41,418 bases of DNA, from contig WRKJ01000097.1 of the NCBI GenBank assembly GCA_009778135.1, positions 1-41,418 on the forward strand, in the 5' to 3' direction. A program made the translations under genes and the position numbers. The notes beneath the pieces are model-generated. The model was not told where the DNA came from. It did no database searches and saw only the letters and a program-made list of their open reading frames with translations. The DNA comes from Defluviitaleaceae bacterium (lineage in GTDB: Bacteria > Bacillota_I > Bacilli_A > MOL361 > Turicibacteraceae). Positions 1-41,418 of the stretch are shown piece after piece (the stretch's first letter is position 1; each line of letters starts with the position of its first letter).

Positions 1-162
1 TGAAATCTTGAAGCCGACTTTTGGCACGAAGTGACAACAGTACAGGCAAAAGATTATCAAGGAAGTTGCGAGACGTAGCTAGATATAATTAAAAGCGGAG
101 TCGAGTGTGGGAATCCCGACAAGCAGATTTTATTAAAAATACAGCATTCAGGAGTTTTTAAG
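1..162. other. window edge, no gene assigned
   Basis: No start-to-stop gene is visible here. Short open tails on the plus strand (one ends with a stop at about 31-33, another with a stop near 82-84) could be the end of a gene cut by the window edge, but they are too short to assign. The last 20 bases carry the ribosome binding site (AGGAG) of the next gene. Confidence 0.4.
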
Positions 163-681
163 ATGGCATACAGTAAAAATAGGCAGTTGGTTTTCATCGC
201 ACTTCTTGCTGCACAGGCAGTCGTGCTCAGTTTAATTGAGCAAGCCATCCCGACCCCTTTTACCATTGCACCCGGGGCAAAGTTGGGACTAGCCAATATG
301 ATAACGTGTATCGCTTTATTCAAATTGCCCGTCAAAGATACGATTTCGATTATCATGACACGACTGTTATTAGCAAGCTTTCTCGGCGGAACACTCTCAA
401 CACTGCTTTTTAGCTTTGCCGGCTCAACCGTTAGCTTTATCGGTATGTACAGTGCTTATCAATTAGGGCCAAAGCGCGTGAGTCTCATTGGTATTAGTAT
501 CGTTGGGGCAACATTTCATAACTTTGGTCAACTTATCATGGCCAGCTACATTGCTGGATCTTGGTATGTGTTACTTTATCTACCACTTCTAACTTTTGTT
601 GGTATTTTATCAGGCGCTGCAACAGGTGTCGCTGCCAACTACCTCTTACAAGCTTTAAACAAAATACGGATTTGGAATTAG
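163..681 (+). CDS. Gx transporter family protein (HepS1-like membrane protein)
   Basis: Integral membrane protein of 172 residues with about five hydrophobic segments. It matches the family once annotated as heptaprenyl diphosphate synthase component I and now called Gx transporter. What shows this is the N-terminal segment (residues 8-30) followed by the PTPFTIAPGAKLGLANM stretch (about 41-57), and the GATFHNFGQLIMAS stretch in the second half. Family knowledge: these resemble the S components of ECF transporters and often sit with FMN-binding or quinone-related genes; the substrate is unknown. The ATG is 7 bases after AGGAG. A bidirectional terminator follows. No partner gene is visible because the window starts just upstream. 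Confidence 0.8.
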   Translation: MAYSKNRQLVFIALLAAQAVVLSLIEQAIPTPFTIAPGAKLGLANMITCIALFKLPVKDTISIIMTRLLLASFLGGTLSTLLFSFAGSTVSFIGMYSAYQLGPKRVSLIGISIVGATFHNFGQLIMASYIAGSWYVLLYLPLLTFVGILSGAATGVAANYLLQALNKIRIWN

Positions 682-737
682 GCAGTATCGACTTGCCTAA
701 CAATGCAACTTTTGCAAAGACAAGCTTAATCGCTAAA

Positions 738-775
738 ATCAAATGCCCACTGCCTTTTGGCAATGGGCATTTGAT
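738..775. terminator. bidirectional intrinsic terminator
   Basis: A 12-base perfect stem (738-749 with 764-775, ATCAAATGCCCA) is extended by TGCC/GGCA around a TTTT loop. T-rich sequence lies on both sides, so it can end both the plus-strand gene stopping at 681 and the minus-strand xylanase gene stopping at 796. Confidence 0.85.
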
Positions 776-795
776 TTATTTTATCGCAACGATCG

Positions 796-3700
796 TCATC
801 TTAAAAAACGAAAGTCTGGAAGTGTAAACGTTGGTATGCTCGGAACAGTCGGTAGTGATGGGACTGGTGGTATGCCCGGTAATTCTGGTATACCTGGCAT
901 ACCTGGCATACCTGGTAAACCGGGGAAAACAGGAAGAGGTGGTAAACCTGGAATCCCTGGTAGTGGTGGAATCGGTGATGGAACTGGTGGTTGCGTTGGC
1001 TCTATTGGTGGCGCCAGTTCTAAAGTATTTAAAGCTCGGTGTAAAGCAGTCGTTTTTTCAGTGATTTCATTAACATCATCACTTTGCAAGGCAGCTCTAG
1101 CACTTTCTAAAGCTACTTGTAACGCTGCCCATGTTTCTGCTGTAAAATCTGCTTGATTCAAAGCTTCTGCTTCAGTAATAAGTGCTAATAAAGTTGCACG
1201 CGCTGCAATGAGTTCCGGATCAATGACATCATCTGCTACAACAGCTGGTGTTGCTTCACTCATCAATGCGCCTATTTCCCAATCAGAACTTAATCGAACG
1301 TTTACCTCATAACCAACATGTTCTGAAAGGATCGTAAATTCATGGCTCGGACTCGTTTGAACGACCACGTCGTTAACCAACCATTCATATGTTGTATTTC
1401 CTACAAGGAAGCCGTGAGTCCTACCATTACGCAAAGCGCCTTCTGGACCCGTCGCTCCGATACCGCCAGAAATTCGCCCTGCTAGTAACGTGTCTCCCAC
1501 TTGAGGTGGGTTGTCAACATCTAGGTCTGAATTTTCTCCTAATCGTGTAATAGCTGTCAAATAATTGTTAGCAACATTTAAAGCATTCGGTGTAAAATGA
1601 TCCGGTGCAAAACCATCAACTTGTTGCATAAAGTCGATGACATCATCTTGGAAATCATCAAAAGCATCAACGCCAAATGGCCAGAAATTCAAGGTTTGGG
1701 CTGCTTCGCTTCCTGGTCCCGCTTCTAATGCTTGAATGGAAATCCAGTTAACAACAAAGCTGCCAGAACCACCTGTTCCTCTTAAAGCAATGTTTCCGAT
1801 CAACCCTTGATAAATTTCATCTGGATTCAACGTAATGTCTTGAATAAGGGTGTAAACACCGGCGGCACTAACGCCTTGATTTTGATGAGACGGAATGACA
1901 CTGGCAACCGGCATCTCAGGAATGGCTTCAGGTGTCGGCACGCCTAATCCAAAAGTGGAAACACGTACAGGATAGTTGTTGACAATGGCACCATCTGCTG
2001 TCGTATAGTCTTCGCCGCCAGTTCCTGGTATCCAACGAACACGCCAACCGTTTGCACCAGTCGTTCTCACATTAAACATGAGACGATACGTAACCCCTGG
2101 TTCTGGTTCAAAAGCAAGCCCTGATTCATGAGCATCCGCAAATGGCCACACATCACGACCAGATCCGATAATGATATCTGCTCTTCCGTTACTCTGAGCC
2201 TCATTAGGCTCAGGCACGAGAATACCTGGAATTTCAGGCCTTACTAGCGGTAGTTGATACGGATAATTAACGAGAAGCTCAACTTGATTTCCTTCATCAT
2301 CTAATCTGTGAATGACAATTGCATGAACTAAAACGCCATCACCTTGATGAATCCCTCTTAAAGCAATGTTTCCTAATAAGCCATCGGGCTCGGCATCTTC
2401 TGGCATGGTGAAGGTTGTTTCAAGCCAAGCGAAAGACCCACCTACACCAGGGTTGAAAAATTGAGTTGGGATGACATTATCCGAAGGACCTGTTGGCTGA
2501 TTCCCTCTTGTCATTTGTCCCATCTCCTCAGCCGAAATGATGCTTGCCTCGGTGAAATTATTTGAGCTGTTGTCTCTCAACCAGTGCGCTTCTAATCCAA
2601 AGGTTTCAAAAGATTGATAGTAAACAAGCATGTGATACGTTGCACCAGGTTGAGGATTAAACGCAACAACGCCATCAGCACCTGCAGTAGAGAACGGCCA
2701 AACCGCTTCATCCTGACCTAAAATAATGTTAACACCAGAAAACCCATCGTCTTGAAGATTAAAGACATGCACACCAGGAACAGGCGGTATTTCTTCAGGT
2801 GTCCAAGGGTGATCTTCTAAAAATTGAAAAGGATCTAGGACCGCCCTTAGCGCTTCTTTCCCAGGGATGGTATCCTCAGTTGGGCGTCCAAATAGCATGG
2901 GCTCGCCTGGAGACCAAGAATGGGTGTCATCAATTCCCCAAAAAGTAATCCGTTCAACCACACGTGGATAAGGTGATCCTGCCGTCGCTGGACCTGTGGC
3001 ATATCTTCTAATCATTTCAAAGAATCGTGCCATCTGCTGTCCTTGTGCAATTTGCTCCTCTTCGGTTAACAACCCGTCAGGAGAAGAAATTCGCCATGAA
3101 AGATCCATTTCAGTGATGCTGATCACAACGCCTAAATCAGCAAACATGTTGATTGCACGAGAGAATCCATCAATATCAAGAACGCCACTTTGCCGATCTT
3201 GCATCCCAACACCTTCAATTAACAAGCCACCATTAGGACGTTGGAACACTTCTCCTGTGATCGGATGAATGATATCGCCATCTGCGTGCATTTGGTTAAT
3301 ATCTCGAACCATGGTGTATGCTGCAATCCCTTTATTGGTTGTATGTAACAAAAAGTCGTTGTAATAAAGGGTTACATCCAACCCTAGTTCATCAACGATT
3401 TCAGCTGCAAAAACAAACGCATACATCACCCAATCAGAGCCCAAAGTAGGAGACCAACCTTCACCACGGGTTAAAGCATCTCGCCAATCAGAAGGATTTG
3501 TTGGATTAACAGAGCCTAACGCCTCATTAACAACATCCATGGAAGATAACTGATCTCCGAATTGTCTAAATGTTTCATGCACATGAAATTGTAAATTTTC
3601 CAACGCAACATCACGATCTGTATGACCATCAGGATGTCGATCCCACATCCAATCAGGGGATTGAGAATGCCAAGCGGTCGTATGACCTGCAAATGTCATG

Positions 3701-4428
3701 CCATCATATCGCGCCCTTGCAGCATTGATCGTGTTAGTTGGACCAGCAATGCCGGGCCACTGGTTACTCGGTTGCAACCTGTTCGCTGCATTGTTCCCGC
3801 GTAAAGGCTGTGGTTTCATGGAATTTTCAAATGACCACGAATTATAATGATGTCCAATCAGTTGACCTCTCAGATCCGCTATACCCGTCTGTCCTGCGAT
3901 AAGATGTGCATCTCCTGCAACACCCATCATAAAGTAATCTTCATAGACTTCTCTTAAACTTGGGTACTGATCAAAATGAAGTCCTGCTGGAAGGTTGTAA
4001 ATTAAAGACGTTTCAGGACCTCCAATGACCACTTCAGCGATGGCATAAATCAGAGGTGCATGGGTCACATAAGCCTTCACTGTCATGATGCCTTGTGGCT
4101 GATCTGCTGCAACCCTCAAGAAACCATTCTCTATTGTCGTGTTGCTTGAAACATCTCCTGATAAATACCATGAAAGTTCATCTCTTTCCACACCAAAACC
4201 ATCTATCTCAAAGCCACGAACACGACGAGGTGCTAATGTGATCTGACTTGGATGTAAGCTCGGGTTAACTGCGCCTTCATCGACCTCAACACTTGCTGCT
4301 GACTCATCAAATGAAACCAAATCCGTGGTTTCAGCAAAAACCGTAAACGGCATTGCACTAAAGATTAGCACAACTGCCAACAAAACTGATAAACTTTTTT
4401 GAAACAGACTTTTCTTTAACTTGTACAT
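796..4428 (-). CDS. secreted multidomain GH10 endo-1,4-beta-xylanase
   Basis: Secreted xylan-degrading enzyme, 1210 residues. A signal peptide (about 1-32, ending FAETT) is followed by a short beta-rich region, then a GH10 catalytic domain at about 145-535. E302 in DVVNEA is the likely acid/base and E440 in ISITEMD the likely nucleophile. Two homologous modules of about 175 residues follow (about 555-730 and 735-905), each with a II(L/I)G..x..VWPF start and a GL(L/I)GNIALRG end, probably carbohydrate-binding. Next come an Ig-like stretch (about 965-1060), a FIVAR-like helical module (1075-1136) and a Pro-rich tail with repeated PGxP units (1140-1205). No LPXTG motif or C-terminal membrane segment is seen, so the mode of cell attachment is unclear. 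The ATG is preceded by AAAGGAG. It is transcribed alone. Confidence 0.93.
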   Translation of the reverse strand: MYKLKKSLFQKSLSVLLAVVLIFSAMPFTVFAETTDLVSFDESAASVEVDEGAVNPSLHPSQITLAPRRVRGFEIDGFGVERDELSWYLSGDVSSNTTIENGFLRVAADQPQGIMTVKAYVTHAPLIYAIAEVVIGGPETSLIYNLPAGLHFDQYPSLREVYEDYFMMGVAGDAHLIAGQTGIADLRGQLIGHHYNSWSFENSMKPQPLRGNNAANRLQPSNQWPGIAGPTNTINAARARYDGMTFAGHTTAWHSQSPDWMWDRHPDGHTDRDVALENLQFHVHETFRQFGDQLSSMDVVNEALGSVNPTNPSDWRDALTRGEGWSPTLGSDWVMYAFVFAAEIVDELGLDVTLYYNDFLLHTTNKGIAAYTMVRDINQMHADGDIIHPITGEVFQRPNGGLLIEGVGMQDRQSGVLDIDGFSRAINMFADLGVVISITEMDLSWRISSPDGLLTEEEQIAQGQQMARFFEMIRRYATGPATAGSPYPRVVERITFWGIDDTHSWSPGEPMLFGRPTEDTIPGKEALRAVLDPFQFLEDHPWTPEEIPPVPGVHVFNLQDDGFSGVNIILGQDEAVWPFSTAGADGVVAFNPQPGATYHMLVYYQSFETFGLEAHWLRDNSSNNFTEASIISAEEMGQMTRGNQPTGPSDNVIPTQFFNPGVGGSFAWLETTFTMPEDAEPDGLLGNIALRGIHQGDGVLVHAIVIHRLDDEGNQVELLVNYPYQLPLVRPEIPGILVPEPNEAQSNGRADIIIGSGRDVWPFADAHESGLAFEPEPGVTYRLMFNVRTTGANGWRVRWIPGTGGEDYTTADGAIVNNYPVRVSTFGLGVPTPEAIPEMPVASVIPSHQNQGVSAAGVYTLIQDITLNPDEIYQGLIGNIALRGTGGSGSFVVNWISIQALEAGPGSEAAQTLNFWPFGVDAFDDFQDDVIDFMQQVDGFAPDHFTPNALNVANNYLTAITRLGENSDLDVDNPPQVGDTLLAGRISGGIGATGPEGALRNGRTHGFLVGNTTYEWLVNDVVVQTSPSHEFTILSEHVGYEVNVRLSSDWEIGALMSEATPAVVADDVIDPELIAARATLLALITEAEALNQADFTAETWAALQVALESARAALQSDDVNEITEKTTALHRALNTLELAPPIEPTQPPVPSPIPPLPGIPGLPPLPVFPGLPGMPGMPGIPELPGIPPVPSLPTVPSIPTFTLPDFRFLR

Positions 4429-4462
4429 GGCTCAACGCTCCTTTGACATTTGTTTATTTTAA

Positions 4463-4522
4463 AGAATTCGCTTTCTGAAACGACTACTCATCAAGTATAG
4501 CGAATTCTGATCAGTTTGTCCA
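4463..4522 (-). promoter_or_regulatory. xylanase promoter flanked by a 10-base inverted repeat
   Basis: On the minus strand, TGGACA (4517-4522), a 17-base spacer and TATACT (4494-4499) form a near-consensus sigma-A promoter. Perfect arms AGAATTCGCT (4463-4472) and AGCGAATTCT (4499-4508) flank the start point. One lies over the spacer and first -10 base, the other about 15-24 bases into the transcript. Because transcription should start near 4487, the pair cannot fold as one RNA hairpin, so a DNA operator is more likely. The downstream arm also sits in a cre-like sequence (4463-4476, minus strand AGAAAGCGAATTCT), one base from a loose CcpA consensus. Confidence 0.65.
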
Positions 4523-4626
4523 GTCTAACGAGTCAAAATTTTATTCCATTTTCCTGTTATTTCATGAAAATGGATAAAAAAGGATCCAGAGCGTAAATGA
4601 TGCAATATGTAGCATCATCTGATACT

Positions 4627-4655
4627 TTGCAAAAAATGCTTAAGTCTGATATAAT
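4627..4655 (+). promoter_or_regulatory. sigma-A promoter of the MurJ-like gene
   Basis: TTGCAA (4627-4632), a 17-base spacer, then TATAAT (4650-4655). A 7-base inverted repeat ATGATGC/GCATCAT (4597-4603 and 4612-4618) lies just upstream of the -35 box. The promoter sits directly in front of the truncated flippase gene, so that gene is probably expressed. Confidence 0.7.
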
Positions 4656-4686
4656 AGCTTGAATTAAGAAAGGTGCTTTTTAAAAA

Positions 4687-5670
4687 ATGAATGTTGTCAT
4701 GATTGTGCTTATTATTTTAACGTTGGTCTCATCCTTGATGAAAAAACAACGTTCAAACCTCCCTACTCCTTTTAAAACAAAAAATGAAACCATTAACCAT
4801 TTAGAATTATTGACTTTACCCATCCTCCTCACCTATACAGTCGAACAAATCGCAATGAAGATGGATCAACACATCGCTTCTCGTTTTGGGTCTGATGCCG
4901 TCTCTACTCTCGCTTATGCCACGAGCACTTCAACAGTTGTTTCAGGTATTTTCATCACGGCGCTCTTGGTGATTACCTTCCCTAAAATGGCAAAATTAGC
5001 CAAGCCACTTCAATTAACTGAGATGAAACATGCGTTATCGGGGTCGATCGTTGGAATGAGTCTGTTTATGATTCCTGTTATTGCCGCCGTTACCATGTTT
5101 GCACATCCTGTTAGTATGCTCCTCTTTCAATATGGTGCTTTCGATGCCGAAGCAGTAGATGTTATGTCAAACTTGTTGTTTTTCTATAGCTTCTCCTTGT
5201 TAGGAAATGGCTTGTCTCTGCTTATCTCACGTATGTTTTTTGCAATTGGCGATTTCAAGACACCCGTGATGGTTGCCGTCTTAACAGTCGTCACGCATTT
5301 TGTTTTAAATGTGCTACTGACATCTTTTGTCGGCATCACCGGTTTAGCAGTGGCAACAAGTCTCTCATCAGTGGGAGGGCTGACACTTTTGCTGTTGATG
5401 CTACGACGAAAAGTCGGAAGTCTACAATTGAGGCGCACGTTGATCTCTCTTAATAAAATAGCGGGTGCTTCTATTACAATGGCTTTTGGTGCTTATTCAG
5501 TTTATCAATACCTTTTAGCTTTTAATTCTATCATGGCTTTGGTTGTTTCAGCCTTGGTAGGGCTTGGTATTTACGGGATACTGTTACTGATTTTTCGAAT
5601 TCGAGAAGTTGATTATTTAATTGCAACAACAGTGGATCACATGAGGAAATGGGGAGGAAAGAGAAAATAA
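4687..5670 (+). CDS. MurJ/MviN-like flippase, C-terminal half only
   Basis: Polytopic membrane protein of 327 residues related to the lipid II flippase MurJ (MOP superfamily). The recognisable family stretch is MDQHIASRFGSDAVSTLAYA (about 58-77), which in full-length MurJ (about 500 residues, 14 membrane segments) lies near the middle. This protein starts with one hydrophobic helix (about 2-18) that would correspond to segment 6, then continues to the C terminus. The N-terminal lobe, about 180 residues, is missing. No frame upstream encodes it: 4429-4686 holds the two divergent promoters. An AAAGGTG site lies 11 bases before the ATG. It may be a deletion remnant that acquired a promoter, or a half-size transporter that pairs with itself. 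Confidence 0.75.
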   Translation: MNVVMIVLIILTLVSSLMKKQRSNLPTPFKTKNETINHLELLTLPILLTYTVEQIAMKMDQHIASRFGSDAVSTLAYATSTSTVVSGIFITALLVITFPKMAKLAKPLQLTEMKHALSGSIVGMSLFMIPVIAAVTMFAHPVSMLLFQYGAFDAEAVDVMSNLLFFYSFSLLGNGLSLLISRMFFAIGDFKTPVMVAVLTVVTHFVLNVLLTSFVGITGLAVATSLSSVGGLTLLLLMLRRKVGSLQLRRTLISLNKIAGASITMAFGAYSVYQYLLAFNSIMALVVSALVGLGIYGILLLIFRIREVDYLIATTVDHMRKWGGKRK

Positions 5671-5696
5671 CGATTTCCAATTTTTATCTTGCTCAA

Positions 5697-6218
5697 TCAG
5701 GTTGTGAAGAGGCTTGTTCCTTGGTGATCAATGGCAACAATAACAGGAAAATCTTCGACTTCTAGGCGATGAATGGCTTCAGTTCCTAAATCTTCAAATC
5801 CGATGACTTCGCAGCTTTTAATCTGTTGAGCAAGTAGCGCTGCCGCTCCCCCTACTGCGGCAAAATAAACAGCATGATTGCGCTTCATACTACGAATAAC
5901 TGTCTCGGATCGACCTCCTTTTCCGATCATACCTGTTGAACCTAAATCAAGTAACAGTGGCGAATATTTATCCATTCGAGAGCTGGTTGTTGGTCCGGCT
6001 GAACCAATAATGTCACCAGGTTTTGCCGGTGAAGGTCCGACATAGTAAATGACGCTATCTTTAAGTTCAAAAGGTAGCTTTTTTTCGGCTTCAATCCATT
6101 CAACCAGTCGTTTATGTGCTGCATCTCGTGCCGTATAGATCGTACCTGTTAAATGAACCAGTTCACCTGCTTTTAACTGTCGTACCTTTTCTTTTGTTAA
6201 AGGTAGGTTTAATTTCAT
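5697..6218 (-). CDS. class I fumarate hydratase-type hydro-lyase, beta subunit
   Basis: 173-residue C-terminal (beta) subunit of a two-subunit iron-sulfur fumarase/tartrate dehydratase. Family features are the VHLTGTIYTARDAAHKRL stretch near 22-39, YYVGPSPAKPGDIIGSAGPT (about 58-77), TSSRMDKYSP, and GKGG near 121. It starts 18 bases after the alpha gene behind GGAGGAG, so the two are co-translated as a pair. It catalyses the reversible fumarate/malate reaction if it is a true fumarase; the sequence alone does not separate this from L-tartrate dehydratase. It is the last gene of the long minus-strand nucleoside cluster and converges on the MurJ-like gene with only 26 bases between them. Confidence 0.9.
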   Translation of the reverse strand: MKLNLPLTKEKVRQLKAGELVHLTGTIYTARDAAHKRLVEWIEAEKKLPFELKDSVIYYVGPSPAKPGDIIGSAGPTTSSRMDKYSPLLLDLGSTGMIGKGGRSETVIRSMKRNHAVYFAAVGGAAALLAQQIKSCEVIGFEDLGTEAIHRLEVEDFPVIVAIDHQGTSLFTT

Positions 6219-6236
6219 GGTAGGATCTCCTCCGTT

Positions 6237-7076
6237 TTAAAAGATTTTCGTCATGTGGCGTGATGCATGACATTGGATGTTGACTGCAACAGGTAAAGAG
6301 GCAATATGACAGGGGTAGGTGTTAACTTTGACTGCCAAAGCTGTCGTTTTGCCACCAAAGCCCATTGGTCCGACATTCAGCTCATTAATTTCTTTTAGTA
6401 ATTCTCGCTCTAGCTGTGCTGAAATCTCATCTTCGGAAACGTCATCAAGTGGACGCATCAACGCTTCTTTCGAAATCAAAGCACATTTTTCGAAGCTACC
6501 ACCAATTCCGACACCCACAATAATGGGGGGGCATGGATTTCCTCCAGCAGAACGGATTGTATCTAACACCATTTGCTTCACACCTTCGTATCCTTCAGAA
6601 GGTTTCAACATACGCAATTGACTTTGATTTTCACTGCCTGCACCTTTAGCCGCAATGGTTAGCTTAAGTTGATCTCCCAGAACCCGTTGATAATGAATCA
6701 CTGCAGGTGTGTTGTCTTTTGTATTCACCCGATCTAATGGATGACGAACCACTGATTTTCGCAAATATCCCTGTTGATAACCTTGGCGAATGCCTTCATT
6801 GATCGCTTCATCCAAGTTCCCTCGTACTTGTAAGTCTTCTCCCAATGCTGCATAAACAACCACAATACCTGTGTCTTGACACATGGGAACATGCTTTCTC
6901 GCTGCAATTTCATCATTTTCAATGATTTGTCCTAAAATATTTCGACCAAGCGCTGAAGTTTCATCTCGCGCTGCTTTTTTTAGGGCCCCTAATAGTTGAT
7001 CGTCTACGTAGTAATTCATCTCAATGCACATCTGAGCAATGTCTTCAACCAACGTTGACACATCTAATGTTCTCAT
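6237..7076 (-). CDS. class I fumarate hydratase-type hydro-lyase, alpha subunit
   Basis: Catalytic iron-sulfur (alpha) subunit of 279 residues. Three cysteines fit the [4Fe-4S] ligands of the family: [21 protein letters not shown] and [12 protein letters not shown] (residues 66, 182 and 198 from the start chosen here). I chose the ATG at 7076 because AAGGAGGT lies 6 bases upstream; an in-frame ATG at 7100 has no ribosome binding site. Together with the next gene it forms fumarase or a related dehydratase. Its place behind deoD suggests co-expression with nucleoside salvage, perhaps to use carbon entering from deoxyribose breakdown; that link is inference. Confidence 0.9.
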
Positions 7077-7122
7077 TTCAAGACCTCCTTGTGTACACAT
7101 TTTTTAATGGATCCATGCTGAC

Positions 7123-7854
7123 TTATCCTAGTTTAGCTGCTGTTTCTAAACCCACTTTCAACATGGCTGTAAAAGTTGTTTGTCTTTCTTCAGAAGTCGT
7201 TGCTTCACCAGTGAAAATCATGTCTGAAACGGTTAGAATCGCAAGGGCATTTTTCCCGAGACGTACTGCATTGGCATAAAGTGCTGCAGCTTCCATTTCA
7301 ACAGATAGAATCCCCATTTTTTCCCATGTGCGGTACGCTTCTGGGTTGTCATGATAAAAAATATCACTGGTCATAATATTACCAACTTTAACTGCTGTCC
7401 CAAGTTCTTTTGCTGATCCTACAGCCGTTTCTAATAACTCATAACTTGCAACTGGTGCATAACCCCCTGCAAAGCCATACTGATATAAATAATTAGAATC
7501 CGTTGACGCTGCCATACCAATCACGACATCTTTTAACTTGACGCCACCACCAATTCCACCTGCTGTTCCCACACGAATAATATTTTCGACATCATAAAAC
7601 TTAAACAATTCATACGAATAAATCCCAATAGATGCTGCACCCATCCCTGATCCCATGACGGATACGCGAACACCTTTATACGTCCCTGTAAAACCTAACA
7701 TCCCACGAACCCCATTAAACTGTACCGGGTTATCTAAAAACGTTTCAGCGATAAATTTCGCCCTTAACGGATCCCCTGGCATCAAAACCGTCTTCGCAAT
7801 CTCTCCTGCTTTTGCTTCAATATGTGCTGTTGGTATTGTCTGTGCTTGACTCAT
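7123..7854 (-). CDS. deoD: purine nucleoside phosphorylase, DeoD type
   Basis: Hexameric-type purine nucleoside phosphorylase, 243 residues. It converts purine (deoxy)nucleosides plus phosphate to base and (deoxy)ribose 1-phosphate in the cytosol. Seen in the sequence: IPTAHIEAKAGEIAKTVLMPGDPLRAK at the start, GSGMGAASIGIYSYELF (about 70-86), IIRVGTAGGIG, the substrate-binding VEMEAAAL (about 188) and LTVSDM. The start ATG overlaps the stop of the hepT-like gene (ATGA), and AAGGAGATG lies inside the end of that gene, so the two are translationally coupled. The product feeds phosphopentomutase (deoB) and then deoC in the same cluster. Confidence 0.95.
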   Translation of the reverse strand: MSQAQTIPTAHIEAKAGEIAKTVLMPGDPLRAKFIAETFLDNPVQFNGVRGMLGFTGTYKGVRVSVMGSGMGAASIGIYSYELFKFYDVENIIRVGTAGGIGGGVKLKDVVIGMAASTDSNYLYQYGFAGGYAPVASYELLETAVGSAKELGTAVKVGNIMTSDIFYHDNPEAYRTWEKMGILSVEMEAAALYANAVRLGKNALAILTVSDMIFTGEATTSEERQTTFTAMLKVGLETAAKLG

Positions 7855-8216
7855 GTTGAATCATCTCCTTTATGTACTTTTAATAGTTTATTTATTTCGT
7901 CTAATAACTGTGGGATGCCTTCTTGAACTGATTCCCAAAGAATATCTACATTCACGCCCTCGTAATCATGAACAATTCTATGACGCATCGAAATAATATC
8001 TTTCCACGGAATTTCACAGTATTTATTTTTAAACTCCGACGTTAACTTATTCATATGCTCGCCAATTTGACCTAAAGAAAAAACAACTGCAAAATTCAAT
8101 TGGTCATTGCTCTTTAGGTCGTTGACTGTTTTGTTTTTCGTGAAATCAGCAATAGATTCACAGTAAAAATGAATTTTTTGAATGCGATAAAAATCATCTT
8201 TAATGACTTTTTTCAT
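7851..8216 (-). CDS. hepT: HepT-like HEPN domain toxin (DUF86)
   Basis: Small helical HEPN ribonuclease-like protein, 121 residues. The active-site motif R-x4-H-x-Y is present as R78, H83 and Y85 in MRHRIVHDYEG. Family knowledge: with its MNT partner it forms a type VII toxin-antitoxin system in which the nucleotidyltransferase AMPylates the HEPN tyrosine and so blocks the RNase. Its gene overlaps the mntA-like gene by 17 bases and the deoD start by 4, which is unusual: a toxin whose translation is linked to a housekeeping salvage enzyme. Length and motif are normal, so it is probably intact. Confidence 0.88.
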   Translation of the reverse strand: MKKVIKDDFYRIQKIHFYCESIADFTKNKTVNDLKSNDQLNFAVVFSLGQIGEHMNKLTSEFKNKYCEIPWKDIISMRHRIVHDYEGVNVDILWESVQEGIPQLLDEINKLLKVHKGDDST

Positions 8217-8511
8217 AAATAATCTTGCCTTTCTGTTGAATTTCTATATCAATTAGGCTATTTGGAATGACAGAACGGGCTACAATCAAATCAATTTGAC
8301 AATCAATTGCGTCTTCAAGTTCACAACGCACACCAAAAAACCTAAATCCCCTTATCAATCCTTCATCATCGATTAATAAGTCAATATCGCTGTCCTCAGT
8401 CGCCTCACCTGTTGCATAAGAGCCAAACAAAATGGCTTTTTTTATGCCATTATTTTCAAAAATAGGGGTTAACTTGTTTTTAATATCTGAAATACTCAAC
8501 ATGTTTAACAC
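8200..8511 (-). CDS. mntA: MntA-like minimal nucleotidyltransferase antitoxin
   Basis: Minimal nucleotidyltransferase of 103 residues. The signature GS-x10-DxD is complete: G30-S31 and D42/D44 in LFGSYATGEATEDSDIDLL. A third acidic position is likely in the CQIDLIV strand. Known role of the family: AMPylates the partner HEPN toxin and neutralises it. The antitoxin gene comes first, with AGGAGGTG before the ATG, and overlaps the toxin gene by 17 bases. The upstream unknown gene stops 3 bases before this start, and its stop codon is part of this ribosome binding site, so at least three genes are coupled here. Confidence 0.88.
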   Translation of the reverse strand: MLNMLSISDIKNKLTPIFENNGIKKAILFGSYATGEATEDSDIDLLIDDEGLIRGFRFFGVRCELEDAIDCQIDLIVARSVIPNSLIDIEIQQKGKIIYEKSH

Positions 8512-8514
8512 CTC

Positions 8515-8952
8515 CTAGATGCACCTATCATTCACATATTCATACAATTTATGAACCGCTGCTTCATCTCCTAGCTGATGATAAGGGACATACAGTTGCT
8601 CCATCAATTCTAAGGGTAATTTTTCAATCAATTCCTTACTTGACAGCTCAAACTTCCATTGGTACAAAGCATACATGATTCCCACCCACTGCGGCAAAAA
8701 ACCACCCCATTGCTGACCACGTTGATAATCTGCTTGACATTCATGATGAATAAACCACCAAATCAATTCTTGCGGTGGCATACCTGCCCATTTTGGTGTG
8801 GCTTTATCTAAAAGTCGTCTGGTTTCTGATTTCATCCAAGATTTTATAAACCATTTCTCGTCAACTCCAGGCAATTCTTCACGAATATTTAAAAAAACAT
8901 ATCCTTGATTTTCAACAATATCTGACACATATAATTCACTATAAGCTGCCAT
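8515..8952 (-). CDS. unknown tryptophan-rich protein linked to toxin-antitoxin genes
   Basis: I do not recognise this 145-residue protein with certainty. It is mostly helical by composition, with no signal peptide or membrane segment. It is rich in Trp (KWFIKSW, ELIWWFIHHE, QWGGFLPQWVG, YQWKF) and contains one Cys near ECQAD. It has the look of proteins found beside DUF3990-type cassettes, but that is a memory-based hint. The start at 8952 is chosen because GGAAGGTGAT lies just before it; a TTG codon at 8967 overlaps that site. It directly precedes the mntA-like gene with a 3-base gap, so it may belong to that module or be the survivor of an older one. Confidence 0.7.
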   Translation of the reverse strand: MAAYSELYVSDIVENQGYVFLNIREELPGVDEKWFIKSWMKSETRRLLDKATPKWAGMPPQELIWWFIHHECQADYQRGQQWGGFLPQWVGIMYALYQWKFELSSKELIEKLPLELMEQLYVPYHQLGDEAAVHKLYEYVNDRCI

Positions 8953-8956
8953 TTGA

Positions 8957-9049
8957 TCACCTTCCAATGATGTCTAGTAATAAAGTACCTACTCGTTTAT
9001 CCGGCATATCCAAATAACGGCCTCTTGCATGATCATCTCCACTTATTTG
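8957..9049 (-). pseudogene. possible 3' remnant of a lost gene
   Basis: In the 165 bases between deoB and the unknown gene, one minus-strand frame stays open for 30 codons and reads like a protein C terminus (ARGRYLDMPDKRVGTLLLDI). Its TGA lies 4 bases before the next ATG, exactly the spacing of an operon junction. A stop precedes it in frame and there is no ribosome binding site, so if real it is the tail of a deleted gene. The family is not recognised. Chance is not excluded at this length. Confidence 0.3.
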
Positions 9050-9117
9050 TCACTACGCTTCTTACACTTGTGATCCTCTGAATACGCATTACAGGCTCAT
9101 ACCGCCATATCGCGTTG

Positions 9118-10296
9118 CTACTCCTTCGCAATCTCATTCAAAAAGCTCTCTCCTTCAATTTTACCATCTATTCCCAAATAGTCAAGAATGGTTTTCCCAA
9201 TATCAGAGAAGGTTGATCTTATTCCGAGGTTAATGCCTGATTTGATCGTCTTACCATAGACGAGAAGCGGGACATATTCTCGGGTATGGTCTGTTCCTTT
9301 AAAGGTTGGGTCACAACCATGATCCGCTGTCATCATCAATATATCCTCTTCTTTTAAAGCCCCAAGGATTTCTGGTAATCTTTTATCGAAATCCATTAAT
9401 GCTTTTGCATAACCTTTGTAATCACGCCGATGGCCATAAACTGAATCGAAATCGACTAGATTCGTGAAGATTAACCCGTGACTTTCCTGTTGTAGATGGG
9501 CGAGGGTCGCGTCAATCCCTGCCCCATTATCTTTTGTTGGCGTTGATTTGGTGATACCTTGTCCATCATAGATATCACTGATCTTACCAATGGCATTCAC
9601 CGCTAGTCCCGCTTCTTTAATGTAGTCTAGCATGGTTTTTGCAAAAGGTGCGACCGAGTAATCTTTTCTGTTGGCTGTTCTCGTATAGTTTTTTGATTCT
9701 CCAACAAATGGACGCGCAATCACACGTGAGACATTCCAATCATCAACGAGCATTTCCCGTGCAATCTGGCAAATATGCAATAATTCTTCTATTGGAACAA
9801 TGTCCTCATGGGCTGCAATTTGAAAGACACTATCGGCTGATGTGTAGATAATTAAATCACCTGTTGCCACATGTTCATCACCTAAACGACTGATAATCTC
9901 TGTTCCAGAAGCCACACAGTTGCCAATCACCTTTCGGCCAACCTTTTCTTCAAAGGCTCCAATTAAATCTTGTGGGAAACCCTGTGGATAAGTTGGGAAT
10001 GGATGCTCAACTTTTAGCCCTGAAATCTCCCAATGACCCGTAGTTGTATCCTTTCCTAAGGAAACCTCTGCGAGTTTTCCACAACTTCCTGTGAAAAAGT
10101 CCACTTTATCTCCAATCTTTTCCACACCTTGAATATGAGATAAACCCATCTGACACATATTCGGCAGTGTCATTTCTGGTACTTTTTCTTTAATGTTTAA
10201 CAACGTATTCGCACCAACATCTCCATAATCAGCGGCATCTGGCAACTCACCGACACCAACACTGTCTAAAACAATCAACACGACCCTTTTTGACAT
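9118..10296 (-). CDS. deoB: phosphopentomutase
   Basis: Phosphopentomutase of 392 residues, the usual length. It interconverts (deoxy)ribose 1- and 5-phosphate and so links the phosphorylases deoD and pdp to the aldolase deoC. Alkaline-phosphatase-fold metal sites are visible: VLIVLDSVGVGELPDA (metal Asp about 11), DKVDFFTG...GKDTTTGHWE (about 85-92), NLVDFDSVYGHRRD, and MMTADHGCDPTFKGTDHTRE near the C terminus. GGAGGTG precedes the ATG. It is the first gene after the ptuA-ptuB pair, 33 bases downstream, and is followed by the 165-base gap with the possible gene remnant. Confidence 0.96.
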   Translation of the reverse strand: MSKRVVLIVLDSVGVGELPDAADYGDVGANTLLNIKEKVPEMTLPNMCQMGLSHIQGVEKIGDKVDFFTGSCGKLAEVSLGKDTTTGHWEISGLKVEHPFPTYPQGFPQDLIGAFEEKVGRKVIGNCVASGTEIISRLGDEHVATGDLIIYTSADSVFQIAAHEDIVPIEELLHICQIAREMLVDDWNVSRVIARPFVGESKNYTRTANRKDYSVAPFAKTMLDYIKEAGLAVNAIGKISDIYDGQGITKSTPTKDNGAGIDATLAHLQQESHGLIFTNLVDFDSVYGHRRDYKGYAKALMDFDKRLPEILGALKEEDILMMTADHGCDPTFKGTDHTREYVPLLVYGKTIKSGINLGIRSTFSDIGKTILDYLGIDGKIEGESFLNEIAKE

Positions 10297-10329
10297 AGAT
10301 CATCACCTCCATTGTTTTAAAATTTAATT

Positions 10330-10938
10330 TCACGAATAATTCTGCAAATGAAATTCGATCAAAGTTTTAAAGTTTAACTTATCCTCTAAGTAGCCTTTTA
10401 ATGCCATTTTAACTGCTTCATCATCCATATATGTACACATGTTTGCTATTTGAAGATTAAAAACTTTACGCGATGCCAGTAAATCTTTTTCATTAAGTTT
10501 TAACGTATCAATGGTAAACTGTGCTTTTTGATAATCTGAATGGGATTCATCTATCTTACTTGGAACAATTTCTCCTGTTTCAAATTTATATTTCAAAAAG
10601 TTCATAGGTTCAATTAAAACAGGATTTAAAAAATCATTTGAAAATGTTCCCTTTTTAGCATGCCCACATGTTTGTGGGTCATTACAGGAGGTAAGCATAT
10701 TATCATACGCCTTATAATTCGATGCTTTGTGTTTAGGCTCAATATGCTCAATGTGTGAGGTATCAACATTAATCATTCGTTCACAATAAGGACAATAACC
10801 ATCTTGCTCCTTATCCAACATATGAGTTTTTAGTGAGCTTTTAATATCAGGTCCATAATCATCCCAACTTTTAGGATTACGCTTCTTTTTAAATTCAACA
10901 TGATGAATAGGGTCTAACGTTTTAGTTATCTTTAGCAT
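10330..10938 (-). CDS. ptuB: HNH endonuclease, PtuB-like (Septu effector)
   Basis: 202-residue HNH nuclease. A CxxC pair (C49, C52 in YCPYCERM) precedes HIEHIEPKH (62-70), then YDNMLTSCNDPQTCGHAKKG with N80, C85, C91 and H93, a zinc-supported beta-beta-alpha-metal site. This layout fits the TIGR02646/PtuB nucleases. Family knowledge: in Septu anti-phage systems and in some retrons, PtuB is the nuclease released or activated by the ATPase PtuA. The gene overlaps ptuA by 17 bases, the arrangement expected for a complex. It lies inside a nucleoside catabolism operon, which is not where defence genes are usually expected. Confidence 0.85.
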   Translation of the reverse strand: MLKITKTLDPIHHVEFKKKRNPKSWDDYGPDIKSSLKTHMLDKEQDGYCPYCERMINVDTSHIEHIEPKHKASNYKAYDNMLTSCNDPQTCGHAKKGTFSNDFLNPVLIEPMNFLKYKFETGEIVPSKIDESHSDYQKAQFTIDTLKLNEKDLLASRKVFNLQIANMCTYMDDEAVKMALKGYLEDKLNFKTLIEFHLQNYS

Positions 10939-12199
10939 GCTGACGCCTCCTTCTTGAAGCGCTCATTTCAATGAGCATCATTTCTTCATCAGCGGCACCT
11001 AATTGCTGTTTAAGTTCGTTAAGTAACTTTAGGTAAACCTCGGAGTCATACGCATCATCATCAAGCAAAGATCTTAATTCATTTAATTTGGCAGTCGTTT
11101 TTTCATCTCTTAAACTATCTAAATCCATGGTAACATTTAAAATATGTTCTGCACTTTTACCATAAGTTTGATAAGCCCGCTCGACTTGGATGACACCCTC
11201 CTCATTCCTAGACATCATGCGCACACTTTCCGTCGGCACACTACCGATGATAAGTGGCGAATGGGTTGCAATAATCAGTTGATTATTTTCTCCAATTTTA
11301 CGATAAACATCAATGATTTTACGTTGCCATTCGGGGTGGAGCGAATTTTCTGGCTCGTCAATGATGATGATGGCGTTATTAACGTTAAGATTTTTCAAAG
11401 GCAACATCCTAAAAAACAGTTGTTTTTCCCCAGCTGAGAGATCTTTAAGTTGAACTTTTTTCCCTGCTTTATTTTCAAAGAGTGGCATTTGTTTATTATC
11501 TGATGACAAACCTATTAATTTTATGTTAAGGTTTAAACTAGCGAAAATATCGTTGATTTCTGCGCATTCCTGGTCGTTAACCTTTTTTATAGGTCTGTCA
11601 TCATTTACTTGAATGGCACGTGAAAATGCACCAGTGATTTTTTTTACGATGTACGCATTGACATCATTTAGCACCCATTCATTGGCGTGAATGACAACAG
11701 GATCTGGTTTCGTTTTCTCTCTGATTTGGATATCTTTGCCAATGCCTAGTTCAGCTGGCATCCAAATAACTTCAGGTTGTAAAAAATCTGATTCATGACG
11801 ATAACTTTCAAAAACCATGGGTAAATCAAACCCTTCGATCGTCAAGTCTGTATGACGATTAGTGGTGTAATCTGAATCTTCATAGCTTTCTGTTAATGTT
11901 GTAAATCCATTTTCTTCAACGTAACTCACCAAATCAAATCCGAATTTACTATACTCACTGATCCGCTTCCCATCTTTTTCAGCTTGATTAAGTTGCTGAT
12001 ATCCTTGATACAGAGATGTATGCCGATGCCAATCATCCTCAATCATCTGAACAATCGCTTCTAATACCTTTGTCTTCCCTGTCCCGTTATCACCAATAAA
12101 AGCAACAATCTCCAACGGATTCCCGGACTCATCGGTAAAGTCAATCTCTAAATCACCCAAAACCGGATGTCCATCAAACTTTAACTGCTTAATTTTCAT
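10922..12199 (-). CDS. ptuA: PtuA-like AAA/ABC-type ATPase (Septu sensor)
   Basis: 425-residue SMC/ABC-type ATPase. Walker A is GDNGTGKT (36-43). An ABC-like signature LSAGEKQ (254-260), Walker B IIIIDEPE (277-284) and the H-loop histidine H313 in ATHSPLI follow in order. There is no TOPRIM domain, so it is not an OLD nuclease. The pairing with an overlapping HNH gene makes PtuA of Septu the best call; a retron-type system would need a reverse transcriptase, and none is seen. An AAGGTGAG site precedes the ATG, 11 bases after deoC. The C-terminal tail is basic (SASRRRRQ). Confidence 0.85.
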   Translation of the reverse strand: MKIKQLKFDGHPVLGDLEIDFTDESGNPLEIVAFIGDNGTGKTKVLEAIVQMIEDDWHRHTSLYQGYQQLNQAEKDGKRISEYSKFGFDLVSYVEENGFTTLTESYEDSDYTTNRHTDLTIEGFDLPMVFESYRHESDFLQPEVIWMPAELGIGKDIQIREKTKPDPVVIHANEWVLNDVNAYIVKKITGAFSRAIQVNDDRPIKKVNDQECAEINDIFASLNLNIKLIGLSSDNKQMPLFENKAGKKVQLKDLSAGEKQLFFRMLPLKNLNVNNAIIIIDEPENSLHPEWQRKIIDVYRKIGENNQLIIATHSPLIIGSVPTESVRMMSRNEEGVIQVERAYQTYGKSAEHILNVTMDLDSLRDEKTTAKLNELRSLLDDDAYDSEVYLKLLNELKQQLGAADEEMMLIEMSASRRRRQHAKDN

Positions 12200-12210
12200 T
12201 TAAACTCACC

Positions 12211-12951
12211 TTACCTTACACCCCTTTCGATTGTTTCCTGATTCACTCTCAAAAATTCCTCTCCATTAGCAAAGTATTTTTCTTTCAATTCTTCAATGAT
12301 GGCGATGCCTGCTGATGCACCGACACGCGTGGCACCATGTTTCAACATATCTAAAAACTGAGCCGCTGTACGAACACCACCCGACGCTTTGACTTGTACG
12401 TCATCAGGGGTCAACCTGTTCATCAGTGCAACATCTTCTACTGTTGCACCACTTGACGTAGTGCCTGTTGATGTTTTAACGAAGCTAGGCTTCACAATAC
12501 TTGCAATTTCACATAATTTGATCTTCTGATCTTCTGTCAAATAACAGGTTTCAAAAATAACCTTTGAGATAACCTGGTACTTGTTACAAATGACAACGAT
12601 GGCTTCCATTTCCCGCTTCAAGTAGTCCCAATTGCCTGCTCTGGCTTCACCAATGTTGATCACATAATCAATTTCATTGGCGCCATTTTGAAGGGCATTT
12701 TCTGTTTCAAATACTTTTGATTCAATAGAGGTTTGACCGAGCGGAAACGAAATGACTGCACATGCTTTAATGTCAGTTCCTTTTAAACAGTTTGCAGCGA
12801 CAGGTGATTGAACTTGGTTGAAGCAAGCCGAAGCAAAATGGTATTTTTGGGCTTCTACACATAAAACTTTGATATCATCTGTTAATGCATCTGCTTTTAA
12901 GTTGGTGTGATCAATCATGCGTGCTAGTTGATCCAATGTATAAGTTGCCAT
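12211..12951 (-). CDS. deoC: deoxyribose-phosphate aldolase
   Basis: Class I aldolase of 246 residues that splits 2-deoxyribose 5-phosphate into glyceraldehyde 3-phosphate and acetaldehyde. The Schiff-base lysine is in FVKTSTGTTSSGATVEDV (about residue 165) and the second active-site lysine in VQVKASGGVRTAAQ (about 195); IDHTNLKADAL at the start is also typical. I use the ATG at 12951, 9 bases after AGGAG; an in-frame TTG two codons upstream overlaps the spacer. It follows pdp by 12 bases. Its products enter glycolysis and acetyl-CoA metabolism. Confidence 0.96.
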   Translation of the reverse strand: MATYTLDQLARMIDHTNLKADALTDDIKVLCVEAQKYHFASACFNQVQSPVAANCLKGTDIKACAVISFPLGQTSIESKVFETENALQNGANEIDYVINIGEARAGNWDYLKREMEAIVVICNKYQVISKVIFETCYLTEDQKIKLCEIASIVKPSFVKTSTGTTSSGATVEDVALMNRLTPDDVQVKASGGVRTAAQFLDMLKHGATRVGASAGIAIIEELKEKYFANGEEFLRVNQETIERGVR

Positions 12952-12963
12952 GTTCAATTTCTC

Positions 12964-14307
12964 CTAATCTTTATTTTGATATATTTCTACATTTTCTTTT
13001 GTGACACGTGCATAAATAAGCGGTGGCTTTATCGGCTTCTCAGGTCCAAATTCCACTCCTTGAAGGAACAACGCTTTGGCTGAATCAAGAATGGCTTCAT
13101 CATCGGTTTTAAAGATGGCAATCATCTGATTTTTTTCAACAAAATCACCTGTTTTAGCTGTTAATTTAATACCTGAACCGTAGTTGTTGATCACATCATC
13201 AGCCGTCTGTCTACCCGCGCCTAACATACCCGATACAAGCCCAAGCGTTTCAGTATTCATCGCAGTGATATATCCTGTTTTCGGTGCGCTAACAAATGCT
13301 GCTATGTTAGCTGTCTCCAATACGTCAGGATCATCCAAACATGTCGTATCTCCACCCTGTGCTGCAATGATGTCACCAAACTTCTCAAGAGCTGCACCAC
13401 TTTCAAGTTGTCTATGCGCTTGCTCACGACACGTTTCGATAGGTGCATCAGTCGCTAGCTGAATCATATGAGCTGATAACTCAATACAAAGATCTATTAA
13501 ATCAGTCGCTAGTCGGACGCCTTTTAAAACGTGAATAACTTCCATCATTTCCAAGCCATTTCCGATGTGATAGCCGATTGGTGCGTTCATATCAGTAATT
13601 AAAGCAGCCGTTTTTTTCCCACAACGCTCACCGATATCGACCATTTCTTTGGCTAATTTAAGTGCATCTTCAAAGTCTTTCATAAAAGCACCATTACCGG
13701 TTTTCACATCGAGTACAATACCATCAGCACCTGATGCAATTTTCTTACTCATGATGCTTGCCGAAATTAATGACAGGTTATCGACCGTTGCCGTTTCATC
13801 TCGAAGGGCATAAAGCTTCTTATCCGCCGGTGCTAATTCACCTGTTTGTCCAGCTAAACAAGCCCCTACTTCTTCAACCCTTCTTAGAAAGTCATCTGGA
13901 TGAAATTCAATTTGAATGCCTGGAATAGATTCGATTTTATCTAACGTTCCACCTGTATGCCCCAGTCCACGTCCTGACATTTTTGCGACTTTAATGCCAA
14001 GGGAAGCCACAATGGACATGACGATAAAGGTCGTCTTATCCCCAACGCCACCTGTCGAATGTTTATCTACTTTAAAACCGTCGATTCCTGAAAGGTCAAC
14101 TGTATCACCGGAGTTTGCCATCGCCATTGTGAGTCCCGACGTTTCATCAGGATTCATCCCTTTGAAATAAACAGCCATACAAAAAGCTGACATCTGTTCA
14201 TTTGAAATGTCTCCTTTTGTATAACCGTCGATCATAAAATCAATTTCTTCTTGCGTCAAAGCCTTGCCATCTTTTTTCTTTTGAATCAAATCATACATTC
14301 TGATCAT
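12964..14307 (-). CDS. pdp: pyrimidine-nucleoside phosphorylase
   Basis: Pyrimidine nucleoside phosphorylase of 447 residues (thymidine/uridine phosphorylase family, three domains). Seen: KHSTGGVGDKTTFI (about 82-95, phosphate binding), MSGRGLGHTGGTLDKIESIPG (about 110-130), ALRDETATVDNLSLISASIMSKK and DVKTGNGAFM. It releases uracil or thymine and (deoxy)ribose 1-phosphate. The ATG at 14307 overlaps the cdd stop by 4 bases with AAGGAGTG just upstream; a second ATG three codons later is too far from that site. It acts after cytidine deaminase and before deoB/deoC. Confidence 0.96.
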   Translation of the reverse strand: MIRMYDLIQKKKDGKALTQEEIDFMIDGYTKGDISNEQMSAFCMAVYFKGMNPDETSGLTMAMANSGDTVDLSGIDGFKVDKHSTGGVGDKTTFIVMSIVASLGIKVAKMSGRGLGHTGGTLDKIESIPGIQIEFHPDDFLRRVEEVGACLAGQTGELAPADKKLYALRDETATVDNLSLISASIMSKKIASGADGIVLDVKTGNGAFMKDFEDALKLAKEMVDIGERCGKKTAALITDMNAPIGYHIGNGLEMMEVIHVLKGVRLATDLIDLCIELSAHMIQLATDAPIETCREQAHRQLESGAALEKFGDIIAAQGGDTTCLDDPDVLETANIAAFVSAPKTGYITAMNTETLGLVSGMLGAGRQTADDVINNYGSGIKLTAKTGDFVEKNQMIAIFKTDDEAILDSAKALFLQGVEFGPEKPIKPPLIYARVTKENVEIYQNKD

Positions 14308-14732
14308 TCACTTGACACTCCTTTTAATTTCAGATGCGTTGGTCCAAATCGGTAAGGTAATAACGCATCTAGACGATATACGTTCAAATGTTCATCACGA
14401 TCAACCAAGATGATTTTAAAATCAGGTTCACAAAATTCAGCCATCACTTGGAGACAAACACCACATGGATAACAACAATCTGTTTGGGCATCATCAAAGC
14501 CACCGACAATGGCAATTGCTTCGAACGTTGTTACACCTTCAGAAATAGCTTTGAAAAAGGCTGTCCGTTCAGCACAATTGGTCGGTGTATAAGAGGCTGA
14601 TTCAATGTTACAACCTGTGTAAACTTTACCATTGCTAGCAAGTAAAGCTGTCCCTACTTTAAATGTCGAGTATGGCGCATAGGAAAAGTTCCGCGATAAA
14701 GAAGCCAATTCTATTAAATTTCTGTCATGCAT
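14304..14732 (-). CDS. cdd: cytidine deaminase
   Basis: Homotetrameric-type cytidine deaminase, 142 residues. Zinc ligands and the catalytic Glu are visible as TNCAERTA (C-A-E) and PCGVC; YSTFKVGTALLASNGKVYTG binds substrate. It deaminates cytidine and deoxycytidine to uridine forms for pdp. I use the ATG at 14732, preceded by AAAGGGTGA; the in-frame ATG at 14753 would place that site inside the coding sequence. It overlaps pdp by 4 bases and follows the binding lipoprotein gene by 48 bases. Confidence 0.95.
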   Translation of the reverse strand: MHDRNLIELASLSRNFSYAPYSTFKVGTALLASNGKVYTGCNIESASYTPTNCAERTAFFKAISEGVTTFEAIAIVGGFDDAQTDCCYPCGVCLQVMAEFCEPDFKIILVDRDEHLNVYRLDALLPYRFGPTHLKLKGVSSE

Positions 14733-14780
14733 GCTTAAATCACCCTTTCTCATATCCTTAACAGTTGATACGATTTAAAC

Positions 14781-16133
14781 TTAATCTGCTAATGCTTCGT
14801 TTGCACGTTCTTGTGCACGTGTTAAAGCTGTTTCTATGTCATAAAGGCCTAAGCGAATGTTTCCGAGTTCCTCGCCTAGAATTTGCCACACCTGATTGGC
14901 ACCCATCGAACGAGCAGTCATAAAGCCAGCATCGAACTGATCAGATGGTGCAGCCGCTTGTGGATTCTCTAATAAGAAGTCCGTGAAGATGGGGTGATGA
15001 CGTCCTGAATACGTCACGGGGATGTACCCTGAATCCATTGCCCACTGTGCTGTCACTTCTGGTCGTAATGTGAATGCCATAAATGTCCATGCAGCATGTT
15101 GTTCTTCTTCAGACATGCCATTGTCAAATAAAACAATGTCGTTTCCTTGGAAACGTGTTGCAGCATTTCCATTGTAAGTCGGAAGCACCGCGGTTGACCA
15201 TTCGAACGCTCCGTCTACTGCACTGGCAACATGTGGCATACTTGTAGAAGATCCGATATACATGGCAACAAATCCATTGCCAAATACACCTGATAAGAAG
15301 TTGTCTTCACCAGCAAAACGTGCATAACCTGCTTCATGTAAATCCATAACAAATCGTGCTGCATCAATGCCGGGCTGCGCTCCGAAATGTGCAATTTCTG
15401 TTACTTCATCAATATACGCGCCACCATGTTGCAATGTTAAAGCAATAAACTCAGTACCCCAACCATTTTCAAAGCCCATCCCAAAGCGGTTTTCATCAGG
15501 ATTTGTTAAAATTTGTGCCACTTCAATTAACGCTTCCCAAGTTGTTGGGACTTCTACATCATAAGCTTCGAGTAAATCAATGTTGTAGTAAAGCACCCGC
15601 GTACTTTTTCCAAGTGGCACCGACATAAACTCACCGTCCCAAATCACACCTTCACGAAAAACCGCGATGATGTCATCCATTTCATCCTGTGACAAACCAT
15701 TGTCAGGGTCATTGAATAAGGCTGTTAACGGTAAAAGAATCCCATCATTCACATAGCCTGTAATGTTATCCGTCGTTTGTTGTGCCATATGAGGCAATGT
15801 TCCTGCCATGGCAGATCCCATGATTAACGTGTTAATGTCAGCGTAACTTCCTTGATATTCTGCACGAATACGAATATGAGGATACGCATGATGAAAAGCA
15901 TCAATCAATGTCGTTAACGCTGCTTCGTGTGGACCAGTCATCGCATGCCAGAAGTCTAAGTAAATAACATGTTCATCTACAGTTGGTTCTCCATTTTCAT
16001 CCGCTGTATCTGGCTCATCTACAGTTGGTTGTGTCTCAGCTGTTTCTGGTTCGACTGCATTTTCACATGCGACTAAAAACAGAAGTGGTGCAACAAGTAC
16101 TAAAAGCAATAATAAAAGTTTTTTGTTTTTCAT
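14781..16133 (-). CDS. orphan extracellular sugar-type solute-binding lipoprotein
   Basis: ABC-importer binding protein of family 1 (UgpB/MalE-like), 450 residues. A lipoprotein signal sequence ends in LFLVAC (Cys about 23), followed by an acidic, Thr/Glu/Pro-rich linker (about 25-55) and a mature domain beginning IYLDFWHAMTGPHEAAL. I chose the ATG at 16133 because GAAGGAG precedes it; the in-frame ATG at 16157 does not have a site. No permease or ATPase gene is adjacent; the next gene is cdd. It may deliver a substrate to permeases encoded elsewhere. Bmp-type nucleoside binding proteins belong to a different family, so a nucleoside ligand is not implied by the fold. Confidence 0.85.
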   Translation of the reverse strand: MKNKKLLLLLLVLVAPLLFLVACENAVEPETAETQPTVDEPDTADENGEPTVDEHVIYLDFWHAMTGPHEAALTTLIDAFHHAYPHIRIRAEYQGSYADINTLIMGSAMAGTLPHMAQQTTDNITGYVNDGILLPLTALFNDPDNGLSQDEMDDIIAVFREGVIWDGEFMSVPLGKSTRVLYYNIDLLEAYDVEVPTTWEALIEVAQILTNPDENRFGMGFENGWGTEFIALTLQHGGAYIDEVTEIAHFGAQPGIDAARFVMDLHEAGYARFAGEDNFLSGVFGNGFVAMYIGSSTSMPHVASAVDGAFEWSTAVLPTYNGNAATRFQGNDIVLFDNGMSEEEQHAAWTFMAFTLRPEVTAQWAMDSGYIPVTYSGRHHPIFTDFLLENPQAAAPSDQFDAGFMTARSMGANQVWQILGEELGNIRLGLYDIETALTRAQERANEALAD

Positions 16134-16206
16134 TTCCCTTTTTCTCCTTCGGCACATGCCCTCATATCGTCATTTTAACGTCTCCTGTGACGAATGTCTA
16201 AAAGTC

Positions 16207-16237
16207 ATTATACCACTTGGGTTGCCAATGAGCAACC
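16207..16237 (-). promoter_or_regulatory. promoter of the nucleoside cluster with a palindrome over the -35 box
   Basis: Minus strand: TTGCTC (16230-16235), 17-base spacer, TATAAT (16207-16212). An interrupted palindrome GGTTGC-n6-GCAACC (16220-16237) covers the -35 box and half of the spacer, the place expected for a repressor site. It stands in front of the binding-protein/cdd/pdp/deoC genes. The regulator is not in the window. Confidence 0.65.
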
Positions 16238-16239
16238 TT

Positions 16240-16405
16240 CTAGTGCAGCAAAACGTAAGTAATAGCGCATATTGGCGTGTATCATTTTCAAATACAAGGA
16301 AACGAGGACGACTCGTACCAATTTCGGTACGTTAGGACGAGTTGGCGCAGTCGTTGGAAATGAGACGCATGAATAGGCGTAGTTACTTATGTTGTGATGC
16401 ACTAG
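16240..16405. repeat. 166-base imperfect palindrome (long hairpin element)
   Basis: The ends are CTAGTGCA and TGCACTAG. From AGTGCA (16242) inward the two arms align without gaps for about 54 bases with roughly 38 identities, and many of the mismatches would be G-U pairs in RNA. The centre holds a second small hairpin, CGTACC-AATTTC-GGTACG. The size and self-complementarity fit a MITE-like or REP-like element or a structured RNA. It lies between the divergent promoter of the nucleoside cluster and rel. Confidence 0.7.
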
Positions 16406-16630
16406 CTGTTAAGATGTTGTTTTTTTGCACCTTACTGGTTCACTATTTGTTAAAAGCAAGGGTTTTACACTTAAAAAGTCAACGTGAAAAACATGCCAAC
16501 GTGAAAAAAATTGACTATTATCTGATATTACTACCTCAAACAACTAGCTTGTCATCTGATTTTATGATAAAATGTCAACAACAGTAGAAAAGCAAAACAA
16601 TTAATTTGTAACATCTGAGAGGGTGCACAC

Positions 16631-18814
16631 ATGGATATTAAAAATGAAATTCAGACTGAAAAGATCACCATTGATTTGATTATTTCAACAGTTAGTCGCT
16701 ATGTGAAAGATCAAAATAGTCTTGAGATTATCAAAAAAGCTTATGCATTGGCTGAATCACAACATGTTGGTCAATTAAGAAAATCAGGTGAACCTTATAT
16801 TTTACATCCTCTTGAAGTCACTTATATTTTAGCTTTGTGGCAAACAGGCCCTAAAACAATTGCCGCTGGTTTAATGCATGATGTGATTGAAGACACCAAC
16901 ATTTCAAAAGCAGAACTCATCGAAATGTTTGATGAAGACATTGCCAACTTAGTGGACAGTGTGACAAAGTTAACGCAATTGGATTATGTTTCAAGAGAAA
17001 GTGCCCAAGCTGAAAATCACCGAAAAATGCTTTTAGCAATGAGTCGTGACATTCGTGTCATTCTCATTAAACTAGCAGACCGTCTTCACAACATCCGAAC
17101 CCTTAAACATCTCAGACCTGATAAACAAATTCGGATTTCAAGAGAAACCATGGACATCTATGTCCCAATTGCACATCGTCTCGGTATGTTTCAAGTAAAA
17201 GCTGAATTTGAAGACACTTGCTTACGTTATTTAGAACCTGAATCGTTCTACGGCATTGTACGCCTCATGAAAAAGAAAAAGAGTGAACGAGAAGCTAATG
17301 TCGAGCGGATGATTAATCGCATCTCTGAAATCCTTGAAGCCGAAGGATTTAACTTTAGTATTAAAGGTCGAATCAAAAATATTTATAGTATCTATAAAAA
17401 AATGCTGTCTGGAGATAAAGAGTTTGAAGAGATTTACGACTTATTGGCCATTCGTTTAATTGTCGACTCATTGCAAGATTGTTATGCTGCTTTAGGCGCC
17501 ATCCACGCGAATTTTAAACCTATTCCCAACCGCTTTAAAGACTACATCGCCATGCCAAAGCCTAATATGTATCAATCCCTTCATACGACCGTTATTTCTC
17601 AACGTGGAAATATCTATGAAATTCAAATTAGAACGAAAGAAATGGATGAAATTGCTGAAAAAGGGGTTGCTGCACATTGGGCTTATAAAGAAAATGCCCG
17701 TACAACAGCACAAGAGCAACGTGAAATCCAAGATAAATTGAAATGGTATGAAACGTTAAGTACGTACGAAAATGAAGTAAATGATGCTGAAAACTTACTT
17801 GAGTTTGTTAAAGAAGACATTTTCAATGCCAACATCTATGTCTTTACACCTAGAGGTGATGTCTTAGATTTCCCACCCAAGTCGACACCGGTTGACTTTG
17901 CCTATCGGGTTCACACCGATCTAGGTCATCGCACAACTGGCGCCATTGTTAATGGGCGGATTGTCCCTTTGTCCTACCACTTGAAAATGGGAGATGTCGT
18001 TGAAATAAAATCCAATCGAAATTCTTTTGGACCTAGTGAAGAATGGCTAAACTTCGTTGGAACGACCCAAGCGCGACATAAGATTAGGCAGTTCTTCAAT
18101 AAAGCGAAACGTCAAGATAATATTTTACGCGGGGAAGAATTATTCCTTGCTGAACTTAAATCTTTGGATAAAACGCTTGCTAATATTGATTTAAAAGCAT
18201 TATCAACTATGCATAAAAAACTGGTTCTCTCCTCGTGGGAAGATCTTTACCATGATTTAGGTCGTGGCTATGTAACAGCGAAAACAATTCTCGAACGCTA
18301 TTTTGAAAAAGACATGGTCGTCGATGAAGGTGCCCTTGTCTCTCAAATCAACGAACGCAAGAAAGATATCCAAGCGAAAAACCGATTTGGCATTGTGGTA
18401 GATGGCTTAGTCAATGTGGACATTAAAATTGCCAAATGTTGCCATCCTGTGCCAGGTGATCCCATCACAGGTTTTATTACGAAAACGAATGGCATCGCCA
18501 TCCACCACACAGATTGTGCTAATTTAAAGGACAAATCCCGTTTTGTTGATGTCTGGTTCACAGATGATATCCAAACATCATTTGTTGCAAAAATTCGTGT
18601 CAAAGCATTGGCTCGACAAAACATTTTAAGTGATGTCATTACGAAAATTTCGAGTTTAAATGTTAATATTGAAAGCTTAAATACCAACACATTGAGAGAA
18701 ACAGCCATTATCGATTTGGAGTTATCCGTTATCCATCTTGATATTCTTAACAAGAGCGCAACTGGACTAAGGTCTATCAAAGACGTTTTCTCTGTTGAGC
18801 GCGTTCTCCGTTAA
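16631..18814 (+). CDS. rel: bifunctional (p)ppGpp synthetase/hydrolase Rel
   Basis: Long RSH enzyme of 727 residues, the master of the stringent response. The HD hydrolase domain comes first (H45, H59, HD at 83-84 in LMHDVIEDT), then the synthetase domain with YDLLAIRLIV (about 258-267) and RFKDYIAMPKPNMYQSLHTT. The RxKD form is known from bifunctional Rel enzymes. Next come TGS (about 393-455, VFTPRGDVLDFPP), the conserved-cysteine region (KCCHPVPGDPITGFIT) and a C-terminal ACT domain (about 655-727). All catalytic motifs look intact. GAGAGGGTG lies before the ATG. It is followed after 25 bases by a response regulator, probably in one transcript. Confidence 0.97.
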   Translation: MDIKNEIQTEKITIDLIISTVSRYVKDQNSLEIIKKAYALAESQHVGQLRKSGEPYILHPLEVTYILALWQTGPKTIAAGLMHDVIEDTNISKAELIEMFDEDIANLVDSVTKLTQLDYVSRESAQAENHRKMLLAMSRDIRVILIKLADRLHNIRTLKHLRPDKQIRISRETMDIYVPIAHRLGMFQVKAEFEDTCLRYLEPESFYGIVRLMKKKKSEREANVERMINRISEILEAEGFNFSIKGRIKNIYSIYKKMLSGDKEFEEIYDLLAIRLIVDSLQDCYAALGAIHANFKPIPNRFKDYIAMPKPNMYQSLHTTVISQRGNIYEIQIRTKEMDEIAEKGVAAHWAYKENARTTAQEQREIQDKLKWYETLSTYENEVNDAENLLEFVKEDIFNANIYVFTPRGDVLDFPPKSTPVDFAYRVHTDLGHRTTGAIVNGRIVPLSYHLKMGDVVEIKSNRNSFGPSEEWLNFVGTTQARHKIRQFFNKAKRQDNILRGEELFLAELKSLDKTLANIDLKALSTMHKKLVLSSWEDLYHDLGRGYVTAKTILERYFEKDMVVDEGALVSQINERKKDIQAKNRFGIVVDGLVNVDIKIAKCCHPVPGDPITGFITKTNGIAIHHTDCANLKDKSRFVDVWFTDDIQTSFVAKIRVKALARQNILSDVITKISSLNVNIESLNTNTLRETAIIDLELSVIHLDILNKSATGLRSIKDVFSVERVLR

Positions 18815-18839
18815 TTTATGATGACTTGAAGGACTACTT

Positions 18840-19559
18840 ATGAATAATCAATTAACCAAAAGACAAATCAGCATTTTATCTACCGATGAGACGACCCTTA
18901 AACTGTTGGGTGCAGCTTCTACAACACCTCATTTTTCGATTGAAGTCTTATCCGACGCAACTTCTCTTGATGACTTACTGACACTTCATACAGATGTTTT
19001 AATTATTGATGACCAAAATGCTTTGAATTTGTCAGCTATTGATCTTTGTAAAATCATTCGACTTAAAAATGAGGAAGTCATCCTGATTGCTTTGGCTGAT
19101 ATGTTTGAGCAGACGCTGAAAATATTGGCACTTGAACTTGGGGCTGATGACTACTTAGCAAAACCAGCGAATCACTTGGAAATCATGGTGCGAATCAAAG
19201 TAACTTTAAAGCGCATGTATGTGATCCAAAAGATGGCATTGGAAGCAGATGAATTCAAGTTTAATGACTTATACTTGGATGCACAACGACATAAATGTGT
19301 CGTCAATGGGATTGAATTGAAATTAACGAATCACGAATTTTTAACTTTATTACACTTGGTTCAACATAGTGGTAAAACTGTTTCAAGGGCAACACTACTT
19401 CAACGTATTTGGGGATTACCTGGTGATGAGCAGACACGTCCTGTTGATAATGTCATTAGAAGACTTCGAAAGAAATTAACTGATAAGCAAAGTTCAAGTC
19501 AAATCGTCTCCCATTGGGGACATGGTTATCGAATTGAAAAAGGAGAATCGTGTCTTTGA
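18840..19559 (+). CDS. orphan OmpR-type response regulator, receiver partly degenerate
   Basis: 239-residue regulator: receiver-like domain (about 8-118), then a winged-helix OmpR/PhoB DNA-binding domain (about 140-236, with LTNHEFLTLLHLVQ and RPVDNVIRRLRKKL). The presumed phospho-acceptor Asp is in VLIIDDQNA and the conserved Lys in DDYLAKPAN. The acidic pair at the N terminus is weak (STDET), and the usual Thr/Ser after the fourth strand appears to be replaced (LIALADM). Phosphorylation-independent control is therefore possible. No histidine kinase gene is adjacent. It starts 25 bases after rel with GAAGGA, so it may share the rel transcript; a terminator follows. Confidence 0.85.
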   Translation: MNNQLTKRQISILSTDETTLKLLGAASTTPHFSIEVLSDATSLDDLLTLHTDVLIIDDQNALNLSAIDLCKIIRLKNEEVILIALADMFEQTLKILALELGADDYLAKPANHLEIMVRIKVTLKRMYVIQKMALEADEFKFNDLYLDAQRHKCVVNGIELKLTNHEFLTLLHLVQHSGKTVSRATLLQRIWGLPGDEQTRPVDNVIRRLRKKLTDKQSSSQIVSHWGHGYRIEKGESCL

Positions 19560-19576
19560 TGCAACGTTTCTCCTCA

Positions 19577-19615
19577 CAATAAAAGCGATCTATTTTTCGT
19601 AGATCGCTTTTATTG
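19577..19615. terminator. strong bidirectional terminator
   Basis: A perfect 16-base stem (19577-19592 with 19600-19615; CAATAAAAGCGATCTA) has a 7-base loop TTTTTCG. It separates the plus-strand response regulator from the minus-strand nagA, whose stop is at 19629, and can serve both. Confidence 0.9.
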
Positions 19616-19628
19616 CTTCTTATCGCGC

Positions 19629-20768
19629 TTACATGTTCATATAAGCAAGGTTGCCCTTCACCCATGTTGCGTGACAATTGAACGCTTCATCTAGTATAAT
19701 AACATCTGCATCTTTTCCAACTTCAAGGCTTCCTTTACGATCAGCGACTTTAATCGACGTCGCGGGATTAAGGGTTGCCATTCCAATGGCTTCAGGCAAT
19801 GTCGCATCAGTATTTTCATAGAAGTTGCGAACAGCTTGGTTTAAAGTCAAGACACTCCCAGCTAAAGTGCCATCTTTAAGACGGGCAACCCCTTCTTTTA
19901 CATGAGCAGCTTGACCACCAAGGTCGTAAATACCATCTTTCATACAACCGGCACGCATGCTATCGGTGATAAGGACGACACGGTCTTTCCCTTTATTATC
20001 TTTTACGAATTGAAAGAGGTGTTGATTCACGTGAACTTTATCTGCAATTAATTCCGTAAAAACATCATGGGTTAAAGCGGCGCCTACAATGCCTGGATCT
20101 CGGTGATGTAAGCCTGTCATGGCGTTAAATAAATGGGTGATATGAGCGCAACCGCATTGAATCGCTTGACTCGCTAAACCATAACTTGCATCACTATGAC
20201 CAATAGATAAAGTCACTTCTGTTTCAGCTTTTACCGTTTTTGTAAAATGAAGTTCTGAATCCATTTCTGGCGCATACGTCACCAGTTTGATCACATCTGA
20301 AAAGTCTTTAATCCATCCAGCATCGGGAAGGACAACAAAAGCTTCATTTTGAGCACCTTTGTATTTCTTGTTGATGAACGGGCCTTCTAAATGTGCACCT
20401 AACACCTCAGCAGCACCAACAATCAGCTCTCCTTGTAACTGTCGTACTGCTTCTAACGATTGATAAACTGCTTCTTTTGCCATGGTCATCGTTGTCGGTA
20501 AAAAAGATGTTGTCCCATACTGGGCAATACCGGTTGCAACTGTCTTAATGGCATCCACTGTCCCATCCATCACATCAGCACCCATACTTCCGTGAATATG
20601 AACATCAACAAAACCTGGTGCAACAATGCGCCCTTTTGCATCTACGATGTTTGCGCCGCTAGGTACATCATCTGAGATCTCTACAATTTTTCCATGATCT
20701 GTCACTAACACTTTGTTTTCTAATACTTCGTGAGGTGTTACAATTTTTCCATTAATAATGGCGTTCAC
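19629..20768 (-). CDS. nagA: N-acetylglucosamine-6-phosphate deacetylase
   Basis: Amidohydrolase of 379 residues that removes acetate from GlcNAc 6-phosphate. Seen: VDVHIHGSMGADVMDG (about 54-69), HLEGPFINKKYKGAQ (metal Glu), LSIGHSDASYG, ITHLFNAMTGLHHRDPG, and the catalytic Asp in LITDSMRA. The start is GTG, set by AGGAG 7 bases upstream. It closes the long operon beginning with the MFS gene, 30 bases after the aldolase. Its presence there suggests that the operon's substrate carries, or is metabolised through, an N-acetyl amino sugar; the GlcN6P deaminase NagB is not in the window. Confidence 0.94.
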   Translation of the reverse strand: MNAIINGKIVTPHEVLENKVLVTDHGKIVEISDDVPSGANIVDAKGRIVAPGFVDVHIHGSMGADVMDGTVDAIKTVATGIAQYGTTSFLPTTMTMAKEAVYQSLEAVRQLQGELIVGAAEVLGAHLEGPFINKKYKGAQNEAFVVLPDAGWIKDFSDVIKLVTYAPEMDSELHFTKTVKAETEVTLSIGHSDASYGLASQAIQCGCAHITHLFNAMTGLHHRDPGIVGAALTHDVFTELIADKVHVNQHLFQFVKDNKGKDRVVLITDSMRAGCMKDGIYDLGGQAAHVKEGVARLKDGTLAGSVLTLNQAVRNFYENTDATLPEAIGMATLNPATSIKVADRKGSLEVGKDADVIILDEAFNCHATWVKGNLAYMNM

Positions 20769-20798
20769 TTGATCACTCCTATTTGCGTTAAAATGAAT

Positions 20799-21539
20799 TT
20801 ATCCAACCAGCTTTTCCATGATTTCATACAAAGTCGCAACATCTTCCGGTCTTGTATCGCCTGTTTCTGAATCAATAATCGACGAGTACACATGAGGAAT
20901 GATTTTTTCGACGCCTGCATCAAGGGCAATCTTGACAATTTCTTCAAAATTGTCTAAATCAATGCCACCTGTTGGCTCTAGATAAAAATTGAACATCGCA
21001 CATGCTTTTGCAACTGCCACATATTCATCTTTATGAGCCAACCCTTTCATCGGAAAATATTTAATTGATGAGCAACCCATATCTTGAAGCAGCTTAATGG
21101 CTGTCTCAATGGGAACTTCCGCTTTAGGTGCACCGCTGCTCAAAGGTCCAGTTGCAATATTAACATAACCGACACGACCTGTTGGACTAACTAACCCATT
21201 GACAATTGTTTCATTTTGACCGAGTGCTTCTCGTGATGCACCTACGCCAGTAAACACTTGGTTGACATGCTGCGGTTGAAGTACACCAGATAGTCTGGTC
21301 ACCATGGCACTTTGATTTGGATCGCCTGCTCCAAGACCCACTGACAACGCATTGTGAGTGGCCTCGGCATATTTTTTCATATCTGTAATAGCCGCTTCGT
21401 CTGTTTCATAATTTTTAGACAAAACGCCTAAAATAACATGGCCTTTTGCTGCTTCATAACATGCTTTTGCATTTTGGACGGATCCTGCTAATACGTTTAA
21501 GCATAAGCAATCCTTTAAATAATTCGGTTGTAATGACAT
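20799..21539 (-). CDS. dgaF: DgaF/DagF-type KDGP aldolase
   Basis: 246-residue TIM-barrel aldolase of the DagF/KDGP family, which in Salmonella splits 2-keto-3-deoxygluconate 6-phosphate into pyruvate and glyceraldehyde 3-phosphate. Recognised from LNVLAGSVQNAKACYEAA, GHVILGVLSKNYETDE, GLGAGDPNQSAMV, GCSSIKYFPMKGLAH (Schiff-base Lys likely here) and EPTGGIDLDNFEEI. The ATG at 21539 follows GGAGG; the longer in-frame start at 21581 has none. It comes after dgaE, with 123 bases between them in which I see no gene. Confidence 0.88.
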   Translation of the reverse strand: MSLQPNYLKDCLCLNVLAGSVQNAKACYEAAKGHVILGVLSKNYETDEAAITDMKKYAEATHNALSVGLGAGDPNQSAMVTRLSGVLQPQHVNQVFTGVGASREALGQNETIVNGLVSPTGRVGYVNIATGPLSSGAPKAEVPIETAIKLLQDMGCSSIKYFPMKGLAHKDEYVAVAKACAMFNFYLEPTGGIDLDNFEEIVKIALDAGVEKIIPHVYSSIIDSETGDTRPEDVATLYEIMEKLVG

Positions 21540-21662
21540 TTTTAGGCTTCCTCCGTTTTTTATTGTCTCGCGACACCTCACATCCCCTCGAGGTCATAAA
21601 TGGTGTTGTACATGTTGAAAAATCACTCAACCTGATGCTTGTCGGGGATAAACGCTTCGGCT

Positions 21663-22766
21663 TCACTTTTCTTTTAAAATTTCTTGCAATCGTGTAACAA
21701 TTAGCTTCATTTCCGCTTCATCTACACTGCGAATGTCATACTCAATGACACCTCTATTTGACAAGTAATCCCGCGTGTAAATGGCTGGATTACCATGGCG
21801 TTGTCCTTCAATGACGCTTTGAGCCATCTCAGCTGTTGCCAATTTAAGTTGCGCCCGATAAATCGCTCGACCACTTCCATCTTGAACAATTTCTGCTACA
21901 ACAGCTGGTAGTTGATTCAATGCTTCGACAAAAGGAATTAACCGTTGTTTCATTGCTTGAGGTGATTCTGATCCAACTGTTAAATAGCGTTCCATGGCTG
22001 TGACCAAGCCCATCACATTTTCTTTTCCAATTTTCATGGTGCGACCGATGCCTTTTGCTTGTAGACGAACCCACGATACATAAGGATCTCGACCGATGAC
22101 AAGACCTGAACTTGGACCTTCAAAGGCTTTCGCCCCACTGTAAATCACCAAATCTGCCCCTGCTGCTGTATAACAGAACACATCTTCTTCTGCAGCTGCA
22201 TCAATGATCAAAGGAACAGCCATTTCTCTTGCAACTGAAACTGCTTCTTCTACCGTCAACATACTTTTTTGAACAGTGTGATGGCTTTTCACATATAAAA
22301 TGGCCGCCGTTTCAGCCGTTATTTGTGCCCGAAGATGATCTTTTGTACACATGTTGGCATAACCTGCTTCACGGACAACACCGCCACCTTGTTTAACCAT
22401 GAGTTCAATGGGAACACCATAATCAACATTGTGTCCTTTTGGAAGGACGATCTGGCGCTTTGAGGTTAAACTGATGTCGTAAGGGTCGTACAAATGTTTT
22501 TTAGATCCTTTTCCAATAACCCCTGCAACACTTAAAGCAATGCCTGCTGAAGCACTGGAGACAATTTGCGCATCTTCCGTTTTTAACAGGTTTGCCAAAT
22601 AAGCACCTGTTTGTTTCATTAAAACATCCATTTCAAAAAATTGTTGACCTGCTATTTTTAACGATTCAGCAACATCATCCGCAATTTTAGACACACCGAG
22701 AATGGTCATTTTTCCTGATGCGTTAATGACTTGTTTAAGTTGCAACTTATCGTGAATTTGTTCCAT
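21663..22766 (-). CDS. dgaE: DgaE-type PLP-dependent ammonia lyase
   Basis: SelA-like fold-type I PLP enzyme, 367 residues. Family knowledge: DgaE of Salmonella converts D-glucosaminate 6-phosphate to KDGP plus ammonia. The PLP lysine is likely in VIYSGAKAFEGPSSGLVIGR (about residue 215). Other family stretches are INASGKMTILGVS at the start, AQIVSSASAGIALSVAGV and IDAAAEEDVFCY. It is paired with the aldolase downstream, as expected for the two-step route. The natural substrate could be another amino-sugar-acid phosphate. The transport genes beside it are DUF4310/DUF4311/SFCGS, not a PTS. Confidence 0.88.
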   Translation of the reverse strand: MEQIHDKLQLKQVINASGKMTILGVSKIADDVAESLKIAGQQFFEMDVLMKQTGAYLANLLKTEDAQIVSSASAGIALSVAGVIGKGSKKHLYDPYDISLTSKRQIVLPKGHNVDYGVPIELMVKQGGGVVREAGYANMCTKDHLRAQITAETAAILYVKSHHTVQKSMLTVEEAVSVAREMAVPLIIDAAAEEDVFCYTAAGADLVIYSGAKAFEGPSSGLVIGRDPYVSWVRLQAKGIGRTMKIGKENVMGLVTAMERYLTVGSESPQAMKQRLIPFVEALNQLPAVVAEIVQDGSGRAIYRAQLKLATAEMAQSVIEGQRHGNPAIYTRDYLSNRGVIEYDIRSVDEAEMKLIVTRLQEILKEK

Positions 22767-22778
22767 CTGATTTTCTCC

Positions 22779-23447
22779 TCAACTTACAAAAATAGGCCAT
22801 ACTGTTGCAACGACCATGGCACCTATCACTGCGCCACCTTCGATGGGTTTCTTCCAAGCGTAGAAAATCAATGCCCCAACTGTGGCACCAATGCCAACAG
22901 GTGCTGATAGACTAAAAGAGGCAATAACCAGTAGAGGGCCAAAAAAGCGTCCCGTTTGATTACCTGCGCCCATGATCACATCAATACCAAAAGTAGAAGG
23001 CAATGTCCCACCTGTCCCTTTGCTATTCATACGGCTCACAATCCACCCAATCAAGCAACCTGCTACAAAGCCTGTTAATAAGGCCAGTGGAAAAGATGCG
23101 AGTGGTTCATAAAGACCAAGCATGAGCAAAACTGATGGCAACCCGATCCCAATTCCTGTCATGATGGAACCACCTGCGTCAAGGACGCCGACTAACGAGC
23201 CTTCTAGCACCCTTGAAAATAAGAAACTGATACCAAATACTGCTGCTGCACCGTAGAAGCCAACATCTCCCCTACTCGCACCAGCTTGCAAAATAGCGAG
23301 TGCGCCTATTTCAACAAAGGCACCAAATCCATGGGTTAAAAACAGATGTGTTCCCGCAAAAATGCCGGCTGATAAAAGGCCTACTAAAATAGGAAATAAG
23401 ACTTTTTGGCGTTGCTTTTGTTTTTCTTCCTTGCTCATCCGCTTCAT
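22779..23447 (-). CDS. DUF4310 family membrane protein
   Basis: 222-residue membrane protein with about six hydrophobic segments, Gly-rich between them (GIGIGLPSVLLMLGLYEP, TGGTLPSTFGIDVIMGAGNQ). The DUF4310 assignment rests on this sequence style and on its invariable company: DUF4311, SFCGS, DgaE and DgaF. The function of the family is unproven; the operon context suggests a subunit of a membrane carrier. The ATG overlaps the DUF4311 stop by 4 bases, so the two are coupled. Confidence 0.8.
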   Translation of the reverse strand: MKRMSKEEKQKQRQKVLFPILVGLLSAGIFAGTHLFLTHGFGAFVEIGALAILQAGASRGDVGFYGAAAVFGISFLFSRVLEGSLVGVLDAGGSIMTGIGIGLPSVLLMLGLYEPLASFPLALLTGFVAGCLIGWIVSRMNSKGTGGTLPSTFGIDVIMGAGNQTGRFFGPLLVIASFSLSAPVGIGATVGALIFYAWKKPIEGGAVIGAMVVATVWPIFVS

Positions 23448-24169
23448 CCCCTCAATCCTTCAGCTAATATGCCCCAATCAAACTGACTCAGGTGCGCCAA
23501 CCCTACGAAGATGGCAATCATCACAACTAGCAAAGTGAGCGTTGTTTTCTTCCAACCTAGATCCTCAACACTTTTACCTAAAACAATCCCTAAAACAATC
23601 CCTAAAACAGCATTTCCAATCAGCAAGTGAGAAGTAGCACCCAATAACGTACCATAGAAACCTGTTTTCCGACCCGCATCAATGGCTGCCAACCAAAAAA
23701 AAACAGGCATCACCACTGAAACAAAATAAAAAGCAGCGATAGAAAAAATTTCTCTTGCGACGGAAAAAGCGGTCTCAGGAATGAGCCGAGTTATCAACAT
23801 GAAGAAACCGACAAAGAACATGCCAGCGATCCCACCAGCAATCCCCATTTTAACTGGGTGATGTAACGTCTCCTCCACCGTCGACCCTTTTTTCATTAAT
23901 AAACTTGCTGCCAAGTTCGGCAAGCTTCTTTGTACCAAGTCTTGTGTAAACGTACCGAACGCAAGTAAAGCGATCCCTGTTTGAAAGAGGAATTTAGCAC
24001 CGAAAGTCGCATGTTCTTTTCTTTCCCCCTTACACGCATTGAGCTCACTGAGCATTCTAAAAGATCCCATGCCTAAAGCATCTGGAATATGAAACATGTT
24101 TGAAGCACCGATGCCTATTGACATGCCAATTAAAGCACCAATGATCAGTGATTGAATGAGAATTAACAT
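23444..24169 (-). CDS. DUF4311 family membrane protein
   Basis: 241-residue membrane protein with about six to seven hydrophobic segments, starting with a long one (about 3-22, LIIGALIGMSIGIGASNMFH). The start at 24169 follows AAGGAG; a longer in-frame start at 24205 has no such site. In this gene cluster family it accompanies DUF4310, and the pair probably forms a heteromeric membrane complex (inference). Before it lies a 72-base gap where DUF4312 would be expected. Confidence 0.8.
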   Translation of the reverse strand: MLILIQSLIIGALIGMSIGIGASNMFHIPDALGMGSFRMLSELNACKGERKEHATFGAKFLFQTGIALLAFGTFTQDLVQRSLPNLAASLLMKKGSTVEETLHHPVKMGIAGGIAGMFFVGFFMLITRLIPETAFSVAREIFSIAAFYFVSVVMPVFFWLAAIDAGRKTGFYGTLLGATSHLLIGNAVLGIVLGIVLGKSVEDLGWKKTTLTLLVVMIAIFVGLAHLSQFDWGILAEGLRG

Positions 24170-24241
24170 ACTTTTATGACTCCTTCGAAATGACGTGATG
24201 GACAACCTGACTTAGAAAAACATCGGCTTGTTTAGGAGACG

Positions 24242-24598
24242 TTATGCCTGCAATTCAAGATAAGTTTCAGTTAGTCTTTTCCCTAATTCTTCTACATCCA
24301 TAAAACCAAATCCCAATGCACGCTTTCCTTCTTTTAAAGCCGTTATGCCTTCTTCGATAGACCGCATACCATGCGACTCAGGATAGCCATACTTGGTGTT
24401 CGCAGAGATCGCACCTGCGCCACCACTTCCACAAAAAGAAATCCCGAAATCTGCATTTTCTGCCTTCATGACATCTCCAAGTTTCATATCTGCTGCAACC
24501 CCGGGCACGACAACTGCACGCCCTCCCGCAGCTTCTACACCTTTTGCAACATGTTGACCTTTTCCTAAACGGTCAGCAATAACAACTGTTACTGACAT
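24242..24598 (-). CDS. glycine-rich SFCGS family protein
   Basis: 118-residue soluble protein with the family name motif SFCGSGGAGAISANTKYGYP (about 55-74) and an N-terminal strand/loop VTVVIADRLGKGQHVAKG. The fold resembles small sugar-isomerase or PTS-IIB-like proteins in outline, with a central Cys that could be a phosphate or metal site; that is inference. It occurs with the DUF4310/4311/4312 genes and the DgaE/DgaF enzymes, so a role in transport coupling or substrate handling is likely. AAGGAG precedes the ATG. Confidence 0.85.
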   Translation of the reverse strand: MSVTVVIADRLGKGQHVAKGVEAAGGRAVVVPGVAADMKLGDVMKAENADFGISFCGSGGAGAISANTKYGYPESHGMRSIEEGITALKEGKRALGFGFMDVEELGKRLTETYLELQA

Positions 24599-24639
24599 TT
24601 TAATCTACTCCTTCTTACTTAAACTTATTCTGCTACTTA

Positions 24640-24981
24640 TTAATTCAATTGTGCCAATTCAAAATGGACTGACAATAAATAAGCTTCGCCCGCAACCATG
24701 TTTGGCACTTGCTTACACACTTTTTCAGCAAGCTCTAATGACAAAGCTGAAACTTCACTGAACATCTCTGGGTCAACCTCTGGAATTTCACCACCCTCAT
24801 AACCCCGCTCGACCATGGCACAAAGATGGGACGTTAAAGCCAACGTTTGCTCAAACGCTAACTTTAATCCTTCTTTTTCTAAGGTTGACTGGGTAAATGT
24901 CAAAAGAGACTTGCAAATCTCTTTATGGTTTGACTTTGATAAAATTTCTTCTTTTTTCATCGCATATGTTTCATGATTCAT
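24640..24981 (-). CDS. small PRD-domain protein (YhfY-like)
   Basis: 113-residue helical protein that looks like a single PTS regulation domain. Two histidines sit where PRD phospho-histidines are expected: LTSHLCAMVERGYEGGE (about residue 51) and EAYLLSVHFEL near the C terminus. There is no DNA- or RNA-binding domain. Similar stand-alone PRD proteins accompany SFCGS/DUF4310 operons. The ATG at 24981 lies inside the end of the amidohydrolase gene (11-base overlap) with GGAAAGG upstream. Since no PTS EII gene is present, what would phosphorylate it is unclear. Confidence 0.7.
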   Translation of the reverse strand: MNHETYAMKKEEILSKSNHKEICKSLLTFTQSTLEKEGLKLAFEQTLALTSHLCAMVERGYEGGEIPEVDPEMFSEVSALSLELAEKVCKQVPNMVAGEAYLLSVHFELAQLN

Positions 24982-26098
24982 TTTTATACACAACCTTTCC
25001 TTCACGTAGGGTGATCACCGGTTCAAGGACTTGATTGGCAATCATCACCATGCCCATAGAATCAATGATTTCTGTTTGTTCATGAACAACATTAAAAATG
25101 GTTACATCTGCACGTGTGCCATCTTCCAATGTTCCTTGCTCTTTTAAATTTAGAATTTCTTTAACACCAATAGTAACAGATTTTACCACTTCATCTAATG
25201 TATAACCGAGATGCATCAGCTTCGACATGGTGAGCATTAAACTACCCACAGGTTCATGATAGTTTTTCAAATAAATATCGGTACTAATGGTAAAGGGGTA
25301 AGCATACTTTTCTTTATACTTCATCAACGTTTCAAAACTAAAACTATCAGTGCCATGACCGACATCAAATAAAACCCCTCGTTTAAGCGCAGCCAAAGCA
25401 TCTGGAATCAGATGACCTTCTTCGTCTAAAATCCCATGTTTTTTACCGTGGAAAGCATGCGTGACAATATCGCCTTCTTTAAGAAGTGGAAATATTTCTT
25501 CTAAATTAGGAGGCGGATTCCCAATATGCGTCATAATGGGAACATCTGTCATCTCTGCAAGACCTCTCGCATAAATGAGCGGTTTAATCCCACTTTGTTT
25601 GACAACAGACGAACTCATTCTTGCTTTTAATCCCACGATGCTAGGCTCATTCGTTCGGATATGATTAAATTCATCAAGGGTCATCAAGTTATTCATATCC
25701 GCCAGTTCTGAAAGGCCATGACATAAACCTTTCGTTGAAATGTTTAAAAAGGTAAGAATCTCTGTTTGACTCTTATCAATAACGGCATCTTTAAAGCGAC
25801 CAAAATCCTCGCTTCCTGTGCTCCCTGCATCAACAACAGTCGTCACACCTTGCTCAATCCCAATTTTATCAGGATCAATCCCCAGTTCCGTGTAATCTTT
25901 AAAAACATGAACATGCATGTCGATAAATCCTGGTGCAACATAGCTCCCAGCAGCATCAATCACTTCCAAATAGCGACTGGACATCACTTCTTCTACTGGA
26001 ACAAATCTTCCATTTTTAATGCCAATAGCTCCCACCTTTATCTCACTTTTCAACGGATCGATGACATGACCGTTTTTAATTAAAAGTGCTGACTCCAT
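24971..26098 (-). CDS. amidohydrolase/deacetylase family metallohydrolase
   Basis: About 375 residues, cytosolic amidohydrolase-superfamily enzyme. Metal-site motifs: GFIDMHVHVFKDYTELG (about 59-75), the bridging Lys probably in IVGLKARMSSS, MTHIGNPPP, VTHAFHGKKHG and the late catalytic region FDVGHGTDSFSF. Members of this group sit in dga-type and D-amino-acid operons and probably deacetylate or deaminate an amino-sugar acid or a D-amino-acid derivative. The start is uncertain: ATG at 26098 follows GGGTGA closely, while ATG at 26110 is possible but poorly placed. It follows the MFS gene by about 20-30 bases. Confidence 0.85.
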   Translation of the reverse strand: MESALLIKNGHVIDPLKSEIKVGAIGIKNGRFVPVEEVMSSRYLEVIDAAGSYVAPGFIDMHVHVFKDYTELGIDPDKIGIEQGVTTVVDAGSTGSEDFGRFKDAVIDKSQTEILTFLNISTKGLCHGLSELADMNNLMTLDEFNHIRTNEPSIVGLKARMSSSVVKQSGIKPLIYARGLAEMTDVPIMTHIGNPPPNLEEIFPLLKEGDIVTHAFHGKKHGILDEEGHLIPDALAALKRGVLFDVGHGTDSFSFETLMKYKEKYAYPFTISTDIYLKNYHEPVGSLMLTMSKLMHLGYTLDEVVKSVTIGVKEILNLKEQGTLEDGTRADVTIFNVVHEQTEIIDSMGMVMIANQVLEPVITLREGKVVYKNES

Positions 26099-26129
26099 GA
26101 TTTCACCCATTTCTATTCATTCTATAACC

Positions 26130-27365
26130 TCAAGCAAGACGCACTTGTTCAACAATGATCGCTGTGCCAACTTCGCTTAACGATTTGCTACGTATGACCA
26201 GTACCAAAGTACCAATTAAAATAACTGTTGTAATCCTAAAGACCATAAAGCCACCCATGTGTTGATAAATAATCCCAAAAAGGAGGTTTAAAACAGCGCT
26301 ACTGACTGCTGATACTGAAGCAACCAAGGTGAATGCAAGTCCCATGACATTTTGAGGAACAACTTTTCTAATATAAGTAATATTGCCAGCAACCTGGGTA
26401 CAAACTGCAATTGCATGTCCCATGCTTAAAAGAACAAAGATCGTTAAGTTGGTCGTAAACGAGTAAACGGCTAGTCTTAAAATCATGGTGCTAACAGAAA
26501 AGAGATACCATTTTTTGAAGCCAACTTTTCGTAAAATGACAGCGCCAAGAGGTAATAAAATGAGTTCTGGTCCAACTTGTGCCAGCATCATCCAGCTCAT
26601 CACACTTTCTGCAGCACCAAGTTCTTCCACCAGATGATTGGCGATGTACATCTTGGCTGATTCCACAACGATGAGACTCATCATACTGAACGCAAGAATA
26701 AACAAGAATTGTCGATTTGCCAACAGTTGTTTAACATCTTTTTTAGTTGCTTTTTGTTTAACTTTTTTTTCAGAGATGCCTGCTTCTGACTTAGGCACAA
26801 AAAACATAAGGGTAAAAGTGAGCGCCGACATAATGACTGACGTGCCAAAGATAACCATCGGCAAAGACAACTCAATTCTTCCGCCAACCCACGGGAGATG
26901 AAAACCTGTAATTAAAAAACCAGCAATCATCGTAAAAAGAAGCCAACCCCAAGAGACAAAAACACGAATTTTACCAAAATCATATTTTACTTTTTCACAG
27001 TAATTGGTAATAATCAGATCGGTAAAAGGCGTGATGGGTCCTCGTGCTAATCCAATGAATAAAGAGACAATCATAACCGCTGCAAATGTCCGGGCGTAAT
27101 AATAAAAAATAGAAGCAATGATGGAAACAATCAAAGCCATTTTAATCACACCACCATACTCGCCAGTTTTGTCCCCAATAAAGCCAACGACAGGTTTAAT
27201 GACAATCACAAGACCTGTGCTGAGGAAAGCGACAAATCCAATTTGAGTTCCTGTCAAGCCGACGTTTTGCTCTAAATGAAGGTTGATAAAACTAGCAAAG
27301 ATGCCACCTGAACCTGCACCGACCAACATGATTAATTTAAAAATTAAAAGATAGTGATCTTTCAT
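26130..27365 (-). CDS. MFS transporter
   Basis: Major facilitator of 411 residues with 12 predicted membrane helices in two halves joined by a charged loop (about 190-215, SEAGISEKKVKQKATKKD). GDKTGEYGGV after helix 2 is the family's signature loop. The overall style resembles the MFS_1-like/LacY group of sugar and nucleoside proton symporters. As first gene of the operon, directly behind a strong promoter, it is a likely importer for the compound processed by the amidohydrolase, DgaE/DgaF and NagA. It would then work beside, or instead of, the DUF4310/4311 complex. Confidence 0.85.
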   Translation of the reverse strand: MKDHYLLIFKLIMLVGAGSGGIFASFINLHLEQNVGLTGTQIGFVAFLSTGLVIVIKPVVGFIGDKTGEYGGVIKMALIVSIIASIFYYYARTFAAVMIVSLFIGLARGPITPFTDLIITNYCEKVKYDFGKIRVFVSWGWLLFTMIAGFLITGFHLPWVGGRIELSLPMVIFGTSVIMSALTFTLMFFVPKSEAGISEKKVKQKATKKDVKQLLANRQFLFILAFSMMSLIVVESAKMYIANHLVEELGAAESVMSWMMLAQVGPELILLPLGAVILRKVGFKKWYLFSVSTMILRLAVYSFTTNLTIFVLLSMGHAIAVCTQVAGNITYIRKVVPQNVMGLAFTLVASVSAVSSAVLNLLFGIIYQHMGGFMVFRITTVILIGTLVLVIRSKSLSEVGTAIIVEQVRLA

Positions 27366-27411
27366 TTTGTTACCTGTCTTTCAAAAGCTGAGATATTCGC
27401 TTTCACCTTTA

Positions 27412-27440
27412 ATTATAGCATTTTCTCGGAGCATGATCAA
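27412..27440 (-). promoter_or_regulatory. promoter of the MFS-to-nagA operon
   Basis: Minus strand: TTGATC (27435-27440), 17-base spacer, TATAAT (27412-27417). A TGAAAGCGAATATC stretch just downstream of the start point matches the left half of a CcpA (cre) site but not the right half, so catabolite control is only a weak suggestion. No copy of the GntR palindrome seen at 35594 and 37629 is present here. Confidence 0.7.
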
Positions 27441-27480
27441 TATAAAAAGTAAACTTAACGTAAAGAGACCTCAATCAAAG

Positions 27481-27500
27481 GGCTCAAATTAAATTGAGCC
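27481..27500 (-). terminator. hairpin after the gntR gene
   Basis: GGCTCAA (27481-27487) pairs with TTGAGCC (27494-27500). Read on the minus strand it is followed by CTTTGATT, a modest T-run, and it lies 12 bases after the gntR stop, so it is probably the end of that operon. The T-run is better on the plus strand, where no gene ends. Confidence 0.5.
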
Positions 27501-27511
27501 TTTTCTTAACA

Positions 27512-28237
27512 TTAGGTTAACACAATTTCAAAGTCATGCTTCTGACTCAAAAAGATGGATTCTGTATATTCCATCACGTCGCCTTTTTCTGTATAAACAC
27601 AACGATAAATTTTCAATGCAAAGCTATCCTTTGCTTGCTTTAATGCACTGGCTTCTGCTTCATTTAAAAGAATCGGACGGATGATTTGCTCTGCTCTCAC
27701 CAAGTCATGATGATATTTACGATGATATAAATCATACATCGAGCGTGATTCGACTAAGTGCTTTGTTAACTGGGGACACATCGTTTCATTTAAATAAATC
27801 GTTTCTAAAACCAATGGCTCGCTTTCCAAATAACGCACACGCTTTATCTTGTAGCCACTTGAGGATGTTGTCTCAAGCTTTTTTTTAAGCCAATTAGATA
27901 AAGAAATCGCTTCAAATGATAACAAATCGTTGGACACTTTCATGCCTTTTTTCTTTTGCATTTCACTTAAACTCTCTAAACTTTGATAACTAGAAATAGG
28001 TTTAGACTGAGCCACATAAGTCCCTTTCCCTTGTTTACGTACAAGAAAGCCTCGAGTTACAAGCATCCCAATCGCTTTATTAACCGTCATGCGACTGATT
28101 TCTTGAAGTTCGCAAAGGTCACGTTCTGGCATTAAATAACTCCCCTCTGCAAGTTCTCCTGACTCAATCATTTTACGAATAATATGAGCAAGTTGAACAT
28201 ACAAAGGGACATCAAGCTCTTTGCATACTTTTTCCAT
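27512..28237 (-). CDS. GntR family transcription regulator, HutC/UTRA type (NagR/DasR-like)
   Basis: 241-residue regulator with an N-terminal winged helix (about 8-75: LMPERDLCELQEISRMTVNK, then RKQGKGTYVA) and a C-terminal UTRA effector domain (about 95-240). Family knowledge: HutC-subfamily members such as NagR/YvoA and DasR bind amino-sugar phosphates and recognise TGGTNTANACCA palindromes; two such sites are in this window, at 35594-35613 and 37629-37644. The start is preceded by AGAGGTG. The insertion sequence now lies 35 bases upstream; without it the gene would directly follow mupG, so it was once the last gene of the ABC/MupG operon and probably autoregulated. Confidence 0.88.
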   Translation of the reverse strand: MEKVCKELDVPLYVQLAHIIRKMIESGELAEGSYLMPERDLCELQEISRMTVNKAIGMLVTRGFLVRKQGKGTYVAQSKPISSYQSLESLSEMQKKKGMKVSNDLLSFEAISLSNWLKKKLETTSSSGYKIKRVRYLESEPLVLETIYLNETMCPQLTKHLVESRSMYDLYHRKYHHDLVRAEQIIRPILLNEAEASALKQAKDSFALKIYRCVYTEKGDVMEYTESIFLSQKHDFEIVLT

Positions 28238-28272
28238 CGTACACCTCTTTTCAGCAGTTATTTGATTCTTAA

Positions 28273-29906
28273 CTCAACTTTCGCATTTGAAGGAAGTATG
28301 TAAAAGACTAATAGCACCACCAAGTTAAAGCGTATCCATCTATATAAAGAATCCATCTTGAAAAAATATCAAAACTATGTTTTAAGAGCTGCAAAAAAGA
28401 CAACAATCCTGTAAAATAGTAGTTACCACACCAACTAAGAACAGAAAGGTTGTCTCAGTAATATGATACCACAAGAAATGAAAAAGTCACTACAAGAATT
28501 GAAAATAAATGCATTCCTACGAGAATCAAACATCAAAAAAGCAAAAGGAACAACAATATTTGAAGTATTTACCACGATTTTCCTACTAAGTTTCCAAAAA
28601 GAAACATGGTTTCAACAAAAATTCATGTCAGATAAATCAGATTCACTAGTAGGAAAAGATGTGGTTTATCGTTTCCTTAATCGTGCAACATACAATTGGA
28701 AGAAGTTCCTGTTACTTCTATCAAGCCATTTAATCGGGTTATGTTCACGACTTACATCTAATGAACGCGTGAAAGTCTTAGTTCTTGATGATACATTGTT
28801 TTCAAAAGCTAGAAGTAAGAGTGTGGAGCTATTGTCTACCGTTTTTGATCACACAACAAGAAAATATGTTAAAGGATTCCAATGCCTCGTACTTGGTTGG
28901 ACTGATGGTGCTTCTTTTGTTCCTGTTAATTTCTCATTAATGGCTTCCGTTAAGCATTTGATCAAAGGTATTAATGAAGATATAGACAAACGAACAAGTG
29001 GATATAAACGTCGCTTAGAAGCAACAGCTTCAAAACCAATCATCGCTGCTAAACTCATTGAAGAAGCATTGGCTAATGGAATTAGTGCCAGTTATGTGTT
29101 AATGGATACTTGGTTTACGGAAGCTCCGCTTATCAAATCAATCTTAACACAAGGACTTGATGTCATTGGCATGGTTAAGCGTGGTCCGAAGCGCCTCTAC
29201 GATTACAAAGGTAAGAAATATACAGCTGAACGTTTGTTGAAATTGGTCAATCGTAACACACATTCATCTGAAATCATAGGTTCAATTCATGTGAAGATGA
29301 ACAGTGGGATTCCTGTTAAGCTCGTATTCATCAAGCATAGAAACAATCCGAAGAAGTGGTTGGTTCTTTTAAGCACTGATCAATCGTTAAGTGATGAAGA
29401 GATTGTTCGCATTTATGGATATCGGTGGAATATTGAGATTTTTTTCAAATGCAATAAATCTCATCTGAATTTAAGTTCAGAATTTCAATGTCGCTCTTAT
29501 GATTCATTAATCGCACACACATCTATTGTTTTTTCAAGGTACATTTTTTTAGCTTGGGAGCAACGTAAAGCCAATGATGACAAAACCTTAGGTTATTTGT
29601 TTTTTGAATTTGGTGAAGATATCCGTGAGGTTGATTTCACTGAGGCTTTACTTGCACTTATGAACTTCATCTTGGATATTGTCATGAATCAACAGGAAGA
29701 AGTTATCATTAAAGTTGCAGACTTCAAAAACGCTGTTTTAACTTGGATATCTACTTTACCCAAATATTTGCAGAGATTTTTGGGTGTTTTGATTCCTGTA
29801 GATTAGTCAAGATGCTTTCTTTTACACTCGGCAGGTGATTCAAAACTACGCTATAACAGTACGTTGGGCGCTTTTCTTCTTTCTTTTTTCTTCTGCGAAA
29901 GTTGAG
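28273..29906 (+). mobile_element. IS4-family insertion sequence, 1634 bases, with 7-base target duplication
   Basis: Terminal inverted repeats CTCAACTTTCGCA are perfect for 13 bases (28273-28285 and 29894-29906). TTCTTAA occurs directly outside both ends (28266-28272 and 29907-29913), a 7-base target site duplication. One transposase gene fills the element. Its position splits what was a mupG-gntR transcription unit, and the right copy of the duplication contains the mupG stop codon. An inverted repeat AGACAAC/GTTGTCT before the transposase start could mask its translation in read-through transcripts. Confidence 0.95.
28463..29806 (+). CDS. IS4-family DDE transposase
   Basis: 447-residue transposase. 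The first catalytic Asp is probably in VLVLDDTLFSKAR (about 113-125), the second in YVLMDTWFTEAPL, and the Glu in YGYRWNIEIFFKCNK. This last stretch has the spacing Y-2-R-3-E-6-K, the signature of the IS4 family. The reading frame is uninterrupted and both ends of the element are present, so it may still be active. It is oriented against the surrounding genes. The start is the first ATG, about 14 bases after an AAAGG site. Confidence 0.93.
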   Translation: MIPQEMKKSLQELKINAFLRESNIKKAKGTTIFEVFTTIFLLSFQKETWFQQKFMSDKSDSLVGKDVVYRFLNRATYNWKKFLLLLSSHLIGLCSRLTSNERVKVLVLDDTLFSKARSKSVELLSTVFDHTTRKYVKGFQCLVLGWTDGASFVPVNFSLMASVKHLIKGINEDIDKRTSGYKRRLEATASKPIIAAKLIEEALANGISASYVLMDTWFTEAPLIKSILTQGLDVIGMVKRGPKRLYDYKGKKYTAERLLKLVNRNTHSSEIIGSIHVKMNSGIPVKLVFIKHRNNPKKWLVLLSTDQSLSDEEIVRIYGYRWNIEIFFKCNKSHLNLSSEFQCRSYDSLIAHTSIVFSRYIFLAWEQRKANDDKTLGYLFFEFGEDIREVDFTEALLALMNFILDIVMNQQEEVIIKVADFKNAVLTWISTLPKYLQRFLGVLIPVD

Positions 29907-29909
29907 TTC

Positions 29910-30998
29910 TTAACCTTTAACCAATTTGAATGTTGACCACGGCTTAACATGGTCGAGAAGAATCATTTCATCTTCTTTAATACGACCCACAACGTTGACA
30001 CGTCCTGTGTTTTCCATTTCTTTTAACGCAATATCAAGTTCACCATTGTAACGACCCAGTTCATTGTTACAAACAAGAATGTCGCCGCGTTTAATCAGTT
30101 CTGTATCATGAGGTGGAAAATCCTCTTTCGCATACTTAACACGTGTCATGGTAGATCTGAGCAAATAAGCTGAACGGTCTCCACGATAGCTATGCAGTTC
30201 ATCATAAACAATCTTTTGTTCAACTTCTGTTGCCGATGGCTTCAATTCCACTTTTATCTCAGGATGTGGTGCAAAGAAGGCGTCAGACATGGCTTTTAGT
30301 TCAGCTTCGCTGGCATAGGCATTGCCAATGATGATATCATCAATCAAGTCAATCATCATCAGATGTTTAACCTGTGTCTCAATCGGTAGAAGACGATGAG
30401 CTTCCAAACTTGCTAGTCCGTCACAAATATCCCATGGTCCAAAAGTGGCATCTTGTGAACTAACAAAGCATGCTGTGTTAATATTATGTCGACGGAAATC
30501 TTCACTACAAGCAACGAAGAAATCATTGTCTAAACCTGTATACAACATGGGATAGAAATTGTGAGAGCCGATTAAATTTTCACGATTGGGTGAATACGAC
30601 ATAATTTGATCTAAATAGCGCGTTCCGACACTCATGTTAATTTCAATTTTCAACCCATATGGATTTCGTGTCATTCGTGCTTCTTCACTTCCAGTAAATC
30701 CTACATCTAAGCGAATCCCATAAGCACCGAGTTCATGAAAAAATGATAAATCATCATAACTAATTTCAAGTTGCGTAAACAAATTAGGCGCAATATCTAC
30801 CATGACTTCCATACCAAGTTCAGTTGCGTAGTTCACAACTTTTTTGAAGTCACGTAACACTTCTTCCTTATCTCCTTCAATTTGGAGTAAACTGGTGAAA
30901 ACACGCTTAAATCCATATTGATGAGCCAAATCTAAATAAGCTTTATCCTGTTCATAAGTTGATTTTTCTGGGTAAATTGAAATTCCTAATTTTGGCAT
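29910..30998 (-). CDS. mupG: MupG family 6-phospho-N-acetylmuramidase (DUF871)
   Basis: 362-residue cytosolic protein: N-terminal TIM barrel (about 1-240) and C-terminal beta domain. Seen: LGISIYPEKSTYEQDKAYLD, RVFTSLLQIEGD, GIRLDVGFTG, SHNFYPMLYTGLD and IDDIIIGNAYAS. Family knowledge: MupG of S. aureus hydrolyses MurNAc-6P-GlcNAc from cell wall turnover. The ATG follows AAAGGAG. The neighbouring ABC importer would bring in unphosphorylated sugar, so a kinase would be needed first; the ROK kinase at 39756 is a candidate (inference). The final TAA lies inside the target duplication of the IS, which therefore left the protein intact. Confidence 0.92.
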   Translation of the reverse strand: MPKLGISIYPEKSTYEQDKAYLDLAHQYGFKRVFTSLLQIEGDKEEVLRDFKKVVNYATELGMEVMVDIAPNLFTQLEISYDDLSFFHELGAYGIRLDVGFTGSEEARMTRNPYGLKIEINMSVGTRYLDQIMSYSPNRENLIGSHNFYPMLYTGLDNDFFVACSEDFRRHNINTACFVSSQDATFGPWDICDGLASLEAHRLLPIETQVKHLMMIDLIDDIIIGNAYASEAELKAMSDAFFAPHPEIKVELKPSATEVEQKIVYDELHSYRGDRSAYLLRSTMTRVKYAKEDFPPHDTELIKRGDILVCNNELGRYNGELDIALKEMENTGRVNVVGRIKEDEMILLDHVKPWSTFKLVKG

Positions 30999-31034
30999 CC
31001 TAATGCTCCTTTATATTTATAACATTTTAAACAC

Positions 31035-31682
31035 TTACTGATCCTCTTTTTTTGATGAGGTTTCTCCAATGTAATCTTGACCTTGATATAAAACTGCCTC
31101 CAAACGCCTGATTGAAGCGCGTGAAAACCAAACATAAGGGATGAAGATGAAGGGAATACCTACGAAAAAGCCGATGGGTGGAATGAGACTAATAGCAAAA
31201 GCTAATGATGCCCCAAGTAAAATAGCAATGGTATCAATGATGCTGATAACACCAAGTAAAAAAGACTGTAGAAAATACTGTTTAATCGGTAGCTCATACT
31301 TTGCTAAAATAGGTAAAAGATATAAACCGGTGTTTAACGTCAGAATCAAGAGACCAAAAGTCAAAAAACGTAAAGCAGGGGATCCAATAAAAATGCTGAT
31401 GACTTGAAGGTTGATTCCCAAAATCCAGAGAAAGAAAAGTAATAAATAACCACAAAGATTTACTTTCATTACCTCTGTTTTTGTTAAACGATTCAATTCG
31501 CTTTTTAAATCCAGATGCGTGATCATTTTCTCTTCAAAACATGAATTGACAACCCGATATACAAATAAGAAACCTGGAAAGAGACCAAATATAATGCCAC
31601 CTAAAAGCACACGATATAAGAAGTAAAATTGTAGTTTGACACCAAAGACCATTAAATCACCAAGGCCTTGTAATTTTCCCAT
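31035..31682 (-). CDS. DUF624 (YesL-like) membrane protein
   Basis: 215-residue membrane protein with about five hydrophobic helices, typical of the YesL/DUF624 family that accompanies LplB/LplC-type ABC sugar importers. Family features: the N-terminal LMVFGVKLQFYFLYRVLLGGIIFGLFPG stretch is hydrophobic and Phe-rich, and the C-terminal ISLIPPIGFFVGIPFIFIPY precedes a basic end. Function unproven; the constant link with importers suggests a modulating role. I use the ATG at 31682 behind GAGGGATG; a TTG one codon earlier is possible. It follows a terminator-like hairpin, so it may receive only part of the upstream transcription. Confidence 0.88.
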   Translation of the reverse strand: MGKLQGLGDLMVFGVKLQFYFLYRVLLGGIIFGLFPGFLFVYRVVNSCFEEKMITHLDLKSELNRLTKTEVMKVNLCGYLLLFFLWILGINLQVISIFIGSPALRFLTFGLLILTLNTGLYLLPILAKYELPIKQYFLQSFLLGVISIIDTIAILLGASLAFAISLIPPIGFFVGIPFIFIPYVWFSRASIRRLEAVLYQGQDYIGETSSKKEDQ

Positions 31683-31717
31683 CAATCATCATCCCTCATC
31701 TCATTCATACAAGGAAA

Positions 31718-31757
31718 AGGTTTGATGGAAAGCTTCAAAAGCCTTTCCACCAAACCT
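31718..31757 (-). terminator. terminator hairpin after the binding-protein gene
   Basis: AGGTTTGATGGAAAG (31718-31732) pairs with CTTTCCACCAAACCT (31743-31757) with one mismatch, followed on the minus strand by CTTTTCC. It lies 45 bases after the stop of the binding protein and just before the DUF624 gene. Partial read-through would lower DUF624, mupG and gntR relative to the importer. Confidence 0.75.
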
Positions 31758-31802
31758 CCTACCCTATTTTAACATTTTGCTTGGATTTTTACCTGTTGAT
31801 GA

Positions 31803-33449
31803 CTACCTTCTGTCATAGACAGTTTGATTAATTTCAACGACACGTTCAACACCAATGTTGTTCAAGTTATTTAAAAACTCTTGCCACGTGTCATCATTTA
31901 ATGGTCGAACACCAGAGATAAATTCTGCTTCCCACTGCGTAATAAAAGATTCAATATCTGCATTCACTTCAGCAATAGAAGCAGCTTCTTCAGCAGTTAG
32001 CATTGAAGGTGGAAATGGAACAACACCATGTTGCTCAAGATTCTCAGTTTCGCGTCTAATGAAAGTATCGAAGCTCATATCCACTTCTTCATCAATATCA
32101 TCAGGGGCAAACATCACTGGTAAATCAAATAAAATTTGTGGTCCAGGAAATCCAAAGAATGGAACAAGACGTCCACGTGCATCTCCATCCGCTAAATCAA
32201 CAGCAGGTCCAAATACAACAACTTCTTCTCCTGCCTCATTTGTTGCATAATCCCAGAAATAACCTTGTGGACCCATTTGTGCAAAATGACCACCTGCTTC
32301 AGAGTAGAAGAAATCAAAGAATGCAAGCGTTGCTCCAGGATTCGGATTTGTACTGCTAATTGCCAATTGCCCTGGTGACATTCTAAATGTTACTGGAATC
32401 ATTGGTTCTGATGACCATTCACTCGTCAAAGGATGGAACATAGGATTGTTGATTCCTTCCTCATCTGTTTGTCCCAATGGGAATTGTGGATACCATGATT
32501 GGAACAACCCAACACGACCATCACCTACTAAAGCACCGTTAGCATCGTTAGATAAGGTGAAAATTTCTGGATGTAAGATTCCCGCTTCAAAATACATGCG
32601 CATATGCTCTAAAAATGCACGATAATTTTCTGTTGTTGCATTATGGACAACTGTTCCATCAGTTACTTGAATGGCACGGTTAGCAATGCCAAATGTTCCG
32701 ATAAACCAGTTTCTAAACCAAACCATCTCCCATCCATCAGAAATCGGGAAGACAGAATCAACATTTAAAAGAGCTGGTAATTCGTCACGCATTCTAAACA
32801 TTAATTCATCAAAATCAGCTAACGTTAATGGAACTTCACCATTAGCAGCATCAAATCCTAGCAAGTCCAAGTGCTCACCATTATACCAAAGCGGACCCGC
32901 AATCCATAACGCTTCTCGGCTTCGGTTAATTTGAGGTAACGCATAAATATTTCCATCCGGCGCTGTAATTGATGCTCTTACTTCTGGATTATCTGCTAAA
33001 AATGCTGAAAAGTTCGGTGCATAATCTTCGATTAAATCTTGAAGTGGAATCAGTGTTCCTGCTTCCCCAAATTCAATTTGTTGCGATGGCGTTAAAGCCG
33101 CACCAAACAATGCGTCTGGAATTTCACCACTAGCTAATGCTAAATTACGCGCTGTATTGAAATCCTCTCCAGCTGGTGGGTTATCAAACGTAAAACTAAT
33201 ACCTGTTACTTCAGCTAAATAACGCCAAAATGGCATATCTGCCCAATCAGCATGTCCCATTCCAGGCGCCATTAATGAAAGGGTGAGTGGTTCCGGAACA
33301 AGCCAAGTGTCAGGCACGCCGTTTTCGTCTCCACCATTCACAATCCCTGGATCGGTTGTCTCATCAACAGTATCGTCATTGCCACAAGCAACAAGCACTA
33401 TTGCAACTACCAATAGCAAAGCAATTAAACTAAATTTCTTCTTATTCAT
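31803..33449 (-). CDS. ABC sugar importer binding lipoprotein (LplA/YtcQ type)
   Basis: 548-residue extracellular solute-binding protein. The lipoprotein signal ends in IVLVAC (Cys about 22); an acidic linker follows, then a large two-domain binding protein of the size usual for the LplA/YtcQ group. It should capture an oligosaccharide for the two permeases encoded just upstream. AAGGAGG lies 9 bases before the ATG, stronger than for the permeases, and a long RNA hairpin directly upstream may stabilise this part of the message. The importer ATPase (usually a shared MsmX-like protein) is not in the window. Confidence 0.92.
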   Translation of the reverse strand: MNKKKFSLIALLLVVAIVLVACGNDDTVDETTDPGIVNGGDENGVPDTWLVPEPLTLSLMAPGMGHADWADMPFWRYLAEVTGISFTFDNPPAGEDFNTARNLALASGEIPDALFGAALTPSQQIEFGEAGTLIPLQDLIEDYAPNFSAFLADNPEVRASITAPDGNIYALPQINRSREALWIAGPLWYNGEHLDLLGFDAANGEVPLTLADFDELMFRMRDELPALLNVDSVFPISDGWEMVWFRNWFIGTFGIANRAIQVTDGTVVHNATTENYRAFLEHMRMYFEAGILHPEIFTLSNDANGALVGDGRVGLFQSWYPQFPLGQTDEEGINNPMFHPLTSEWSSEPMIPVTFRMSPGQLAISSTNPNPGATLAFFDFFYSEAGGHFAQMGPQGYFWDYATNEAGEEVVVFGPAVDLADGDARGRLVPFFGFPGPQILFDLPVMFAPDDIDEEVDMSFDTFIRRETENLEQHGVVPFPPSMLTAEEAASIAEVNADIESFITQWEAEFISGVRPLNDDTWQEFLNNLNNIGVERVVEINQTVYDRR

Positions 33450-33470
33450 AAGAGTTCCTCCTTATTTTTG

Positions 33471-33528
33471 GTTTACCTTCGGCATCATAAGTAACTAGAT
33501 GTAATTACCTATGACACCGAAGGTAAAC
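33471..33528 (-). promoter_or_regulatory. long intercistronic RNA hairpin before the binding-protein gene
   Basis: Minus-strand RNA can form a 12-base stem GTTTACCTTCGG/CCGAAGGTAAAC, a TG/TG internal loop and a further 10-pair stem with one G-U, around a 10-base loop. It starts 15 bases after the permease stop and ends 21 bases before the binding-protein ATG. No T-run follows, so it is more likely an mRNA-stabilising element than a terminator. Confidence 0.8.
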
Positions 33529-33543
33529 GAAACTTTTATCCTT

Positions 33544-34545
33544 CTAGCCTTTTACCGAACCAATCAATACACCTTTTACAAAGTACTTTTGTAAAAATGG
33601 ATAAACCATAATAATTGGAACCGTCGAAACGACCATTACACCATACCTAATGACTTGAGCCAACTGTTGGCGTCGATGGGCAGCAATCGCTGCATCAGCA
33701 CCTTCTGGCATAGAATGCATATTTTGCTGGACAAGTAATTCTCTTAAAATCATTTGAAGTGGCCACATGCTTCTATCTCGTAAGAAAATCAAAGCTGGAA
33801 ACCAACTATTCCAGTTAGCAACCCCAAAGAAGAGTGCCATCACAGCGATGATTGGCATAGAAAGCGGTAAAATGATTTTAATAAACATGACAAAGTCATT
33901 ACATCCATCCATGATCGCTGCTTCTTCCATCTCTCGTGGGATATTAGAAGCAAAAAACGCTCGAGTAACCAAAATATGCCAAACTGCTGTTGCACCCGGC
34001 AAAATAATCGCCCAAATCGTGTCACGCATCCCCAAATTCTGAATTAAGATAAATGTTGGAATGATCCCACCACCGAAGAACATCGTAATCATGATAAAGA
34101 TCATAAATACTTTTTTTCCGTAAAACTCTGGTCGACTTAAAGCGTAAGCTGCCGGAATGGTAACGACTAAATTCACTAATGTGCCTAATACTGTATAAAT
34201 AATGGTATTCCCATAACCTCTCCAAATATCAGAATTATTGAAAATCAACTGATACCCTTCCCAAGTAACACCCATCGGCCATAACACCATTTGACCTGAA
34301 GCGACATAATGCGGCTCGCTAATGGAAGCACTTAAAACGAAAATTAGTGGGTACAAGGTGACGATTAATGCAAGAACGAGATAAACGTAAATGAAGAATA
34401 AGAAAACTTTATCACCTTTAGATTCTTGAATTTTCCATGTTTTTTTTCGAGCCTGCACCTCAGCAACAACTTCGTTAACTTTTTGCTGCTGAACAGCATC
34501 TATCGTCAGTTTTTTTCTTGCATCTAATTTACTATGCTCTACCAT
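33544..34545 (-). CDS. ABC sugar importer permease, LplC/YtcP type
   Basis: 333-residue inner-membrane permease with a long basic N-terminal extension (about 1-48) and six hydrophobic helices. The EAA loop that docks the ATPase is EMEEAAIMDGCNDFVMFIKI (about 216-235). The C-terminal FLQKYFVKGVLIGSVKG ending is typical of this group (MalG-like). The ATG overlaps the lplB-type gene by 7 bases (ATGGTAG), so the two permeases are co-translated. Confidence 0.95.
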   Translation of the reverse strand: MVEHSKLDARKKLTIDAVQQQKVNEVVAEVQARKKTWKIQESKGDKVFLFFIYVYLVLALIVTLYPLIFVLSASISEPHYVASGQMVLWPMGVTWEGYQLIFNNSDIWRGYGNTIIYTVLGTLVNLVVTIPAAYALSRPEFYGKKVFMIFIMITMFFGGGIIPTFILIQNLGMRDTIWAIILPGATAVWHILVTRAFFASNIPREMEEAAIMDGCNDFVMFIKIILPLSMPIIAVMALFFGVANWNSWFPALIFLRDRSMWPLQMILRELLVQQNMHSMPEGADAAIAAHRRQQLAQVIRYGVMVVSTVPIIMVYPFLQKYFVKGVLIGSVKG

Positions 34546-35477
34546 AATCCACTACCACTCACTTTCTTTGAGATATAGTTCACAACAATCAGAAGCCCTG
34601 CATTAATCACTGAATTAAACAAACCAACAGCCGTTGCAAAACTAAACCGTCCACCTTCAATACCTACTTCAAAAACATAAGTAGAAATAACCCTTGAGGT
34701 CGTTAGATTAAGTGGCGTTTGTAACAAAATAATCCGCTCAAACCCATTGGTCATAATGCTACCAAAGCTTAAGATCAATAAGACGACTATCGTAGGTTTA
34801 ATCGCTGGTAGATTAATATGCCACATTCGTTTCATCCGAGATGCACCATCTACAATGGCAGCTTCATGAAGCGTTGGATCGACACCTGCAAGCGCTGCTA
34901 GATAAATAACTGTTCCCCAACCTGTAGACTGCCAAATACCCGACCACACATAAACGCTTGGAAACCATCCAGGAAGCGATAAAAAGTTAGTAGGTGAAAT
35001 ACCGACAATTCCAAGTAAATTGTTAATCAGACCTTCTGGCGTTAAAAAAGAAATAATCATTCCAGTCATGACGACAATCGAGATAAAATGAGGCGCATAT
35101 GTCACTGTCTGCGTGAATTTTTTAAAGAATCCATCCTTTGCTTCATTAAAAGCAAGTGCCAAGATAATCGGCATTGGAAAAGCTGCAACGATTTGATAAA
35201 GACTTAAAAAGATTGTATTCCTCATAATCTGCCAGAAAAAGTGGCTGTTGAAGAAAGCTTCAAAATGTCTAAATCCTACCCACTCACTGCCCCAAATGCC
35301 CCGCGGTGCACTAAAGTTTTGAAACCCCATCAAAATACCATACATTGGAATATATGCAAAAACAAAAACGGATAGAAACGCTAAAAAGATAAATGCATAT
35401 AATTGTGAGCTTTTTTTAACATTTCTAATGAAGCTTCCTTTTTTCTTAAAATTTTCAAATTCGACAGTCGATTCCAA
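34539..35477 (-). CDS. ABC sugar importer permease, LplB type
   Basis: 312-residue permease with six hydrophobic helices. YIPMYGILMGFQNFSAPRG (just after helix 1) and the EAA loop TLHEAAIVDGASRMKRMWHI are the family marks of LplB/YteP. I use a TTG start at 35477 because AAAGGAGTGG lies 8 bases upstream; the longer frame reaching back to 35525 begins at a TTG without a site. First structural gene of the operon controlled by the promoter and palindrome at 35594-35653. Confidence 0.93.
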   Translation of the reverse strand: MESTVEFENFKKKGSFIRNVKKSSQLYAFIFLAFLSVFVFAYIPMYGILMGFQNFSAPRGIWGSEWVGFRHFEAFFNSHFFWQIMRNTIFLSLYQIVAAFPMPIILALAFNEAKDGFFKKFTQTVTYAPHFISIVVMTGMIISFLTPEGLINNLLGIVGISPTNFLSLPGWFPSVYVWSGIWQSTGWGTVIYLAALAGVDPTLHEAAIVDGASRMKRMWHINLPAIKPTIVVLLILSFGSIMTNGFERIILLQTPLNLTTSRVISTYVFEVGIEGGRFSFATAVGLFNSVINAGLLIVVNYISKKVSGSGLW

Positions 35478-35526
35478 GATGACCACTCCTTTAATTCTAC
35501 TAAAGCCGACTTCCAAAAAACGCAAT

Positions 35527-35577
35527 TCACAAGTGACATGATATGCCAGTAAGTCTACTAAAATAACACCTACTCAT
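35527..35577 (-). CDS. possible 16-residue leader peptide
   Basis: In the transcript leader, between the palindrome and lplB, a small frame (MSRCYFSRLTGISCHL) starts with ATG about 11 bases after GGAGG and ends 49 bases before the TTG start of the permease gene. It may be a regulatory leader or chance. Confidence 0.3.
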   Translation of the reverse strand: MSRCYFSRLTGISCHL

Positions 35578-35593
35578 GAATCCACATTCCTCC

Positions 35594-35653
35594 AAATTGG
35601 TATATACCAATTTCAGATAGTCTTATTATAACAACTTTTTAACCAAAATGCAA
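35594..35653 (-). promoter_or_regulatory. promoter and GntR-type operator of the ABC/MupG/GntR operon
   Basis: Minus strand: TTGCAT (35648-35653), 17-base spacer, TATAAT (35625-35630). Immediately downstream of the start point lies the perfect 20-base palindrome AAATTGGTATATACCAATTT (35594-35613). Its core TGGTATATACCA resembles DasR/NagR sites of the HutC subgroup, and the operon's last gene encoded such a regulator before the IS insertion. Confidence 0.85.
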
Positions 35654-35901
35654 GCCCTTTATTAAATGAAAGCAACTTTCATAAATTTAAGCTGCATTAA
35701 AATTCGACGAAAGCACCTAATTCTACGCCTCTTGAGTAAAAAAACGTCAACCAGTTTTAACGCTTCCCTGCTTAGGTTAAGAAAAAATGTCCATTGACAA
35801 ACCGACCCTTACCGAAAGTTTTATCCTTGACATTTTTCTAGCCCTATTAGTATGGACATGCTTCTTTAATATTTACAAAAAACTTCTACTGAAAGCGAAC
35901 A

Positions 35902-36918
35902 TCACTTTTTATTCAACCTTTTTGCTATCATTTGTGTGAGTGTCTGAGTTGTATCACACGTATGCTCCCAATACATGATGCCATAAAGCCCCTGCGCTTT
36001 CAAATAATCAATTTTATGTGCAATAGATGCCTCATCATCATAACTGATGTAAGACGACCCGTTAAACAAATAAGGTGCTTTTGCATCTTCATCCCAATAA
36101 CGAACAAAGCCATTCTTATCTATATATTCTTTTTGTAAAACACCATAAGTTGGGCCAAAATCGCCAATGGTTTCAGCCGGTTGTCGATAGCCGTTATGTT
36201 CATTGATAACGCCATCCCACTTTCGACTATAAAAGGCAGCGCCAATCACCAGTTTTTCTTTTGGAACACCTGCATCGATGAACATGTCAACCGCTGTTTT
36301 TGTACTTGAAGTTGAATTTGCATAATTAAACAAGTTCGTATGATGCCCTGTCGTTTTCACATGGGCATCTGCCATATCATAAGTCATAATTTGGACATAA
36401 TCTAACAGTTTAGCCACTTTATCCATTTCAGTACCTTCAATATAATAACTGCCAGCTCCCGCTGCAATGGTCAGCATTAAATGATCCGCTGTCGGAATCG
36501 TATCTAATGCATCTCGGATTTCCTTTAGCAATAAGGTAAAGGTTTGTTTATCTTCATCTCTGGCATCAATCCCAGCTGCTGAATTTGTCGGATACTCCCA
36601 GTCTAAATCAATCCCGTTAAGATTGGCTTGTATGACAAGTTGTTTTGCACTTTCGGCAAATTTTTTGCGACCCGTTTCCGTAATCGCTGCATCAGAAAAC
36701 CCACCTGCTCCCCATCCTCCGACGGACAGTAAAATCTTGATCTGAGGGTTAAGTTTCCTGATTCTTTCTAAATCTGCGATATATTTGTCTGCTTCCCATG
36801 AAACTTCACCGTCTTTAACAAGTCCAAAGGCAATGTTAATCCCATCCAAACTTTGAATGTCTGTTTCTGTCATAGAACTGAGTGTATGCGACCATACATA
36901 ACCAATTAATCGACTCAT
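35902..36918 (-). CDS. cytosolic GH18 chitinase-like glycosidase
   Basis: 338-residue family 18 glycoside hydrolase. The active-site strand NGIDLDWEYP carries the DxDxE motif with catalytic Glu about 108. ILLSVGGWGAGGFSD is the substrate-loop motif, and MTYDM and the late GIMYWEHT strand complete the barrel. There is no signal peptide, so the enzyme acts inside the cell, probably on imported GlcNAc oligomers. I use the ATG at 36918, 10 bases after AAGGA; an in-frame GTG three codons earlier touches that site. It follows cutC by 13 bases in one operon under a GntR-type operator. Confidence 0.93.
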   Translation of the reverse strand: MSRLIGYVWSHTLSSMTETDIQSLDGINIAFGLVKDGEVSWEADKYIADLERIRKLNPQIKILLSVGGWGAGGFSDAAITETGRKKFAESAKQLVIQANLNGIDLDWEYPTNSAAGIDARDEDKQTFTLLLKEIRDALDTIPTADHLMLTIAAGAGSYYIEGTEMDKVAKLLDYVQIMTYDMADAHVKTTGHHTNLFNYANSTSSTKTAVDMFIDAGVPKEKLVIGAAFYSRKWDGVINEHNGYRQPAETIGDFGPTYGVLQKEYIDKNGFVRYWDEDAKAPYLFNGSSYISYDDEASIAHKIDYLKAQGLYGIMYWEHTCDTTQTLTQMIAKRLNKK

Positions 36919-36931
36919 GTTGTCCACGTCC

Positions 36932-37597
36932 TTATTCGCTTTTCAAATATTGCATCAGCTCAGATACTTTACAACGAGCTACAACATCATTTACTCGAAC
37001 CGCTGATCCTAAATGTGCCGATTGAGCACCCGTTTGAATTAAAATCGGCTTTACATTATCAAAATTGACCCCACCACCGACCAAGATATCAATATGACCT
37101 GAACTTTCAATCATTTCTTTAATCAACATTGTATTTTCTTCGACAGGGGTTAGACCTCCAGAAGTCAGAATCGTCGTGATCTGTTGGTATGTCGATAATT
37201 TTTTTGTGCTGTGAACAACATCTGTTTCATCAATTGCGCGATGAAATGTCACGTCAAGTCCTTCACAAACTGCTAAAAGAGACGCCAACTTCTCAAAATC
37301 AATCTCATTTTCTTCGGTTAATACACCTAGTACAACACCTTTTGCACCAAGTTCACGTGCGATTTGAATGTCTTTTTTCATCAATTCAATTTCATCATTG
37401 TCATAAATAAAACTTGCACTATGTGGCCTGATCATGACATTCACTGGAATTTTGACCGCATTGACAACTGCTTCAATCAAACCATAACTAGGGGTCAATC
37501 CACCTTCAGATAAAGCTGAAACAAGTTCAATTTGTCCAGCGCCACCTGCTTCGATTGCACGTGCGTCTTTAACTGTTGTTGCAATAATTTCAATCAT
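36932..37597 (-). CDS. cutC: CutC family protein
   Basis: TIM-barrel protein of 221 residues, family annotated as copper homeostasis protein CutC, though its biochemical role is unsettled. Typical stretches: MIEIIATTVKDARAIEAGGA at the start, IELVSALSEGGLTPS, VNVMIRPHSASFIYDNDE, VVLGVLTEENEID, LDVTFHRAIDE, ILTSGG and IDILVGGGVNFDNV. The longer frame to 37657 is rejected because family members start with MIEI. The gene stands first in an operon with the GH18 enzyme, under a promoter overlapped by the GntR-type palindrome, which argues for a role in sugar metabolism here rather than copper. Confidence 0.92.
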   Translation of the reverse strand: MIEIIATTVKDARAIEAGGAGQIELVSALSEGGLTPSYGLIEAVVNAVKIPVNVMIRPHSASFIYDNDEIELMKKDIQIARELGAKGVVLGVLTEENEIDFEKLASLLAVCEGLDVTFHRAIDETDVVHSTKKLSTYQQITTILTSGGLTPVEENTMLIKEMIESSGHIDILVGGGVNFDNVKPILIQTGAQSAHLGSAVRVNDVVARCKVSELMQYLKSE

Positions 37598-37628
37598 GCT
37601 ACCACCACTTCGCATCAATTTTTTAAAG

Positions 37629-37670
37629 ATTGGTCTATACCAATTATAGCACGCCAATTTAAAATTTCAA
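37629..37670 (-). promoter_or_regulatory. promoter and GntR-type operator of the cutC-GH18 operon
   Basis: Minus strand: TTGAAA (37665-37670), 16-base spacer, TATAAT (37643-37648). The palindrome ATTGGTCTATACCAAT (37629-37644) overlaps the last bases of the -10 box and the start point, so bound repressor would block polymerase. It differs in one base from the core of the palindrome at 35594. Confidence 0.85.
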
Positions 37671-37782
37671 GCCTTTTAAAGCAATTATTTTTTAATTCTC
37701 GACTTTCGCAGTTAAAAGCATTAACAATCAAAACTCGCATTTGTTGGCATCAAAAACTTCTCACAGCTTACGTGAACATTCA

Positions 37783-39483
37783 TCATGCCATTTCGGAGCG
37801 TGCTGACAGTTTAATCTCACAATCCTTTCTATAAAACGCAATTCCATACTTAATAATCGTCGTATAGCCTTCATTTACAAGCTCAGCAGCATCGTTCTTT
37901 TCTTCAATTTGAACCAACGCAGCATCACATGCTTCTTCTAAATCTTTTGCAACATTCGCAACTTTAACTTCAATAATAATCGCAGGTTTTCTAATAGAAG
38001 TTGGTCGGATAAATAGATCTGCTCTTCCATCACCAGATTCTCGATTAGACTTCGTCGCATAGCCTTCCATCGTACTTGTCACAGCGACTAAAAAGCCATG
38101 ATAAAATGCTTCTTTGCTATCAAAATAGCTAATCGTACTCGCAAGCATTTCGGTTAATTCATGTTGAAAAGTTTTCGCATTTCCATTCAAAATCGCATGA
38201 TAAAGAGGCTTTAAATCAGTCGTCTTTACCTGCTCATCAAACCATTCGATAATGTGTCGCTGGTAAATATACAAAATTTCTTTATTCGGAATGGTGAGCT
38301 CAAGATAGTTTTGAACACCAATTTGCTTTTTCGAAACTTTTTTTAAGTATCCTGTAAAGAATAAAAAACTCCATAAGTGATCCATTGTTTTCGTAATATC
38401 AGCATAGACAATGTCTTCCATAATTGGTTTTGTGAGTGCTTTTCCTATGATTAACTGTTCAATTTCTTCTTTTACTTGATGATCCGAAATGGCAATCAGA
38501 TCTCTAATAATAGAGTTTGAACTCGTATTAGACCAGTGAGGAGATGGGAATTTCATTTTGTTGTAAATGACATCGTATAAATATTTAATCACACTCCAAG
38601 GGTTATAAACGGTTGTTTCTCCAAACAAGTAACCATTATACCAGTCACGCATGTCATCATGCTTTCCTTCTAATCCGTAATAAGTTAGCATTTCTGATAC
38701 TTCAGCCTCTGTGAAACCATAGTATTCACCAAATCCATCATTTAAAATTGACACAATGTTCAAATTATTTAGTCCTGTAAAAATACTTTCTTTACTCACA
38801 CGCAAACATCCTGTCAAAACTGCAAACTGAATATTCCTATTCGTTTTGAAAGCAGATGAAAAAAAACCTCGAATAAATTGAATCATTTCATCATAATAAC
38901 CCGAAAAATATGCTTTTTCTAGCGGAACATCATACTCATCAATGAGAATGATGACTTTTTTATCATAATGACGTTCTAAACAAGTCGATAAAAATTCTAA
39001 ACTTGTCCGAAGTTCACTTCTACTTGCTTTGCGGCTTAAAAATCTCTTGTAGATTGCTTTTTCGTCTTCGTCTATTCTTTCGCTTTTAAGCAAGTGATCA
39101 TGTCTTCTAAATTCATAGGACAACTCTATGACTAGCATTTCCATTGCTTCTTCAAAATCGGCAGCTTCAACATCTTTGAGCTCTAATTTAATAACAGGAT
39201 AACTATTTTGATGAGATAAATAAGTCGCATCTTCTTTAGATATGTGAAGCCCATCAAAAATGAAAGATTTTTCTGCCAATAAGTTATCAAAGAAGTGTTG
39301 TAACATGCTGATATTTAAAGATTTACCAAATCTTCGTGGACGTGTAAACAGATTCACTTTACCTTTTCTATCTAGAAGATCTTTAACAAGTAAGGTCTTG
39401 TCCACATAATAGTAATCATTGAAAATCATATCATCAAACTCTTCAACCCCAATAGGCATTGGTTTTAACTTCACAACACTCAC
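37783..39483 (-). CDS. AAA-ATPase-like / PD-(D/E)XK nuclease protein
   Basis: About 566 residues, large family with an N-terminal AAA-ATPase-like domain and a C-terminal PD-(D/E)XK domain (PF09820 plus PF08011). Seen: the nucleotide-binding loop NLFTRPRRFGKSLNISML (about 44-61), Walker B KVIILIDEYDVPL, then RNIQFAVLTGCLRVSKES, and the nuclease core GDGRADLFIRP...IIIEVKV with Asp, Glu and Lys in place. Function unproven; the family spreads widely in anaerobes and is suspected to be mobile or defence-related. The start is uncertain: GTG at 39483 has GGTGAT upstream; a later ATG at PMPIGVEEF is possible. Confidence 0.85.
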   Translation of the reverse strand: MSVVKLKPMPIGVEEFDDMIFNDYYYVDKTLLVKDLLDRKGKVNLFTRPRRFGKSLNISMLQHFFDNLLAEKSFIFDGLHISKEDATYLSHQNSYPVIKLELKDVEAADFEEAMEMLVIELSYEFRRHDHLLKSERIDEDEKAIYKRFLSRKASRSELRTSLEFLSTCLERHYDKKVIILIDEYDVPLEKAYFSGYYDEMIQFIRGFFSSAFKTNRNIQFAVLTGCLRVSKESIFTGLNNLNIVSILNDGFGEYYGFTEAEVSEMLTYYGLEGKHDDMRDWYNGYLFGETTVYNPWSVIKYLYDVIYNKMKFPSPHWSNTSSNSIIRDLIAISDHQVKEEIEQLIIGKALTKPIMEDIVYADITKTMDHLWSFLFFTGYLKKVSKKQIGVQNYLELTIPNKEILYIYQRHIIEWFDEQVKTTDLKPLYHAILNGNAKTFQHELTEMLASTISYFDSKEAFYHGFLVAVTSTMEGYATKSNRESGDGRADLFIRPTSIRKPAIIIEVKVANVAKDLEEACDAALVQIEEKNDAAELVNEGYTTIIKYGIAFYRKDCEIKLSARSEMA

Positions 39484-39488
39484 TTTAA

Positions 39489-39713
39489 TCACCACTTTCT
39501 AAACGTCATCCGTACTTCTTCTATTATAACCCATTCGGTATCTTTTTTCCACTGTTGATCTAGACTGTTCGCTCCATCATCTTCGAGAAATGTCATCAAA
39601 TCGAACTTGTAAACAACCTTCTTTTTGACGAAAAAATGGGAATCAATTGACCGTTGATCGGACATCATTTCAATAACGTTAAATACAGAGTATGGACAAA
39701 TTAGCTTTTCCAT
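39489..39713 (-). CDS. doubtful small protein upstream of the AAA/nuclease gene
   Basis: 74-codon frame ending 6 bases inside the start region of the AAA/nuclease gene. The composition is protein-like (KKKVVYKFDLMTFLEDDG, KKDTEWVIIEEVRMTF), but there is no ribosome binding site before its ATG and no known domain. Its 5' end overlaps the divergent ROK promoter. It could be a real small upstream gene or chance. Confidence 0.3.
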   Translation of the reverse strand: MEKLICPYSVFNVIEMMSDQRSIDSHFFVKKKVVYKFDLMTFLEDDGANSLDQQWKKDTEWVIIEEVRMTFRKW

Positions 39714-39721
39714 GTTAAACT
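39693..39721 (+). promoter_or_regulatory. promoter of the ROK kinase gene
   Basis: TGGACA (39693-39698), 17-base spacer, TAAACT (39716-39721). The start point would be about 28 bases before the ATG at 39756. No GntR palindrome is present. Confidence 0.6.
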
Positions 39722-39755
39722 GTAAGCAATGAACAATTATTTGGAGGTTTTTTGA

Positions 39756-40649
39756 ATGAACTTATTAACGTTTGATTTTGGTGGTAGAAGTGTGAAGTAT
39801 AGCTTATGGACTGAAAATAAACTGCTCGATACCCACAGCTTCTCGACACCCGAGACATGGGCTGAAATGCAAGAAGAACTGCTTAAAATAAAGGCTTGCT
39901 TTGAAAAGGATTACACTTTAGATGGTGCAGCTTTCAGCACACCAGGCTGTGTAGACCAAGAAAATGATGTCATCGGAGGCAACTCTGCAATTAGCTTTCT
40001 TCACGAACTCTCCATGAGAAAAGAGCTTTCGGAACTCCTGGGTTTACCTGTCACCCTTGAAAATGATGCCAATTGTGCCGCTTTAGCCGAAGTTTGGTCC
40101 GGTGCTGCAACAGGTGCTAAAAATGTGTTATTTGTTGTGGTCGGAACAGGTGTCGGCGGTGCTATTGTTTCAGAAGGAAGAATTAACCCAGGTACGCACT
40201 TTTATGGTGGTGAATTTGGCTCTATGTTCTTAAACATCGACGGTCTCCCTCGTCGACAAAACTTGAGCGGTTTAGGAACTGCAGTTTGTATGGCAGAGCG
40301 TTATTGCGACCGGCTTGGTGTCCCTCATCTTACCTACACAGGTCTCGACGTTTTTGAAAAAGCTAAACAAGGCGATACCATTGCCCAAGAAGAAGTTGAA
40401 ACCTTTCACAAATATTTAAGCATCGGGTTATTTAACTTGCAAGTCAGTTTCGATCCTGAAATGATCATTATCGGTGGCGGGATTTCAGCTAATCAAGAAA
40501 TTATCTCAACCCTTGAATCACGGGTTAACGACTTACTCGCACAATCAGGTCTCAATGACTTTAAAGCAAAAATTTTGCCATGCCAGTATAAAAATGATGC
40601 TAACTTGTTAGGCGCTGTCAAAAACTTTTATGATAAAGTAAAAAGTTAG
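39756..40649 (+). CDS. ROK family sugar kinase
   Basis: 297-residue ROK kinase. The ATP-binding start is LLTFDFGGRSVKYSLW, the sugar-binding and catalytic part LENDANCAALAE (Asp near 109), then VVVGTGVGGAIVSEG and GTHFYGGEFGSM. The cysteine zinc motif CxCGxxGC found in many glucokinases and NagC-like repressors is absent, as in BglK-type kinases of Bacillota. There is no DNA-binding domain, so it is an enzyme. The substrate is unknown; a role in phosphorylating imported GlcNAc or disaccharides for MupG/NagA is inference. TTGGAGG lies 9 bases before the ATG. Confidence 0.92.
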   Translation: MNLLTFDFGGRSVKYSLWTENKLLDTHSFSTPETWAEMQEELLKIKACFEKDYTLDGAAFSTPGCVDQENDVIGGNSAISFLHELSMRKELSELLGLPVTLENDANCAALAEVWSGAATGAKNVLFVVVGTGVGGAIVSEGRINPGTHFYGGEFGSMFLNIDGLPRRQNLSGLGTAVCMAERYCDRLGVPHLTYTGLDVFEKAKQGDTIAQEEVETFHKYLSIGLFNLQVSFDPEMIIIGGGISANQEIISTLESRVNDLLAQSGLNDFKAKILPCQYKNDANLLGAVKNFYDKVKS

Positions 40650-40681
40650 TCCCATAACATGGATACAAACGAGGTGATCAC

Positions 40682-40843
40682 ATGAAGTTATATCACGGAA
40701 GTAACATGGCTGTGAAAAATCCTAGGATTTTAACAGCACTTCACACATCAGATTTTGGAACAGGATTTTATACAACGTCTAGCTTTGCACAAGCAAAGCG
40801 ATGGTCAAAAATTAAAACACGTCGTAGAAGAAAAGGGAGTTGA
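40682..40843 (+). pseudogene. truncated DUF3990-type protein (ADP-ribosyltransferase-like toxin remnant)
   Basis: A 53-codon frame starts MKLYHGSNMAVKNP and contains TSDFGTGFYTTSSFAQAKRW, the N-terminal core of DUF3990 proteins, then stops after a basic run (KTRRRRKGS). Full family members are about 150 residues or more, so the C-terminal two-thirds are gone. The frame is too short for ordinary gene finding. GAGGTG precedes the ATG. The stop overlaps the next gene's start region, which suggests that an internal deletion joined the two genes. Confidence 0.75.
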
Positions 40844-40848
40844 GTCTC

Positions 40849-41103
40849 TTGAAGTTTGATCAAACAAGAATGTTGATTCGGCTTGATAAAGAGCTGACTA
40901 AACTCATCATGACCTCACGCAACATTTCTGAACTAGAAGCGCTTGAAATTTTTTTAAATTCTGAAACATATCAAATGATTCTTGATCCCGAACTTAGAAT
41001 GTGGGAGTTTGCACCTCTTGCCATTTTTGATATGTGGGAAAATGAAATTGCCAATGGAGACCCGAGAGAATCCCTTTATATCCGAGGTGATGAAATTGGA
41101 TAA
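40849..41103 (+). CDS. small unknown protein of a DUF3990-type cassette
   Basis: About 84 residues, helical, with no signal or membrane segment. It begins LKFDQTRMLIRLDKELTKL and includes SELEALEIFLNSETYQMILD and an acidic, Trp-containing middle (MWEFAPLAIFDMWENEIANG). Small proteins of this kind stand between DUF3990 and DUF3791 genes and may be antitoxins. The start is probably TTG at 40849, 9 bases after AGGGAG; ATG at 40870 is an alternative. It overlaps the next gene. Confidence 0.65.
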   Translation: MKFDQTRMLIRLDKELTKLIMTSRNISELEALEIFLNSETYQMILDPELRMWEFAPLAIFDMWENEIANGDPRESLYIRGDEIG

Positions 41104-41323
41104 AGAATTTGAATTTTTTATCTATTTATTAGAACATTACTCAAAATACAAACATACAACTGCCGATAAAATGCTCCACATTTGGAACACAAGTCTTGTT
41201 CACAGTGAAGAACGTTTGACAGACTTTATATTAGCTATGTATTGGTTGTACCATACCCAAGCGCTCGACAATGCTTTTAAAGATATTGATCATTTAATTA
41301 AAACCGGAGAACCGTTATATTAG
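41096..41323 (+). CDS. DUF3791-like small protein
   Basis: 75 residues if it starts at the TTG at 41096, 6-7 bases after GAGGTG; ATG at 41090 adds two residues but lies too close to that site. The FIYLLEHYSKYKHTTADKML start and LYHTQALDNAFKDIDHLI end fit the DUF3791 pattern of proteins that accompany DUF3990. The gene overlaps the preceding one by 8 bases. With the toxin-like gene truncated, this may be a leftover antitoxin side. From 41324 to the window end no further gene is seen. Confidence 0.65.
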   Translation: MDKEFEFFIYLLEHYSKYKHTTADKMLHIWNTSLVHSEERLTDFILAMYWLYHTQALDNAFKDIDHLIKTGEPLY

Positions 41324-41418
41324 TCTAGCGGCGTGAATCATATTCTATTTTAAATATGTCAACATAGGAGGAACGTAGATAACTCAACCTCTCGGTTTCG
41401 TCAAAAGCTCCTTCCTCG

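Follow-up and report, generated by a model that had tools for sequence, protein, structure and literature searches.

Gene content of the deo locus

The window analyzed here is a stretch of 41,418 nucleotides from a Defluviitaleaceae bacterium (contig WRKJ01000097.1), and it carries an intact, ordinary type I Septu gene pair in an unusual place, inside an operon for nucleoside salvage. The genes relevant to this arrangement are given below in the order in which they are read.

14304..14753, minus strand: cdd, cytidine deaminase (TIGR01354, 135.3 bits)
12964..14307, minus strand: pyrimidine-nucleoside phosphorylase, pdp/deoA type (TIGR02644, 508.7 bits)
12211..12957, minus strand: deoC, deoxyribose-phosphate aldolase, 248 aa (TIGR00126, 237 bits, cut-off 117.3)
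10922..12199, minus strand: ptuA, type I Septu ATPase of the ABC type (compact subfamily, 425 aa)
10330..10938, minus strand: ptuB, type I Septu nuclease of the HNH type (202 aa)
9118..10296, minus strand: deoB, phosphopentomutase (TIGR01696, 516.8 bits, cut-off 341.2)
8515..8967, minus strand: PDC-M42B gene, an orphan and candidate defense gene B (PADLOC PDC-M42B, E = 3.2e-36)
8200..8511, minus strand: mntA-like nucleotidyltransferase gene, antitoxin-like member of a pair (Pfam Polbeta, 59.8 bits)
7851..8216, minus strand: hepT-like gene for a HEPN protein, the toxin-like partner in that pair (Pfam HepT-like, 72.9 bits, cut-off 23.5)
7123..7854, minus strand: deoD, purine-nucleoside phosphorylase (TIGR00107, 303.6 bits)

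The complete minus-strand order is a gene for a solute-binding protein, cdd, pdp, deoC, ptuA, ptuB, deoB, M42B, mntA, hepT, deoD, and genes for two fumarase subunits, and the same-strand run begins with either the solute-binding protein gene or cdd and extends through deoD and the two fumarase genes. Counted from the listed starts, the successive gaps are 27, -4, 6, 11, -17, and 33 bases from the solute-binding protein gene to deoB, and 150, 3, -17, -4, 22, and 18 bases from deoB to the second fumarase gene; the final 4 bases of hepT overlap the start of deoD. The likely start codons of deoC, M42B, and mntA are the ATGs at 12951, 8952, and 8502, respectively. A preliminary description of this DNA had placed ptuA and ptuB between deoC and deoB on one strand, with an overlap of 17 bases within the pair and gaps of 11 and 33 bases on its two sides. 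All of these particulars hold, the two genes being adjacent and co-oriented, and the identities of deoC and deoB are secure from their TIGRFAM scores. That account of the locus was correct for the pair and its deo neighbors, and it left out the second, foreign-looking block, which lies between deoB and deoD, as well as the full extent of the same-strand run.

The suggestion that the pair is arranged as an operon with the salvage genes is likewise supported by the tight same-strand packing and by the distribution of terminator-like sites. Promoter-like and terminator-like sites were counted in positions 6900-16700 and compared with shuffled sequences. Promoter-like sites are no more common than in the shuffles (23 versus a mean of 29.7), and 10 terminator-like sites were counted versus 6.5 (standard deviation 3.0). 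None of the 4 minus-strand terminator-like sites in this interval is located at the deoC-ptuA or ptuB-deoB junction, and therefore ptuAB is likely co-transcribed with the deo operon. As for isolation of the pair by an internal promoter and terminator, the absence of terminator-like sites from the junctions speaks against it, and in view of one promoter-like match (10/12) inside deoC, at 12540-12513, the pair may have a promoter of its own.

Identity of PtuA and PtuB

The earlier assignment of the pair to Septu was borne out by profile searches, whose scores are far above chance. The PADLOC model PtuA1 (PDLC00289, 404 positions in length) matches PtuA with E = 3e-98 and covers residues 1-421 of 425, and PtuB1 (PDLC00332) matches PtuB with E = 1.9e-40. 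PtuA also contains a Pfam AAA_21 match of 91.5 bits. For PtuB, the TIGR02646 score of 76.5 bits exceeds the cut-off of 52.15, and the Pfam HNH score of 20.2 falls slightly below the cut-off of 21.4. The top sequence match of PtuA in the PDB is the PtuA protein of entry 8ee4 (E = 6.1e-16, or 1.2e-24 with profile A1), and profile A2 matches PtuB chains in the same database. AlphaFold models made from four-row alignments have mean pLDDT values of 37.7 for PtuA and 39.8 for PtuB, too low for the models to inform on the fold.

The ABC-type ATPase motifs and the HNH motif reported previously are both present and intact. PtuA carries a Walker A motif (GDNGTGKT, from residue 36), a signature motif (LSAGE, 254), a Walker B motif (DEP, 281), and, as the His loop, THS (312). 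PtuB carries the HNH-type motifs CPYC (49) and HIEHI (62). With type I Septu as represented by PDB entries 8ee4/8ee7 and by the E. coli B88 system, the window shares the adjacent genes for an ABC ATPase and a TIGR02646-type HNH protein as well as the catalytic motifs; it differs in that its PtuA is a compact protein of 425 aa belonging to the PDLC00289 subfamily, and in its position within a nucleoside-salvage operon.

One review describes PtuAB as a 6:2 complex of ATPase and nuclease by which phage DNA is degraded (PMC12948488), and another review lists the trigger of Septu among matters that are unclear (PMC12198126). The PtuAB proteins of B88 Septu and of retron Eco7 are described as cleaving tRNA-Tyr, and defense by the B88 system as being lost in Walker mutants and in HNH mutants (PMC13096335, PMC11555353). 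Because the pair in the window retains the motifs needed for the PtuAB mechanism, its most likely function is ordinary Septu defense.

The second block between deoB and deoD

The genes between deoB and deoD resemble components of other defense and toxin-antitoxin systems. The HepT-like protein contains RHRIVHDY and the MntA-like protein contains GSYATGEATEDSDID; these correspond to R-x4-H-x-Y and GSX10DXD, the motifs of HepT-like and MntA-like proteins, respectively, which the block has in common with MntA-HepT, a type VII toxin-antitoxin system. Both proteins exceed their Pfam cut-offs. The pair in this block differs from that system in scoring below the NCBIfam equivalog cut-offs (52.2 bits against a cut-off of 60 for NF047752 with the MntA-like protein, and 27.1 against 60 for NF047751 with the HepT-like protein) and in being embedded between deoB and deoD.

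The M42B gene has no M42A partner adjoining it in the window, and the combination of M42A and M42B that defines PDC-M42 is therefore not present at this locus. An M42A gene would not fit into the 150 bases that separate deoB from M42B. In Treponema saccharophilum, a relative of M42B lies directly behind a DUF3990-annotated gene that matches PDC-M42A with E = 3.2e-109. The interval from deoB to M42B (8970-9117, about 150 bases) has no reading frame of gene size, and it might contain remnants of the absent PDC-M42A partner or of some previous insertion. An open stretch of 24 residues upstream of M42B has the look of a protein tail, and a search of plasmids at E<=10 found no counterpart.

Comparison with a related operon and possible marks of insertion

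The most informative comparison is with G001, which is 75% complete and which alone among the genomes returned by the searches belongs to the same genus. In its locus L056, deoC (7797-8507), deoB (8514-9698), and deoD (9726-10457) are contiguous with no room for an intervening gene, and both ptuAB and M42B-mntA-hepT are absent from this deoC-deoB-deoD segment. The proteins encoded on either side of the second block are 84% (DeoB) and 81% (DeoD) identical between the two genomes. DeoC is 236 aa long in G001 versus 248 aa in the window, and about 10 of the additional residues make up a C-terminal tail, unlike that of G001, directly ahead of ptuA. In G001, similar TGCCACTTTT...AGTGGCA repeat elements were seen by eye at about 7500-7780 of L056, beside deoC, and on L147 downstream of pyrD; these possibly belong to an interspersed repeat family.

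A deoB query found matches in 36 of 40 genomes (the genome of the window, hereafter G000, and 39 others), with those in G010 and G022 reaching only E of about 1e-4. These were viewed as 30 loci, including that of G000 and covering 30 of the 36 deoB-matching genomes, by tblastn for deo genes in flanks of about 1.5 kb, and additionally in longer stretches for ten of the relatives. Among the 30 loci, deoC, deoB, and deoD occur in a row only in G000, with the inserts between them, and in G001, although diverged deo genes may escape tblastn. Matches resembling deoD and pdp lie near deoB at L042 (G008), and a weak deoD-like match lies near deoB at L055, in both cases without deoC.

Base composition sets parts of the two blocks apart. 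The lowest G+C values among the 37 window genes measured are those of ptuB (0.31), hepT (0.31), and mntA (0.33), and cdd, pdp, deoC, deoB, and deoD range from 0.39 to 0.42. The values for ptuA and M42B are 0.38, and the codon usage of ptuA is ordinary and near that of its neighbors, such that its composition does not clearly indicate a foreign origin.

Target-site duplications were sought at the edges of both blocks and rejected. The best match between the ptuAB flanks is 10 bases; 219 of 500 shuffles did as well, and as a control, 28% of 406 pairs of gene-start regions scored as high as these flanks. At the second block, the best match of 9 bases was reached by 83 of 500 shuffles. No recombinase gene lies beside the ptuAB block. 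The nearest transposase gene found, a DDE-type gene at 28463-29806 of the window, is about 16 kb from ptuAB.

Septu genes elsewhere

At E<=1e-30, profile A1 recovered only the PtuA of the window from 395 genomes of the class and an overlapping draw of 392 genomes of the phylum, with four candidates scored per genome among those listed. TIGR02646 matched 7 of the 395 class genomes at E<=1e-8, 3 of them over the cut-off and the window's own among these; the same seven were matched in the phylum draw of 392, and 1 of 14 well-known genomes was matched as a control.

No deo genes were found by tblastn near the six other TIGR02646 loci (L076-L081), near L022-L024, or on the plasmid locus L104, although L077 is a contig of 3.4 kb that says little about such a neighborhood. 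By tblastn, L079 has neither ptuA nor ptuB, and L078 and L081 have ptuA alone. The pairs of Clostridium acetireducens (L023), Clostridium hydrogenum (L024), and a Bacillota metagenome-assembled genome (L022) belong to the same subfamily as the pair in the window, with 39-41% identity in both proteins, and differ from it in that their fetched flanks are without deo genes. In these distant relatives outside deo operons, ptuA and ptuB overlap by 14 bases, versus 17 in the window. Judging by eye, the C. acetireducens cassette sits between or inside type I restriction-like genes, an HsdS-like gene lies about 5 kb from L022, and a transposase-like gene lies downstream of the C. hydrogenum pair.

PtuA matches also occur in 127 plasmid records; at L104, the one neighborhood viewed, ptuB-like sequence follows. 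In viral contigs, profile A1 found 21 loci that are 27-45% identical, mostly in the ATPase core. These viral loci have no deo genes by tblastn, and profile A2 confirmed none of them.

MntA-HepT pairs in pyrimidine operons

At E<=0.001, HepT occurs at two places in the genome of the window, and the second place is a pyrimidine operon, where it is accompanied by its own MntA. Such a pair also occurs in G002, a genome from another genus of the family.

L082, 8706-9534 (C98 of G000): MntA-HepT pair at the 3' end of pyrD
L127, 2633-3434 (G002): MntA-HepT pair at the 3' end of pyrD

In G000, this operon reads carB, an EcsC-family gene, pyrK, pyrD, mntA, hepT, a HAD phosphatase gene, a convergent glpK-like gene, pyrF, and pyrE, with names assigned by eye except those of EcsC, HepT, and mntA (a PDC-S09 match). 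In G002, the order is pyrK-pyrD-mntA-hepT-pyrF-pyrE with overlapping ends, and the overlaps of the pair with pyrD and pyrF suggest translational coupling. No HepT was detected in G003-G007. The distance from pyrD to pyrF is about 0.4 kb in G005 and G006 and about 1.2 kb, without annotation, in G007, and pyrF lies beyond the fetched flank in G003 and G004. At the pyrD-pyrF junction, the two genomes of the genus are not alike: G001 carries a gene for a nucleotidyltransferase of the CCA-adding/poly(A) polymerase type there (L153, 5915-7291), and it has no HepT match.

The pyr HepTs of G000 and G002 share 55% identity, whereas the pyr and deo HepTs of G000 share only 28%, and therefore the deo and pyr pairs of G000 most likely represent separate acquisitions. 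Bacillaceae plasmids carry relatives at about 50% identity, with matches in 48 records, and thus G000 and G002 may also have acquired their pyr pairs separately. A profile of the two pyr HepTs at E<=1e-5 matched 3 of 237 class genomes, namely these two and one with a weak partial match.

More broadly, 20 HepT places were found in 13 of 60 genomes, including the two in G000. For the 18 places outside this genome, 17 stretches were fetched, and tblastn located pyr or deo genes only at C56 of G002; therefore, residence in such operons is not a general habit of HepT in the class. By a small and post hoc count, HepT pairs reside in nucleotide operons in 2 of 2 cases in G000 and 1 of 3 in G002. Together with the one Septu pair found in G000, both HepT pairs of that genome lie in nucleotide-metabolism operons, a tally that is again small and post hoc.

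Interpretation

These observations are probably best explained by horizontal acquisition of a Septu cassette that inserted into the deo operon and now travels as a passenger on its transcript, with the second block having arrived as a separate acquisition. Given that the one comparable relative has no such pair, Septu most likely landed in the operon and borrows its transcription. The ptuA-ptuB cassette would have been acquired as one overlapping mobile unit and placed at the 3' end of deoC, just before the ribosome-binding site of deoB, so that the neighboring genes stay open. It now most likely rides the deo transcript, and M42B-mntA-hepT would have been put between deoB and deoD in a second event. 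Presumably as in other Septu systems, PtuA ATPase oligomers would carry the PtuB HNH nuclease, which would cut nucleic acid upon infection, either nicked DNA or tRNA-Tyr if it resembles the studied systems. Placement among the deo genes most likely gives the pair steady or nucleoside-responsive transcription as a passenger, as opposed to an evolved sensing circuit. Counting against this explanation are the single relative available for comparison, the ordinary composition of ptuA, and the lack of a target-site duplication and of an adjacent recombinase gene. Also against it is the presence of two foreign-looking blocks in the deo operon plus the pair in the pyr operon, which is more than a single random insertion predicts.

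If the pair is only a passenger, the locus offers a clean case of a defense cassette in a core metabolic operon whose host genes stay open. Since such a cassette has no adjacent recombinase gene and sits in a metabolic operon, searches limited to defense islands would miss systems of this kind. Titles and abstract openings of the open-access papers searched mentioned no deo or pyr operon that contains Septu or MntA-HepT.

The preliminary description had proposed that the pair is functionally coupled to its operon, with deoxynucleosides released during host or phage-driven DNA breakdown inducing the deo promoter, raising PtuAB levels, and arming the defense. In a variant of this proposal, the PtuAB and MntA-HepT proteins sense nucleotide pools and the shared transcript sets their dose. 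Several observations fit, including the tight packing within the deo operon, the MntA-HepT pair in the pyr operon of the same genome, and the pair at the same pyrD-pyrF junction in another genus. ATP reportedly inhibits PtuAB. Moreover, defense that responds to nucleotide pools exists in Clover, which is described as responding to dTTP, a precedent at the level of the protein and not of the operon (PMC12265719). Nevertheless, the G001 operon is without the pair, the other Septu loci examined are without nearby deo genes, and no regulator or operator was identified. A tie between the defense and nucleoside release thus finds no support, and the lack of conservation of the pair at the deo site speaks against an established link to nucleosides. 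Coupling of this kind appears unlikely.

Also improbable is that the blocks are ancestral to the operon of the genus and were lost in G001. A single relative with the same gene order and no outgroup leaves insertion in G000 and loss in G001 unpolarized, and the codon usage of ptuA is near that of its neighbors. Conversely, ptuB, mntA, and hepT have an AT-rich composition, the loss scenario would require two independent clean deletions, and no other PtuA of the subfamily reached E<=1e-30 in the 395 class genomes, with four candidates per genome scored among those listed. Insertion in G000 is therefore favored over loss in G001. The absence of the pair from all relatives, which would mark it as a recent random insertion, is closely approached, in that the one informative relative lacks it.

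A broader and similarly doubtful proposal is that, in this family, nucleotide-dependent immune modules (PtuAB and the nucleotide-consuming MntA-HepT) repeatedly settle in operons of nucleotide metabolism, deo for salvage and pyr for synthesis, and that selection keeps such insertions because their transcription or translation follows the nucleotide state of the infected cell. If the clustering in deo and pyr operons were general, it would connect nucleotide pools, in a way open to testing, with how abortive defense is expressed.

Misclassification of the pair was considered as well. The ATPase is also matched by models for AriA of PARIS (best E = 1.9e-27) and for ATPase_I-A (2.6e-39), HNH_I-A (3.7e-29) ranks second among the PADLOC models that match the nuclease, and TIGR02646 is described as an HNH family of retron systems. 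In PARIS, the partner of AriA is the TOPRIM protein AriB; here, the partner matches PtuB and HNH_I-A models (among the best 25 of 35 families). Homologs of both window proteins form the PtuAB effector of type I-A retrons (Eco7/Ec78), from which the pair in the window differs in having no adjacent reverse transcriptase gene and in falling well below the NCBIfam cut-offs for the retron Ec78 equivalogs (133 of 500 bits for NF041760, PtuA, and 91.5 of 150 for NF041761, PtuB). The pair is flanked by deoC and deoB, and no reverse transcriptase was detected among 38 window proteins scanned, 36 by Pfam (27 of these at E<=1e-5 only) and pdp and cdd by NCBIfam. An Rfam search of positions 5000-17000 found nothing at the locus and one match outside it, far below the gathering score. 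With the AriA and retron I-A models far weaker than PtuA1 and PtuB1, it is very improbable that the ATPase is AriA of a PARIS-like system or that the pair serves a type I-A retron as its effector.

Additional features of the window

Two further regions merit brief mention. A gene with AAA-ATPase_like and PDDEXK_9 domains (37783-39495) has a G+C content of 0.34 and no PADLOC match, and is possibly another mobile or defense-type gene. Between 20799 and 25005, genes for a KDGP aldolase, a SelA-like protein, DUF4310 and DUF4311 proteins, and a glycine-rich SFCGS protein are flanked by amidohydrolase genes, and this cluster perhaps allows an amino-sugar or sugar-acid conjugate to be taken up and degraded.

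Follow-up and report, generated by a model that had tools for sequence, protein, structure and literature searches.

The gene cluster represented by EF_0829-EF_0839 of Enterococcus faecalis and AHA_3910-3917 of Aeromonas is covered by the NCBIfam families TIGR03577, TIGR03579-TIGR03583 and TIGR01437. DUF4310, DUF4311, DUF4312 and SFCGS proteins are widespread, yet our literature search yielded no paper on any of the three DUF families, no description of SFCGS and nothing on the activity of EF0837-type enzymes; an earlier note on this DNA rightly called the cluster a poorly described catabolic system. Two enzymes of the cluster have described relatives in the D-glucosaminate pathway encoded by Salmonella dgaABCDEF, where DgaABCD is the PTS permease and the activator is of LevR type (PMC9529869; PMC3844500), and where a catalytic role has been described for His-163 in the SHH motif of DgaE (PMC9529869).

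The window, that is, the whole stretch of 41,418 nucleotides analysed here, contains what its sequence identifies as a variant of the EF_0829-EF_0839/AHA_3910-3917 system. All seven core genes (EF_0837-type hydrolase, PRD, SFCGS, DUF4311, DUF4310, DgaE and DgaF) are co-located on the minus strand and match their family models (Table 1). Every gene named in the earlier note is likewise present on that strand, close to or exactly where the note placed it, with a family match. The core gene for the EF_0837-type amidohydrolase was omitted from the title of that note. Our comparison set comprised 119 SFCGS loci from Bacillota and Pseudomonadota, including that in the window (118 others), and about 117 of them are complete. 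The cluster was not found in any of the seven other members of the family searched, and a scan of IMG/VR yielded no relative.

Table 1. Features of the cluster and its surroundings in the window (scores in bits; 'versus' precedes the family cut-off)
Feature	Position	Strand	Evidence or remark
Strong terminator-like hairpin just beyond NagA	19577-19615		
NagA, N-acetylglucosamine-6-phosphate deacetylase; host nag gene at end of row	19629..20768	-	TIGR00221, 338 versus 226
DgaF, KDPG aldolase	20799..21539	-	PF07071, 348; NF047796, 379 versus 300
DgaE-family PLP ammonia lyase	21663..22766	-	TIGR01437, 512 versus 385
DUF4310 membrane protein, strongly diverged	22779..23447	-	PF14187, 232
DUF4311 membrane protein, strongly diverged	23444..24169	-	PF14188, 225
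Gap in the usual place of DUF4312	24170..24241	-	72 nt; ribosome-binding-site-like stretch inside
SFCGS protein	24242..24598	-	PF14272, 198; kin to RpiB/LacAB sugar-phosphate isomerase family
Stand-alone PRD protein, EF_0829/AHA_3910 family	24640..24981	-	ATG at 24981; TIGR03582, 97 versus 69
EF_0837-type amidohydrolase/deacetylase, core gene	24971..26110	-	NF006689, 419 versus 371; PDB relatives 2ics, 2ogj
MFS carrier (MFS_1_like), genus-native paralogue at cluster head	26130..27365	-	PF12832
Promoter-like site before MFS	27412..27440	-	TTGATC-17-TATAAT, extended -10; consensus scan, such sites no more numerous than expected by chance
Terminator-like hairpin after GntR	27481..27500	-	Consensus scan
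GntR-UTRA regulator, NagR(YvoA)/DasR type, instead of the usual BglG-type regulator	27512..28237	-	
Insertion sequence	28272..29907	+	DDE transposase 28463-29806
MupG, 6-phospho-N-acetylmuramidase family	29910..30998	-	PF19200/PF05913
Candidate dre/NagR-type operator before ABC transporter-MupG row	35596..35611	.	Palindrome ATTGGTATATACCAAT
Candidate operator before CutC-GH18	37629..37644	.	Palindrome ATTGGTCTATACCAAT

The soluble module (EF_0837-type hydrolase, SFCGS, DgaE and DgaF) has kept essentially all of its near-invariant residues. None has been lost from the hydrolase or from DgaF, which are 62% identical to the Neobacillus protein (L012) and 82% identical to Enterococcus-type loci, respectively, and SFCGS is ordinary (80%). 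The window DgaE contains the SHH motif (residues 161-163) and is a member of the broader DgaE family TIGR01437. These family memberships support the chemistry proposed in the earlier note, namely an ammonia lyase followed by a KDPG aldolase. A sequence relation between SFCGS and RpiB/LacAB was found around the Cys-Gly-x-Gly loop; the SFCGS model weakly matches RpiB-like proteins in other genomes (E = 1e-6 to 1e-3 per genome), and the best PDB match, a weak one, is LacB (4lfk).

In all complete loci, a DUF4312 gene sits between SFCGS and DUF4311, except in the window and in L134, which differs from the window in gene order and tree position (2 of about 117; L006 was scored as positive after rescue, and L200 is a contig end). 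Exactly 72 nt separate the SFCGS stop (24242) from the DUF4311 start codon (24169) in the window. The open frame within this gap, SPKQADVFLSQVVHHVISKES followed by a stop, was rejected as a DUF4312 remnant because it did not stand out from shuffled sequences, of which 228/300 reached its score against C-terminal tails and 27/300 against whole proteins. A PF14189 profile search of the genome (2.32 Mb, 97% complete) gave no match, while two positive-control records were matched. The absence of DUF4312 asserted in the earlier note is therefore borne out, both between SFCGS and DUF4311, where no recognizable remnant is left, and in the genome-wide search that the note had proposed. The AF2 model of DUF4312 (pLDDT 89) has a beta-alpha-beta-beta topology; its match to dodecin 2v19 (probability 0.94, TMt 0.51, E = 0.04) ranked below ribosomal-protein matches with lower TM-scores.

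The membrane pair makes a sharp contrast to the soluble enzymes. DUF4311 has lost 26 of 84 near-invariant residues, in a clustered distribution that is worst at residues 23-66, and DUF4310 has lost 14 of 75. The pair has thus lost 40 of 159 against 4 of 242 in the soluble enzymes, a ratio of 15, as compared with 0.4-4.2 in other divergent loci. The end branches of DUF4311 (2.93; median, 0.18) and DUF4310 (4.04; median, 0.25) are approximately 16 times the median length, whereas that of DgaE (1.0) is 2.5 times the median. The window DUF4311 is 43-50% identical to every reference locus (Neobacillus and Klebsiella share 75%) and falls under the TIGR03580 cut-off (250 versus 301). Its predicted structure has a pLDDT of 86. 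DUF4311 gave no significant PDB match by sequence or by fold, solved PTS EIIC proteins included. Neither ORF of the pair is broken by a frameshift or a stop, so the two genes are not simply dead. The DUF4311 proteins of the window and L134 have three changes in common (F54A, S55T and W86L), and Q32 is altered in both; we discarded such parallel substitutions as evidence, since the number of shared sites (8 versus 5.3 expected) is close to expectation and resembles that in other divergent pairs.

The earlier note had taken the MFS and NagA genes as companions pointing to an N-acetylated substrate, a proposal that the comparison of operon content does not support: MFS is present in none and NagA in only one of the 118 other clusters, and each is related to host genes that lie elsewhere. 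Homologues of NagA, GntR and MFS all occur in sister genomes that do not contain the cluster. The MFS protein belongs to a genus-level paralogue family (44-49% identical to paralogues in the window genome, G000, and in G001), with a tandem pair at the same place in both congeners; the closest families are sugar-efflux proteins, HcaT and LacY. NagA is the sole full-length copy in the window genome, a search for a second having yielded none, and its orthologues (60-63%) occur in sister genera that do not contain the cluster. In the sister genome G002, nagA lies directly 3' of a GntR gene; both are homologous to those of the window, the two GntR proteins being 50% identical. The adjoining nagA and MFS genes are local host genes rather than substrate clues built into the system.

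These findings are best explained, with a probability of roughly 0.5, by a retained catabolic module that lies inside a host gntR-nagA unit, together with a membrane module that has no DUF4312, is drifting or re-specializing and has the MFS carrier as its replacement or supplement. The cassette, of mixed Bacillales/Lactobacillales-like ancestry, would have been placed between the host NagR-type gntR and nagA, and a genus-native MFS paralogue recruited to its head; we infer this direction of assembly from one sister genome (G002). The substrate would be an N-acylated or free 2-amino-2-deoxy-hexonate imported mainly by the MFS carrier. If it enters unphosphorylated, a kinase would be needed to phosphorylate it, and no gene here is assigned to that step. 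The EF_0837-type enzyme would then remove the acyl group, DgaE would eliminate ammonia and DgaF would split KDPG into pyruvate and glyceraldehyde-3-phosphate, while SFCGS may be a sugar-phosphate-binding or isomerizing protein of RpiB type. What makes an N-acylated substrate plausible is the conserved EF_0837 deacetylase-type gene and not NagA, which would handle ordinary GlcNAc-6-phosphate supplied through the peptidoglycan/chitin genes nearby.

At this locus the enzyme module of the system is conserved and the membrane module is not, which suggests that DUF4310-4312 form one functional unit, probably the carrier. DUF4311 and DUF4310, presumably the usual partners of DUF4312, would have lost their original job or changed their mode of working. 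We tentatively suggest that DUF4312 is their obligate partner, and that the new MFS carrier permitted the loss of DUF4312 and freed the pair from constraint, with the enzymes kept, so that a carrier replacement is under way. If this is true, the replacement would reveal by contrast which genes form a carrier of unknown type.

Long branches confined to DUF4311 and DUF4310 would also be expected if the locus were a mosaic, in which a membrane pair from an unsampled, naturally DUF4312-free lineage was joined to Lactobacillales-like DgaE/DgaF and a Bacillales-like EF_0837 gene, with no loss or drift in place. The mixed identities of the hydrolase and DgaF given above fit such an origin, L134 is an existing example of a DUF4312-free membrane pair, and in L196, which has the intermediate ratio of 4.2, the membrane and enzyme genes differ in tree affinity. 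However, the window proteins form private long branches beside the ordinary Bacillota clade, not in the divergent clade, with no sampled locus close to them, and the SFCGS gene next to the pair is ordinary. Moreover, the concatenated genes reject a single clade of the window and L134 (p-AU 0.00014), for which single genes give borderline values (0.047 and 0.067). We consider a mosaic origin somewhat unlikely.

Less likely again is the idea that DUF4312 is an accessory, such as a sensor or scaffold linked to the PTS or to BglG, that was lost when a BglG-type antiterminator gave way to a GntR-UTRA repressor, with DUF4310 and DUF4311 still working. A BglG-type PRD/PTS regulator adjoins 110 of the 119 loci but neither of the two that do not contain DUF4312, both of which have a GntR-UTRA gene nearby (Fisher p = 0.005, from n = 2 and post hoc), and E. 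coli yhf combines a related PRD protein with an SFCGS-like protein in a cluster that has no DUF4312. On the other hand, seven loci with no detected BglG gene keep DUF4312 (some are contig ends or come from code-4 genomes); these seven include L058 of Pilibacter and L197, which have GntR. Loss of DUF4312 through an absent PTS was discarded, as EI and HPr are present in the genomes of both DUF4312-free loci (G000 and G045). An accessory role would also leave unexplained why only the membrane pair has diverged in the window. The short MFS-to-NagA spacings on one strand and the hairpin past NagA suggest co-transcription, but the earlier note's single dedicated system for N-acetylated sugar acids, with MFS and NagA as integral parts, is highly improbable given the rarity of both genes in other clusters and their host relatives outside it; the note's own criterion, relatives whose cluster does not include the two genes, already largely refutes it.

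The locus also corrects the tempting inference of a substrate from adjoining nagA and MFS genes. As in EF_0829-EF_0839/AHA_3910-3917, the seven core genes of the window stand in their conserved order, and MupG, which lies inside the Enterococcus operon, is nearby; the insertion sequence between mupG and gntR has 14-bp perfect terminal inverted repeats and a 5-bp target duplication (TCTTA), and the empty site would leave 31 nt between the two genes. The window differs in having no DUF4312, no BglG-type regulator and strongly diverged DUF4310 and DUF4311, and in that an MFS gene heads the cluster, nagA closes it and a GntR gene lies upstream. With Salmonella dga, it has in common the DgaE-family ammonia lyase and the DgaF aldolase; however, its DgaE is under the equivalog NF047797 cut-off (369 versus 600), and Salmonella uses a PTS permease and a LevR-type activator. 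Like the window, E. coli yhfSTUVWXYZ has a stand-alone PRD protein (YhfY, to which the window PRD protein is related), an SFCGS-related DUF2620 protein (YhfU), a membrane protein (YhfT) and no DUF4312; unlike the window, it has other enzymes, with YhfS unmatched to DgaE. YhfT was rejected as a DUF4310/DUF4311 homologue, as no sequence link was detectable. Finally, the window resembles the NagR(YvoA)/DasR regulon in its GntR-UTRA protein, whose closest PDB relatives are YvoA (4u0v/2wv0, 4e-26) and DasR (4e-20), and in its two dre-like palindromes, candidate sites with no further exact match in the 2.32-Mb genome. The palindromes precede the ABC-MupG and CutC-GH18 rows rather than the MFS-Dga row, immediately upstream of which no NagR-type operator was detected.

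The window contains all of the genes recognised by the earlier note, on the minus strand and with their family matches confirmed, together with an EF_0837-type amidohydrolase gene that was absent from the title of that note.

Features of the window, with the cluster genes in transcription order
Feature	Position	Strand	Remarks
GntR-UTRA regulator	28237-27512	-	
MFS	27365-26130	-	
EF_0837-type amidohydrolase	26110-24971	-	
PRD	24981-24640	-	
SFCGS	24598-24242	-	
DUF4311	24169-23444	-	72-nt gap after SFCGS
DUF4310	23447-22779	-	
DgaE	22766-21663	-	
DgaF	21539-20799	-	
NagA	20768-19629	-	
Insertion sequence	28272-29907		perfect 14-bp terminal repeats; 5-bp TCTTA duplication
Palindrome ATTGGTNTANACCAAT (16 bp)	35596-35611		before ABC transporter-MupG row
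Palindrome ATTGGTNTANACCAAT (16 bp)	37629-37644		before CutC-GH18
GH10 xylanase-family protein	796-4428		1210 aa; long, proline/glycine-rich C-terminal tail
HepT-like ribonuclease (PF01934)	7851-8216		no PADLOC match
PtuA/PtuB-like AAA ATPase and HNH pair	10330-12199		Septu anti-phage defence (PADLOC 3e-98, 2e-40); within deoB-deoC nucleoside catabolism row
AAA-ATPase-like protein with PD-(D/E)XK nuclease domain (PF09820, PF08011)	37783-39495		between CutC and ROK kinase

The absence of DUF4312, as proposed in the earlier note, was borne out; the gene is truly missing from the window, which is rare. The open frame of the SFCGS-DUF4311 gap resembles DUF4312 no more than shuffled sequences do, and a PF14189 search of the host genome (97% complete) detected none, while the same search was positive in a Granulicatella genome and an E. 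faecalis record. For comparison, SFCGS loci were collected from GTDB, the host class and phylum, the class of one locus (L046), the order of another (L007) and plasmid records, and their flanks were fetched and annotated with profiles built in this analysis. DUF4312 was scored in 115 of the 119 non-redundant loci; it is also present in L006, in a frame that the overlap filter had removed, and L200 ends at a contig end and was not counted as a true loss. True absence is thus confined to the window and L134. The genome containing L134 is 78% complete, but the gap itself is contiguous (21 nt). L134 differs from the window in tree position and in gene order, with a PTS EIIC gene separating DUF4310 from EF_0837, an arrangement also seen in Enterococcus. 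A clade uniting the two was rejected on SFCGS, DUF4311 and DUF4310 combined (p-AU 0.00014) and was borderline on single genes (p-AU 0.047 and 0.067). The simplest interpretation is that the gene was lost twice, independently.

A BglG-type PRD/PTS regulator lies nearby in 110 of the 119 loci, whereas the window and L134 carry a GntR-UTRA gene in its place. The association between the two absences (Fisher p 0.005) involves two loci and a test picked after seeing the data; moreover, the Pilibacter locus and L197 have a GntR gene and no detected BglG, but retain DUF4312.

An unexpected result was that sequence divergence is limited to the membrane module. Among near-invariant residues (≥95% conserved in the other loci, losses counted per protein), the window has lost 25.2% in the membrane pair (DUF4311, 26/84; DUF4310, 14/75) versus 1.7% in the soluble proteins (SFCGS, 2/56; EF_0837, 0/57; DgaE, 2/78; DgaF, 0/51); the membrane/soluble ratio of other divergent loci is 0.4 to 4.2. 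The window's DUF4311 shares 43-50% identity with its counterparts in reference loci, compared with 75% between Neobacillus and Klebsiella, and end branches are ∼16 times the median for the membrane pair and 2.5 times for DgaE. Because both ORFs are intact and DUF4311 is modelled with fair confidence (pLDDT 86), this pattern reflects relaxed or redirected constraint or a mosaic origin rather than a finished pseudogene. The carrier may have been replaced. In three class-level relatives with small genomes (L132, L133 and L203), DUF4311 reaches ∼280 aa if TGA is decoded as Trp, and table 11 breaks it up in L132 and L133; DUF4312 is present and BglG was not detected.

The earlier note had also taken MFS and NagA as companions of the cluster, but they are local additions to a known cluster kind. 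Searches with the window's own sequences, which unrelated carriers could escape, found MFS in none of the other clusters and NagA in a single one, L202. Paralogues of the MFS gene (44-49%) are present elsewhere in the genus, among them two that stand in tandem at a shared position in two species. NagA, the sole full-length copy in the host genome, has orthologues (60-63% identity) in sister genera without SFCGS; in one sister genome it directly follows a GntR gene 50% identical to that of the window, with ATAGGTATATACCAAT just upstream. Searches of seven further members of the family did not find the cassette, so the flanking genes appear to be native to the host and the genes between them acquired; we infer that the cassette was inserted between the flanking genes. 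Its identities are mixed, EF_0837 being nearest to Bacillales and DgaE and DgaF to Enterococcus-type loci. In the mosaic locus L196, the membrane genes group with a divergent clade and DgaE with Lactobacillales, indicating that the SFCGS cluster recombines.

The insertion sequence separates mupG from gntR, which would otherwise be 31 nt apart, and its target duplication includes the mupG stop codon. MupG, whose family function was taken from PMC6262408, also lies close to SFCGS in 20 further loci. The nearest PDB relatives of the window's GntR are B. subtilis YvoA (NagR) and Streptomyces DasR. The palindrome ATTGGTNTANACCAAT, chosen for the search for its match to the DasR/NagR-type site, has exactly two perfect matches in the 2.32-Mb genome, both inside the window; at ≤2 mismatches, the genome count equals the control, and only the exact pair is notable. 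These sites are candidates for a putative NagR/DasR-type regulon, and the region appears to be an amino-sugar locus for peptidoglycan/chitin, controlled by a NagR-type regulator.

As to the substrate, DgaF scores above the cut-off of its equivalog model, so KDPG is a likely intermediate, and DgaE fails the glucosaminate-6-phosphate model, so its substrate could possibly be another 2-amino-2-deoxy-hexonate-6-phosphate. Because EF_0837 is of the deacetylase type and widely conserved, an N-acylated precursor is plausible; relatives with activity towards N-acetyl-D-amino acids and acetyl-R-mandelate provide a lead only.

Among the weak matches of the SFCGS profile are RpiB-like proteins, identified from their sequence at the loci that were read, which places SFCGS near the RpiB/LacAB family; the PDB match is weak (LacB, E 0.13). 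The Neobacillus DUF4312 protein is predicted to fold as beta-alpha-beta-beta (pLDDT 89), with a dodecin among the candidate matches (prob 0.94, TMt 0.51, E 0.04). DUF4311 matched no solved carrier in sequence or fold. In E. coli yhf, PRD and SFCGS have distant counterparts, and DUF4312 is absent there too. Overall, the cluster of the window is of a known kind, in a rewired form that is new.
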